IMG/VR virus record: IMGVR_UViG_3300034101_005257 | Coordinates: 1-44,768 of that record | Length of the DNA stretch: 44,768 nt | Strand: one strand, 5' to 3' | DNA from: a virus | Part shown: piece after piece, positions 1 to 44,768 of the stretch | Position numbering within the stretch: the stretch's first letter is position 1 | Layout: the number at the start of each line of letters is the position of its first letter | Program-made: the position numbers and the translations under genes | Notes under the pieces: generated by a model | Database searches by the model: none | Seen by the model: only the letters and a program-made list of their open reading frames with translations | What the model was told of the DNA's origin: nothing

Positions 1-168
1 GTAATTGTAGGAGTAACTGTCCTTGTGGGTGTAGTAGTTGGCGTAACAGTACTTGTTCGTGTAATTGTAGGAGTAACTGTCCTTGTGGGTGTAGTAGTTG
101 GCGTAACAGTACTTGTTCGTGTAATTGTAGGAGTAACTGTCCTTGTGGGTGTAGTAGTTGGTGTAACC
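1..168. repeat. 60-bp in-frame tandem repeat coding for Thr/Pro repeats
   Basis: Positions 1-60 and 61-120 are identical, and 121-168 is a third, slightly diverged partial copy. The unit is 20 codons, so copy-number change keeps the minus-strand reading frame. The array may continue beyond the window. No spacers separate the units, so it is not a CRISPR. Confidence 0.95.
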
Positions 169-668
169 GTAGGAGTAGATGTCGGAGTTCTTGTGGGTGT
201 TTTTGTTGGTAGAGGTGTTTTTGTTGGTAAAGGTGATATTGTACTTGTTGGTGTTGTGGTCGGAGTTGGTGATGGTAGTATTGAAATCGGTTTATCAGTA
301 GAACAACAATCAACTGAACTTTGATCATAAATTGAATCGATAATACCTATTTTTATTTTTTCTGTTATAGGAAAAATTTGAGATCCGTAATTGTTGGATA
401 TATTAAACTGCCCGAAATAAGACCCTATTTTTTTTGTGTAGTGTGAAGTAAATTGATAAGATAGTATAATTTTCGAATCAGTTATTTCATAACTGGCAAT
501 ATCTTTCAAAATTCTCTTAACACCTGTATTTTCCTCTTCCATTGAAAAGAAAATGGTAGAACCTGTAATACTGGTTAATAAACCGTTATACAGATTTCTA
601 CCATCAACAAGTAATTCAACCTTGAGAATTGGTAAACTAGAGGATTTTTTTATAAAAAAATTTATCAT
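1..668 (-). CDS. Structural protein with Ig-like N-terminus and Thr/Pro tandem repeats (C-terminus beyond window)
   Basis: The frame opens at the ATG at 668-666 and runs 222 codons without a stop to the window edge, so the C-terminus is missing. Residues 1-115 look like the N-terminal Ig-like domain of BppU-type baseplate or receptor-binding proteins: [10 protein letters not shown] near 36-44, then alternating beta-strands, then [12 protein letters not shown] at 79-90 and a final strand near 103-110. A Cys-Cys pair follows at 121-122. From about residue 131 the chain is almost only Thr and Pro with some Arg, Val and Ser, ending in a 20-residue tandem repeat. The design matches the fibre-like protein at 9119-11515, which also ends in a Pro/Thr tail. 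I infer a virion appendage; the exact role is unknown. A TATTTAT motif at 683-677 (minus) lies 15 nt upstream of the start. Confidence 0.75.
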
Positions 669-676
669 AATATATT

Positions 677-683
677 ATAAATA
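677..683 (-). promoter_or_regulatory. TATTTAT promoter-like motif upstream of the 668 gene
   Basis: The coding (minus) strand reads GTATATTTATAATATATT just before the ATG at 668. The core begins 15 nt upstream of the start. It is one of a set of similar motifs in this window. Confidence 0.45.
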
Positions 684-685
684 TA

Positions 686-2368
686 CTATGATTCTTTTCT
701 TAATTTTCCGTCGTAATGATCAAATCGATTATGTTCTGTTGGTGTCAAAAGGAGGATTCCCGGTGTAATTCTGTCTTTAAGAGTTTCTTGGTAAATGTAA
801 GACATCCATGTTTGCTCATGAGGATGTGCCCAAGTAGTTTCTAAAAACATTTTTTTATTTCCTTCTCTCGTCACAATTTGTGGCCAATTTGAATAATAAA
901 CTTCTCCGCTGGCATACGGTATACCTTTGTAACTCTTGATGTTTTTAAATGAAGTTTTGGGTGCATTTGGATCTAAACCATGAGTAGGTAATTTATTATA
1001 TTCGGGCCATTTTTGGTTTCTAAAGTCTTGAGGTACATTATACCAAGACCACTGTGTTGAATTATCTCCGTAAAATTCCGTAAAGTTGAGTTTTAAGAAA
1101 TCAAATCCTTCATTTTTTGTAATTTCCAATGATTTAGAATATATTTGTGAAACTTTCCTACCAAAACCATTTTTACAAAAATCCTCTACACCACCATAAA
1201 AAAACATATCATCTTCAAAGAAAAACATAAAATCTGAATCACTCTCTTCAAAATGTTCAGCAATATATTGTCTTCCCCCACAAATACCTAAGTTTTCAGG
1301 AAATTTAATTTGTGTAAACTCATACTCTTCACAAAGTTCATCATAATGATTATCAGTACTTCTATCTGTCGAGTTATTCAATAAATATTTTTTTGGCTTT
1401 TCGATGAAATCGTCATCATAATGAATAAATGAATTTATTAATTTTTCAAATTGTTTTGGACTATTGAAGGTAATAACGTAAACTGAAGTTTTATTTAAGT
1501 CTAAACTTATATTCTTATTTAATATTGTTGTTTCGTTTTTCACTTTGAGACTGGAATTTTTTAAATCCTCAAAAAATTTACTTAATAATCCATTTGATTC
1601 AATTTCAAAATAATCAAACTGTTGGGGGTATTTGTAAACCATTATTGAAAAAATACTTTCTTCAGTACCCATAAAACCTCTATTTAGAGTGTCATTGGTG
1701 AAACCATAGTAAAGATTCATAGCGTCGGATATTTGATCTTTTGGACCACCGAAAAAACCACCTCTAGCCACTTTTTTAACTTTAGTACCGGATAATTTAC
1801 AAATTTCATCGTAGTTAAATCCGTGAATTTCACCATCCGCATCATACGGGAAACAAACAAAAGAAAATTTGTTTATAAATTTTGGTAATTTTTCCAAAAC
1901 TTTGTCATGCGTAAAATAACCAAGGTGAACAGTATTAGTAATTCCAGCATCTAACCAAAACATATATTTCGAATCAAACTGATCCATTATTTTGGCATCA
2001 TTTAATAAAAACATTTTTTGCATAACCAAAGGATTATACATTTCCAATTTAGCTTGAGTAGATTCACTTAACCACCCTTTTTGATTGAACCAGTTAGGAT
2101 CCGTTCTGATTGATTGTATTTTTTCATAAAAATTACCTTTGAACCAATCCAAGTTTCTTTCAATAAATTGAATTTCGTTATGTGTTTTGTGTACATTAAC
2201 AAACTCCCTCAACTCTGAATCACCAAATATGATCAAATTGGTAGGTATTTTGAGAATATCCTTGAACTTACTCAAATAGTGTGATTCAAAATCACGTCCC
2301 CATCCTTCAGATAAAGCACCTCTACCTAAATCCCATAAACCTGTTACTAAAGTTACGTTACTCATCAT
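686..2368 (-). CDS. HtrL/YibB-like domain fused to GT2-like glycosyltransferase
   Basis: The protein has 560 aa and two domains. Residues 1-260 resemble HtrL/YibB proteins of polysaccharide loci, with an opening strand TLVTGLWDLGRG at 6-17 and FWLDAGI at 137-143. Residues 295-560 look like a GT2 (GT-A fold) glycosyltransferase: VYVITFNSP at 296-304, ENLGICGGRQ at 358-367 and the acidic metal/nucleotide-sugar motif FFFEDDMFF at 382-390. It probably transfers one or two sugars in the cytoplasm during infection. The start overlaps the stop of the upstream methyltransferase gene by 4 nt (ATGA), so translation is probably coupled, and it is the last gene of the minus-strand cassette. The acceptor is unknown; the nearby Thr/Pro-rich virion proteins are the candidate I favour. 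Confidence 0.8.
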   Translation of the reverse strand: MMSNVTLVTGLWDLGRGALSEGWGRDFESHYLSKFKDILKIPTNLIIFGDSELREFVNVHKTHNEIQFIERNLDWFKGNFYEKIQSIRTDPNWFNQKGWLSESTQAKLEMYNPLVMQKMFLLNDAKIMDQFDSKYMFWLDAGITNTVHLGYFTHDKVLEKLPKFINKFSFVCFPYDADGEIHGFNYDEICKLSGTKVKKVARGGFFGGPKDQISDAMNLYYGFTNDTLNRGFMGTEESIFSIMVYKYPQQFDYFEIESNGLLSKFFEDLKNSSLKVKNETTILNKNISLDLNKTSVYVITFNSPKQFEKLINSFIHYDDDFIEKPKKYLLNNSTDRSTDNHYDELCEEYEFTQIKFPENLGICGGRQYIAEHFEESDSDFMFFFEDDMFFYGGVEDFCKNGFGRKVSQIYSKSLEITKNEGFDFLKLNFTEFYGDNSTQWSWYNVPQDFRNQKWPEYNKLPTHGLDPNAPKTSFKNIKSYKGIPYASGEVYYSNWPQIVTREGNKKMFLETTWAHPHEQTWMSYIYQETLKDRITPGILLLTPTEHNRFDHYDGKLRKES

Positions 2369-2994
2369 TCTTTAACTTTACAAACCCAAGCTGCTTTTTT
2401 AAATAAATCATAATCATAGAAAGACAGATTGTTTTTTTGAGATTTACTTACTATGTCAGATTCTTTAATTTCACACCAATTCCAAATTTTATTTTTCATT
2501 TCATTTTCAAATACCTCGTCATTTAAGCAAAAATCATGTGCCAATATAAAGTCACCGACCTTTAAAAAATCAGATAATAAATTAAATTCTCCGATTTTAT
2601 ACCCTCCGTCACAAAGTACTATAGTTATACCATCTTCCCTTATGAAGTCAATGACCTCCTGATTAACATTAGTCCAATCATCTGAAAAAATGTTTTCAAC
2701 ACGAACGTCAATACCTTTTTCAATCATTTCTCTATACCAAGGTCTTTCGGAAATATCATATGATAGTATTTTGACATCTAATTTGAGTTCTTTAGTAATT
2801 ATATCTAAAAATTCAGTAAAACCACCCAAAGCAGTTCCTATTTCTAAAATCCTCTTGGGTTTTACTCTTGAAATAAAGTCATAGAATACTTGGTACGCCT
2901 CGTGAGTTTGTTGTGCCGAATGATAGTCAAAGGCCGATAGACTGTCATTATCTATCAAGTTTGTAAATTTAGTAATTCTTGTTTGTATATTCAT
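2365..2994 (-). CDS. Class I SAM-dependent methyltransferase-like protein (CmcI-like)
   Basis: The protein has 209 aa with a Rossmann-type SAM fold. Motif I is ILEIGTALGGFTEF at 49-62. An acidic strand end VLCDG lies at 126-130 and LAHDFCL at 151-157. The order resembles methyltransferases of the cephalosporin-hydroxylase/CmcI or sugar O-methyltransferase type. It lies between glycosyltransferase genes and overlaps the HtrL-GT2 gene by 4 nt, so O-methylation of a glycan is a reasonable inference. I cannot name the substrate. Confidence 0.72.
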   Translation of the reverse strand: MNIQTRITKFTNLIDNDSLSAFDYHSAQQTHEAYQVFYDFISRVKPKRILEIGTALGGFTEFLDIITKELKLDVKILSYDISERPWYREMIEKGIDVRVENIFSDDWTNVNQEVIDFIREDGITIVLCDGGYKIGEFNLLSDFLKVGDFILAHDFCLNDEVFENEMKNKIWNWCEIKESDIVSKSQKNNLSFYDYDLFKKAAWVCKVKE

Positions 2995-2996
2995 AT

Positions 2997-3710
2997 TTAA
3001 AACTTTTTATGTAAGTTATTAGATTTATCATAAAATTTAAAACAATTTGGTAACAAGTATCTAAAAGCTTCGTAATCCCATTTCATATCAGACTCCAAAG
3101 CAGAAACACCTATTTCGAATCCGTCAGGGTAATTCCTTATATTATTTTTTATAGAGTACCACAAAAACTCCTCCCATCTCCTAACGAAAAATCTGAATTT
3201 CCAATTATTTTTAAACACTAAAAATTGTTCATTAACTACATGAGCTTCATCCCATTTATTATGATCGAAGACGTTATAATCAAATAATTTCCTGTCAAAA
3301 AAACAATTTTGTAAATCTTTTTTGTGGTCACCAATTTTGGCAGGTCTTTCAAATAATAAATCTAAATTATTTTTTTCCATATAATTGAACATGTTAATAA
3401 TTTTTTGTTCACTAAAACCTTCCGAAGTCATCCAATCGGCGTCGTTAAAAATGATGTAGTCAAATTCCTTATCTAAACAATATTTGAGGGATAATACTTT
3501 TAAATTCAAGTAAAATGAAAATCCAGCACCGTCATCGTGATATTTGTCTAACTTAAATAAATCTAAATTGATTCTATCACTTACATCCATCGATTCGTTT
3601 GTTGTAATATTAAAACTTGCTGAACATTTTTCACTTAATTGATTATAACAATTGATTGCATTTTCCAAGTACGAATTACCAACAGCCAACGTTGTAAAAA
3701 TGTATTTCAT
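2997..3710 (-). CDS. GT-A fold glycosyltransferase
   Basis: The protein has 237 aa. It opens with a strand and helix typical of nucleotide-sugar transferases acting on a local substrate (TTLAVGNSYLENA at 6-18), then has a DxD-type motif in DYIIFNDADW at 84-93. The start overlaps the stop of the downstream-numbered GT10 gene by 4 nt (ATGA), which puts it firmly in the cassette. The family is not certain: it has the feel of GT6/GT8-like or unclassified GT-A enzymes. Function as a glycosyltransferase is inferred from the DxD motif and the context. Confidence 0.65.
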   Translation of the reverse strand: MKYIFTTLAVGNSYLENAINCYNQLSEKCSASFNITTNESMDVSDRINLDLFKLDKYHDDGAGFSFYLNLKVLSLKYCLDKEFDYIIFNDADWMTSEGFSEQKIINMFNYMEKNNLDLLFERPAKIGDHKKDLQNCFFDRKLFDYNVFDHNKWDEAHVVNEQFLVFKNNWKFRFFVRRWEEFLWYSIKNNIRNYPDGFEIGVSALESDMKWDYEAFRYLLPNCFKFYDKSNNLHKKF

Positions 3711-4690
3711 GATTCAACAATTTTCTCTAGAAAATTAAGTGTGTAATCAAAATCATAGTAAATTGGTAATTCATTATTCAAAAAAAGAGGGGCTTCAATA
3801 TATTTTTTATACAAATTGTCGTCATTATCTATTCTCTTGATTAACTCCAAAAAATCATTCAAATCCGAAAAATTATGCAAATTTACGAAACTATCAGGGT
3901 TAAATCCCTCCTCTAAAATATATTGATTCCCGTAGAAAATAGGAATAGCACCCGAAAAAAAAGCATGATATAACTTTTCCTGTAATATATAATCAGTATT
4001 TGTGTAGTGTATTGCAATATTAAATTTATACTTTTGAAAAAACTGTATTTTTTCTCTGTAAGTCAATCCATCGTTTCTTCCAATATAAACTTGATTCAAC
4101 CATTGATATTTGTTCAGTTCATCTTTTGGATCTATATTTTGTCTCCAAGGGCCTGATGACGTAACCATCTTATATTCATTTAATTTGTCAAAGACTAAAC
4201 CTCTAAATTTATTATCTGATGCCTGTGTTATTGAACAAAATCCTGTGTTTCTATTCTTAATTTGATCAATATTCCTCTTTTGAGTCAACCAAGATAATGG
4301 ACTATCAACCAATCTTGATTCGTCATATAATGTCCACACATCGAACACACCAGATGGTTGTCTCAAATATCTTTCGTGTTCAAATTTATTGTAACCTATC
4401 GCCCACTGATTGTCATTTGCAAATATAGGTCCTGAAAAATCGGCGACTTCACCTGAAACATAAATAAATTTTTTATTCTTATCATTCTGTCTATATTCTG
4501 TAGGTAAATGATTGGTATATGTATCGATTTGTTCTCTATTATAGTGTAGATCCGAGTGTATTACAATGTCAGGATTAATTGGATCAATAAGTACATTATA
4601 TTTTTTGGATAGTACAAATTTAAAGTAACTCATCCAACTGTGTTGACCGTGATTTGGAAACCCTTGTCTAGTTATTCTGATAGTTTTCAT
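3707..4690 (-). CDS. GT10 alpha-(1,3)-fucosyltransferase-like enzyme
   Basis: The protein has 327 aa. Its C-terminal half carries the GT10 signature in order: YKFNIAIHYTN at 221-231, DYILQEKL at 233-240 (family form DYxTEK), SGAIPIFYG at 246-254 and PDSFVN at 265-270. These residues form the GDP-fucose site in known members. The N-terminal half (1-140) is the variable acceptor-side domain. Bacterial relatives decorate surface glycans. Here the gene is tightly packed between a GT-A gene and a PLOD-like glycosyltransferase, so it likely adds a terminal deoxysugar to the same product. The alternative is modification of host surface polysaccharide. Confidence 0.85.
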   Translation of the reverse strand: MKTIRITRQGFPNHGQHSWMSYFKFVLSKKYNVLIDPINPDIVIHSDLHYNREQIDTYTNHLPTEYRQNDKNKKFIYVSGEVADFSGPIFANDNQWAIGYNKFEHERYLRQPSGVFDVWTLYDESRLVDSPLSWLTQKRNIDQIKNRNTGFCSITQASDNKFRGLVFDKLNEYKMVTSSGPWRQNIDPKDELNKYQWLNQVYIGRNDGLTYREKIQFFQKYKFNIAIHYTNTDYILQEKLYHAFFSGAIPIFYGNQYILEEGFNPDSFVNLHNFSDLNDFLELIKRIDNDDNLYKKYIEAPLFLNNELPIYYDFDYTLNFLEKIVES

Positions 4691-5387
4691 TAATAAATTG
4701 AGTTAATTTTATGGTATTATCGTTGAAGGGTCCATTATCATGAATTATAAACGCATTTGAATTTAACAATGTTACTTTATTATTTTCGATTTCTACATAG
4801 TCTTTATTATCTAACGTACTGAAAAAGAAGTTTTTTTCTTGATCGATGATAATATCATCATTCAATAGATATTGAATTGTCCATCTTCCTTGATCATCAA
4901 TACCCGTTTGATATTCTTTAGTAATAATATCCTCTAAATGATAGATTATTTTTTCAGTGTATCCGAAATATGTACCTGAGTTAAGATATTTGGAATTGTT
5001 TATAGACCTTTTTTTTTCATATAAGTGAGTATAGTTAGTCGGTGGCCACAAACCCTTCTCAGCTCCCATAACTATACTACAATTCAATGAATGAAAATCT
5101 TCAACTATATTTTTTGGTGAACCGATAAAATTTGTGTCCGTGGCATCTAAAAATAGTATATATTTATACTTCCCAAGAATTTGAGATTTAATGTATTCTA
5201 AAAGATTTACTATTTTATAGTAATACAGTTTGTCATAGTAAGATCCATTCTTAACCAAACCAGAATTTCTGACTATGTGAATATCCTCAGATGAAAAATA
5301 TTTCAACGCGTTTTTATAAAAAGATGGTTCGTAATAATCAGGATAGTCAAATAATACTGTAATCAGGCAAATTTTTTCATTTTCCAT
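4668..5387 (-). CDS. PLOD-like (procollagen glucosyl/galactosyltransferase type) glycosyltransferase
   Basis: Key motifs follow the glycosyltransferase domain of lysyl hydroxylase (PLOD) and GT25-like enzymes: LFLDATDTNF, YLNSGTYFG, DDQGRWT and a late acidic residue in IIIDQEKNFF. An upstream ATG at 5417 would add ten residues (MNIIDNWIIN) that overlap the end of the preceding gene. I prefer 5387, which begins MENEKICLIT directly at the first beta-strand and starts 2 nt beyond the preceding stop. In animals and giant viruses such domains glycosylate hydroxylysine of collagen-like proteins; a phage acceptor is unknown. The C-terminus overlaps the start of the GT10 gene by 23 nt. Confidence 0.8.
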   Translation of the reverse strand: MENEKICLITVLFDYPDYYEPSFYKNALKYFSSEDIHIVRNSGLVKNGSYYDKLYYYKIVNLLEYIKSQILGKYKYILFLDATDTNFIGSPKNIVEDFHSLNCSIVMGAEKGLWPPTNYTHLYEKKRSINNSKYLNSGTYFGYTEKIIYHLEDIITKEYQTGIDDQGRWTIQYLLNDDIIIDQEKNFFFSTLDNKDYVEIENNKVTLLNSNAFIIHDNGPFNDNTIKLTQFINENYQNN

Positions 5388-5388
5388 A

Positions 5389-6021
5389 TTAATTATCCAA
5401 TTGTCTATAATATTCATTAATTAAGTTACTATCTGATTGAAACGGTATACCATTTCCGAATACTTTTATAGGTATTTCCTTTTCCCAAAAAAAAGAAATT
5501 TCCTTACCTTTATTTTTCATCAAGATTTCATCACTTCTAACATCATTTTCAATCCAAGAAAATTTTGGAAAAATAACAACTTCATTGTTAATAATTTCTA
5601 AAAATTGTTTATGATGGGCATTACCACGATATTTATTTTGGTATAAAAACGAAAATTCATCATATTTTGATGGTGACGCAATAAACCCCTCAAGTGATAT
5701 TTTAGTCAACAAGTCTGTTAATTCCAAAGGATTAAATACATCTTCAATTGTGTGTGAGCAAATAGAGAAATCAAATTTTCCATAGGTTTCGACATATGAT
5801 AATATCTCACCCCATGTGGTTTTATCTTCCAAATTCAAATTAAAAAAAGTAACATCATCCTTATTGACAACAATCGAATCGGCAACAAATTTACACTCAG
5901 GATAAGACCAAAACATGTAAGATGCACCAACATCAACTGTTTTCAAATTGTTGTCGGATATATATTTTTTTATGTCTTCCCTTTTACCACCGGTGGTGTT
6001 ATATGTCCAACTTTTTATCAT
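5389..6021 (-). CDS. Methyltransferase-like protein (type 11 fold)
   Basis: The protein has 210 aa. TVDVGAS at 28-34 fits a degenerate SAM motif I. FSICSHTIEDV at 85-95 fits the motif that in Methyltransf_11 proteins reads cSHxLEHv. A FIASPSK strand follows. The glycine-rich loop is incomplete compared with active enzymes, so it may be inactive or act on an unusual substrate. It sits between two other cassette genes with 1-2 nt gaps. Confidence 0.6.
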   Translation of the reverse strand: MIKSWTYNTTGGKREDIKKYISDNNLKTVDVGASYMFWSYPECKFVADSIVVNKDDVTFFNLNLEDKTTWGEILSYVETYGKFDFSICSHTIEDVFNPLELTDLLTKISLEGFIASPSKYDEFSFLYQNKYRGNAHHKQFLEIINNEVVIFPKFSWIENDVRSDEILMKNKGKEISFFWEKEIPIKVFGNGIPFQSDSNLINEYYRQLDN

Positions 6022-6023
6022 CT

Positions 6024-6584
6024 TTAATCAAAAAAAACAACACCAGTCCCTGATACATGACCCAAGTTGGTGATTTCCATTTTATCTTCATTTATTGTCT
6101 CCCAAAACTGAGACATTTCATTATTCAAACGTATGTCGTCTAATATCAATATTCCATTATAATTAATTTTTTTCAAATAGTTCAAAAAAATAAGTTCAAA
6201 ATCTCCTGTATGGAAAGTATCTAACAGAATTATTTTGGAATCTAATATGATTTCTTTGTATTTATCACTCATTACGTCATCGACTATAAACTCAACATTT
6301 TGCGGTTTTTCTTTCAATTGTAATTGATCTGTCAAATTAAATGAGTAAACTTTATTTGTTTTGTTTGCGGCCAAAGCCAATGCTGAACAACCTAATAAAG
6401 TACCGACATCAACAAATGATACACCATCAAAATAATTGGATAAAAAAGTTAGTAGTCGATAGTGTTCCTGAGATGATTTTTGTAAAAAATAATTTTGATA
6501 TTCTTCATTATTGATTAAAGAATAAGATTCCATTTTCAACTCATCCAAGTCTTCATTTTTTAAATTGAGAAATAAATCTTTCAT
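6024..6584 (-). CDS. Class I SAM-dependent methyltransferase-like protein
   Basis: The protein has 186 aa. Motif I is FVDVGTLLGCSAL at 57-69. VDDV at 101-104 and LLDTFHTGDFE at 120-130 follow, and GILILDDI at 144-151 is the fourth core strand. This arrangement fits Methyltransf_24-like proteins found in glycan gene clusters. Four nucleotides separate it from the GT60 gene and two from the next methyltransferase-like gene, so the three are cotranscribed. The substrate is unknown; sugar methylation is an inference from the neighbours. Confidence 0.7.
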   Translation of the reverse strand: MKDLFLNLKNEDLDELKMESYSLINNEEYQNYFLQKSSQEHYRLLTFLSNYFDGVSFVDVGTLLGCSALALAANKTNKVYSFNLTDQLQLKEKPQNVEFIVDDVMSDKYKEIILDSKIILLDTFHTGDFELIFLNYLKKINYNGILILDDIRLNNEMSQFWETINEDKMEITNLGHVSGTGVVFFD

Positions 6585-6588
6585 TTTT

Positions 6589-7833
6589 TTATAAATTTCC
6601 TGTCATTCTTTCACCCCACCCTTTAGATTCAGAGTGTGGCCAAACAACCCAATATGCAGGTTTTTCTTCAGCATTGAAAGTTCTCCAAACTTTACAATAC
6701 CCGTCAGGATCTCTAAAAAACCCTTGAATTTCGTGTTTATCCGCATCCTTACGGTATATTGTTTCATCCTTGTGATCATGGAATGCAACCACCCAAAAAT
6801 CATAATCTCTTTCGGGAACCTGATCATAGGCAACATCGATACAATGTTTGAATTGTTTTGTGAATGAGTTGATCCAGTCTTCCTCCGTTTCGTAATTATT
6901 TGGATTTGGTGGATATTCCTTATCCAAAGTGTATTTTTGAACCGCTCTTTTACTAAAGAGGAGACCTGAATATTTTTCATAATCTCTTAAAGTTCTGACG
7001 GGACCAAATCCAAATTGACCTAAGTCAACCATTTCTTCACCATCCATACCAAAAAGTTGTCTGTTTCTCTTATGAGAATGATTGTTCTTTTCAACCCACT
7101 TCTTATCGTCATCCCACTGTTTGGTTCGTCCTTTTCTTGTGTATTCGTGATAAACAACTACCTTGTGAGGGTGAAACAAATCATATCCGTGAGTGTATGC
7201 TCTTGCTGCGATGCTGATTTCCTCTCCGTGGAAATAATATTCAGGGTCGTGTTGAACTTCTTTTGAAAATTTTCCGAGTGTGAAGCAAAAGTGTGCGGAA
7301 TAAAATCTAGCGGGAACTGGTTTGGTTAGTTCAGTCCAACCAGGTATTGTTTCAGGTAGGAAGAAAACTGCACCCTCGGGGATAAATCTATCGAATGCCA
7401 TTCTCCAAGGATCTCTTGCTCTTCCTGCGGGGTCATTATCAGGATCAAATGAACTTACATATCCTGTTAGAAGTGGTTTCTCATGTCCATCTTCTTGTAG
7501 TTGGTCAATCATATCGATCAAAGTGGTGTCCCAACCCTTTTCGAATCTCATATGTGAATCGATTTGGAGGGTATAGGTTTCATTCCTATAAAGTTGTTGG
7601 ATAAGGTGTCTCGCCCAACAAGCTCCGTTTGATTCTTCGTAAGGTATATCTAAAATTCTGAATCTATCATCATTTCTAAATTCTTCTAATTTATCAAAAC
7701 CGTCCTCTTCTTTATATTGTCTTGCAATACCAAACCTTAATTTTTCGGGTCGATCGGCGTTTGAAATCATATCCCTAACTGTGTTTTCTAATTCGGGATC
7801 TCTGTATGATGCTATTTGGACAAATATAGTCAC
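6589..7833 (-). CDS. GT60-type GlcNAc transferase (Skp1 GnT-like) with C-terminal extension
   Basis: The protein has 414 aa and starts at GTG 7833. The N-terminal 240 residues closely follow the GlcNAc family (GT60): FVQIASYRDPEL at 4-15, SNGACWAR at 68-75, the metal-site motif LQIDSHMRF at 89-97, FHGEEISIAARAYTHGYDLF at 201-220 and a late His in YHEYTR at 228-233. The founding eukaryotic enzyme adds GlcNAc to hydroxyproline of Skp1; bacterial and phage members have unknown acceptors. Residues 310-414 form an extra aromatic-rich domain I do not recognise. It lies 3' of the protease and Pro/Thr fibre genes, in the same orientation. Confidence 0.87.
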   Translation of the reverse strand: MTIFVQIASYRDPELENTVRDMISNADRPEKLRFGIARQYKEEDGFDKLEEFRNDDRFRILDIPYEESNGACWARHLIQQLYRNETYTLQIDSHMRFEKGWDTTLIDMIDQLQEDGHEKPLLTGYVSSFDPDNDPAGRARDPWRMAFDRFIPEGAVFFLPETIPGWTELTKPVPARFYSAHFCFTLGKFSKEVQHDPEYYFHGEEISIAARAYTHGYDLFHPHKVVVYHEYTRKGRTKQWDDDKKWVEKNNHSHKRNRQLFGMDGEEMVDLGQFGFGPVRTLRDYEKYSGLLFSKRAVQKYTLDKEYPPNPNNYETEEDWINSFTKQFKHCIDVAYDQVPERDYDFWVVAFHDHKDETIYRKDADKHEIQGFFRDPDGYCKVWRTFNAEEKPAYWVVWPHSESKGWGERMTGNL

Positions 7834-7895
7834 TTTAATTATGTTTGAAAATTTATTTTATTCAAATCATAAATTAAGTTTTGAAGAGGTAAATA
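7834..7895. other. Short AT-rich gap inside the minus-strand run
   Basis: This 62-nt gap separates the protease gene from the GT60 gene. I see no clear TATTTAT motif or terminator hairpin, so read-through from the fibre gene into the glycosyltransferases is plausible. Confidence 0.4.
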
Positions 7896-9116
7896 TTAAC
7901 TATTAACTAATCCAGATTGACAATAAGTAGAACCATCAACAGTTATTGTGTTGTTGGAGTTGAAACCTTGAACTTGGTAAGTACTGACATTATTAAGATC
8001 TATAAAATTCAATTGAGATCCATCCCACGCTTCAATTCCCATTAAGGCCGCAACCCTATCGATTCTATTGAATATTCCTATATCAATGCCTGAACTCATA
8101 GTTCCACCGGCAAAGTTCAGACCAACAACTTTCCAAGTTCCTCCGAAATTTCCAAAAACCGCGGAACCCGAATCACCGGGTATTGATGGGTCAGGACAAT
8201 CTTGATCTACTCTAGTATAGGCAATTTGATTTGCAAATCTCTTACCCCAAACGTATCCGTCGTTGTTTTTTCTATATCCATTAACCATAGATGAATAATT
8301 TACATATAATGCTTTTAGTCCACACAATGAACCTTCTTTCGGTCCTGATGATCTACCGGACGCGGCTAAAGGAATATTATTTGTTAAAATAGAATCAAGC
8401 TCAGCGGTTGTTGCAAATACAGGGGGTGTTGTAAAACTCAATCCATATTGTTTGAAAGATTCACTATTTGACAATACACTTTCTTTTAAAGCCACTAAAC
8501 AACAATCAATTTCAGCCGAACCAGTATTATAAAGTAAAGTACAATACATAACACGGCCTAAGTTATAAAAATCTGTTTCGTAAGATGAACTTTCACCTGG
8601 TTGATAAATTTGTTCAATTAGGGAGTTATAATCAAACGTACAAGGTGGTTCTTTACAAAGGTCATTTGCATTAAAATGTACTTTTAGTGCAACGTGTAAA
8701 TTAGTAACACCAACCAATGCACCTGTTTCAGTATGTTTAGCCAAAAAACCAAGAGTTCCAATACCATCAGTTGTTTTTCTTATTGAAATACCACCCTTTA
8801 TTGGTCTTATATAAGATCTATTTGGTACTGGATTAAAGATACAGGTTGAATTAAATTCTGTTGGACAAGGATGAACGTTCAGTGTTGTACTTTCAACAAC
8901 ATCGGTCTTCAAAATAGTCCCACCAACATTTATTCTCGATGGTATTAGATCACTTTGAGTTAAATTTTCTATTGGTTTTTTTTCGTCAACAAAAAAAACT
9001 ATAGATAATTCATCAGTAACCACACCATTTTTGATTTTTTTTCCCAAACAAATTGAATCATTGTTATATTCTATCTTTAAATTTTCAATTGATTGGAGTA
9101 AATTGTTCGTTTCCAT
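7896..9116 (-). CDS. Trypsin-like (chymotrypsin-fold) serine protease
   Basis: The protein has 406 aa. A complete catalytic triad can be placed: His141 in GVTNLHVAL, Asp204 in AEIDCCLVAL and Ser316 in PSIPGDSGSAVF, followed by the strand VVGLNFAGG. Residues 1-90 are an N-terminal domain of unknown fold, and 370-406 a short C-terminal tail. There is no clear signal peptide, so it probably acts in the host cytoplasm or is carried in the virion. Many cysteines (for example 84, 92, 154, 159, 192, 205, 206) hint at disulfides or metal if exposed. It follows the Pro/Thr-rich fibre gene by 2 nt, so processing of that protein, or of host surface proteins by a virion-borne enzyme, are the leading options. 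Trypsin-fold proteases are unusual in T4-like phages. Confidence 0.85.
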   Translation of the reverse strand: METNNLLQSIENLKIEYNNDSICLGKKIKNGVVTDELSIVFFVDEKKPIENLTQSDLIPSRINVGGTILKTDVVESTTLNVHPCPTEFNSTCIFNPVPNRSYIRPIKGGISIRKTTDGIGTLGFLAKHTETGALVGVTNLHVALKVHFNANDLCKEPPCTFDYNSLIEQIYQPGESSSYETDFYNLGRVMYCTLLYNTGSAEIDCCLVALKESVLSNSESFKQYGLSFTTPPVFATTAELDSILTNNIPLAASGRSSGPKEGSLCGLKALYVNYSSMVNGYRKNNDGYVWGKRFANQIAYTRVDQDCPDPSIPGDSGSAVFGNFGGTWKVVGLNFAGGTMSSGIDIGIFNRIDRVAALMGIEAWDGSQLNFIDLNNVSTYQVQGFNSNNTITVDGSTYCQSGLVNS

Positions 9117-9118
9117 TT

Positions 9119-11515
9119 TTACAGCGTATTAAATCTAACAAAGACAGTTCTTATACCCGAAGCGGTAGGTGTTTCTGAAATAGAAGGCGTAATTGATGGT
9201 GTTATAGTAGTTGTCGGTGATACGGTTGGAGTTTGAGTCTGAGTTGGAGTTTGAGTTGGTGTTGGAGTAGTTGTCACCGTTGGTGTCGTCGTAACTGTTG
9301 GTGTCTGTGTTGGAGTTTGAGTGGGGGTTACACTTGGTGTTTGTGTTGGAGTAAGTCCAGGTGTAACTGTTTGACTTGGAGTTAAAGATATTGTTGGTGT
9401 GATACTCGGAGTAATAGATGGTGTAGGGGTTTGTGTAGGTGTTTCTGTGGGTGTTACTGTTGCCGTGGGTGTAGGTGTTTCTGTGGGTGTGGGAGTAATT
9501 GTTTGAGTAGGTGTTATTGTTTGGGTAATTGAAGGTGTAAGTGTTGGTGTTACTGTTGGCGTATTTGTTGGAGTTTTGGTGACCGTTGGTGTAACTGTAG
9601 GTGTTGGGGTTGGTGATGGTGTTGGTAAAGGTTCGAAATTTTCACAATCCAAACAGAAATAATCAAAGAGATCATAAGTATTTCTTAAAATTCTGTTATT
9701 GTGTTGAACTTGTCCACCATTCAATGGTTCGGCATAGAATCTAAATTCTGAAATTGCACCATCAAAAGTTCCCCCAAAGTACTTTTCTAATAAAATACCG
9801 GTCTCTAATTGTGAAAGTGATGTACCTGACAAAACTGTATCGGGAAATAACTCAGGATCCTGTTGGTAAGTGGTTCCTGTACAACTATTAAATGTTAGAT
9901 TCTCCCTTAATCCTTGAGTACCACCACCCCATGACATTGAATAACTTACACCGATTTGTTTTTCTTTTTCGGTATTCAAAGGTCTTGGAATAATTTCCTC
10001 AAAGTTTTCTACGATCATAAATAAATAACCATTGAGATATACTTTCAAAGATCCAAGTCTTTTATCTTTTGAGTCAATGAAATCTCTATTCATAACGACT
10101 CTTTGGACGGGGTATTCTTTTTCTTGGTCGTGAGTATAAGGTGGTTGAATTAAACTTAAAGTGTCACCTCTTTCAGTTGCAGGGTAAATTAAGGAACTCA
10201 TTTCCCCAATTCCACCTTCATAGAATAAGTCACATCCCTCGTAGAAAGTATATCGTTTGAATACGACATCAACCTGTAACCATTTTTCAGTATTCAAAAA
10301 GTCAGTTTGGTTGGTACTTCCCGAACAGAAATCGTAAATTCCAATATTGGAATAAATGTTGTTGATTGTATATCCTGTTAAATAATATTCGTGTGTTTCA
10401 CAATCCGCAGTTGTTTGACATGCTCCCGTGATGGTAATTGTCCTTATATTAATTTTTGGGTTTTTTGGGTCACCCGATAATCGTATTGCAAATGAATTTG
10501 ATAATACATCTATCGTTGGATCTTTGGGTGGTATGGCAACCACTTTGTGTTCACATGCATTTCCACAAACGGTACAATCCGTTCCTTGATAGGTGTCACC
10601 TGATATTGGGTAAACATTGTAACAATCTGAAGTGAATGCCGTCAAAGTACAAGAACAAGTTTTCAAACAACTTAATTCTTCGGTTACTCGTGTATAAGCT
10701 GTGTAACTTTCAGGATGACCTGTGGCATAATGATAGAATTTATCTTCCGCTCTTGTCCCCATATAGAAGAAAATCCCTGCGTTATTTGGATAGATTTCGT
10801 TTAGAGTGGTCTCACCTGCGCCGGGTTCAAATTCATCATATATTCTTGGCTTTATTACCGTCTCCATAGACCATCCGAGTTCATATCTTTCGGGTAATAT
10901 TTGCCAATCATATTCGTATAGTTTGTAAAAACCTTGATAAAAACCACCATATAATTCTTGGTAGTATCCTATACCCGCCTCTTGTTTTGAAACTATATTA
11001 TATAGGGTGTTTGCCGTTATACCTGAAAATCTTGAGTTGGGTGATCTTACATTTGATGTGACCGAAATTAATTTAAGATGTCTATCGTATGTTAATCTGT
11101 CAAATTTGTTAATTGAATCTAATAATCCTCTTGTGTAATAGAGTGTTTCACCACTCATTCTGTCTGTGAGTCCATTGTCAATTCCTGTTAATCCAACATC
11201 ACAAATTCCACTCAACGAGTAACAAGATGCATCAACTAAATCAGGAAAAGGATAGAACTTATCCGATACTAAATTATTATCAGTTTCAAAATCATCGTAA
11301 AATAATTCGAGTTGAGGTGAACAATCCGGATCCCACAATCTTATATTAACAGGTAATACATTTCCGTCATCAAAACCGATCAAATTTGTTGAAAATACGG
11401 TCTCCTGATCATATTCAATTTCATCTTTAGATAGATAAAAATCATAATACTCAGAAGTATCCAATCTCAATTTAATGGAGTTGTTGGAATGATTTCGGAT
11501 ATTTTGTATTCCCAC
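9119..11515 (-). CDS. Fibre-like virion protein with LamG-like region and Pro/Thr-rich tail
   Basis: The protein has 798 aa and starts at GTG 11515. Residues 1-625 are a beta-rich, Gly/Tyr/Cys-containing region; the part around 520-625 (GAISEFRFYAEPLNGG) resembles the end of a concanavalin/LamG domain, as seen in phage adhesins. Residues 630-785 are a low-complexity run of Thr-Pro with Val, Ser, Ile and Gln, much like a mucin stalk, and the chain closes with a short strand (RTVFVRFNTL). I infer a tail or head fibre. The tail has well over fifty Thr/Ser, an obvious O-glycosylation platform for the enzymes encoded just downstream. A TATTTAT motif lies 23 nt upstream of the GTG. Confidence 0.75.
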   Translation of the reverse strand: MGIQNIRNHSNNSIKLRLDTSEYYDFYLSKDEIEYDQETVFSTNLIGFDDGNVLPVNIRLWDPDCSPQLELFYDDFETDNNLVSDKFYPFPDLVDASCYSLSGICDVGLTGIDNGLTDRMSGETLYYTRGLLDSINKFDRLTYDRHLKLISVTSNVRSPNSRFSGITANTLYNIVSKQEAGIGYYQELYGGFYQGFYKLYEYDWQILPERYELGWSMETVIKPRIYDEFEPGAGETTLNEIYPNNAGIFFYMGTRAEDKFYHYATGHPESYTAYTRVTEELSCLKTCSCTLTAFTSDCYNVYPISGDTYQGTDCTVCGNACEHKVVAIPPKDPTIDVLSNSFAIRLSGDPKNPKINIRTITITGACQTTADCETHEYYLTGYTINNIYSNIGIYDFCSGSTNQTDFLNTEKWLQVDVVFKRYTFYEGCDLFYEGGIGEMSSLIYPATERGDTLSLIQPPYTHDQEKEYPVQRVVMNRDFIDSKDKRLGSLKVYLNGYLFMIVENFEEIIPRPLNTEKEKQIGVSYSMSWGGGTQGLRENLTFNSCTGTTYQQDPELFPDTVLSGTSLSQLETGILLEKYFGGTFDGAISEFRFYAEPLNGGQVQHNNRILRNTYDLFDYFCLDCENFEPLPTPSPTPTPTVTPTVTKTPTNTPTVTPTLTPSITQTITPTQTITPTPTETPTPTATVTPTETPTQTPTPSITPSITPTISLTPSQTVTPGLTPTQTPSVTPTQTPTQTPTVTTTPTVTTTPTPTQTPTQTQTPTVSPTTTITPSITPSISETPTASGIRTVFVRFNTL
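9157..9630. repeat. Low-complexity DNA coding for the Thr/Pro tail
   Basis: Imperfect short repeats of GTTGGTGT/GTTGGAGT type fill this stretch on the plus strand. They read as Thr-Pro-Thr units on the minus strand. Units vary, unlike the exact 60-bp array at the left edge. Confidence 0.85.
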
Positions 11516-11531
11516 GGATTCTTTTTTTAAA

Positions 11532-11538
11532 ATAAATA
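11532..11538 (-). promoter_or_regulatory. TATTTAT promoter-like motif for the fibre-protease-glycosylation run
   Basis: The minus strand reads TGTATTTATTTTAAA, with the core starting 23 nt upstream of the GTG at 11515. It faces away from a matching motif at 11551 on the plus strand, which makes 11516-11572 a divergent promoter region. Confidence 0.5.
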
Positions 11539-11550
11539 CATCTCACCTTG

Positions 11551-11557
11551 TATTTAT
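11551..11557 (+). promoter_or_regulatory. TATTTAT promoter-like motif for the 11573 operon
   Basis: The plus strand reads TGTATTTATAGATAAA, with the core starting 22 nt upstream of the ATG at 11573. The same extended sequence TATTTATAGATAAA occurs at 24851 with identical spacing. Confidence 0.55.
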
Positions 11558-11572
11558 AGATAAAAAAACTTA

Positions 11573-12349
11573 ATGAAACTTAAGGGATATAAGTTAGAAA
11601 CAACGGCCGAAAAAAAGGCAGAAGAACTCGGTTGTGAAGGAACTCACAAACACGGTGAGGTCTTTATGCCATGCAAAAGTCACAAACAATATGTTTCAAA
11701 ATCAAAGGAACCCAAAAAACAATATGTTTCAAAATCAAAGGAACCCAAAAAAGAATTGGATGAATTAATTGATTTTGATGGAACTATGAACAGTTCTAAA
11801 ATACCATTTGGACTTAACCCAAAACTTCATCCAAGAAAAACGATGGATCAAACCATTCCAAACGCAAGAATTACTAACGATCCACTATCAAGAGGTTTCA
11901 GAGCTTTCGGAGCTTATTTTTCACCTTCGTTGAAAGAAGTAAATTTTGAAGATGCATTTGGTTATGAAGAAACCAAATTTATGGACGCGGAAGATACAAT
12001 TAAGTACCTTGAAAAAGAACTGGGTATGGATGTTGCCGATGCTGAAGATAGAACCATAGAATTCGGAAAAAAATCAGAAATGGACGAAAAATCACCATAC
12101 AAAGACGATCCAAATTTCGTATCAAGAAGTGTTCTAAAAGAAAGAGAAATTCAAGAAGAACAACGACAAAAAGCGATTAAGATGGTGGAAGATATCTTGG
12201 TTAGAAAATCATCAAAAGATAATGATGTTAGTGATAAAGAACCAAAAACATCAAAAATCTTACAAAGAAATATAAAATCCATCAAAAAATTGGCAGACAA
12301 AGAAGGATTAACAATGTCTGAATTATTGAAATTAATAAAGAACCTATGA
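11573..12349 (+). CDS. Phage protein with N-terminal Cys/His motif
   Basis: The protein has 258 aa. The N-terminus carries a compact Cys/His motif (LGCEGTHKHGEVFMPC, about 19-34) of a kind seen in small phage proteins. An 11-residue tandem duplication follows (KQYVSKSKEPK twice). The rest is charged and helical, ending in a Lys-rich segment. I do not recognise a function; the cysteines and lysines would suit a DNA-associated or internal head protein. The ATG is preceded by an A-rich leader without a Shine-Dalgarno. The stop overlaps the next start. Confidence 0.6.
   Translation: MKLKGYKLETTAEKKAEELGCEGTHKHGEVFMPCKSHKQYVSKSKEPKKQYVSKSKEPKKELDELIDFDGTMNSSKIPFGLNPKLHPRKTMDQTIPNARITNDPLSRGFRAFGAYFSPSLKEVNFEDAFGYEETKFMDAEDTIKYLEKELGMDVADAEDRTIEFGKKSEMDEKSPYKDDPNFVSRSVLKEREIQEEQRQKAIKMVEDILVRKSSKDNDVSDKEPKTSKILQRNIKSIKKLADKEGLTMSELLKLIKNL
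11684..11749 (+). repeat. Exact 33-bp tandem duplication inside a CDS
   Basis: Positions 11684-11716 and 11717-11749 are identical and in frame, duplicating 11 residues (KQYVSKSKEPK). The perfect identity points to a recent slippage duplication. Confidence 0.95.
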
Positions 12350-12810
12350 ATAGTTCACTCTACGGAAAACAAATAAAGGTTCCACAAGAACTTATAAGTC
12401 TTCTAAAAGAGAAACAAAAACTCGGTGCGGGAAAATCCAAAGAGGAATTATCTCAAACTCAAGGGTGGAAAAGAAATTTGGACTTGGTAAAGAAGGGTAT
12501 GTTGACATTCCAAAACTTGGAGAGAATTCAAAATTGGTTCAAAACCAACCCGAAAGAAGGATTGTCGTTTGAACTTCTCGGAGGAGATAAAATGAGGAGT
12601 TGGGTTACTGGTATACTTCAGTCTATGAGAGAAAAAGATAAGAAGTCATCCATTATTCAAAAACATACAAAACCTGATACAGATCTCAATCCTATAGTTC
12701 CAAATGCATCTGACAATACACATCAGAGTCACTTTAAACAACTTGCCCCTGAAAATATAAATGAGGAAATAAACAGAATAAAAAAATTAATAAATTATGG
12801 AAGCAAATGA
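12346..12810 (+). CDS. Hypothetical phage protein
   Basis: The protein has 154 aa, is basic and mainly helical, with a long amphipathic stretch at 1-105 (for example NLDLVKKGMLTFQNLERIQNWF split over two helices) and a polar C-terminal third. No family is recognised. It overlaps the previous gene by 4 nt (ATGA) and the next gene by 14 nt, so it is part of the same operon of small proteins between 11573 and 14032. A structural or assembly role is possible, but only from its position. Confidence 0.6.
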   Translation: MNSSLYGKQIKVPQELISLLKEKQKLGAGKSKEELSQTQGWKRNLDLVKKGMLTFQNLERIQNWFKTNPKEGLSFELLGGDKMRSWVTGILQSMREKDKKSSIIQKHTKPDTDLNPIVPNASDNTHQSHFKQLAPENINEEINRIKKLINYGSK

Positions 12811-13090
12811 TAGATTAGATTTTGCACAACCTGCAAATGAATTGAGTAAAATCGCTGAACAACAAAGAGGTATATTATTCCCAAGAAATGATTTCTCACC
12901 TCGTTCACAGAGTTATTCATCCGTTCACCCTGACGCTCTTGCTGATGGTGATGATATCGGAAGAGGAACTGGATTTTACTTGGATGTTTATAATGTTCAA
13001 GCCGGTACTTCATTAGATACTGCTGAAAGAACAAATAACATCAAGATCAATAAGTATAACAAGGACAAAGGTTATACTATTCCTGAATAA
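12797..13090 (+). CDS. Hypothetical small phage protein
   Basis: The protein has 97 aa and is polar with little hydrophobic core. A segment rich in Ser, Asp and Gly (residues 35-65) is followed by a short strand region (GTGFYLDVYNVQAGTS). It resembles a virion decoration or connector-type peptide more than an enzyme, but no homolog is recognised. It shares 1 nt with the next start codon (TAATG arrangement). Confidence 0.55.
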   Translation: MEANDRLDFAQPANELSKIAEQQRGILFPRNDFSPRSQSYSSVHPDALADGDDIGRGTGFYLDVYNVQAGTSLDTAERTNNIKINKYNKDKGYTIPE

Positions 13091-13476
13091 TGAAGTTATT
13101 AGAGATATTAAAAAAACAAATTATTCTTGAGGTCGCGTCCCAAAAAGACCTTATAGACGCAATACGCAATAAAAATATTATTGTCATAAACTATGATGGT
13201 GATGAACCGGGAGGTAAAGGATTGAGAGAACTCGAACCAGTATGTTTAGGAATATCAAAAAAAGGAAATTTGGTGTTGAGAGCTTGGGAAAGAGAGGGTG
13301 CATCACATACATCTACAATAGGTAAACAACCCTTACCAGGTTGGCGTTTATTTATTGTACCTAAAACATTTTCTTTTAATCTAACAGGTGATAAATTTAC
13401 TGAGGCTCGTCCAGGTTATAACCCAAACGGTGACAAATCTATGACGAGAGTATTTAAAAATGCAAAATTTAATTAA
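13090..13476 (+). CDS. WYL-like small beta-barrel protein
   Basis: The protein has 128 aa. After an N-terminal helix (1-30) the segment from about 35 reads like a WYL/SH3-type barrel: a strand IIVINYDGD, then RELEPVCLGISKKGNLVLRA, a loop, GWRLFIVPKTFSF and a tail RPGYNPNGDKSM. WYL domains bind nucleic acids or nucleotide ligands and regulate partner proteins. Here there is no fused HTH or effector, so a ligand-sensing or anti-defence accessory role is speculation. It sits between two unknown genes in the small-protein operon. Confidence 0.55.
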   Translation: MKLLEILKKQIILEVASQKDLIDAIRNKNIIVINYDGDEPGGKGLRELEPVCLGISKKGNLVLRAWEREGASHTSTIGKQPLPGWRLFIVPKTFSFNLTGDKFTEARPGYNPNGDKSMTRVFKNAKFN

Positions 13477-14032
13477 GATGTCAAACGATATGAATTCCCT
13501 GATGCAGAAATTGGCAGTTTCCAAAAAAATAATGGAGAGACACGACAATATGGGTCGTGGTGAGGTTAGACAATCTCCAAACATCAATATCCCGTCAGAA
13601 TATAAAGAACCAATATACAACATTCCCGCGCAACCCAAAGTATCGGAGCCAGAGATCAACGAACAAAGAATTATGAGCTCGAATCTTCCTGATGAAATCA
13701 AAAGATTGATGATTGAAAATCCTATAGCAAAACCTGACTCATACAGTGCAACATTACCAGATGAAATTATTGAAGGTGCTGCGAAATTAATTCAAAGTCA
13801 ATCAGGGACTCAACCCAAAAAACAATCATCACAAAGTCCGATTATTGATGAAAGTTTCAAGACTATGATCAGAAATTTAGTGAGAGATACAGTTAGAGAT
13901 GTTATCAAAGAAGAATTTGGTGATATAAAAGGAATGATCTCTGAATCCAAGGTTACTAACGAAACAATGAAGCTTTCGGTAGGTAAACATATTTTTGAAG
14001 GTAAGATTACAAGTATCAAAAAACTTAAGTAA
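13460..14032 (+). CDS. Hypothetical coiled phage protein
   Basis: The protein has 190 aa. Residues 1-30 are a Met-rich helix (MSNDMNSLMQKLAVSKKIM), 40-120 are Pro/Ser/Gln-rich and probably disordered, and 125-190 are a helix (NLVRDTVRDVIKEEFGDIKGM) plus two strands (LSVGKHIFEGKITSIKKL). No family is assigned. A start at the internal Met codon (13478, MSNDM) is also possible and would avoid the 17-nt overlap with the previous gene. It is the last gene before a small hairpin and the glycosyltransferase at 14079. Confidence 0.55.
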   Translation: MQNLIKMSNDMNSLMQKLAVSKKIMERHDNMGRGEVRQSPNINIPSEYKEPIYNIPAQPKVSEPEINEQRIMSSNLPDEIKRLMIENPIAKPDSYSATLPDEIIEGAAKLIQSQSGTQPKKQSSQSPIIDESFKTMIRNLVRDTVRDVIKEEFGDIKGMISESKVTNETMKLSVGKHIFEGKITSIKKLK

Positions 14033-14040
14033 CCCTTTTT

Positions 14041-14072
14041 TTATTGAGAGTTTTTAATTATACTTTCAATAA
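14041..14072. other. AT-rich inverted repeat in the 14033-14078 gap
   Basis: TTATTGAGAG (14041-14050) pairs with CTTTCAATAA (14063-14072) over ten base pairs with one G-U, loop of 12. The downstream tract on the plus strand is A, not T, so a classical terminator is unlikely. It may be a regulatory hairpin ahead of the glycosyltransferase gene. Confidence 0.3.
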
Positions 14073-14078
14073 AAAAAT

Positions 14079-15293
14079 ATGTCAAAAAAACGAATTTTAG
14101 TATTACCGAGCGACAGAACAGGTGTTGGTAAGTTTCGTTCTGTTCAACCACACACTTATCTACAACAGCAATATCCCGACGAATTCCATATTGATATTAT
14201 GTACGATATCAGTATTGACGATTTGAATTTCTTCAAAAATTATGATATTGTATCATTTCATAGATCACTTAACACAAACTATGAAAAATCAAGAGAAGTA
14301 ATCGGACAACTCAAACAGATGGGTATTAAAACTGTCTGTGATATTGACGATTATTGGATGCCGGGTATGGAACACCCTGCTCACGCAATGGTTGTTGAAA
14401 GAAAGTTTGATAAAATAATTGTTAATAATCTACGTGAAGCGGAGTGGGTGACCACCACCACTGATATTTTTGCTAATGAAATTAGAAAAACTATTAACAA
14501 GAATGTTCACGTCATTCCAAACGGAATCGATCCAGAAGAACCACAATTCAAAGAGAAAACAATCCCATCCGATAAAGTCAGATTTGGATGGTTGGGTGGG
14601 TCATCTCACTTACACGACCTTATGATTTTGGATGGCACATTTGATAAAATTTCTGACTTGAAAGACAAATATCGTCTGTACATTTGTGGTTTTGATACTC
14701 GTGGAACAGTGACTGAGATTGATAAAGCAACGGGTACACAAAAACAAAGACCCATCCTTCCCGAAGAAACTGTTTGGGCTAAATATGAAAAGATTTTTAC
14801 ATCAAACTACAAATATGTTTCTGAAAAACAAAAAGAATTTTTGATGAAATGGAAACAGGAAGATTATATGGATGAACCCGATCCTTTCTATACAAGGGTT
14901 TGGACCGCACCTGTCACTTCATATGCCAAGAACTACAGTAAATTTGACGTATCACTTGCACCGATTAAGAATACGATGTTCAATCGGATGAAGTCACAAC
15001 TCAAAGTCATTGAAGCGGGGTTCTACAAGAAGGCAATTATCGCATCCAATATCGGTCCTTATACAATTGACATTAAACACGGATTGAATAACGGTGAATT
15101 TGTCAAAGGCGCAAATGGACTCTTGGTTGATGAATACAAGAACCACAAAGATTGGAGTAAGTTCATGAAAAAACTGATCGAAAATCCGAGTTGGGTTGAA
15201 GATTTGGGTGAGCAACTCTATGAAACTGTAAATGAAAAATATCATTTGAAAGTACTTTCCGAAAACAGAAGAAATTTCTATAATTCATTATGA
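14079..15293 (+). CDS. GT4-like (GT-B fold) glycosyltransferase
   Basis: The protein has 404 aa with a two-domain GT-B layout. The N-terminal domain has CDIDDYW at 87-93. VIPNGID at 145-151 is the typical linker. The second Rossmann-like domain begins with RFGWLGGSSHLHD at 168-180 and carries a glycosyltransferase group 1 helix (KVIEAGFYKKAIIAS) near 310-323. The gene opens a run of overlapping ORFs that includes nucleic-acid enzymes, so its glycan product may be made earlier than that of the minus-strand cassette. The acceptor is unknown. Confidence 0.82.
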   Translation: MSKKRILVLPSDRTGVGKFRSVQPHTYLQQQYPDEFHIDIMYDISIDDLNFFKNYDIVSFHRSLNTNYEKSREVIGQLKQMGIKTVCDIDDYWMPGMEHPAHAMVVERKFDKIIVNNLREAEWVTTTTDIFANEIRKTINKNVHVIPNGIDPEEPQFKEKTIPSDKVRFGWLGGSSHLHDLMILDGTFDKISDLKDKYRLYICGFDTRGTVTEIDKATGTQKQRPILPEETVWAKYEKIFTSNYKYVSEKQKEFLMKWKQEDYMDEPDPFYTRVWTAPVTSYAKNYSKFDVSLAPIKNTMFNRMKSQLKVIEAGFYKKAIIASNIGPYTIDIKHGLNNGEFVKGANGLLVDEYKNHKDWSKFMKKLIENPSWVEDLGEQLYETVNEKYHLKVLSENRRNFYNSL

Positions 15294-15994
15294 CATTAGA
15301 TAAACCACTTGACAAGATCCTGTTTTTTGATATTGAAACAGTATCTGAATTTGAAACTTTGTCCGAGTTAAAGAAACAAAAACCAAAGTTACATAAAGTT
15401 TTTTTGGATTATATTGATTTCTTCAAACGAAGGTACCCTGAAGATGGCGATATTTCACCCGAAGAAACCTACTTCAAACGTGCAGCCCTTGTTCCTGAAT
15501 TTTCAAGAGTTGTTGCGGCCTCTTTTTGTTTTTATGATACTAAAAAAGAACTTCATAGAACAACCTTTACTAACCACAACGAGGTTGAACTTCTGACTGA
15601 AATTAGAAATCTTTTTAATCGTATTGAAAGATTGGATTTTTACATGTGTGGTCATAATATCAAACTTTTTGATATCCCAACACTCGGTAAAAGATTCGTA
15701 ATCAACGACATGAAACCACCAAAAATATTTCCAATTTACAATACAAAGCCTTGGGAAGTAAAAGCAATTGATACTAAAGATTTGTGGAATTATAATAATC
15801 CTTATTCAATTGGTTCTTTGGATCTCTTGTGTGTAAGTATGGGAATTGAATCTCCCAAAGACAGTGAAGTAACAGGTGAAAATCTTAATGAATATTATTA
15901 CAAAACCAAAAATCTTGAAACGATTGGTGAGTATTGTGAAAAAGATACAGTGGCACTTGCTCACATAATTAAAAAAATATTTGATTTAAAATGA
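15290..15994 (+). CDS. PolB-type 3'-5' exonuclease (DnaQ-like fold)
   Basis: The protein has 234 aa. All three exonuclease motifs are present: FFDIET with Asp14/Glu16 (ExoI), GHNIKLFDIP with Asp128 (ExoII) and YCEKDTVA with Asp219 (ExoIII). This fits the predicted 3'-5' exonuclease family related to the PolB proofreading domain. Two metal ions would cleave single-stranded DNA or RNA 3' ends. No polymerase domain is attached. It overlaps its neighbours by 4 nt on each side (ATGA), next to dUTPase and PhoH, which suggests a nucleotide and nucleic-acid metabolism operon. Confidence 0.88.
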   Translation: MTLDKPLDKILFFDIETVSEFETLSELKKQKPKLHKVFLDYIDFFKRRYPEDGDISPEETYFKRAALVPEFSRVVAASFCFYDTKKELHRTTFTNHNEVELLTEIRNLFNRIERLDFYMCGHNIKLFDIPTLGKRFVINDMKPPKIFPIYNTKPWEVKAIDTKDLWNYNNPYSIGSLDLLCVSMGIESPKDSEVTGENLNEYYYKTKNLETIGEYCEKDTVALAHIIKKIFDLK

Positions 15995-16560
15995 TTAAAG
16001 AGATTAAAAATTTTACAAGTACAATGTCGGCACTAAAAGAATTGATGGATATGTCAGCCGATCAGTCAAAAATGCAAGAAACCATGTCTTTGTTGGAACA
16101 ACAGATAAAAGATTATAAACCTAAAATCGCTTTGTCTTTTGTAAATAAATCAGACAACCCTGACCCTTTTTACAATTATGGAAGTGATTCAGGTTTTGAT
16201 CTACTATCAAATGTTGAAGTGACCATATCGGCTAAATCATGGTCTATTGTCCCAACAGGACTATATTTCGATATTCCTTATGGATATGAAATTCAAGTAA
16301 GATCCAAAAGTGGTCTTGCCCTTAATAAAGGTATTTCCGTCTTAAATTCTCCAGGAACTGTCGATTCTGGTTACAATGGTGAAATAAAGGTTATATTAAT
16401 GAATAACAGTACGATGGACATTACAATACACAAAGGAATGAAAGTTGCTCAAGCGGTAATGGCACCTGTGTTAAATGGTGATTCAGTTAATCTTACCAAA
16501 GTCAACGAAATAAACGATAAAGATAGAAACGCGAATGGATTCGGGTCAACAGGAGTATAA
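15991..16560 (+). CDS. dut: Deoxyuridine triphosphatase (dUTPase) with N-terminal helical extension
   Basis: The protein has 189 aa. The five trimeric dUTPase motifs are in order: SGFDL at 67-71, RSKSGLA at 104-110, GTVDSGYNGEI at 122-132 with the catalytic Asp125, GMKVAQAVMAPV at 149-160 and the C-terminal RNANGFGSTG at 179-188. It hydrolyses dUTP to dUMP and pyrophosphate, keeping uracil out of phage DNA and feeding thymidylate synthesis. Unlike standard enzymes of about 150 aa, residues 1-43 form a Met-rich helical extension that could oligomerise or bind a partner. The last 26 nt overlap the PhoH gene. Confidence 0.95.
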   Translation: MIKEIKNFTSTMSALKELMDMSADQSKMQETMSLLEQQIKDYKPKIALSFVNKSDNPDPFYNYGSDSGFDLLSNVEVTISAKSWSIVPTGLYFDIPYGYEIQVRSKSGLALNKGISVLNSPGTVDSGYNGEIKVILMNNSTMDITIHKGMKVAQAVMAPVLNGDSVNLTKVNEINDKDRNANGFGSTGV

Positions 16561-17287
16561 AAAAACAAGAACACAAAGAAAAAAAGAAGATACTAAACCA
16601 AGAGAGGTTTATGTAAACAAGAAAGAATTAATAAATTCTATAGTCACTAAAAGACCAAGAAAAAAGTTTTTGACTGATTCACAAAAAGATTATTATGATA
16701 TTCTTTGTAACAATCAGATCACGATTTGTTCAGGTCCGGCTGGTGTTGGGAAATCTTTTGTTGCTATGAGAGCGGCTATTGATTTACTTTGTGACCCTGA
16801 AAATGGTTATGAGAAAATTATAATAGTAAGACCAGCCGTTGAAGCTGAAGAAAAATTAGGATCATTACCTGGTAATGTAGAAGAAAAACTTGATCCCTAC
16901 ATCTTTCCGAGTTATTACTTAATGAATAAGATCATTGGTAAAGAAGCTAGAGAAAAATTGAAAGAAGTAGAGGTAATTGAGGTCTTTGCCTTGGCGTACA
17001 TGAGGGGTATGAATATTGACAACTCAATTCTAATATTTGAAGAAGGTCAAAATGCCACTCCAAAACAAATGAAACTTCTTCTTACTCGTATTGGATTCAA
17101 TAGTAAATTTTTTATCTCGGGCGACTTAGAACAGACTGATAGATACAAGGATAAAACTCATTCGGGATTATACGACGCTTTGGTCAAATTCCAAAATGTT
17201 GAAGATATTGGTGTATTTAGTTTTGACAATAAAGACATTATTCGTAATCCCCTGATCAATAAAATATTAGATAAATACGAAGAATGA
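16535..17287 (+). CDS. phoH: PhoH-like P-loop ATPase
   Basis: The protein has 250 aa. Walker A is GPAGVGKS at 67-74, the Walker B region is LIFEEGQN at 166-173 (family form usually ILDEAQN), and SGDLEQTD at 195-202 is the sensor motif typical of PhoH. PhoH proteins are ATPases of the helicase-like group, common in marine phages; their role is unresolved, with RNA or phosphate-stress links proposed. Residues 1-45 are a basic, Lys/Arg-rich extension. The Walker B change D to E with A to G is noteworthy but probably tolerated. It overlaps dUTPase by 26 nt and the next gene by 4 nt. Confidence 0.93.
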   Translation: MDSGQQEYKKTRTQRKKEDTKPREVYVNKKELINSIVTKRPRKKFLTDSQKDYYDILCNNQITICSGPAGVGKSFVAMRAAIDLLCDPENGYEKIIIVRPAVEAEEKLGSLPGNVEEKLDPYIFPSYYLMNKIIGKEAREKLKEVEVIEVFALAYMRGMNIDNSILIFEEGQNATPKQMKLLLTRIGFNSKFFISGDLEQTDRYKDKTHSGLYDALVKFQNVEDIGVFSFDNKDIIRNPLINKILDKYEE

Positions 17288-17892
17288 GGATCGCTTTCGA
17301 AGTAAATGGTGTTCTTCGGGACACCATTAAAAAATTGGAATCTACATATGAGAAATATTTGATAGATGAGTTAGAGGTTGGTGAAGAGGAAGAACAATTC
17401 CAATACGAAATAGTACGACCCATCAACACTGAAATTATTAAAGATCATTTCAAGTTTCAATCTGACGATGAACTGTATGAATTTATTTATATAGAAAACC
17501 CAATGACTATTTTTGGTCATGCCCCATCAACAGAAATGAATACATTTCAAGTTCTGAACCAAATCTATAAAGAACTACGAGATGACAATCAAATAATTAT
17601 TGTTTCAGATGAAATCGGTAGATCTAAACCCTCCACTTTATTTTTTCTGTCTAAATTTGGATGTGAAATTGAGGAGATATTATTCTACAATGATAAAACT
17701 ATTGATCGTATTTTGAAAGATGTCGATGTGTTGGTAACTTGTAACACCTCACTAATAAACGATTATAAAAACTGGATTCCGAATGTAGTTTTATTTAGTA
17801 ACGAACAAAACTCATCTTATGAATACGGTAAAAGGATTTACTCTTTAGAAGAATTTATAAATTTTTATAAAAATAATATAATTAATGTTTAA
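17284..17892 (+). CDS. HAD-superfamily-like protein with altered catalytic motif
   Basis: The protein has 202 aa. It starts like a HAD phosphatase (MRIAFEVNGVLRDT), but where active enzymes read DxDG it has Glu6-Val-Asn8-Gly9, so both catalytic aspartates are replaced. A second motif (IIIVSDEIGRSKPS at 104-117) matches the Ser/Thr and Lys positions of HAD motifs II and III, and DVDVLVTCN at 146-154 takes the place of motif IV. Phage relatives act as 5'-nucleotidases or polynucleotide phosphatases; this copy probably lacks phosphatase activity and may bind ligand or protein. It overlaps PhoH and the next gene. Confidence 0.65.
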   Translation: MRIAFEVNGVLRDTIKKLESTYEKYLIDELEVGEEEEQFQYEIVRPINTEIIKDHFKFQSDDELYEFIYIENPMTIFGHAPSTEMNTFQVLNQIYKELRDDNQIIIVSDEIGRSKPSTLFFLSKFGCEIEEILFYNDKTIDRILKDVDVLVTCNTSLINDYKNWIPNVVLFSNEQNSSYEYGKRIYSLEEFINFYKNNIINV

Positions 17893-18193
17893 AATTTTTG
17901 GAGATGAATGGTATTTAGATTTAAATCATCTAGATGCGAAACTTCGTATTGACGCAAAACCAACACAAGTCATTACAGAAGAAGATGGAGCCGATGTTGA
18001 TGAAAAAATTTCAATAAATGTTGTAAGTTACGAAGTTTACAAATTTTTGATTGAAGTTTTATTAACAGAGAAAGAAGATATCGATGAAAATATGGGGATG
18101 AGAGGAAGTGATGTTCCTATAGATTTTAAATTAGCATTTAATACCTTAGTTAAAGATAATATATTGAAAAAAACAGAAGACGATGACAGATAA
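17885..18193 (+). CDS. Hypothetical acidic phage protein
   Basis: The protein has 102 aa and is acidic. A strand-rich start (FKIFGDEWYLDL) is followed by a helical middle (SYEVYKFLIEVLLTEKEDI) and a DFKLAFNTLVKDNIL helix. The C-terminal residues are Asp-rich (EDDD). I recognise no family. It overlaps the HAD-like gene by 8 nt and the glycosyltransferase by 11 nt, so it is clearly part of the operon. Confidence 0.55.
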   Translation: MFKIFGDEWYLDLNHLDAKLRIDAKPTQVITEEDGADVDEKISINVVSYEVYKFLIEVLLTEKEDIDENMGMRGSDVPIDFKLAFNTLVKDNILKKTEDDDR

Positions 18194-19247
18194 TATAGTA
18201 AAAATAGAGAAAACTATTTTAGCACTTAAGAACGGAACTAATAAGTTTTATTTTTTTGTGCAAGATACAAAAGGAAATCCCAAAGCATCAATAAAATACA
18301 TTTATGATTTGGCGAATGCTTTGAAACAAAATGGAAAAAATGCAATCATTTTGTTTGAAGAAAAAGGATATACATCACACAAAACATGGTTGGGTGAAGG
18401 ATACGAGGATCTCGAAGAAAATTATGTAAATGGTCAGAATTTACAGGTTGGGGTTGAGGATTTTTTGATTATTCCTGAGTTATTGGGATATATCATCGAA
18501 CAGGTTCAAAATCTTCCATGTGGTAAAATTATTCTCACACAAGCATATGATCATGTATTCGAGACTCTCAAACCAGGTCAAAGTTGGAATGGATTTGGAG
18601 TGTACAAGTGTTTGACCACTTCAGAAATTTTAGCTGAAAAGGTAAGAGATATTTTCAGAAGTGTGTCTGTTGATGTTTTACCCGTTCCTCTATCAAAATA
18701 CGCAACCGAAAAAGATAAACCAGCAAAACCAATTATTGCGATTCACTCAAGAGAACAGAGAGACTCTTTGAATTTGATTAAAATTTTCTATCAGAAATAT
18801 CCTCAATACCGTTGGTTTACATTCCGTGATATGAGATCTATGAATCAAGATCAATTTTATGAACCACTCCGAGACGCATGTGTTTCTGTTTGGATAGATG
18901 AAAAATCATCTTTTGGAACATATCCGTTGGAGTCAATGTCTGTGGGTACACCAGTCATTGGAAGAATTCCCTATATCGAACCTGAATGGATTAATGAGAA
19001 GAATGGTATTTGGACAACAAATAATTTTGATTTGGTTGATATCTTGGCAGAATATATTAAAAATTGGTTAGAAGATAATGTGTCGGAAACTTTAATACAA
19101 GAAGGTTTGGACACTGCCAAAAAATATCAGAATCATGAAGAGTTCGTAACTCTTTCGAATAAATTATTTCAAGAATATGTTTCTAATCGAGTTGAATCAT
19201 TGGAACAACAATTAGATAAACTTAAACCAGTAGAAGCTGAACTATGA
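18183..19247 (+). CDS. GT-B glycosyltransferase, group 1-like
   Basis: The protein has 354 aa with a GT-B look: an N-terminal Rossmann-like half (KFYFFVQDTKGNPKASIKYI near 20-40) and a C-terminal half starting KPIIAIHSREQ. A donor-site-like segment around 245-260 (FGTYPLESMSVGTPVIG) matches the E-x7-E region of group 1 transferases. It overlaps the GT2 gene downstream by 4 nt, so the two probably act one after the other. The sugar and acceptor are unknown. Confidence 0.75.
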   Translation: MTDNIVKIEKTILALKNGTNKFYFFVQDTKGNPKASIKYIYDLANALKQNGKNAIILFEEKGYTSHKTWLGEGYEDLEENYVNGQNLQVGVEDFLIIPELLGYIIEQVQNLPCGKIILTQAYDHVFETLKPGQSWNGFGVYKCLTTSEILAEKVRDIFRSVSVDVLPVPLSKYATEKDKPAKPIIAIHSREQRDSLNLIKIFYQKYPQYRWFTFRDMRSMNQDQFYEPLRDACVSVWIDEKSSFGTYPLESMSVGTPVIGRIPYIEPEWINEKNGIWTTNNFDLVDILAEYIKNWLEDNVSETLIQEGLDTAKKYQNHEEFVTLSNKLFQEYVSNRVESLEQQLDKLKPVEAEL

Positions 19248-20083
19248 GTACATCAAATACTACAATAATATTACCGATCAAGTCATCCAAAACAAAAGAC
19301 TTTTCGGATTTTTTTTCAAAACTTGTTGAATCAATACAAAAACAAAAGGTATTACCAACAGAATTCATAATCGTCCCCACCGCCGAAGAATCACTTCAGT
19401 TATTTTTGACAGATTATGATTTCGGAGACTTACAAAATATAGTCAAAATCGAGACTTATGAAGGTGAACCATCATTTCAAGCACAAATAAACTATGGTGT
19501 GTCAAAAGCAACTAACGAGTGGGTTTCTTTTTGTGAATTCGATGATGAATATTCCGCAATTTGGTTCAAAAATGTAGAAATCTATAAAGAAGCATATCCT
19601 GACTCTCAAGCATTTTTGCCTGTAGTTGTTGATGTCGATGACAAAAACCAATTTGCTGGTTTCACCAACGAAGCAACCTTTGCCGCAAACTTTAATTTGG
19701 ATTACGGTATAGTTACAAACGAGTTACTCGCTCGTTTTCAGAACTTCCAAAGTAGTGGGATGGTTATTAGAAAAGAAACATTCTTGGATTATGGAGGATT
19801 TAAAGAGTCGATGAAGTTAACATTTGTGTATGAATTCTTAATGAGAATGACATATAATTCCGCAATTATAAGAACCATCCCTAAGATTGGTTACAAACAT
19901 ACGAATATGAGGTTAGGATCCATTTTTTGGAATTATAAGTTCGGTGAAAGTCCTTTAAGTCCTGATGAAGCTAAGTTTTGGTTAGAAGTTGCCAAAAAGG
20001 AATACTTCTTCATTCAGGATAGGGAAATAAAATACGAACCTGAATTAGTGGATGAATCCAACGTCAGCAGTAACGGAAACTGA
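19244..20083 (+). CDS. GT2-like (GT-A fold) glycosyltransferase
   Basis: The protein has 279 aa. It begins with the GT2 strand TTIILPIKSS, has Glu/Asp-rich VSFCEFDDEYS at 94-104 in place of the DxD motif, and a later acceptor-side segment SSGMVIRKETFLDYGGF typical of GT2 enzymes. It is encoded just ahead of the late sigma factor, with a 32-nt overlap. It may complete the glycan begun by the group 1 enzyme encoded upstream. Confidence 0.75.
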   Translation: MSTSNTTIILPIKSSKTKDFSDFFSKLVESIQKQKVLPTEFIIVPTAEESLQLFLTDYDFGDLQNIVKIETYEGEPSFQAQINYGVSKATNEWVSFCEFDDEYSAIWFKNVEIYKEAYPDSQAFLPVVVDVDDKNQFAGFTNEATFAANFNLDYGIVTNELLARFQNFQSSGMVIRKETFLDYGGFKESMKLTFVYEFLMRMTYNSAIIRTIPKIGYKHTNMRLGSIFWNYKFGESPLSPDEAKFWLEVAKKEYFFIQDREIKYEPELVDESNVSSNGN

Positions 20084-20795
20084 AAAAGTTAAGAAGGGAC
20101 GTAAACCCAAAGAAAAAAATTATTTCGCCGAGAGGGAGGAACATGCAGTTCGTATGTTCCTTCAGGCCGAAACGTGGGGTGAAAAAAACAAAATCTACGA
20201 TGAGTTTCTCCACGCACCATTGGATAAGATGATTTCATCAATCATAAGACGATATAAGTTATACAGAAAAGATATGGATTTTAATGACATCCATAGTGAT
20301 ACGCATTCTTTTTTATTGACCAAAGTTGATAAATTTCAACCTGAAAAAAACAAAAAAGCATATTCTTATTTCGGAACCATATGTAAAAACTATTTGATGG
20401 GTCAGATCATAAAAGACCAAAAAGATCAGAATAGAAGAATTTCATATGAGGATATTTCAAGTAATTTAGAGAATAGACCTGACTTGATTTATTATTTAGA
20501 ATATGAAAATGTAGAAACGACCGAAGTCATTGATATGTATGTTGAAAAACTTGAAGATTTTATTGAAAAATCTGATCTCAATACAAATGAAATAAAGTTG
20601 GGATATGCTCTTGTTGAATTATTGAAAAACTATGAGAGAGTTTTCTTGGGTAACGACAACAACAAATTCAATAAAAACGTCATACTTCTTTCAATAAGAG
20701 AAATGACAAACATGTCCACAAAAGAAGTCAGGAGTTCAATCAAAAAGTACCGTCATCTGTATTATGAATTCTTAAATAAATTGAATTCTGAATAA
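20052..20795 (+). CDS. 55: T4 gp55-like late-transcription sigma factor
   Basis: The protein has 247 aa. After a Lys-rich N-terminus the region 60-135 matches gp55-type sigma factors: a helix around IIRRYKLYRKDMDFNDI, then KVDKFQPEKNKKAYSYFGTI and NYLMGQIIKDQKDQNRR. This corresponds to sigma region 2, which binds the RNA polymerase clamp and the melted -10 element. A C-terminal helical part (180-240) could bind polymerase or the sliding clamp. In T4, gp55 recognises TATAAATA late promoters. It is the obvious reader for the TATTTAT motif described here. The start at 20052 overlaps the GT2 gene; no better start is seen. Confidence 0.82.
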   Translation: MNPTSAVTETEKVKKGRKPKEKNYFAEREEHAVRMFLQAETWGEKNKIYDEFLHAPLDKMISSIIRRYKLYRKDMDFNDIHSDTHSFLLTKVDKFQPEKNKKAYSYFGTICKNYLMGQIIKDQKDQNRRISYEDISSNLENRPDLIYYLEYENVETTEVIDMYVEKLEDFIEKSDLNTNEIKLGYALVELLKNYERVFLGNDNNKFNKNVILLSIREMTNMSTKEVRSSIKKYRHLYYEFLNKLNSE

Positions 20796-20803
20796 TTATA
20801 GAT

Positions 20804-21175
20804 ATGACAAAACCACGCAGAAAAGAAATCAAATTATCCAAAGATTCAATCTTGGGATTGATGCAAGAAATTTACAACGAGTTGGTTGAACAAAGAAATA
20901 CTGCAGTTAGACTTCAGAACAAGATGGCTTCAATGATGAAAGATCCTGAAGATTTGACTGTGTTAGGTCCAATTATTAAAGAACAACAAAAAATAATAAA
21001 TGACACCATCGAGAAAAAATTAAGTTTGTCAAAACTTCAATCTCAGATTTGGGAAAAATCTAACAACCAAAGTGAAGAAAATTTCAGTTTAAGTGAAATT
21101 GATGATGATGTTCTTCAAAATTTAATCGGAAAAGACATTGACAAACTTGATGATGGTAAATATCATCTTAAGTAA
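20804..21175 (+). CDS. Hypothetical coiled-coil phage protein
   Basis: The protein has 123 aa, nearly all helical. A helix from 12 to 45 (GLMQEIYNELVEQRNTAVR) leads to a second helix (IIKEQQKIINDTIEKKL) with heptad-like spacing, then an acidic tail. It ends exactly where the 646-aa protein starts (stop and start overlap by 1 nt, TAATG). No family is recognised. The position before the baseplate genes makes a structural or chaperone role likely. Confidence 0.6.
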   Translation: MTKPRRKEIKLSKDSILGLMQEIYNELVEQRNTAVRLQNKMASMMKDPEDLTVLGPIIKEQQKIINDTIEKKLSLSKLQSQIWEKSNNQSEENFSLSEIDDDVLQNLIGKDIDKLDDGKYHLK

Positions 21176-23115
21176 TGGCACTTGATTTAAGCGGTGACTT
21201 CGATCAGATTAAGAGTAAGATCAAAAGTGGTCAGACCAGTAAAAAAATACTCAAACAAATAAGTTCAATAGAAACAAGACTTGGTGACGCTGAAAGTGCC
21301 AGTAATAAGTTTTTTTCTGAAACACTGAATTCCGCTAAAGAGAATGCAACACAAAAGTTTAATTCTTCTAAGGTAAAAAACCAATACGATCAGCTATTAG
21401 AATTGGTAAGAAATCCAGAGACGGGAAGTGAAACTTTGGATATTTTATTGAAAGCCATGTTGGACGCGGCAAGAGAAGTCAAAAATCAACTCCCCACACT
21501 TCTTACCGATTCTACCATCAAAGCTTTAGGGTGTGACCAAGAACAACAGTATGTTCCAAACGAAAAAATATACATAAAACTCGAATCTATTGACCTGTTA
21601 GATTATTTAAAATATTCACCCGACGATAATCAAACTAAAATTTTGTACGAAAAAGATCCTCTTTCTATTCAAAATAATCCATTTTCGATGAATAGAGAAT
21701 TATATAATCGAACTTTAAGTAGTCAAAGTTATTCGGAACAATATGGTCAATTTTATAAAGGAAATTCAGGTCAAGATCTTTTTGATATAAAATATGTTAC
21801 TCAAGATCTTAACACTGGTAATTTTGGTGATTTTTATGAAATAACACTTCAACCTAAACTCAACTCACCTACTACCGTTTCTGACTTTTTAGTTGATTAT
21901 TATCAAAGTGTCCAAATTTTTGAATTTACGGACATAGCCAAAAATATCATGAACTTACTTACAGGATGTCTTGATATGTCATTGAATGTTGGTCAAAAAA
22001 AATTGGAGGATGTTTCGGTTTCATTGAAAATAATACAGAGAATACTTGGACTATGTTTTGACAATACTCAAGAAATTGAGGTGGGTGGAACTTCTAAAAT
22101 TTCTGTTTTGGAGGAAATCGATGATTCTTTTTTTGAATTATCCGAATTTGAGTTGAGAGATGTAGAAAATGAGGTCAATAACGTAATGAATCGAGTCTCT
22201 GAATTCGAGGGTTGTGATACTGTTAAATTACCTGTCGATTACAATCAAATTATTACTAATATTTCAAATATTTGGGAAAACCCTTCAAATAAAACTGATG
22301 AACAACTGCAAGAAGAACTCTTAGAATATATTAAAGAAACCGCACAAAACCCCGAGTGGTCACAAAATCTTCCTACAATTGACTTTAATGCGGTTCTAAA
22401 CTTAGAAGTACTGAGGCAACTCCCCAAAACTATTGTTATGTCTTTGATTAGTCCTAAAGTTTTGTTGCCGATTTTTATAATGTTCAAAGCATTAAAACAA
22501 AATTTTGTCGATTTAGTAGAAGATTTCCAAAGTTTCTTGGACAACATGAGAAATATCATGATCACTTTGATTGCTGAAATTCAAGCAAAATTCAAAGAAG
22601 TTTTAGTTATAATAATAAAAAAACAAATTTACAAACTCATTACTTCCTTAAATAAAGAAATAAGTAAATCAGTTAAGAATTCATATATAGTAATCATCAC
22701 TAAATTACTTTCTATTGCTTTTGTTTTAGTAAATTTGATTCGTGACTACAAAAGGTGTAGAAGTATAGTTGACGAGTTATTAACACTTTTGAGATTGTTG
22801 GCCCCTAAACTGGATATACCTCTTCCCGCACTTGCTTTTGCCGGTTTGTTGGAAGGATTTTCCGAAATCAGAGCTTTTTCAAATCACATTGAACAGAGAG
22901 ACAAACTAGGATTCCCAAACGGGGATATGCCTGATGGATCACCAAATTTAGGTTTGATAGATGCTTTCTCACAAATGAGGGCATATAAAAAAGAAATGGA
23001 TGAAAACTCAAAAGTTCAAATTTCAACAGTAAATTTTGGAAATGAACTTACACCATTAGTACCTACTGCGGGTGGTTTTTTGGGTCCAGCTAAACTATAT
23101 GGTAAAGTAACATGA
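21175..23115 (+). CDS. Putative baseplate/tail protein with hydrophobic helices
   Basis: The protein has 646 aa and no recognised family. Residues 1-115 are helical; 120-410 contain mixed strands and acidic helices with a few cysteines. Hydrophobic stretches follow at about 419-440 (MSLISPKVLLPIFIMFKAL), a Lys-rich helix near 470-495 and another hydrophobic helix at 503-522 (SYIVIITKLLSIAFVLVNLI). The C-terminus is Gly/Pro-rich. Location directly before a gp5-like spike gene suggests a hub-associated or membrane-penetrating protein. It overlaps the 70-aa gene by 4 nt. Confidence 0.6.
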   Translation: MALDLSGDFDQIKSKIKSGQTSKKILKQISSIETRLGDAESASNKFFSETLNSAKENATQKFNSSKVKNQYDQLLELVRNPETGSETLDILLKAMLDAAREVKNQLPTLLTDSTIKALGCDQEQQYVPNEKIYIKLESIDLLDYLKYSPDDNQTKILYEKDPLSIQNNPFSMNRELYNRTLSSQSYSEQYGQFYKGNSGQDLFDIKYVTQDLNTGNFGDFYEITLQPKLNSPTTVSDFLVDYYQSVQIFEFTDIAKNIMNLLTGCLDMSLNVGQKKLEDVSVSLKIIQRILGLCFDNTQEIEVGGTSKISVLEEIDDSFFELSEFELRDVENEVNNVMNRVSEFEGCDTVKLPVDYNQIITNISNIWENPSNKTDEQLQEELLEYIKETAQNPEWSQNLPTIDFNAVLNLEVLRQLPKTIVMSLISPKVLLPIFIMFKALKQNFVDLVEDFQSFLDNMRNIMITLIAEIQAKFKEVLVIIIKKQIYKLITSLNKEISKSVKNSYIVIITKLLSIAFVLVNLIRDYKRCRSIVDELLTLLRLLAPKLDIPLPALAFAGLLEGFSEIRAFSNHIEQRDKLGFPNGDMPDGSPNLGLIDAFSQMRAYKKEMDENSKVQISTVNFGNELTPLVPTAGGFLGPAKLYGKVT

Positions 23116-23324
23116 TTACAGAAAACGAACAAAAATTTATAAAGGAAGTAATATCTGACTTCGATAATACCCCAAATAAAAAAATTACCGAAGTTTTGGA
23201 TATTCTTAGAAGAGATTTTGATGATTCCAAGAAAATTATCGAAAAAGTTTCTGAACATATGAAAATAACTGAAACGGTTTACAATGAACTTTTAGTTAGA
23301 TATAAAAATAGAACAAATTCATAA
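23112..23324 (+). CDS. Small helical phage protein
   Basis: The protein has 70 aa and two predicted helices (FIKEVISDFDN and KITEVLDILRRDFDDSKKII), with no recognised family. It overlaps the preceding structural gene by 4 nt and ends 2 nt before the spike gene. It may be a small baseplate subunit or chaperone, inferred from position only. Confidence 0.55.
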   Translation: MITENEQKFIKEVISDFDNTPNKKITEVLDILRRDFDDSKKIIEKVSEHMKITETVYNELLVRYKNRTNS

Positions 23325-23326
23325 AA

Positions 23327-24850
23327 ATGCCCAAAATAATACATCCTGGAATATGTGTTTCGGTTGACGATCCTTTGGTGATTGGTAGAATTCGTGCTCG
23401 CCCAACCACACGATATAGTAATGACATCATAAAGGCGAGTTTTCCTGATGAAGTATTTGACATTCCCGGTGATATTCCTTCTAAGTATTTTTGGACTAAA
23501 CGAGATCCTTTTGTCTATAATTCTTTAATTCCATACTTTTTCAGACAAATTCCTAAGGTCGGTGAATATGTTCACATTATTTATTCTAACCCAAAATATG
23601 AAGATGATAAGAATAAGTTTTATGTTCAGGGGCCAATTTCTTCACCTGTAGTTCAATATAAAGATGTATATGCAAATTCTGAACAATTATTAAATACGGG
23701 AAATAGAGTTACATCTATGCCGGACCTAAAAAACCCTGATGGTTCTTATATCAATCCAAAAACACAATCTGTTTTTCCCGATCCGAATGATATTGCAATT
23801 TTAGGAAGATATAATACCGATATAATTTTAAAAGATGAAGATCTTTTATTGAGATCAGGGAAGGCAAAATCTATTGGACTCAAAATGCCTAATGGACAAA
23901 TTTATCCCTACGAGAACCCAAGAAGATCGTTTATTCAATTAAGTAATTTGGAGACAACAACTTCTGAAAAAACTTTGAAAAAAGTTTTTAAATTCGAACC
24001 TGTCGTAACTAATGTATCTTATTTAGTTGAGTGGGATATAATTAATTTGGATAGTACGTCCAACTTTTCAGGCGACATCTATTTTTATAGAATTGATGCC
24101 GGTCAAAATGTAAGAACTATGGACATCCTTCCTGATACTATTGTCGAAGGAAAAACATTAGCTTATAAAGAAAGCTTTCTTGGAAAACCCATAGACGAAG
24201 CGATTGAGTTCATCAATACTTTATTAGACAAATTCAAAAACTCAACTCTAAGTATTTCTCCTTCTTTAGGTAATGTATTTCCATTTTATTACAGACCAAC
24301 ACAAAGAGTTTTGGAGGCAACAACTCAAACCTCTGATGCCCGTGTTTTACTTAACTCATTACAATTTCAAGGTCAAGTAGGCATATCTTTGAGTTCAACT
24401 GAATCTTCTGGTTTTGGTGGATTCGGATTAATTTTTTCGAAGGATAAAAAAGATAATCCAGTTCAGATTAGACAACTTAATTTAGAAGATTCGAAGACTT
24501 CATCCGACAACTCAACTGTACAAATATTCGGAGCCGATAAGTTTTATTTTTTATCTCACCAATCTACAATACCAGGAAAACAAAAAGTCAATTTAGAGGG
24601 GACAAATTATGGAGTATCAGCTGATTTTATAAATGAAAATATTGTTCCGAATGTGTCTTCTATGGTGAGAGGTGAAGAGCTATTGGAATTGTTGAATTAC
24701 ATAATCGAGTATTTGATAACTCACGTTCACTCTTATCATGGTCTACCACCAGTACCAACTACAACAAATGGGGCGACGACAACTGAATTAATGAAAAAAA
24801 TGATGGATGCTTATCAAAAAGTTTTAAGTCAAAACTTTAAGATAAATTGA
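23327..24850 (+). CDS. gp5-like baseplate hub/spike protein
   Basis: The protein has 507 aa. The N-terminal 110 residues look like the OB-fold of T4 gp5: SVDDPLVIGRIRARP at 12-26 (gp5 has DPLKLGRVRVRV) and a later VGEYVHIIYSNP strand. There is no sign of the lysozyme domain of T4 gp5. The C-terminal part has LITHVHSYHG, with HVH at 466-468, an HxH motif of the kind that binds iron at the spike tip in phages such as P2. The protein probably forms the trimeric needle that pierces the outer membrane. A short helical tail follows the motif. It sits between hub-like and fibre-like genes. Confidence 0.75.
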   Translation: MPKIIHPGICVSVDDPLVIGRIRARPTTRYSNDIIKASFPDEVFDIPGDIPSKYFWTKRDPFVYNSLIPYFFRQIPKVGEYVHIIYSNPKYEDDKNKFYVQGPISSPVVQYKDVYANSEQLLNTGNRVTSMPDLKNPDGSYINPKTQSVFPDPNDIAILGRYNTDIILKDEDLLLRSGKAKSIGLKMPNGQIYPYENPRRSFIQLSNLETTTSEKTLKKVFKFEPVVTNVSYLVEWDIINLDSTSNFSGDIYFYRIDAGQNVRTMDILPDTIVEGKTLAYKESFLGKPIDEAIEFINTLLDKFKNSTLSISPSLGNVFPFYYRPTQRVLEATTQTSDARVLLNSLQFQGQVGISLSSTESSGFGGFGLIFSKDKKDNPVQIRQLNLEDSKTSSDNSTVQIFGADKFYFLSHQSTIPGKQKVNLEGTNYGVSADFINENIVPNVSSMVRGEELLELLNYIIEYLITHVHSYHGLPPVPTTTNGATTTELMKKMMDAYQKVLSQNFKIN

Positions 24851-24857
24851 TATTTAT
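24851..24857 (+). promoter_or_regulatory. TATTTAT promoter-like motif upstream of the 24873 gene
   Basis: The sequence GATATTTATAGATAAA starts just after the stop of the spike gene. The core is 22 nt before the ATG, the same spacing and extended sequence as at 11551. Confidence 0.55.
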
Positions 24858-24872
24858 AGATAAAATATCTAT

Positions 24873-26372
24873 ATGTCTGACCATCGTTCATATTTTAGTA
24901 GAAACAATACTATAGTTTTTAATTCTGAAGTAAACACGGGTAGAAACCCTGTTACAGAATTATTTTTCGGATCAAACTTTCCCGCCATCGGAACAAAATC
25001 TTTCTCGAGATTTATTTTTGATCTTGATTTAGAACCTCTCCAACAGAAAATTACCGAAGGATATCTTAATTTATCCTGTAACACAAACATCACCCACGAA
25101 TTAAGAATGACCAATTCGTCGGCCTTTGAGGATCTACTAAACGAAACAAATAGTGATGGTAGAAGAAGAGCTACTTCATTTGATTTGATTCTTTTTAGAA
25201 TACCAAAATCGGGTGGAGCGACAGGAACAACACAAAGTTGGGATGAAGGTGTTGGATATGATTTCAACGAAACCTCTGTAGACAATGTTAACAGTCAATA
25301 TTATAGAAACATTATTGAAACTGATAAATCCTATTCATTGAGACCATCCAATTACTTTGACAGACAACTTATTTACGATTGGAGTACAAACGGAATTTAT
25401 ATAAATGATAATACCGGAACAAGTGGTCAGGTTAATTATTCAGCACTCACCATTGTAGACACCCAACATTTTGAATTTGGTGACGAAGATATTTCATTCG
25501 ATATGACAAGTGAAATAAACTCCATTTTAAACGGATCTTTGACAAATAATGTAGGGTGGGGTGTCGCTTATGTTCCACAAGTAGAAAACTTAACAGGTTT
25601 GAGTGAATCATATTTTGTGGGATTCTTTACAAGACATACTCAAACATTTTATGAACCCTACCTTTATTCCACTTGGAATGATGTGATTGATGATTCAAGA
25701 ACTAATTTTACCGAAGGTACATCCAATGAACTTTATCTCTACATTTCAAGAAATGGATCCCCAATAAATTTGGATTCAAGTCCTACGGTGGACATCTTAG
25801 ATCCAAATGGCGATGAAATTGCGGGATTGACAGGTATATCAACCTGTAGAGTTAGTAAAGGGATATATAAGGTTTCAGTACCTGCCATTACGGGGGGAAG
25901 TTTGAATTGTTTATATACCGATAGATGGAAAAATCTTGTATTAAATGGTGTTGTATTATCCAATATAGAAAATGAATTTGAACTCAAATCTTATAGTGAT
26001 AGTTTACAATATGACACCTCATTACCCGACACTCAAGAGTACGGATTTACATTCTATGGAATTCAATACGCCGAGAAAATATTGAACACAGATCAAAGAA
26101 AAATATCGGTTATACCTAAAAAGGCTTATACGAAATCACATATTGTCGACGACATTGATGTTCAATACAGGATATATGTAAAGGAGGGTCAAACCGAGGT
26201 TCAGGTTACAGATTGGACTGAACTTAATAGAACACCTCAGGAATATTTCTTTATTTTAGATCTTAAAGACAAGATCCCAAATGAATATTTTATTGATTTA
26301 CAACTAAATCAAAATAATAATATTGTCACATACAAAAACGAAATAAATTTCCAAGTCGTAAATAAAAAATGA
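24873..26372 (+). CDS. Tail/fibre-like structural protein
   Basis: The protein has 499 aa, rich in Tyr, Asn, Asp and Ser with alternating short strands, as in phage tail fibre or baseplate wedge proteins. The first 110 residues resemble a beta-sandwich found in DNRLRE-like secreted proteins (SRFIFDLDLEPLQQKI). A second beta domain starts near 285 (NELYLYISRNGSPINLD) and a third near 380-499. No enzymatic motif is seen. The gene lies 22 nt after the spike gene, with its own promoter-like motif, and overlaps the next small gene by 4 nt. Confidence 0.6.
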   Translation: MSDHRSYFSRNNTIVFNSEVNTGRNPVTELFFGSNFPAIGTKSFSRFIFDLDLEPLQQKITEGYLNLSCNTNITHELRMTNSSAFEDLLNETNSDGRRRATSFDLILFRIPKSGGATGTTQSWDEGVGYDFNETSVDNVNSQYYRNIIETDKSYSLRPSNYFDRQLIYDWSTNGIYINDNTGTSGQVNYSALTIVDTQHFEFGDEDISFDMTSEINSILNGSLTNNVGWGVAYVPQVENLTGLSESYFVGFFTRHTQTFYEPYLYSTWNDVIDDSRTNFTEGTSNELYLYISRNGSPINLDSSPTVDILDPNGDEIAGLTGISTCRVSKGIYKVSVPAITGGSLNCLYTDRWKNLVLNGVVLSNIENEFELKSYSDSLQYDTSLPDTQEYGFTFYGIQYAEKILNTDQRKISVIPKKAYTKSHIVDDIDVQYRIYVKEGQTEVQVTDWTELNRTPQEYFFILDLKDKIPNEYFIDLQLNQNNNIVTYKNEINFQVVNKK

Positions 26373-26623
26373 GTAAAATTATTTTAAATAATGAAGATAT
26401 GAAAGAAATCTTGAGAAGGTTTCTTATTGAGGCTTACATTACCGAGAAAAAGAAAAAATCAAATAAGTTGTGTTCTCGTGGTATATCAGCCGCTAAAGCA
26501 AAATATGATGTTTATCCAAGTGCATATGCTAATGGATATGCGGTTCAAGTGTGTAAAGGAAGGATGCCTGGTCTTGATGGTAAGAAAAGATGTTCAGGTT
26601 CCTACTGTAAAGAAAAAAAATAA
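26369..26623 (+). CDS. Small Cys-containing phage protein
   Basis: The protein has 84 aa. After a 30-residue helix it has the segment CSRGISAAKAKYDVYPSAYA and a Cys-rich C-terminus (VCKGRMPG, RCSGSYC). The AAK-YPSAYAN-VCKG pattern recurs in marine T4-like phages and is basic, so nucleic-acid or capsid binding is possible. It is the last phage gene before the host-like operon; the stop is at 26621-26623. Confidence 0.65.
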   Translation: MSKIILNNEDMKEILRRFLIEAYITEKKKKSNKLCSRGISAAKAKYDVYPSAYANGYAVQVCKGRMPGLDGKKRCSGSYCKEKK

Positions 26624-26640
26624 CTCCTTATTATTATTTA

Positions 26641-26657
26641 CTTAACTTTCTCTTAAC
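26641..26657 (+). promoter_or_regulatory. Pho-box-like direct repeat
   Basis: CTTAAC occurs at 26641-26646 and again at 26652-26657, 11 bp apart (one helical turn). This agrees with the PyTTAAPyPy units with 3-bp gaps bound by cyanobacterial PhoB-type regulators, and with the 11-bp period of Pho boxes. A third copy at 26663 is poor. It lies about 10 bp upstream of a -35 element. Confidence 0.5.
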
Positions 26658-26666
26658 AACCTTCTT

Positions 26667-26695
26667 TTGACCTATTGTAATTATAGACGTATAAT
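26667..26695 (+). promoter_or_regulatory. Sigma70-type promoter of the T9SS/TonB receptor operon
   Basis: TTGACC (26667-26672) and TATAAT (26690-26695) are separated by exactly 17 bp. A start site near 26702 would leave a short A-rich leader to the ATG at 26717. It looks like a host-type promoter, unlike the TATTTAT motif used elsewhere in the window. Confidence 0.65.
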
Positions 26696-26716
26696 TTACA
26701 ATAAATTTAAAAAAAG

Positions 26717-28309
26717 ATGATTATGAGAAAACAAATTTTGCTGACCCTGTCACTATTTATGGGTCTTTTGACGACTAATGCTCAAGAATGGACTTGGGAT
26801 TATGTAAACTACAGAGGTGCCTTCCCTGTGACTGACAACACAACAGCCACCGATTGGACTTATGGATGGACAAATTGGGATCCACAAAACACAGAATACC
26901 CAACCCCGTCTATGATCCTTTCTTCTGATATTACGGTTAATACAACCATCGGAGGTGTTGTTGAACTCCAAAACAAAATATATGTCAAAAATGGTGCGGT
27001 TTTGACAATTCAACCAGGAACAATTATCAGAGGAGACGCATCAACACAAGCAACTTTGATTGTCACGAAAGGTTCCAAAATTATTGCACAAGGGACACAA
27101 GACCAACCCATCGTTTTTACATCCAATCAACCTGTGGGTGAGAGAGCTGAGGGTGATTGGGGAGGATTAGTTATTTTGGGTAATGCAATCAATAATCAAC
27201 CTGGTGGTATTGCAAATATCGAAGGTATTCCAGCCTCTTCGGATACTGAATACGGTGGAACTGATGATAATGACAACTCAGGTATATTAGAATATGTTAG
27301 AGTTGAATTTTGTGGTATTGCTCTTGAACCAAATAAAGAAATCAACGGCATTACCTTTGGTTCTGTCGGTTCAGGGACTTATGTAAATAATGTTCAAGTA
27401 TCTTATTCAGGTGATGATTCATTTGAATGGTTCGGTGGAACTGTAAATTGTAAGCACCTCATCGCTTATAGTGGTATTGATGATGATTTTGACACAGACT
27501 TTGGTTACAGAGGAAAAGTTCAATTTGTTTTGTCAATTAGAAACAAATATATGTATGATGCAGTTGGTGACTCTAACTCATTTGAATCAGACAACGATGG
27601 TCAAGGATCTCCTAATGAACCTCTAACCTCACCTGTTTTTTCTAATGTAACTTTGGTTGGACCATTTGGTGATGATGTTACAGAAACTCTTCCAAATGGT
27701 GAGACCTTTGAAAAGGCATTTCGTTTGAGAAGAAACACCTCAACTTCTATCTTCAATTCTTTGGTTACAGGTTGGGAAAAAGGCGTGTCAATTGAAGGTA
27801 TTTCGTCACAAGTGAATGTAACAATCGGAGATTTGGTGTTTGCAAATAATATTTTGGCTGATCTTCCGAATGGTTCAAATTGTGTTTCAGGAACGGAGGA
27901 TTTTTACAACTCATTCTTCGGTGTAAACAACAACGACTCAACAACAACAGTTGAACAAATTGATTGGGTTAATTTGTTTGTTGATTTGGGTTTGACTCCT
28001 GATGCTAGACTTAGCGAAAGTAATTCACCAGCTTTGGGAGCGGATTTCACACATCCACTTTTGTCAAATCCTGTTGTGATCGGTGTTGACAACAAAACCA
28101 CATCCAACTTCACAATTTACCCCAACCCAACCTCTGACTTTTTGAATGTTGTTTCACCAAATAGAACTCCCATCTTCGTGATGAATCAGGTGGGTCAAAG
28201 AGTTTATGAGGATTATGCACCAACCACAATCAATCTTTCAAACTTTGAAGATGGAATTTATTTCATTCAAACATCCAATGATGTTCAGAAGTTTGTAATA
28301 CAAAAGTAA
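26717..28309 (+). CDS. Secreted beta-helix-like protein with T9SS type A sorting domain
   Basis: The protein has 530 aa. It begins with a Sec signal peptide (MRKQILLTLSLFMGLLTTNA, cut before Gln-Glu-Trp); an alternative start is the second Met at 26723. The middle (75-390) contains repeated strand-turn units such as VKNGAVLTIQPGTIIRGDA and SGDDSFEWFGG, with FESDNDG further on, typical of Bacteroidota secreted proteins that neighbour TonB receptors. The last 70 residues are a T9SS C-terminal domain (FTIYPNPTSDFLNV ... GIYFIQTSN), which sends it through the type IX secretion system to the cell surface. The TonB receptor starts 1 nt after its stop. A ligand-capture partner role is inferred. Confidence 0.9.
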   Translation: MIMRKQILLTLSLFMGLLTTNAQEWTWDYVNYRGAFPVTDNTTATDWTYGWTNWDPQNTEYPTPSMILSSDITVNTTIGGVVELQNKIYVKNGAVLTIQPGTIIRGDASTQATLIVTKGSKIIAQGTQDQPIVFTSNQPVGERAEGDWGGLVILGNAINNQPGGIANIEGIPASSDTEYGGTDDNDNSGILEYVRVEFCGIALEPNKEINGITFGSVGSGTYVNNVQVSYSGDDSFEWFGGTVNCKHLIAYSGIDDDFDTDFGYRGKVQFVLSIRNKYMYDAVGDSNSFESDNDGQGSPNEPLTSPVFSNVTLVGPFGDDVTETLPNGETFEKAFRLRRNTSTSIFNSLVTGWEKGVSIEGISSQVNVTIGDLVFANNILADLPNGSNCVSGTEDFYNSFFGVNNNDSTTTVEQIDWVNLFVDLGLTPDARLSESNSPALGADFTHPLLSNPVVIGVDNKTTSNFTIYPNPTSDFLNVVSPNRTPIFVMNQVGQRVYEDYAPTTINLSNFEDGIYFIQTSNDVQKFVIQK

Positions 28310-28310
28310 A

Positions 28311-31094
28311 ATGAAATACTTCAACTTATTTATATTTTTATTCTTACCTTTTTGTTTATTTTCACAATATAATTTATCTGGCACGGTCAACGACTCTCAA
28401 TCACGGGAGTCGTTGATTGGTGCAACGGTATATATTGAGGAATTAGGTAAAGGGACGATGAGTGACCTTGATGGAAACTTCTCAATTCAAAATATTCCTT
28501 CAGGGGTTTATAATGTTAGATTCAGTTTTATCGGTTATGACACTTCAGTTGAAAGTATAAATATGGTTGGAAAAAGTGGGGTTGTTGATGTATCTCTTAA
28601 CCCCGTCTTTTTGGAAATAGGTGAGGCCACAGTTGTTGCTCAGGCAAATCAACAATCTGCAACACAGATGATTGCTTTACAAAAAAGATCAGCATCAGTT
28701 ATTGATGGTGTTTCTTCAGAGGTTTTTAGTAAAACACCCGACGCTAAAGCATCCGATGTATTCAAAAGAGTTGGGGGTGTAACAATACAAGAAAATAAAT
28801 TTGTTATTATCAGGGGTTTAAACGATAGATATAACTTCGCTTATATCAATGGAACTCCTCTCCCTTCAACCGAATCAGATAGAAGAGCATTTTCATTTGA
28901 TTTGTTTCCTTCCAATATGATTGACAACTTGTATGTTAATAAATCGTCCTCACCTGATCTCTCTGGTGAATTCTCAGGTGGTTTAATTAACATCAATACA
29001 ACAGATCCGAAGGAAGTGACATATCAGAATTTTCAGATCGGAACATCATTCAACACGATGACCACCTTCCAAGACTTTGGAACTTACAGAGGGAGTCCGA
29101 TGGATCCAATTGGGTTGGGATCGGAATTTAGATGTTTACCCGACAATATTCCAAACACTTCTGAGTTTGTAAATTTATCCAAACAAGAAAGAGCTGAACT
29201 TGCATCGTTGATTCAAACGGATTGGTCAACATATTCAAGAAAAGCACCTGTATCTTCTACTTTTCAATATTCAGTAGGAAAAAATTATTCATTTGGAAGT
29301 AGAACCCTTCTTTTAAGCGGAGCTTATAATTATTCAAGTCAGTTTAATACCACCACTACAACAAGAAGAGATTTTGAAGAACAAAGTTTGGGTGTTGTTC
29401 AAAAGATGGAACTTAATGACTCAGTTTTTGTTCACAATATCGCAAACAGTGGTCTTCTTAATTTTTCTTTGTTATTAAATCCTAATAATACCATAAAATT
29501 AAAGAACTTTTACACCATAAATTCTGAAGATAGAATTAACGTAAGACAAGGTGTAAGAGAGATGGATAATGACCCAAGACAATGGGAAAGATCCACAAAT
29601 TTTTGGTATACACAAAATAACTTTTTATCACAACAGTTAATTGGAACTCACAACATCATAAATTCAAAGTTGAATTGGAATTTGAGTTACAACAATGTTA
29701 GAAGAGATATTCCAAACTTAAGAAGAATAGTTTACCGAAAATATTCTTTGAATGAAGATGATCCAAATACACAATATACTGCTGTAATACAATCAAATGG
29801 AACTATCCCCACCGCAGCGGGAAATATGTTTTGGTCTTATTCTGATGAAGATCTATATTCAGGAAAATTAGATTGGTCAAGAAATATAACACTCGGTTCA
29901 TTTGAAAATGAAGTGAAGATAGGTGGGATGTATCAACACAGAGATAGAAATTTTATCTCTCGTAACTTAGGTTATTCACAATACAAACCACAAAACGGTT
30001 ATTTTGATAGTTCATTACTTCTTTTGGATCCAAGTCAGATTTTTTCACAAGAAAATATGGGACTATTGGACAATGGGATGGGTGGTTTTAAATTAGATGA
30101 ATCAACCAATGTGGATGATAGTTATAATGCAAACTCCACATTAGGGGCGGGATATACATCATTTGATACAAAATATAAATCATTCAGATTTATCTATGGT
30201 GTAAGAATTGAAAATTACAATCAAAACTTTTTCTACACAGAATTTGGTTCAAATAAACCAATTCATATTAATAGTAATATAACTGACTTCTTACCTTCAT
30301 TCAATTTTGTTTATACAATAAATGAAAAGACCCAACTTAGGTCGTCCGTATATTCAAGTGTTTCAAGACCTGAATTTAGAGAACTCGCACCCTTCACCTT
30401 CTACAACTTTATTCAAGATAATATCATCACAGGAAATCCATATTTAGAAAGAACAAAAATAAATAACCAAGAAGTAAGGTTTGAGTTTTATCCCGATTTA
30501 AATGAGATTTTTTCTATTTCGATATTCAACAAGAACTTAACCAATCCAATTGAATTGATTAATAGAACTGGTGTTTCAGGGGCACCAGAGATTTATTATT
30601 CGAATGTTGAAAGTGCGTTTATCAGAGGTATTGAATTTGAAGGTAAAATAAATCTGATTGACAATCTAAATCTTACATCCAATGTTTCATTGGTTCAATC
30701 TGAAGTTGATTTGAATGGATTTGAGGGATCTGAAAATGGAAGACCATTACAGGGTCAATCACCTTATGTTTATAACTTTGGTTTGTTATATAACACACAA
30801 AATAATTGGAATGTTTCCGCAAGTTACAATATGGTCGGTCCGAGAATCTTCATCGTCGGAAATATTCAAGAACCATCGGTTTGGGAAAATGGGCGAAATT
30901 TGATTGATCTTCAGGTTTCCAAAAAATTCGGAAATATTGAAATGAAATTTAATGTTAGAGATTTACTCTCACAAGATTTGGTGATGTTCCAAGACCTTAA
31001 CGGTAATGAAAAATTGGATGAAGGGGACAACAGATGGCAAGAAACAAGGATGGGATCAAATGTCAATTTTAGTTTGAAATATAATTTCAATTGA
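28311..31094 (+). CDS. TonB-dependent outer-membrane receptor with carboxypeptidase-regulatory-like domain
   Basis: The protein has 927 aa and appears full length. It has a signal peptide (MKYFNLFIFLFLPFCLFS), a carboxypeptidase-regulatory-like domain at 22-100 (SGTVNDSQSRESLIGATVYI, GTMSDLDGNFSI), a plug from about 125 to 250 (SDVFKRVGGVTIQENKFVII, SGEFSGGLININTTDP) and a long barrel ending in NVNFSLKYNFN. Such receptors use TonB/ExbBD energy to import bound nutrients. No frameshift or early stop is seen. Paired with the T9SS protein and a Pho-box-like site, a phosphate-linked uptake role is inferred. Alternatives: other scarce nutrients, or a decoy that blocks superinfecting phages. Confidence 0.92.
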   Translation: MKYFNLFIFLFLPFCLFSQYNLSGTVNDSQSRESLIGATVYIEELGKGTMSDLDGNFSIQNIPSGVYNVRFSFIGYDTSVESINMVGKSGVVDVSLNPVFLEIGEATVVAQANQQSATQMIALQKRSASVIDGVSSEVFSKTPDAKASDVFKRVGGVTIQENKFVIIRGLNDRYNFAYINGTPLPSTESDRRAFSFDLFPSNMIDNLYVNKSSSPDLSGEFSGGLININTTDPKEVTYQNFQIGTSFNTMTTFQDFGTYRGSPMDPIGLGSEFRCLPDNIPNTSEFVNLSKQERAELASLIQTDWSTYSRKAPVSSTFQYSVGKNYSFGSRTLLLSGAYNYSSQFNTTTTTRRDFEEQSLGVVQKMELNDSVFVHNIANSGLLNFSLLLNPNNTIKLKNFYTINSEDRINVRQGVREMDNDPRQWERSTNFWYTQNNFLSQQLIGTHNIINSKLNWNLSYNNVRRDIPNLRRIVYRKYSLNEDDPNTQYTAVIQSNGTIPTAAGNMFWSYSDEDLYSGKLDWSRNITLGSFENEVKIGGMYQHRDRNFISRNLGYSQYKPQNGYFDSSLLLLDPSQIFSQENMGLLDNGMGGFKLDESTNVDDSYNANSTLGAGYTSFDTKYKSFRFIYGVRIENYNQNFFYTEFGSNKPIHINSNITDFLPSFNFVYTINEKTQLRSSVYSSVSRPEFRELAPFTFYNFIQDNIITGNPYLERTKINNQEVRFEFYPDLNEIFSISIFNKNLTNPIELINRTGVSGAPEIYYSNVESAFIRGIEFEGKINLIDNLNLTSNVSLVQSEVDLNGFEGSENGRPLQGQSPYVYNFGLLYNTQNNWNVSASYNMVGPRIFIVGNIQEPSVWENGRNLIDLQVSKKFGNIEMKFNVRDLLSQDLVMFQDLNGNEKLDEGDNRWQETRMGSNVNFSLKYNFN
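28387..28416 (+). other. Strong inverted repeat early in the receptor CDS
   Basis: TCAACGACTC (28387-28396) is followed by a 10-nt loop and the exact complement GAGTCGTTGA (28407-28416). The 10-bp, half-GC stem stands out in an AT-rich genome and sits about 76 nt into the receptor coding region. Confidence 0.6.
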
Positions 31095-31107
31095 TGTAAT
31101 TATTACA
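31095..31107. other. Perfect palindrome after the receptor stop codon
   Basis: TGTAAT-T-ATTACA follows the TGA stop at once. The 6-bp arms and following short T run (TTTTT, 31110-31114) could act as a weak terminator or as an operator for the next gene. Confidence 0.4.
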
Positions 31108-31117
31108 CATTTTTGTG

Positions 31118-31124
31118 TATTTAT
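31118..31124 (+). promoter_or_regulatory. TATTTAT promoter-like motif upstream of the 31142 gene
   Basis: The sequence GTATTTATTGACAAA has its core 24 nt upstream of the ATG at 31142. This marks the return to phage-type expression after the host-like operon. Confidence 0.5.
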
Positions 31125-31141
31125 TGACAAATCCCATAACA

Positions 31142-31318
31142 ATGAATTATCGGACCTATGAACTAATTAAGGAAGGAAAAGTTATTAACCAAACAGAGGC
31201 TCAATCTGCGGATTCAGCGTTAGATTATTTTAATTTATTCCACGAAGATTTAATGTCTTCACCACACTACCAAATCAAATTTCGTAAATCTTCACAATCA
31301 AATCATTTGAACCTTTGA
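31142..31318 (+). CDS. Small phage protein
   Basis: The protein has 58 aa when started at 31142 (MNYRTYELIKEGKV), which follows the promoter-like motif by a normal leader. An in-frame ATG at 31115 lies before that motif and is less likely. The sequence has a strand-helix pattern (YRTYELIKEGKVIN, SADSALDYFNLF) and no recognised family. Its 3' end overlaps the convergent cupin-like gene by 44 nt. Confidence 0.55.
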   Translation: MNYRTYELIKEGKVINQTEAQSADSALDYFNLFHEDLMSSPHYQIKFRKSSQSNHLNL

Positions 31319-31544
31319 TAATTCGGTGATAACTTTCTTTGGGGATGTTCAATACATCCCCTTTTTTCATTTCTGTTGGTAACTGATCTTCAAACTGAAA
31401 ATACCATCCGTCAGACTCCAATATCTCCACAATACGGTCGTTTCTATCACGATGCCATACCAGTTCATCACTCCCAACATTTTCGTTGAAAATGCGGGTG
31501 ATTACACGGTCATTTACTTCTTCCTGATAAGGATTTACCACCAT
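31275..31544 (-). CDS. Small cupin-like protein
   Basis: The protein has 89 aa. The segment ELVWHRDRNDRIVEILES, then FQFEDQLPTEMKKGDVLNI and a final ESYHRIIKGSNDLIVKIYEI follow the double-strand pattern of a minimal cupin barrel, with His at 31 and 74 in the pocket positions. Related short proteins occur in marine phages next to the type of gene found here. The function is unknown; a metal or small-ligand site is likely. It overlaps the adjacent gene by 10 nt. Confidence 0.7.
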   Translation of the reverse strand: MVVNPYQEEVNDRVITRIFNENVGSDELVWHRDRNDRIVEILESDGWYFQFEDQLPTEMKKGDVLNIPKESYHRIIKGSNDLIVKIYEI

Positions 31545-32437
31545 GTTCCACCACCACTTAACCCCAAAGACTTAGCATATCTTGGTAAACGACATGCCCA
31601 ATAAGACGCAGTTGTTTTGTCTTTGGTTGTATGACATTTGTGTCTTGCGGCAAATGATCTCTTAGCCGCAGGATCTTTTAATTTAACAGCCAAGGATCCA
31701 CCACCTCCAGCGGCACCAAATGAAACTTTTCTTACATTACCCGTCTTTGGATCTTTTACATAAACCTTGAATTTTTTTCCACCACTACCCCCTCTCATAG
31801 GTTTATTTAATTGAACCTTTTTTCCCTGATACTCGGCTTCATATAACATCGGGACATCTAAAGGAACTAATTCCCCTTCATATAGTTCAAACAAACCAAT
31901 ATCTGTATTTTTAATTAACCATCTATCCACTTGATTGTTGAAGTTTTCATAACCCAAACTTCTTGCTTCCCTAAATAAAGAGAAATATTTGTCAGATCCC
32001 ATCCTAAAAACATTTTCGTGAATTGAAATATTATTATCAATATGATATTTCATTTCTTCACTCAAAACAATCTTATTTTCGTTGAGAGTTTTCCACTCAA
32101 AAATTGGCTTTTTATCCATAACTGATTCTTTTTTGTATCCTTTTATTTGAATTCTTGTTGGTTTTTGTCCCTTCCCTGATTGAGGGTCTTTCTTTTCTTT
32201 TGATCTTTTTCTTGCACAAGCAGATTTTTTCTCCTCTTCAGTCATTTTGGAAGCCACAGATCTAGCCCTACATACAGGATAACCTCTTGTTTCACCCTCA
32301 TCTCTTCCACAGGGAGGATGACCACCACCTTCCTTTTTTTTACATATATTCACCCACGGCCCTTGTGGTTGTTTTGACCCTTTAGATTTTTTCTTTTTAC
32401 CAAACCAAACCGCTAAATCTTCTTTTAACTGAGACAT
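31535..32437 (-). CDS. Basic phage protein with N-terminal Cys-rich (DUF5872-like) and C-terminal conserved domains
   Basis: I prefer the start at 32437 (MSQLKEDLAVWFG), about 300 aa; an upstream ATG at 32524 would add 29 residues that read through the promoter-like motif. The first 85 residues are Lys-rich with Cys motifs (WVNICKKKEGGGHPPCGR, YPVCRARS) resembling DUF5872. A helical middle follows. The C-terminal 80 residues form a Gly/Lys-rich domain seen in phages (SFAARHKC, SYWACRLPRYAKSLGL). The charge suggests contact with packaged DNA or the capsid. It is encoded beside the major capsid gene and the cupin-like gene. Confidence 0.65.
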   Translation of the reverse strand: MSQLKEDLAVWFGKKKKSKGSKQPQGPWVNICKKKEGGGHPPCGRDEGETRGYPVCRARSVASKMTEEEKKSACARKRSKEKKDPQSGKGQKPTRIQIKGYKKESVMDKKPIFEWKTLNENKIVLSEEMKYHIDNNISIHENVFRMGSDKYFSLFREARSLGYENFNNQVDRWLIKNTDIGLFELYEGELVPLDVPMLYEAEYQGKKVQLNKPMRGGSGGKKFKVYVKDPKTGNVRKVSFGAAGGGGSLAVKLKDPAAKRSFAARHKCHTTKDKTTASYWACRLPRYAKSLGLSGGGTWW

Positions 32438-32448
32438 CTTTTTTATTG

Positions 32449-32455
32449 ATAAATA
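32449..32455 (-). promoter_or_regulatory. TATTTAT promoter-like motif upstream of the 32437 gene
   Basis: The minus strand reads CGATATATTTATCAATAAAA. The core is 18 nt upstream of the ATG at 32437, which also supports that start choice. Confidence 0.5.
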
Positions 32456-32480
32456 TATCGGAAAATTGTATTTTTTACCT

Positions 32481-32705
32481 ATGGAAAATGAAGAAGAACA
32501 AAAACCACTCGGTATTTTATTCAATACTCTGAATTATTACACAGTTGATGATTTGAACAAATTTATAGATAATCTTACAGTAGAACAATCCATGTTCTGT
32601 TTGATGTGGTGCTGTGAATACGCACAAGGGAAGGGTATTCTAAGTTTGGAAGAAGCTGAAATTATAAGTAAATCTATAAGAAAAATCAGAAATTCTGAGG
32701 AATAA
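32481..32705 (+). CDS. Small acidic phage protein
   Basis: The protein has 74 aa from ATG 32481 (MENEEEQKPLGIL). An ATG at 32466 would add five residues. It is helical with two Cys (FCLMWCCEYAQGKG) and a final helix (LSLEEAEIISKSIRKI). No family is recognised. It lies alone on the plus strand between minus-strand genes and ends at a bidirectional terminator. Confidence 0.6.
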   Translation: MENEEEQKPLGILFNTLNYYTVDDLNKFIDNLTVEQSMFCLMWCCEYAQGKGILSLEEAEIISKSIRKIRNSEE

Positions 32706-32706
32706 A

Positions 32707-32730
32707 AAAAGGGAACCGAAGTTCCCTTTT
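32707..32730. terminator. Bidirectional intrinsic terminator after the major capsid gene
   Basis: A 10-bp stem, AAAAGGGAAC paired with GTTCCCTTTT, closes a CGAA loop (32717-32720). It has a T run on one side and an A run on the other, so it can end transcripts from both the plus-strand 32481 gene and the minus-strand capsid gene. Confidence 0.9.
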
Positions 32731-32749
32731 TCTTTGTGTTCTAAATTGA

Positions 32750-34552
32750 TTATCTCAATTCGTTGAGGTCGAATGTTCTAACACCATCAACAGTGATTCT
32801 ACCGTAGAATCTGTTGTTCACCATCTTCTTAGCGTATCTGGTCATGATACCCTTGATTGGGGTGAAGTTGAATGGGTTATACATTGTTGGTGTCAATTGG
32901 AGAGGTACATATGGTGCGTAAACGTAACCTGTGTCAAGTAATGACGTTCCCTTATGACCAATCAAGATTTGGTTTGGTGGGAAGTATGGGTCACGGTAAA
33001 CCTGGTATCTACCAGATAATGTACCAACTCTTTCAATACCCATGTTGTATTGATCCTGTTCAGGAGCTGCGTTTGAAACGTGGAAGTATTCCAAGTCATC
33101 AAAAATAGCTGAAACTTCGGATGAAACAACGATCCAGTTCGCACCACCTCTCAATGTTGATTTGTGGATTTGTGCAGAAAGTTGGTTGATCGCAGTGATC
33201 AATGTTTGGTTCCAATCCTTCTGTGTGTACTGGGTTAATGGGTTAGATGATGTACCTCTCTTCCAACCGTTGTAGTCCCATCTTAACTGCCATGCCGCAC
33301 CTTTTCTCAAATCTCTCAAGATTTCTCTGTCGATTTCTGCCGCGACCTGTTCTGATAACAACGCTGTCAATTCAGCCTCAGCGTCGATGTTGTGGAACGC
33401 AGCAACGTCTTGAGCAAGTTCAGGAGACCATTGAGCTCTCAACTTTCTTTCTGAAACAGAAACAGTCACAGACTCAAGATCAAATGAAACTTCACCAATC
33501 TTATCTTCGAATTCGAGTTCTTCATAAATTCTGTAAGTACAGTAGAATTGGGATCCCGCAATTGAAGTACCTGCAAAGGTAGTAGTTAAACCTGAGTAAC
33601 CATCCAATGAATTTGCACCTATGGAACAAGGAACCTGAAGGTCAACTTCTAAGTAAATTTTACCATTCGCATCACAAATATTGTCAAAAGTTCCACCATT
33701 ACCTGTATTGCTTTGTCCGAAAGCTACAGTTTCTTGTGATCCATATTGAACAATTCCTTTTCCGTATTTTTGAGTCACAACTCTAAAGAGTAAGTTACCA
33801 CTACCAGCACCTGAGAATGCACCTCCAGCTATAGTTGTTGCTTTTACAGTCAAATCCGAAAGGAAAGTCTCACTATCAACCATATTACCGTCAGGTCCGA
33901 GTAATTTACCAAAACCACCGTTACTAAATCCTGATAATGTAAGGAGAACTTTTCTGTATTCACCAGCACCATAACCTGATGCAATCAAATCACCACTACT
34001 CCAAACTTGTGTAACAACGTCAGTTGAAGTAATTGAAGAATATCTTCCTTTTGAGTAGTCGAACAAACCAGGAGGGTCCAAAGTTGCTTCATTACCCTCA
34101 TAGAATCTATCATAAAGGTTTTTACCTGTTGAATATCCTTGGTTTGGATTATTATCCCCGTTTGCAACCGCTTCAGGTGAACCAACCGGTGGATAATGTG
34201 CATTTCCTGTATCATAAGCTTGAATCTTAGGTACGAAGTAGAAAAGTTTACCGATAGGTAAGTTCATCGCCTGAACAGAAACGATATCATTAGCCAAAAG
34301 TTTTGAGAAAACTCTTCTGATGATAGGGAATACAACAGTCTCAAATGAACCTGAAGAATCTGTTGATGCCGCTTCGTTGATTAAGTGTGACGCTTGGTTC
34401 TCATAAAGTTGAGCCATGTTTTCTTTTAAGTGTCCGCCCAATCCTTCCAAGAAACCAAGTTTGTCCCATTTGTTTATAGTGTCTTCTTTGATAACTTTAA
34501 GGTGCTTAAGACCGATGTTACCAACTAAACCACTTTCTAATAATGCTCCCAT
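32750..34552 (-). CDS. 23: Major capsid protein (gp23-like)
   Basis: The protein has 600 aa, against 521 in T4 gp23. The N-terminal region (HLKENMAQLYENQA at 41-54, then FETVVFPIIRRVFSKLLAND and PIGKLFYFVPKI) matches gp23 proteins. A maturation cleavage by the gp21-like protease is likely after Glu60 in SHLINE/AAS, matching the I/L-x-E rule. A large Gly/Ser-rich insertion at about 110-330 would form the exposed domain. The C-terminal half has QWSPELAQDVAAFHNIDAE and GTSLLDTGYVYAPY. It is the shell subunit. It follows the prohead core gene by 21 nt and is followed by a strong terminator. Confidence 0.95.
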   Translation of the reverse strand: MGALLESGLVGNIGLKHLKVIKEDTINKWDKLGFLEGLGGHLKENMAQLYENQASHLINEAASTDSSGSFETVVFPIIRRVFSKLLANDIVSVQAMNLPIGKLFYFVPKIQAYDTGNAHYPPVGSPEAVANGDNNPNQGYSTGKNLYDRFYEGNEATLDPPGLFDYSKGRYSSITSTDVVTQVWSSGDLIASGYGAGEYRKVLLTLSGFSNGGFGKLLGPDGNMVDSETFLSDLTVKATTIAGGAFSGAGSGNLLFRVVTQKYGKGIVQYGSQETVAFGQSNTGNGGTFDNICDANGKIYLEVDLQVPCSIGANSLDGYSGLTTTFAGTSIAGSQFYCTYRIYEELEFEDKIGEVSFDLESVTVSVSERKLRAQWSPELAQDVAAFHNIDAEAELTALLSEQVAAEIDREILRDLRKGAAWQLRWDYNGWKRGTSSNPLTQYTQKDWNQTLITAINQLSAQIHKSTLRGGANWIVVSSEVSAIFDDLEYFHVSNAAPEQDQYNMGIERVGTLSGRYQVYRDPYFPPNQILIGHKGTSLLDTGYVYAPYVPLQLTPTMYNPFNFTPIKGIMTRYAKKMVNNRFYGRITVDGVRTFDLNELR

Positions 34553-34573
34553 ATTAATTTTTTTTTGTTTAGT

Positions 34574-35824
34574 TTATTTGTTTATTTTGTTCATTAAATC
34601 TTTCATTCTCAAGAACTGAGCGTTCTCGTATGTTTTAGATTCAACTAAGTTTGTTGAACCTTTTTGTGGTGTTTTTTGAACTTTGTTTACCACAGATTCG
34701 GTTACAACATTTGTAGAGGAAACCAATTCATTCTTGATTGACTTATAGAGATTTTTTGATTCTTTTAATGTCTCTACGTTGTCAAATCTTTTAAGAATAT
34801 TGATTTTCTCCTGTTTGGTTGTAGAATGTTCAGTGAACAATCTGGTAGCGTAAGCTAAATTTGAGTTGAAAATCGCAACCTCGTTTAATTTAGTTCTGAA
34901 AAGGTCAAGAGCCTTTTTGTACTCTTCATTCTTTTCTTTGAGTAGACTTATTTGTTTTTCATAAGATTCTACTTTCAAATGATAAGGTGCTGATCTTGGT
35001 TTTGGTAAACCTTTTCTACCAAAAGCCTTTCCATTACCCAAGGTTCTAGCCGCTTCCTTGGCTTCTTCTTTGTGTGCCTCACCTTCGTGAGCCTCTTCGT
35101 ATGTTTCTTCTAACTCAACTTCTTCCTCTTCTTCTTCGTCTTCTTCTTCGTCAAATTCAATTTCATACATCACTTCTTCTTCGTCCATGTCTTCCATTTC
35201 AGAAATTTCCATGTCCTCCATTTCAGAAACTTCCATTTCTTCTTCGAGTTCATCCATGTCCATCATTTCATCCATGTCCATCATTTCCTCCAATTCGTGA
35301 TCTTCACCTTCCAATTGAATTTCATATTCTACATCTGCATTTTCATCTTTCAAGTGAATTTCGTCATCTTCCTTTTGAACGATAACTCCATCTTGATCAC
35401 CCATCAATTTGAAAACCTTTACGAGTTCTTCATCACTCATGTTTGTGATGTCGATTAAATCTTCGTCTTCCATTTCGTCTTCAAAATCCATTTCGAGTTC
35501 CTCGTCATCCATAGATTCCAAGTCCTCGTCTCCGAATTCAGCAGGAAGGTCAACGTCCATTTCCTCTTCATCATCAAGGTCGAGTTCAACTTCCTCTTCT
35601 TCTCCCTCATCACCCATCTCGGTGTCGAGTTCAAGATCGAGTTCATCTTCCTCTTCCTGTTCTTTAACCTCTTCAGTGTCACCACCTAAAGATTCTTTTA
35701 CTAAAGACTTGATTTCTTCCTTCATTACTGAAGCAAGTATTCCTTTTGTGTTTTTTGCAATAGACTCTTCTAAGTTCTTCAACTGTAAGAGTGTATCGTC
35801 TAATAGAATTTCTTTTTTGCTCAT
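34574..35824 (-). CDS. 22: Prohead core (scaffold) protein, gp22-like
   Basis: The protein has 416 aa. Residues 45-260 are extremely rich in Asp, Glu and Met, the acidic low-complexity body of a scaffold. The C-terminal 140 residues match the gp22 helical region: a coiled coil (EKQISLLKEKNEEYKKALDL), then NEVAIFNSNLAYATRLF and a basic tail. Scaffold proteins guide shell assembly and are degraded by the head protease, so the many I/L-x-E sites are expected. It has its own promoter-like motif and lies just upstream of the capsid gene. Confidence 0.88.
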   Translation of the reverse strand: MSKKEILLDDTLLQLKNLEESIAKNTKGILASVMKEEIKSLVKESLGGDTEEVKEQEEEDELDLELDTEMGDEGEEEEVELDLDDEEEMDVDLPAEFGDEDLESMDDEELEMDFEDEMEDEDLIDITNMSDEELVKVFKLMGDQDGVIVQKEDDEIHLKDENADVEYEIQLEGEDHELEEMMDMDEMMDMDELEEEMEVSEMEDMEISEMEDMDEEEVMYEIEFDEEEDEEEEEEVELEETYEEAHEGEAHKEEAKEAARTLGNGKAFGRKGLPKPRSAPYHLKVESYEKQISLLKEKNEEYKKALDLFRTKLNEVAIFNSNLAYATRLFTEHSTTKQEKINILKRFDNVETLKESKNLYKSIKNELVSSTNVVTESVVNKVQKTPQKGSTNLVESKTYENAQFLRMKDLMNKINK

Positions 35825-35853
35825 TTTCTATTTAAGTAGATTTATTTTTCTAA

Positions 35854-35860
35854 ATAAATA
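35854..35860 (-). promoter_or_regulatory. TATTTAT promoter-like motif upstream of the scaffold/capsid genes
   Basis: The minus strand reads GGGTATATTTATTTAGAAAA; the core begins 36 nt before the ATG at 35824. It lies downstream (in transcription order) of the terminator at 35913-35940, so the scaffold-capsid pair has its own transcript. Confidence 0.5.
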
Positions 35861-35912
35861 TACCCTTCTATAGAAAAATCTAACATTTTTTGTATATTAA
35901 TGAAATTAAATA

Positions 35913-35940
35913 AAAAGAGGGGTCAAATGACCCCTCTTTT
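35913..35940. terminator. Intrinsic terminator with 12-bp stem
   Basis: AAAAGAGGGGTC pairs perfectly with GACCCCTCTTTT around an AAAT loop (35925-35928). On the minus strand the hairpin ends in TTTTTATTTAA, so it terminates the portal-protease transcript just after the 36151 gene, whose stop it overlaps. Confidence 0.92.
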
Positions 35941-36151
35941 ATTTTTCAATTACTTCGTTGATTTTACTTTCTATTACACTTGTGATTCTCCAATCTTCAG
36001 TGTACCTTTCAAAAATCTTTGTAACTTTTGCTTCAACATCGGTTACACTAAAACCCCTCACCAATTTCTCCTCTCTTGTTTTTTTGGTTTTACCAGTTTG
36101 AATATCTACTGTTTCAAATTGGATTTTTGCAATGAAATATTTTTCGTCCAT
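35939..36151 (-). CDS. DUF4494-like small protein
   Basis: The protein has 70 aa. The pattern YFIAKIQFETVDIQTGKTKK, then EEKLVRGFSVTDVEAKV and a final strand around WRITSVIESKINEVI resembles DUF4494, a short family found mainly in Bacteroidota and their mobile elements. The function is unknown. It follows the prohead protease by 10 nt and ends inside the terminator hairpin. Confidence 0.65.
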   Translation of the reverse strand: MDEKYFIAKIQFETVDIQTGKTKKTREEKLVRGFSVTDVEAKVTKIFERYTEDWRITSVIESKINEVIEK

Positions 36152-36161
36152 AATTAATTAT

Positions 36162-36890
36162 TTATCTTCCCAAAAAATCGGAAAGTTTGTTCATTAAATC
36201 AAGAGACTTACCCAATCCTTTTTCAGATTCAGGTTTTCTTAAATTTCTTTCTTCTTCTATGTTTTCTTCAAAGTTGAATTTATCTTCAGGTTTGTCAAAA
36301 AGATATGCTCCTGGTGTTGATGGTGAACTAACTAAGTCAAAACAGATAAGTTCAAAATCGTCTTGTACTTCATTTTGTTCTCCCTTCTTTTTTAGAGTCC
36401 CCACCCCTCTTGAAGATATACCCATTGTACATCCTTGTCTCATAAGGTTTGCAGCAATATCACCAGGTGTAGAAACAATACCTGTTTCGTGAAACGCTGG
36501 TGAGGTTAGAAGTCTGAGTTTACCCATCAAGGTATTTCCGTCCCACCATACATCATCAATAATGTGTGAAACTCTTTCCAAATCTACAATAGATGATTCG
36601 GGGTGATTCAACTCTGAAAGGGAAGTTCCCTTTTGGATCATTCTCTTATAATTTTCGGCTTCTCTTTTTAATATTTTTTCGGGATATAATCTTCCGTTTC
36701 TATTTGGAGTATCAAACTTTTGAAGAACAGCATAGAATATAAATGGTTTGGAATGATCTCTCATTGACTTGGATTCCATGATAACCTTTTCGTTTTCAGG
36801 ATGATTTGGTGAGATATATCCCGCATCGTGCTCCACCAAAATACCTTTACCGGTTTCGTGAGCCTCAAGTACTCTTAGTTGTTCTTTCAT
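36162..36890 (-). CDS. 21: Prohead protease (gp21-like)
   Basis: The protein has 242 aa. The catalytic layout of T4 gp21/herpes-type head proteases is visible: His96 in SELNHPESSIVD, Ser159-Ser160 in MGISSRGVGTL and Asp185 in CFDLVSSPSTPGA. It is part of the prohead core, cleaves scaffold and capsid proteins at I/L-x-E sites, and then destroys itself. The C-terminal 45 residues are charged, as expected for the self-cleaved tail. The start at 36890 overlaps the preceding gene by 26 nt, and a TATTTAT motif lies within that gene's end. Confidence 0.92.
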   Translation of the reverse strand: MKEQLRVLEAHETGKGILVEHDAGYISPNHPENEKVIMESKSMRDHSKPFIFYAVLQKFDTPNRNGRLYPEKILKREAENYKRMIQKGTSLSELNHPESSIVDLERVSHIIDDVWWDGNTLMGKLRLLTSPAFHETGIVSTPGDIAANLMRQGCTMGISSRGVGTLKKKGEQNEVQDDFELICFDLVSSPSTPGAYLFDKPEDKFNFEENIEEERNLRKPESEKGLGKSLDLMNKLSDFLGR

Positions 36891-37710
36891 TTTTTTTACT
36901 AGATAAATATGTTGTAATATAATTATTAATGTCTTTTGAGACTTTTCTTATCGAGTTTTCGTCAACTAATGAACCGAATTCAACCTCAATAGAGACAGTA
37001 AAACGTATTAAATAAAACATTCCGTTGTCCCAAGCAAGCTGTGTTGAATTGTCAACTTCACCATTTTCGATTAACTCTTTTGTGTCCTCAGCCAATTGAG
37101 AAATCATTTTGGTGACATTTAAAATATATCCATTTCCATCTTCACGAACACCCGATCCATCGGGGTATCCCAAATAATCACTGATTGTCTGAAATATTTT
37201 GGAATTTATTTTATCTTTTATTGAAATTTTAATTGCTGTTTCTATGAATATACAAATTATAGATTTTTCATAATCCGAAAAATTCTTAATATTTTTTTTG
37301 TTTTCAGAAGATATTACATCATTCCAATAATCATAACAATCTATGTCCCAAAACCCTTGTGTTAACCATCTATCTTCTTTTGTCTCACGATCAAAGAATA
37401 TCTCAAAATCTCTTAACTTATCAATACGATAGAAATATTCATCACCATCCTTTGATAAACCCCTACTATGATCAATTAACACCTCAAATATAAGTTCATT
37501 AAGTTCCTGATCACCGACAGATGAAACATATTTTAAAGTTGATGCTGGATATTGGTGATATAGATCAAGTAAAATAGAGGCAGGAATTGAATCACCACTC
37601 GATTTAATTTTTTTATAAAAAACTTCAATATTACCACCGAAAAAAGCCTCGATAAATTCTACGAGACTTTTATCGGTTTCTTGTGATAACTCAATAAATT
37701 TTTCAATCAT
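36865..37710 (-). CDS. Hypothetical acidic phage protein
   Basis: The protein has 281 aa, helical and acidic, with aromatic-rich central motifs (LTQGFWDIDCYDYW near 116-129) and a Gly/Asp-rich loop (YPDGSGVREDGNGY near 178-191) that could bind Ca2+ but is not a standard EF-hand. No family is recognised. It lies between an unknown gene and the prohead protease in the head block, so a head-assembly or internal-head role is possible. Confidence 0.55.
   Translation of the reverse strand: MIEKFIELSQETDKSLVEFIEAFFGGNIEVFYKKIKSSGDSIPASILLDLYHQYPASTLKYVSSVGDQELNELIFEVLIDHSRGLSKDGDEYFYRIDKLRDFEIFFDRETKEDRWLTQGFWDIDCYDYWNDVISSENKKNIKNFSDYEKSIICIFIETAIKISIKDKINSKIFQTISDYLGYPDGSGVREDGNGYILNVTKMISQLAEDTKELIENGEVDNSTQLAWDNGMFYLIRFTVSIEVEFGSLVDENSIRKVSKDINNYITTYLSSKKNERTTKST
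36903..36909 (-). promoter_or_regulatory. TATTTAT promoter-like motif upstream of the prohead protease
   Basis: The minus strand reads CATATTTATCTAGTAAAA, 19 nt upstream of the ATG at 36890 and inside the 3' end of the neighbouring gene. It would boost protease expression independently. Confidence 0.45.
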
Positions 37711-37721
37711 ATAAATAAATA
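37711..37721 (-). promoter_or_regulatory. Overlapping TATTTAT motifs upstream of the 37710 gene
   Basis: TATATTTATTTAT directly precedes the ATG, giving two overlapping cores (37721-37715 and 37717-37711). The spacing is short (7-11 nt), so a leaderless or near-leaderless transcript would result. Confidence 0.35.
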
Positions 37722-37725
37722 TAAT

Positions 37726-38178
37726 TCACGCCAACAATTTTACGGGTGTTTCCATCTTTGAAAGATGAAATGAGAAATACCTGTTGGATTTGAAACTATT
37801 TTTTGTAATATATTTACAGATTGTTGTTAATGATTTTTTTAATTGTTCTGATTTGAAATCAATATATTCATCCAAAAATAATGTGATTTCCAAATTCATA
37901 AAACTCCTCTTCCCTTCCTGAATTCCTGAGGTTCTGAGATCAAGATCAACTATTGTTCTTCCGTTGAATATATTCAGATCTATTGAATCCAATAATTTGT
38001 GTTTTATGTCCCTTCTTAATGTATTGACCACCGATGACCACGATTCAAGATCTGTTATTGGTTCCACCCACGCCTGAATGACCAAATAAATTGATTTCAT
38101 AGATTTGAAATCTACCGTACCATAATTTATTTTGAAATCTTTAAATCCATTAATTTTTATTGATTTTCCCTTCTTCAT
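37726..38178 (-). CDS. Hypothetical phage protein
   Basis: The protein has 150 aa and is basic, with an alternating strand-helix pattern: SIYLVIQAWVEPITDLE near 29-45, a helix SSVVNTLRRDIKHKLLDSI and two further strands (TIVDLDLRTSG, FMNLEITLFLDEYI). No family is recognised. The fold could be a ferredoxin-like tail-completion or connector protein, which would fit its place near portal, but this is a guess. It is divergent from the bS21 gene. Confidence 0.5.
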   Translation of the reverse strand: MKKGKSIKINGFKDFKINYGTVDFKSMKSIYLVIQAWVEPITDLESWSSVVNTLRRDIKHKLLDSIDLNIFNGRTIVDLDLRTSGIQEGKRSFMNLEITLFLDEYIDFKSEQLKKSLTTICKYITKNSFKSNRYFSFHLSKMETPVKLLA

Positions 38179-38288
38179 AAAATCCCTTCATATGTAAAAA
38201 CGTTTATTTTTTGAAAAACATAATAAAAATAAGGGTTATTGTCAAAATTTCGTAAATTCGTTTGTATTTATCGTTACAAATACAACTT
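38179..38288. other. Divergent intergenic region upstream of bS21
   Basis: This 110-nt region is the largest non-coding gap in the window. It holds the start regions of the 38178 (minus) and bS21 (plus) genes. A TATTTAT motif lies at 38265-38271, within an 8-bp inverted repeat: TTGTATTT (38262-38269) and AAATACAA (38278-38285). No Shine-Dalgarno precedes the bS21 start. Confidence 0.6.
38265..38271 (+). promoter_or_regulatory. TATTTAT promoter-like motif upstream of bS21
   Basis: The plus strand reads TTTGTATTTATCGTTACA; the core starts 24 nt upstream of the ATG at 38289 and overlaps an inverted repeat that could be an operator. Confidence 0.5.
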
Positions 38289-38474
38289 ATGATAATAGTA
38301 GAGGTAAATAAAAAAAATATAGAGGCCGCTCTGAAAACTTATAAATATAAAGTTTATAAGACCCAAGTTCACAAAAAACTGTGGGAAAATAAAGAATATA
38401 TTAAAGATTCAGTGAAAAACAGAGAAAAGATGAATAAGGCCATCTATGTGAACGACAAGTTTAAAAAGGATTAA
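38289..38474 (+). CDS. rpsU: Ribosomal protein bS21 (phage-encoded)
   Basis: The protein has 61 aa from ATG 38289, which begins MIIVEVNKKNIEAALKTYK, the classic S21 opening (host form MIIVxVxxxExIDxALxRFK). It continues with a basic helix (YKTQVHKKLWENKEYIK) and SVKNREKMNKAIYV, matching SVKRREKxxKAxY. An ATG at 38262 would add nine unrelated residues. bS21 binds the small-subunit platform near the 3' end of 16S rRNA; in Flavobacteriia it helps hide the anti-Shine-Dalgarno. The phage copy likely replaces host bS21 and changes mRNA selection. The stop overlaps the convergent gene by 4 nt. Confidence 0.9.
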   Translation: MIIVEVNKKNIEAALKTYKYKVYKTQVHKKLWENKEYIKDSVKNREKMNKAIYVNDKFKKD

Positions 38475-39142
38475 ACTATCTCGTTCAAGAATTTTCTGAG
38501 TTCAAACAACGAACGGTGGGATTTATCATAAGACCCCAACTTTGACTTCAACTGATCCAATTTACCTTCTTCTATAGTATTTTTCTCAAATACAGAAACA
38601 ATTTCAGATTTAGTTTCTTCAATCAAGTTTGTTAAATCACCTTCAGTTAATTCCTTCATTTCTTTGAGTAATGAAAGTTCTTCCTCTGAAAGACTTTCTA
38701 AGATTGGTTTGATTTTGGAATTTGCAATGTCTACTTGCATAGATAAAGGAAGATAAATGGTTTCGTTTACCTCATCCTTTTTTCGAAGATTTTCCAACAG
38801 AGAAAGTTTTGTCTCAACCTTTTTTTCTATGTTTGTTGAGAAAATCAAGTTGTCAATAGATTCGTAATTGTTGGATCCTTCAGACAAATATTTTTGAATA
38901 TCTTTTCTTTTATATAATTCTTTTAATCTATCGATAGATTCATTAAGGAACATTTCACTGAATTCCTTGTCATATCCTTTTTTGGATGACAATTCGTAAT
39001 ATATATTTGTCGCCTCCTTTAAGTTCTTATTTTTTAAAACCTGATTCTTAAATTTGGTAAATGAACTTTTGAAGGTTCCTTTTTTATAACCTTCCACCAA
39101 TTCATTTTCGAGTTGGGTGATATAACTTCCTAGTGTTTTCAT
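38471..39142 (-). CDS. Helical phage protein next to portal
   Basis: The protein has 223 aa and is almost all charged helix (KSSFTKFKNQVLKNKNLKEA, ESIDRLKELYKRKDIQKYL, LSEEELSLLKEMKELTEG). No family is recognised. It lies 12 nt downstream of the portal stop, and a promoter-like motif sits in that gap. A prohead core accessory or scaffold-like role would fit, as T4 has small core proteins beside gp20-gp21. Confidence 0.55.
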   Translation of the reverse strand: MKTLGSYITQLENELVEGYKKGTFKSSFTKFKNQVLKNKNLKEATNIYYELSSKKGYDKEFSEMFLNESIDRLKELYKRKDIQKYLSEGSNNYESIDNLIFSTNIEKKVETKLSLLENLRKKDEVNETIYLPLSMQVDIANSKIKPILESLSEEELSLLKEMKELTEGDLTNLIEETKSEIVSVFEKNTIEEGKLDQLKSKLGSYDKSHRSLFELRKFLNEIV

Positions 39143-39147
39143 ACTAA

Positions 39148-39154
39148 ATAAATA
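39148..39154 (-). promoter_or_regulatory. TATTTAT promoter-like motif after the portal gene
   Basis: The minus strand reads TAATATTTATTTAGT, ending 5 nt upstream of the ATG at 39142. The short spacing makes it one of the weaker members of the set. Confidence 0.35.
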
Positions 39155-41023
39155 TTATGATCCTAGTAACTCGTTTAGTTTTTTATCAATCTCCTGTAAA
39201 GATTTTTTAGCTTTGTTGATATTGAGTTCTACAACACCGTTTAACATATTATCTTCAAGGATTAAATTTTCATCTTTTTCTTTGGATTCAGGAGTTACTT
39301 CAGCCGGTGGAGGTATAGTCTCTGTTTCAGTACCACCTGTTTCAGCCGCAGGTTCAGGAACTGTGGTTGTACCCCCTACCTCACCAAAACCACCTAAATC
39401 AGGACTTGTTGTTTCTCCACCACCTGGTGTTGTTGCCTCACCTGCACCTGCTTCACCTCCCTCCTTTGGTTTTCCATTACCGTACAACTTGTCAATATTG
39501 TCAAATATACCTGTCTTGGTAATTACATTCGGAGTTTCTTCAAGTTCCTTAGCTACAGCTTTTTCAATTCTTTGTTGTTGTATATCCAACTTAATTTCTT
39601 CATCACTGAACCCAAGAATATGTTTCTTAGCCCAAGAAGCGGATACCGCCTGAATACCATTTCCAGGATCAGTAACTGCGTCTCTGTAGAGTTGGATTTT
39701 GGATTGAAGTTGTTCAATCTTCAACATATCCTGTTGTGTTGATGGATTGGTTAGACCCAAAGTGAAGTTATTAAGTTCGTCCTCAAATCCCAAGATATAT
39801 AGATGAATAATCGCGATTTTATTTAATTCTTGAATCATCGCTTGTTGAATTCTATTGATGGTCCTTGAAAATCTAATATCCAAAAGAGAAAGATTCTTAC
39901 CATCACCAACCACTTCTTCAAATCCAAGGAAAGCTTTCGGTATTCTTAAAGCGGTCAATAATTTCTTTTGAATATATTCAATATCCGCAATTTCACTCAG
40001 ATTCTGAGCGCCAGGTAAAGTATCAATTGGATTTGGTGCGTTCGGATCACGAACAGGAATAAAATAATCCTGATCCACGGCCATCTGATTATATCTCATA
40101 TCCACATTACCATTCTTTGGATCCACAATTTGGTCTCTCTTGAATTTGTTGGCAACCCTTTGGACATAGGCTTCAACATCTTTATCATCCATATTTCCAA
40201 CAAAAACTTTGAAAACTCTTCTTTCAGGTGCTCTTGATGTTCTATAGATTAACATCGCATCTTCCGACAAAAGAAGTTGTTTCCAAACTCTTCTTGCTTT
40301 TTCTAACATAGAAGTTCCATAGGGTAATTTTGAGTCGTCACCCAAAAGTCTAAAGTGAGCAACCTCCCACGTATTGAATTCTATATTTTTATTTTTCCAA
40401 GTAAAAGTTAAGTGGGTATTTTCAACACCGGTATTCATTGCAACGGTATTAACAACCATACCTCTCTCGAATCTTTCGATTTCAATATTTGGTAATTGTT
40501 GTGCTCCGACAACACCTTGTTCAGGATCTATCTTTAAATAGAGAAAATTATCACCATACTTACAAGTATTTCTTGTCCACATAGGTAAGTTGGTATTAAT
40601 ATCCAACTTGTTATTGAACAAGTCGGCCAAAATACTTTTGATTCTATTGGATTCTGAATATATTTGAAGTATAAATCCATTTTCATTTGGGGTTGTTGAT
40701 TCTTCAGCATAAATGTCCAAAGCTGCGGATATTTCGGGTGTAAACTCCATAGATTCATAATCATAATATGAAGCCAACCTTGTTGGTTCATAATATACGG
40801 CTTGTGTGTAAAGATTGTTTTCAACCTTTGACCATTGGTTTGCCAAATACAAACTCTGTTGAGCTTGAAGTTTTTCCTTTTCGTATTCCCCTTTAGATTT
40901 GGTTCTTAAAATTTCTTTTTTATCGAACCTATATTGAGGAACTTGTTGATCCAATGTGGAATCTGGTCCAAAGACCCTTGAAAGTCGTTGCCAAATTGTA
41001 TATTGTTGATTAGTTTGTGCCAT
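39155..41023 (-). CDS. 20: Portal protein (gp20-like)
   Basis: The protein has 622 aa. Hallmarks of gp20 are visible: a conserved N-terminal half (SMEFTPEISAALDIYAEEST near 91-110, CKYGDNFLYLKI near 154-165) and the stem/wing region (KFKRDQIVDPKNG, LLTALRIPKAFLGFEE). The C-terminal 100 residues are a Gly/Thr/Pro/Glu-rich linker (GGEAGAGEATTPGGGETT) before a final helix, longer than in T4. Twelve copies form the DNA-entry ring and bind terminase. It is encoded 40 nt after the terminase gene. Confidence 0.95.
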   Translation of the reverse strand: MAQTNQQYTIWQRLSRVFGPDSTLDQQVPQYRFDKKEILRTKSKGEYEKEKLQAQQSLYLANQWSKVENNLYTQAVYYEPTRLASYYDYESMEFTPEISAALDIYAEESTTPNENGFILQIYSESNRIKSILADLFNNKLDINTNLPMWTRNTCKYGDNFLYLKIDPEQGVVGAQQLPNIEIERFERGMVVNTVAMNTGVENTHLTFTWKNKNIEFNTWEVAHFRLLGDDSKLPYGTSMLEKARRVWKQLLLSEDAMLIYRTSRAPERRVFKVFVGNMDDKDVEAYVQRVANKFKRDQIVDPKNGNVDMRYNQMAVDQDYFIPVRDPNAPNPIDTLPGAQNLSEIADIEYIQKKLLTALRIPKAFLGFEEVVGDGKNLSLLDIRFSRTINRIQQAMIQELNKIAIIHLYILGFEDELNNFTLGLTNPSTQQDMLKIEQLQSKIQLYRDAVTDPGNGIQAVSASWAKKHILGFSDEEIKLDIQQQRIEKAVAKELEETPNVITKTGIFDNIDKLYGNGKPKEGGEAGAGEATTPGGGETTSPDLGGFGEVGGTTTVPEPAAETGGTETETIPPPAEVTPESKEKDENLILEDNMLNGVVELNINKAKKSLQEIDKKLNELLGS

Positions 41024-41048
41024 AGTAATTAAAATAGTAGTTTTTTCA

Positions 41049-41055
41049 ATAAATA
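41049..41055 (-). promoter_or_regulatory. TATTTAT promoter-like motif upstream of portal
   Basis: The minus strand reads TTGTATTTATTGAAAAA, 32 nt upstream of the ATG at 41023, in the 40-nt gap after the terminase gene. Confidence 0.45.
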
Positions 41056-41063
41056 CAATATTA

Positions 41064-42833
41064 TTATCTTCTCATTCCTCCGAAGAGCCATAAATATTTC
41101 TCTACGTCTTTCTGATTATAACTTCGATTGGAATCGTTATTTGTTTGACCATAATACGATGGAACACTCGGATTCATAAAGTCAGTTTTATATTTTACAC
41201 TTTCATTTACCGTCCAAGAATCAATCATTGCTTTTGCTTGTTCGGTCACCTTTGTAAGTTTGGAAAAACTACTTTCCCCAACATATAAAGCCATAGCAAC
41301 AGACATAATCAAGTCGTCATGTTGTCCTTTGATATGGTCAGGTCTTCCGTTTATATAAACAAAAGTTAGTAATTCATTATATAATCTTGATGATCTGATT
41401 TTGAAACCGTGTCTAATATATTCTTCAAAAGTTGCAATAATCTGAACCCTTTTGTTATTGAAATTAATTCCCGGTATTTTCTCTTGCGCTTTTGGATCAT
41501 ATTTCCATATGTCAGTCGATACTTGACCATCGATATAAAGGTTTTTATACCCCAGCTCTTGCATCTTCCTTGCCGTTGATACACCCATACCACCCGTGAT
41601 GTCAATAACCACAAATGCGTTGTATCTTTGTGCCCATTTTAAGGCAATTTCAGCGGCAATATCAGGTGGAACTTTGTCCAAAAATTCAACAACCTGTTCT
41701 CTTGTATCAAAATCAACTATATTAAAGGTTGTAAAGTCCTCTGAATCACCTCTTGACACATCCACACCCATAATATATTTGTGATCCAATATTGGATCCT
41801 CCCAAACCCATAACGCCCCTCCCATCATCTTGTCTTTGGGTTCTTTAATATCATTTTTCTTGATTTTTTCCATAGTTCCAGAGTCAATGACATTGTCACC
41901 CGAACCAAGAAAGTTACACTCCAATTCTTGAGACACCTTTCTTCTATCGTATTTCAACTTCTTAACCATAGTTTCAAACCAAGAAGAACAAGGTTTATAA
42001 CCTTCATTGATTTTTTGAATAACAAATTCAAGATCCAAATCCCAACCCGCACCATCCAACCTAATTACGTGTTCCTCTTCAGAATATTCTTCTTTATTTA
42101 ACAAATAATGAACTATATCTTTGGTTTTTACTAAATAAAGGTCTTTGGTATATCTTGGATCTCTATACCAATACATTTCAGATATTTTAAAATCATTCAT
42201 ACCCCGTAAAGCTTGATCGTAAATTGAATAATAAATTTGATCAAATCCGTTGGGAGTTGAAATAACTATAACTTTACCACCCGTTGAGAGTGAGGCCATA
42301 CAAGCCGCCCAGAAATCATCATCCGCTTCAATATATGCTGCTTCGTCAAATACAAGGATAGTTGGGGTATAACCTCTCAATGCGTCTTTTGATGTTGCAA
42401 CCGCTTTTACTTCACAACCATTTGTCAATCTGAAGTGACGTTGGGAGTTTTTTTCCGATGAAAAACTAACGCCAAACCAATCGGGCCATTGCTCTTGGAA
42501 AGACCTGATTTTATCGGCCATACCAACGGCAGTGTCAAGTTTGTTGGCAATGATCAATATCTTTTCAGGTTTTCCCTTCGGAGCTGTGATCAACTTTTTG
42601 GAAATCCAAGCTGCGGTGACAGTGGAAACTCCCGCCTGTCTATATTTTAACGCAATATTTTCTTCAAACTTTTCAAAATCCTCAATCAATTTCACTTGGT
42701 CAGGAAACAACTTCAGGGGTACGAACCCCTGAACTGTTTGATCATAAGTTTTCAAATATGTTTTTAACGCATATTCAGGACTTTTGACACATTTGGCATA
42801 TTCTAATAATACCTGTTCTCTTGTTAACCCCAT
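41064..42833 (-). CDS. 17: Terminase large subunit (gp17-like)
   Basis: The protein has 589 aa. The ATPase half has Walker A in KYRQAGVSTVTA (RQAGVST 65-71) and Walker B in ILVFDEAAY (161-167), followed by VISTPNG (motif III). The RNase H-like nuclease half has Asp358 in MGVDVSRGDSEDF, Asp411 in VVIDITGGMG and Asp506-Asp507 in GQHDDLIMSVAMAL. It packages DNA into proheads through the portal and cuts concatemers. The length matches T4 gp17 (610 aa). Three nt separate it from the 429-aa gene upstream. Confidence 0.97.
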   Translation of the reverse strand: MGLTREQVLLEYAKCVKSPEYALKTYLKTYDQTVQGFVPLKLFPDQVKLIEDFEKFEENIALKYRQAGVSTVTAAWISKKLITAPKGKPEKILIIANKLDTAVGMADKIRSFQEQWPDWFGVSFSSEKNSQRHFRLTNGCEVKAVATSKDALRGYTPTILVFDEAAYIEADDDFWAACMASLSTGGKVIVISTPNGFDQIYYSIYDQALRGMNDFKISEMYWYRDPRYTKDLYLVKTKDIVHYLLNKEEYSEEEHVIRLDGAGWDLDLEFVIQKINEGYKPCSSWFETMVKKLKYDRRKVSQELECNFLGSGDNVIDSGTMEKIKKNDIKEPKDKMMGGALWVWEDPILDHKYIMGVDVSRGDSEDFTTFNIVDFDTREQVVEFLDKVPPDIAAEIALKWAQRYNAFVVIDITGGMGVSTARKMQELGYKNLYIDGQVSTDIWKYDPKAQEKIPGINFNNKRVQIIATFEEYIRHGFKIRSSRLYNELLTFVYINGRPDHIKGQHDDLIMSVAMALYVGESSFSKLTKVTEQAKAMIDSWTVNESVKYKTDFMNPSVPSYYGQTNNDSNRSYNQKDVEKYLWLFGGMRR

Positions 42834-42836
42834 CCA

Positions 42837-44126
42837 TTAATTTAAACTTATTCCGAGATTAGAGAGGAAATTATCCAAGTCTTCATCATCATCTTCTGAA
42901 CCCATAGCATCTTCATATTCTTGATCTTTGAGTTCCTGAATAATCTCTTTTACCATTTTGTCCACAATTTGCTTGCCTTTTGGTGTTTCTGCGAGAATTT
43001 CTTTCATAGTCTTGAAGAACTCGTCAGTACTCAGAGAGGCAATTCTTGATTTGAGATAGAACTGAATGATTTTCTTGTCTTCGTCAAATAGTTCATCAGG
43101 ATAAGCATTTACCAATTTTTCATATATAATTGGTCCGACTCTCATATCCCAAATTTCATGTGGTAAAGTGTCTGCAACCCCCATAACCATTTCTGCCGAT
43201 CTTGGATCGTCAGGTAAACCCTGAGTCATAACCAAATCGTTCACACCTTTAAGTAGTTCATGAATGAGAAGTGGAAACCATGTAGCCTGTGCTTTTACGG
43301 TTGGAGGATCTGTAGTTTCGTCAACTTCTTCTTTACCCATCATTCCTTCACCACTACCTGCCATATTCAACATTTGTTGGTTAGGCATAATCCAATATAG
43401 ATAGTCAGCATATGACATTATAACACCATATAATCTTACCAAATCAGGATTCAATCTATCTAATTCTGGAACTACAAGTTGGTACATGTAGTGACCTTTT
43501 TTTGCACCACCCTGAATCAATGCATTTAAAATTCTTCTTTTTGCGGTTTCCGCGTTAAAATTCTCCATAGAATTCATAAATGACATAAAGTCATCTTGAA
43601 AATCTTCTTCTTCGTCCTCTTCACCTCCGAATTGTTTTTCAATTTCATCCTCATCGTACTCTTCTGGTTTAGAACTCATACCTTGTTTTGAAATTTCACC
43701 TGGATTAACTAAGTCCGCTTCAAAATTTACTTGATCTGTAATACCGGTTTCCTTCTTCACCAAATCAATTGCCAAATTTTCCAAATATTCTTTGTGACTA
43801 GATTGAATCTGTAGAATTCTATTCGATGCTCCCATAACCAAAGTTTGTAACTGCATCATACCATTCATTCCCGATAAATTTGTTACACCTGTAAGGCGTT
43901 TCAAATTTTCAATAACATCCTTGAATCTTTTACTTGCGATAATTTGTTCGAAAGAATCAGGTATTCCATCGTTATTTTTATCGGGAAGAGCAGGATTTTT
44001 ACTATAAGGTGTTTCTCCTCTGTTAAAAAGATCTTCCAAAGAAGGATCCATTCTTTCAGGACCATCATATCTAATCGGTGCCTCTAATAAAGCCTTTCTT
44101 ACTGTATTTTTTAAATCCTGTCTCAT
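42837..44126 (-). CDS. Phage protein with EF-hand-like loop
   Basis: The protein has 429 aa and is acidic. An EF-hand or dockerin-like Ca2+ loop (DKNNDGIPDSFE) lies at 49-60. A helical core follows (FKDVIENLKRLTGVTNL near 68-84), then acidic linkers (EDEEEDFQDDF near 171-182) and a second helical domain with NQQMLNMAGSGEGMM and a long C-terminal helix before an Asp-rich tail. No family is named; its position directly upstream of terminase suggests a packaging or head-completion role. It overlaps the next gene at 44126 by 1 nt. Confidence 0.6.
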   Translation of the reverse strand: MRQDLKNTVRKALLEAPIRYDGPERMDPSLEDLFNRGETPYSKNPALPDKNNDGIPDSFEQIIASKRFKDVIENLKRLTGVTNLSGMNGMMQLQTLVMGASNRILQIQSSHKEYLENLAIDLVKKETGITDQVNFEADLVNPGEISKQGMSSKPEEYDEDEIEKQFGGEEDEEEDFQDDFMSFMNSMENFNAETAKRRILNALIQGGAKKGHYMYQLVVPELDRLNPDLVRLYGVIMSYADYLYWIMPNQQMLNMAGSGEGMMGKEEVDETTDPPTVKAQATWFPLLIHELLKGVNDLVMTQGLPDDPRSAEMVMGVADTLPHEIWDMRVGPIIYEKLVNAYPDELFDEDKKIIQFYLKSRIASLSTDEFFKTMKEILAETPKGKQIVDKMVKEIIQELKDQEYEDAMGSEDDDEDLDNFLSNLGISLN

Positions 44127-44761
44127 TATTTCTCCGCCTTTGGTTTTGGTTTATGCTTTGGTTGAAATGGAGTTTTTCTTTCAGGTTTGGATGGTGCAAC
44201 ATCTGGTTTTACAGGTACTGGCTTTGTAAATGGTTCAGAATCAAAAATTTCCGAATAACTCATCCAATCAGGTAATTCTTTTCCTGCCTTTGGTTTTGGT
44301 TTGTGTTTTGGTTGAAAAGGTGTTTTTCTTTCAGGTCTCGACGGAACAACACCAGGTTCCTTTACAGGTACAGGTTTGGTTAAAGGAGCTTCATTAACTA
44401 ATTTAACCAAGTCACCCTTGGTAATACTTGCTGGAATATGTTTTTTAACAATTTTCATAACACTTTCCTCCAAAGATTTAAGATTATCTTCTTTTACTTT
44501 TTCGGGTAGTTTTTTGAAATTTGTGTGTTGTGCAAATTCGTCAGCCATACTACACCACTTATTTCTTTCTTTTTTACTTAATGATTCATCATTACATTTA
44601 GCAAAGAAGTATTTTTGTTGTGATTTACTTTGAAACTTTTCTTCGATTTCACCTTTTTCACCATTTGATTTTTTTGACTTAATGATATCTAACATAAGAT
44701 CAATTTCTTCGTCAGATAATTCATTCATCATTGATCTATTATTGTCGGAATCATCATCCAT
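44126..44761 (-). CDS. Pro/Lys-rich phage protein with KSQQKYFF motif (start may lie beyond the window)
   Basis: At least 211 aa are seen from the ATG at 44761. The frame stays open to the edge, so the true start could lie outside. SKSQQKYFFAKCN near 45-57 and FKKLPEKV near 82-89 resemble the DUF3008-type phage domain (SKAQQRxF ... GLPEKV). The C-terminal 90 residues contain two similar units, TKPVPVKEPGVVPSRPERKT and TKPVPVKPDVAPSKPERKT, each followed by PFQPKHKPKPKA. The basic, proline-rich tail is probably disordered and could bind DNA. Its function is unknown. Confidence 0.6.
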   Translation of the reverse strand: MDDDSDNNRSMMNELSDEEIDLMLDIIKSKKSNGEKGEIEEKFQSKSQQKYFFAKCNDESLSKKERNKWCSMADEFAQHTNFKKLPEKVKEDNLKSLEESVMKIVKKHIPASITKGDLVKLVNEAPLTKPVPVKEPGVVPSRPERKTPFQPKHKPKPKAGKELPDWMSYSEIFDSEPFTKPVPVKPDVAPSKPERKTPFQPKHKPKPKAEK

Positions 44762-44768
44762 ACCATCA

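Follow-up and report, generated by a model that had tools for sequence, protein, structure and literature searches.

Two adjacent genes in a virus genome, encoding a predicted secreted surface protein (ORF A) and a TonB-dependent receptor (ORF B), are likely to constitute a PhoB-responsive outer-membrane module for phosphorus acquisition that is carried as phage cargo. The genome was analyzed as a single 44,768-bp virus record (IMGVR_UViG_3300034101_005257), and the whole of this stretch is referred to here as the window. Our reading rests on the intactness and conservation of the two genes, their insertion at a phage site, the purifying selection acting on them, the phoBR-like and pst-linked neighborhoods of their cellular homologs, and a shared promoter motif. 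It is further supported by the published induction of the corresponding Flavobacterium johnsoniae pair upon Pi depletion, and by the metallophosphoesterase and glycosyltransferase genes that adjoin A in other A-bearing phages. Uptake itself, the ligand, PhoB binding, contact between A and B, and any benefit to the phage are inferred.

ORF A (26717..28309, plus strand; 530 aa) and ORF B (28311..31094, plus strand; 927 aa) are both intact, ORF B being full length, and they are separated by 1 nt, with phage genes on both sides of the pair. On the ORF A side lie a phage gene at 24873-26372 and, at the insertion boundary, a gene of 84 aa (26369..26623, plus strand; phrog_27331), both of which are kept in related phages. 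On the ORF B side, the boundary is marked by a small phage gene of 58 aa (31142..31318, plus strand), and beyond it lies a T4-like head module comprising the Gp23 major capsid protein (32750-34552), the portal (39155-41023), and the large terminase (41064-42833). The first-pass annotation, made from the sequence alone, had described a secreted T9SS protein and a complete receptor lying 1 nt apart amid phage genes, and this description held for the ORFs, the Pfam domains, and the flanks; the block it delimited starts at 26641 and so takes in the promoter region as well as the genes.

Comparison with related genomes showed that A/B is a clean insertion at a phage site. Twelve other IMG/VR contigs (L002-L012 and L027; the count includes those carrying only the part of A/B that fits on the contig) have A/B colinear with the same phage flanks at 79-99.9% DNA identity. 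Contigs with the block include ones of 76, 88, 110, and 119 kb, and the Gp23 capsid gene was present in all five of the A/B-bearing records searched for it. The site is empty in 13 related phages, in which the homolog of the 31142 gene directly follows that of the 26369 gene at a distance of 31-54 bp, compared with 4,522 bp in the window. Among 114 related loci holding both flanks, A/B was found in 2, both of the window's own lineage. Neither of the outcomes that the first-pass annotation had said would refute its reading, a junction with host DNA or related phages retaining only fragments, was encountered: no junction with host DNA was seen, and there were no fragmented copies within the lineage. 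The tail-side gene and the capsid gene enclose a cargo slot that is variable and spans about 1-9 kb. Other cargo occupies the same slot in related phages (L264:11500-20691, L253, and L231), including several predicted secreted proteins without known function.

The dN/dS values of the two genes are 0.06-0.14 overall (0.075-0.10 for A and 0.06-0.14 for B), showing that both are under purifying selection and implying that both are in use. A strain variant (L003/L010) differs from the window in diverged mosaic patches, with 67-81% DNA identity in the patches against about 95% around them, located in B (29675-30275; residues ~480-640), in A (27675-27875; residues ~281-370), and in the capsid gene (33475-34275). 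It is possible that the patches in A and B mark an interface or surface loops.

ORF A begins with a signal peptide (residues 1-23) and carries a C-terminal T9SS type A sorting domain (residues 467-527, corresponding to 28115-28297) that matches Por_Secre_tail (PF18962; E 2.4e-09, score above the gathering cut-off) and also TIGR04183. The AlphaFold2 model of the protein (pLDDT 78, pTM 0.75) shows short strands in series, and in Foldseek searches it matched T9SS C-terminal domains (8glk and 8glj) well but the beta-helices of pectate lyases and tailspikes only weakly; the viral library returned generic beta-helix proteins and T9SS tails and nothing else. The core is thus predicted by the model to be of the beta-helix type, on fold matches that are weak. 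It contains two conserved acidic motifs, GDDSFEW and DDDFDTDFGY, and one might speculate that these bind a metal or a ligand. Window-type A has a further motif, YRGAF..DWTxGWSNWDP, at its N-terminal end, whereas the phage homologs L066, L072, L077, and L080 have it ahead of the C-terminal tail, a shift resembling a domain permutation; these L066-type homologs are also without the TTAAC repeat described below.

ORF B consists of a signal peptide, a CarbopepD_reg_2 domain (28374-28574), a plug (28686-28973), and a barrel (29676-30959). It matches the Pfam families PF13715, PF07715, PF00593, and PF14905, with the CarbopepD_reg_2, Plug, and barrel domains scoring above their cut-offs, and a TonB-box-like sequence, EATVVAQ, was noted by eye at 28623-28643. 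The AlphaFold2 model of ORF B was of low confidence (pLDDT 49) and too poor for a receptor fold search. Sequence searches of solved structures returned only the T9SS tail for ORF A and only distant receptors for ORF B, and neither ORF had a match in PHROGs. SusCD and PusCD systems likewise combine a TonB-dependent receptor with a cell-surface partner, but the partner in the phage pair is not SusD-like. Identity with these systems was rejected, since A has no SusD Pfam domain and B scores 53 bits against a cut-off of 368 for TIGR04056 (SusC/RagA).

The two genes are cell derived, judging from the trees below, and were probably acquired horizontally; their closest cellular relatives are in freshwater Flavobacteriales. 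Scanning bacterial genomes with an alignment of A identified 80 loci, mostly in Bacteroidota MAGs, and the strongest matches came from Crocinitomicaceae/Cryomorphaceae-type Flavobacteriales. A homolog of B adjoins A in 64 of these 80 host loci, nearly always in the order B-A, the gap having a median of 157 bp; in window-type phages the order is A-B. In the closest host loci, identity is 43-52% for ORF B over nearly its full length and 55-67% for ORF A. Phage B proteins form one clade (SH-aLRT 100) nested among receptors of freshwater Flavobacteriales, and window-type phage A proteins form one clade (SH-aLRT 98) within the same Flavobacteriales; the internal order of the two phage clades is the same in both trees, and the A tree requires at least four label changes overall. 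In our reading of these trees, the pair was captured once and then spread between unrelated large phages, and A was also captured separately, giving at least four acquisitions of A by different large phages. Two records, L120 (CP034120.1, labeled Glaciecola amylolytica) and L136 (labeled Candidatus Planktophila), fall among Bacteroidota in the trees, with L120 placed alongside Fluviicola; mislabeling of the organism or contamination of the records is the probable explanation.

Beyond the window's lineage, a divergent A-B pair of its own is present in the 634-kb uncultured phage LR745206. No isolate phage with the module was found in INPHARED, where the matches were limited to this 634-kb phage and short unannotated fecal records. 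A receptor match (TonB_dep_Rec) was found in 9 of the 21 phage records searched, exactly one in each; in the remaining 12, which carry A, no receptor could be detected (these records may be fragments). The same phage neighborhood occurs without B in L035 and with B in L056. In both, A or A/B is directly followed by genes for a family 2 glycosyltransferase and a calcineurin-like, PlcP/LpxH-like metallophosphoesterase (L035:11710-13142; L056:12566-13998), and the phage phosphoesterase is 38% identical to one encoded beside the host pair and its regulators in L095. By analogy, these two genes recall the PlcP/glycosyltransferase lipid-remodeling pair of P-starved marine bacteria (PMC4796936), although the identity of the phage enzyme as PlcP is not established. 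In L056, the next gene is YceI-like (L056:14093-14644).

The neighbors of the cellular homologs bear on the nutrient involved. The pair has an OmpR-type response regulator no more than 600 bp away in 36 of the 80 host loci, often followed by a histidine kinase. The best NCBIfam match of each of the three regulators tested was PhoB, though short of the strict cut-offs; the kinase scored as PnpS/PhoR-like. Genes of the pst system (pstS, pstC/A, pstB, and phoU) are present in 4 of the 80 loci, and the PstS, PstA, PstB, and PhoU proteins of host loci exceeded the NCBIfam cut-offs. In an independent sample of 10 Flavobacteriaceae pst operons, a related receptor was located directly upstream in 3, 2 of which also have an A-like gene. 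Two Flavobacterium sp. loci (L133 and L140) carry, side by side, a porin-type gene, genes for PhoR-like and PhoB-like proteins, the receptor, A, and a glycosyltransferase-like gene.

This gene set is the same as that of the F. johnsoniae PhoBR operon (PUSIV), which encodes PhoR (0543), PhoB (0544), the TBDT Fjoh_0545, and the "hypothetical lipoprotein FII" Fjoh_0546 (PMC8115612). Upon Pi depletion, Fjoh_0545 is upregulated by log2 8.0 and Fjoh_0546 by log2 9.9, FI/FII-type proteins are reported to be beta-helix (pectin-lyase-like, IPR011050) surface proteins, and FI accounts for 18.7% of the exoproteome in Pi-starved Flavobacterium (PMC8115612). Like the phage pair, the operon has a receptor with CarboxypepD_reg, plug, and barrel domains adjacent to a surface protein, the one in the operon being reported to have a pectin-lyase fold. 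The phage copy differs in being without phoBR, in having the order A then B with a 1-nt gap, and in the T9SS tail of A, whereas Fjoh_0546 is a lipoprotein. A similar tandem, ElpS (CC0170) and the TonB-dependent receptor CC0171, has been linked to phosphate starvation in Caulobacter (PMC2996285). Extracellular phosphatase activity increases when ElpS is overexpressed; ElpS has no such activity of its own and is described as a helper rather than a phosphatase, and its deletion leaves phosphatase activity unchanged in Caulobacter (PMC2996285). Unlike A, ElpS is a lipoprotein released by the T2SS, not a T9SS substrate, and is not phage borne; CC0171 is reported to be constitutive (PMC2996285). The correspondence of the phage pair with Fjoh_0545/0546 and with ElpS/CC0171 rests on gene content and order and on the descriptions in these papers, without direct sequence comparison.

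A Pho-box-like direct repeat with an 11-bp period, TTAAC-N6-TTAAC, lies upstream of ORF A (26642..26657, plus strand) and is the sole exact occurrence of TTAACN6TTAAC in the window. Since 0.26 would be expected and at least one occurs in 25 of 100 shuffles, the count alone is weak evidence. However, a PWM built from host sites only places its top match in the window at 26642-26657, and in the 110-kb relative G071 the best match of the same PWM in the whole record is 52 nt before A. Just downstream of the repeat is a promoter-like sequence, TTGACC-17-TATAAT (26667..26695, plus strand), which is the best of the region with 11 of 12 consensus positions; it is suggestive only, as sites found by the promoter scan are no commoner than in shuffles. 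Spacing-11 TTAA repeats are present in 51 of 65 host receptor promoters (78%, against 11% of controls; Fisher p 8e-32) and in 14 of 28 dereplicated phage A promoters (50%, against 6% of controls; Fisher p 4e-10), both tests ignoring shared ancestry. The spacing of TTAA repeats peaks sharply at exactly 11 bp and, in hosts, also at 22. The half of phage A promoters without the repeat includes all those of the L066 type and that of the 634-kb phage. Of 14 pst operons, 10 also have a spacing-11 repeat no more than 300 bp from the porin or pstS gene, which supports naming it the Pho box of these bacteria. PhoX upstream regions, taken as an independent Pho-box set, yielded no clear motif, the PF05787 matches being mostly remote or partial. 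We propose TTAAC-N6-TTAAC as a Bacteroidota Pho-box consensus, defined here from sequence and not mapped experimentally. Control of the phage A promoter by host PhoB is likewise inferred from the shared motif, without binding data.

In the mechanism that we envisage, the phage infects a Pi-limited Bacteroidota cell in which active host PhoB would bind the TTAAC repeat upstream of A and switch on A-B. A would be exported via the host Sec system and T9SS and held at the cell surface, and B would insert in the outer membrane and be energized by host TonB-ExbBD. A may then bind or present a phosphorus compound, either Pi or an organophosphate acted on with a host phosphatase, that B would import to the periplasm; host enzymes and inner-membrane transporters would complete uptake, and the phosphate so gained would supply phage DNA. 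The first-pass annotation had proposed an auxiliary nutrient-uptake module like cyanophage pstS. That proposal held in kind, with uptake still inferred, and the nutrient is identifiable as phosphorus from the PhoB/PhoR-like and sometimes pst neighbors, the Pi induction in F. johnsoniae, and the Pho-box-like promoter site. Against the phosphorus reading stand the many phages that have A without B, the unidentified exact ligand, and the absence of the repeat from half of the phage A promoters.

Other explanations account for less of the evidence. That the block is an assembly chimera, or a passive host fragment without function, can be regarded as refuted: only the host-like nature of the genes speaks for it, and it is countered by the identical order in 12 contigs, the clean insertion point, the purifying selection, the phage-specific A-B order with its 1-nt gap (versus B-A and a median of 157 bp in hosts), and the phage-only clade formed by each gene. 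The first-pass annotation had also offered a decoy or receptor swap against superinfection, in which a phage-made receptor blocks or replaces the receptor used by competitors, or soaks up lysis debris. TonB-dependent receptors are common phage receptors, which favors this idea, and the diverged L003/L010 patches in B (~480-640) and A (~281-370) would fit an exchange of surface loops. However, the receptor travels with a Pho-regulon partner, the retention of A without any receptor in many phages is not explained by a decoy, nor are the Pho-box-like motif and the phosphorus-related neighbors in hosts and other phages, and B is conserved overall (dN/dS 0.06-0.14). We consider this alternative very unlikely; it is weakened but not excluded.

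A further possibility, which we regard as unlikely and which modifies the main reading without opposing it, is extracellular phosphorus mobilization, in which A, as has been proposed for ElpS, would activate a phosphatase or nuclease or anchor one, or else phosphate sensing, with B importing organophosphate and not Pi. The phosphatase-raising effect of ElpS, itself inactive (PMC2996285), supports it, as do the FI/FII-type beta-helix surface proteins (PMC8115612), with which the model of A is consistent. Against it, no phosphatase gene is fused or adjacent to the pair in the window, and the four host loci with pst genes favor Pi, at least partly.

Cyanophage pstS and phoA and other phage phosphorus-acquisition genes are known, and some phage genes are driven by host PhoBR (PMC10976474, PMC10987575). 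Like A/B, cyanophage pstS and phoA are cell-derived phosphorus-acquisition genes, but the products of the known phage phosphorus genes are phosphatases or have a periplasmic, inner-membrane, or cytoplasmic site of action, whereas A/B would act at the outer membrane and cell surface. Most known examples come from cyanophages and soil phages. The word "TonB" is absent from the text of PMC10987575, and no phage-encoded TonB-dependent receptors serving as auxiliary genes were found in the literature searched. Relative to that literature, the novelty lies in the outer-membrane step, in the use of a two-part receptor system, and in the host group. Bacteroidota phages appear to take over the outer-membrane step together with the host's own starvation switch, offering a testable case of nutrient limitation shaping Bacteroidota phage genomes and a proposed Pho-box consensus for the phylum, and bringing the FI/FII/ElpS surface proteins, which are poorly understood, into focus.

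A bolder version of the phosphorus reading, which we think may as readily prove wrong as right, is that PhoB-controlled outer-membrane phosphorus import is carried by Bacteroidota phages in which A is the limiting component, so that many carry A alone to boost the host receptor, and that in some of them it belongs to a more extensive phosphorus cassette that also encodes a glycosyltransferase and a phosphoesterase recycling phospholipids. If true, this would be the first outer-membrane nutrient-import receptor used as phage cargo. Elsewhere in the window, a run of minus-strand genes (686-7833) looks, by eye, glycosyltransferase- and methyltransferase-like, and near it is a gene (9119-11515) for a protein with long PTPTPT repeats.

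Follow-up and report, generated by a model that had tools for sequence, protein, structure and literature searches.

A divergent phage gene for ribosomal protein bS21 with a leader lacking a Shine-Dalgarno sequence and a candidate late-promoter element in a Bacteroidota virus

A 44.8-kb record of IMG/VR (this whole stretch of DNA is called the window in the following) was here analyzed with respect to a bS21 gene lying in the head gene block of a virus, which is a phage of Bacteroidota bacteria. As the best overall explanation, which is considered moderately probable as a whole, this bS21 would be expressed late, be translated without a Shine-Dalgarno (SD) sequence, join the 30S subunit and keep the anti-SD sequence hidden. 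The gene, its layout and the idea of a late ribosome takeover have already been published for freshwater Bacteroidetes phages, as has the aromatic residue at position 54 of the protein (Chen et al. 2022, PMC9723584). Since arrangement, late takeover and aromatic residue are all contained in that study, the core of the finding is already known; the window bS21 belongs to the published Bacteroidetes bS21-phage group, and the system is ordinary in kind. Three points are new: throughout the group, the bS21 leaders of the viruses contrast with those of hosts; bS21 and structural genes are tied together by a candidate late-promoter element; and any model of escape from host feedback depends on the host, which calls for caution. 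The main text of PMC9723584 contains neither a leader analysis nor the promoter element. Taken together, these additions make the general idea testable in F. johnsoniae, where an rpsU reporter can be used. The positions of the relevant features are collected in Table 1.

Table 1. Features of the window discussed in the text
Feature	Position	Strand	Basis or remark
bS21 gene (61 aa)	38289..38474	+	ORF translation, Pfam match, alignment; Tyr53 corresponds to Tyr54 of F. johnsoniae
TATTTAT, candidate late-promoter element, 24 nt ahead of the bS21 start codon	38265..38271	+	enrichment, relatives
GTCAAAA, 17 nt upstream of TATTTAT	38241..38247	+	kept in divergent relatives
Short A/T-rich stretch from the element to the ATG, without 16S tail pairing	38272..38288	+	
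Divergent neighbour (150 aa), without known family	37726..38178	-	compact alpha/beta predicted fold; always adjoins bS21 in the phage group
Convergent neighbour (223 aa), overlaps the bS21 stop codon	38471..39142	-	all-helical predicted fold; located downstream of bS21 throughout the phage group
Portal protein	39155..41023	-	
Terminase large subunit	41064..42833	-	
Prohead protease	36162..36890	-	
Major head protein	32750..34552	-	
Sigma-70-like protein	20052..20795	+	weak match below curated cut-offs
T9SS-sorted protein	26717..28309	+	adjoins head genes
TonB-dependent receptor (927 aa), intact	28311..31094	+	adjoins head genes
Run of eight genes resembling sugar-modifying enzymes	686..7833	-	

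The bS21 ORF starts with ATG and ends with TAA, and its translation matched Pfam family PF01165 with 29.8 bits, above the cut-off of 27. Against the NCBIfam equivalog TIGR00030 it reached 21.9 bits, which is below the equivalog cut-off of 28.95, and because of this score the protein is classified by sequence as a divergent homologue without certified equivalog status. The best solved relatives were the bS21 chains of 9i5v and 7jil, the latter being the F. johnsoniae ribosome (PMC9723584). Scans of viral contigs yielded 239 bS21 loci; these comprise 114 unique combinations of protein and leader, and their 109 unique proteins formed 54 clusters at 80% identity. Because these 109 distinct homologues are found nearly all at the same genomic place, the ORF is, as judged by comparison, a real gene and no chance ORF. 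An alternative start codon (TTG at position 38262) was dropped, as the relatives all align from the ATG. A preliminary description of the window had reported a complete bS21 in the head block; identity and completeness were borne out by the ORF and the PF01165 match, but the gene runs antiparallel to the head genes.

Within the head block, the antiparallel bS21 gene is flanked by a divergent and a convergent gene (Table 1). For loci in which portal and protease genes were both visible, the two neighbour families were the same throughout the phage group, and bS21 was antiparallel to the portal gene in 199 of 199 loci (99/99 unique genes). The Bacteroidetes bS21 phages of PMC9723584 are described alike, with TerL, portal, protease and MCP encoded on one strand and bS21 on the other, two hypothetical flanking families, an aromatic position 54 and the same host phylum. 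Among the cultured phages in INPHARED no close relative of the window was found. The closest relatives, which may likewise be fragments, are up to 118 kb in length; complete genomes of Bacteroidetes bS21 phages have about 293-331 kb (Chen et al. 2022, PMC9723584). From a bS21 tree, no bacterial group could be singled out as the source of the phage gene. The fold of the divergent neighbour was predicted with a pLDDT of 90; in fold searches, no PDB entry matched significantly (Foldseek best E 0.026; VIA Z ≤7.4), and the single significant fold match was an uncharacterised viral protein. The same gene is preceded by a GAAGGGA motif (−9.1 kcal/mol), one of the three stronger SD-like leaders of the window.

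Leader strength was expressed as the predicted pairing with the 16S tail UCACCUCCUUUCU, and values of −13 kcal/mol or below were taken as a strong or extended SD. The leader of the window bS21 gave +0.7 kcal/mol, which is as weak as a mock window and corresponds to no SD, and its last 20 nt comprise 8 A and 7 T; of the A-rich, SD-less leader initially described, the missing SD was confirmed, while the composition is A/T-rich. The 114 unique viral leaders had a median of −0.5 kcal/mol, with none at or below −13 and five at or below −7 kcal/mol; the two strongest, L051 (−9.7) and L052 (−12.1), are located on contigs in which the conserved neighbours are missing and which apparently do not belong to the phage group. 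In contrast, the rpsU leaders of Flavobacterium and its near relatives ranged from −17.5 to −22.1 kcal/mol, and 73/73 unique leaders were at or below −13. Likewise, F. johnsoniae rpsU carries an extended SD and is autoregulated (McNutt et al. 2023, PMC9976891), whereas the phage gene, which encodes a homologous protein with Tyr54 kept, has none. The strong SD ascribed to host rpsU at the outset therefore holds for Flavobacterium and near relatives, but when the GTDB order of Flavobacterium was sampled broadly, it was present in only 16 of 68 leaders, with a further set showing a Chryseobacterium-type variant. Four Flavobacteriales genomes encode bS21 in two or three different versions; in these, one copy retains a strong SD (−17.6 to −19.4 kcal/mol), and its paralogues have a weaker SD or none (−0.8 to −9.8 kcal/mol).

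Across the whole window, 3 of 44 leaders were at or below −7 kcal/mol, compared with 2 of 44 mock windows. Genes of this phage lack an SD by default; this is no special trait of bS21, which is not singled out because nearly all leaders of the window are SD-less. For non-Bacteroidota phages, which were collected as a control with E. coli bS21 as query, the median was −6.3 versus −4.9 kcal/mol for mock windows, a comparison weakened by starts that are hard to place and by many leaders lying inside acidic coding sequence. Upstream of the ATG lies an 8-bp inverted repeat (TTGTATTT...AAATACAA), for which a role as operator or hairpin was rejected: the repeat is not kept in divergent relatives, and in the minimum-energy fold from upstream the region pairs with coding sequence.

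TATTTAT was the top enriched 7-mer within 40 nt upstream of the genes of the window (9 of its 31 copies, compared with an expectation of 0.5; p = 5e-5 when the rate of 7-mers made of A and T only is taken as reference). Within a span of 60 nt it precedes the genes at 9119-11515, 11573-12349, 24873-26372, 34574-35824 and 36865-37710 as well as those of the prohead protease, bS21, the convergent neighbour and the portal protein (Table 1); the eight genes other than bS21 are mostly structural. All 23 related loci tested likewise showed enrichment of TATTTAT before genes, e.g. 7 of 16 copies versus 0.2 expected. Of 101 unique viral bS21 leaders, 76 contained the pattern TATTTRT, compared with 6.3 ± 2.4 in dinucleotide shuffles and 5 in antisense orientation; of the 73 leaders of Flavobacterium and near relatives, 1 contained it. 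Several subgroups (e.g. L053, L021, L059) have TATTTGT in place of TATTTAT, down to 12 nt before the ATG, a spacing that would make the bS21 mRNA nearly leaderless; TATTTGT is hardly present before other genes.

By position and strand, TATTTAT fits a shared late promoter of the phage. GTCAAAA is a possible upstream promoter element, and the sigma-70-like protein, for which a PHROGs search returned no family, is a candidate reader of TATTTAT. If TATTTAT were the −7/−10 box, the bS21 leader would have a length of only about 10 nt, which by itself would leave little room for an SD. The late expression presumed in the preliminary description is consistent with the shared element and with published metatranscriptomes of relatives, in which bS21 is transcribed together with structural genes (PMC9723584); late timing was measured only in these relatives and would apply to the window phage by analogy.

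Alignment of the C-terminus with host bS21 showed that the anti-SD-touching Tyr54, the residue stacking on the 16S tail, is retained as Y53 in the phage protein. All 109 viral proteins have an aromatic residue at position 54 (Tyr in 103, Phe in 3 and His in 3), and L16, K20, K22, K40 and R46 are invariant among them. The tail-hiding contact, which was seen for bS21 in F. johnsoniae (PMC9976891), is likely kept in the phage protein because position 54 and core residues are conserved. Positions 18, 21, 23, 24, 27, 28 and 30, which are invariant or nearly so in the sampled Flavobacterium-type hosts, are mostly changed in phages. The host-invariant residues R18, R21, F23, D24, G27 and R30 differ in the phage, and F23 to V/I, T28 to Q and G27 to K/R are consistent phage-specific changes at such positions. 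The N-terminal half of bS21 is placed where mRNA would bind (PMC9723584). Assembly into the ribosome could be altered, because the protein scores below the equivalog cut-off and many host-invariant residues are changed.

In the preferred explanation, bS21 would be transcribed late and antiparallel to the head genes, using a separate promoter whose TATTTAT element is shared with several structural genes, and would be translated without an SD like nearly all genes of the phage. We infer that its product most likely replaces host bS21 in the host 30S subunits, where the anti-SD tail should stay hidden because the Tyr54 contact and the basic core are kept. Such ribosomes should remain adapted to mRNAs without an SD, to which the late mRNAs of the phage belong; the substitutions towards the N-terminus may shift the selection of mRNAs and hence possibly initiation. 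Ribosomes of F. johnsoniae without bS21 or its C-terminus initiate more poorly on SD-less mRNAs (PMC9976891). Incorporation of the phage protein into ribosomes is plausible by analogy with the likewise phage-encoded bS21 of Pelagibacter phage HTVC008M, which was shown to enter E. coli 70S ribosomes, as reported in PMC9723584 for the study of Mizuno et al. 2019 (PMC6375957). The two phages differ in host phylum. Sequestration of the anti-SD by the ribosome is not known for the host phylum of HTVC008M. A literature search found no experiment on these phage proteins in a Bacteroidota ribosome.

Adjoining the head genes, the window encodes a T9SS-sorted protein and an intact TonB-dependent receptor, the latter also present in the contigs of 4 of 4 close relatives with 81-100% identity; the carriage of a host outer-membrane receptor pair by a phage is unusual. 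The closest homologues of both proteins stand side by side in one Bacteroidota family. Identities to this family were 45-55% for the receptor (up to 1043 bits, compared with at most 490 bits elsewhere in a phylum-wide sample) and 55-66% for the T9SS protein (about 576-633 bits; the remaining genomes of the comparison gave 307 or less). The family is taken to belong to a different order from Flavobacterium because the two order-level samples had no genome in common. Judged from these two genes, a non-Flavobacteriales Bacteroidota family is the likely host, whereas Flavobacteriia are favoured as main hosts in PMC9723584. Among the rpsU leaders of the likely host family, 0 of 51 were at or below −13 and 1 of 51 at or below −7 kcal/mol. 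The genomes with the closest receptors had no rpsU leader with an SD (0/20), and for the best bS21 matches of the order 0 of 10 leaders reached −7 kcal/mol. The 16S tail was canonical in the three genomes where the pattern was found.

These leaders bear directly on the claim made at the outset that the phage gene escapes an SD-based feedback on host rpsU. With phage bS21 filling the 30S subunits, host synthesis would be shut while synthesis from the SD-less phage gene continues. Such feedback was shown in F. johnsoniae (McNutt et al. 2023, PMC9976891), and the strong rpsU leaders of Flavobacterium and near relatives (73/73), the weak viral ones (median −0.5 kcal/mol, 0/114 at or below −13) and the aromatic position 54 in every viral protein agree with a bypass. 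Against it stand the general lack of SDs in the phage, the scarcity of strong rpsU leaders across the GTDB order of Flavobacterium and the SD-less rpsU of the likely host family; if this family is the host, there would be no SD feedback to escape, since its rpsU is SD-less. The SD-less leader is thus no evidence of feedback bypass, and the claim is unsupported for this virus, for which we regard a bypass as quite unlikely. Escape is possible only for members of the group infecting hosts with an SD before rpsU. There, an SD-less copy under a late promoter might take over the 30S pool and the host's own feedback silence host bS21, a doubtful scenario which, if true, would mean that a ribosome population is converted without a dedicated shut-off factor.

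The substitutions F23 to V/I, T28 to Q and G27 to K/R and the published structure mapping (PMC9723584) would also suit a redirection of translation as proposed in that study, whereby the alterations in the N-terminal half would lead ribosomes to favour phage leaders at the expense of host mRNAs. However, no shared phage-specific ribosome-binding sequence was found in the leaders analyzed here, and phage leaders and the rpsU leaders of the likely host are both SD-less and A/T-rich, so this possibility is rated unlikely. A role outside the ribosome, for example as a basic RNA-binding or virion protein, would accord with the position among head genes, and packaging into virions is raised as a possibility in PMC9723584; conservation of the bS21 core and of the aromatic position 54 across 109 proteins makes such a role very improbable.

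At the other end of the window, a run of eight genes on the minus strand (Table 1) resembles glycosyltransferases, methyltransferases and related sugar-modifying enzymes, with one weak YibB-like match, and represents a possible surface-modification cluster.
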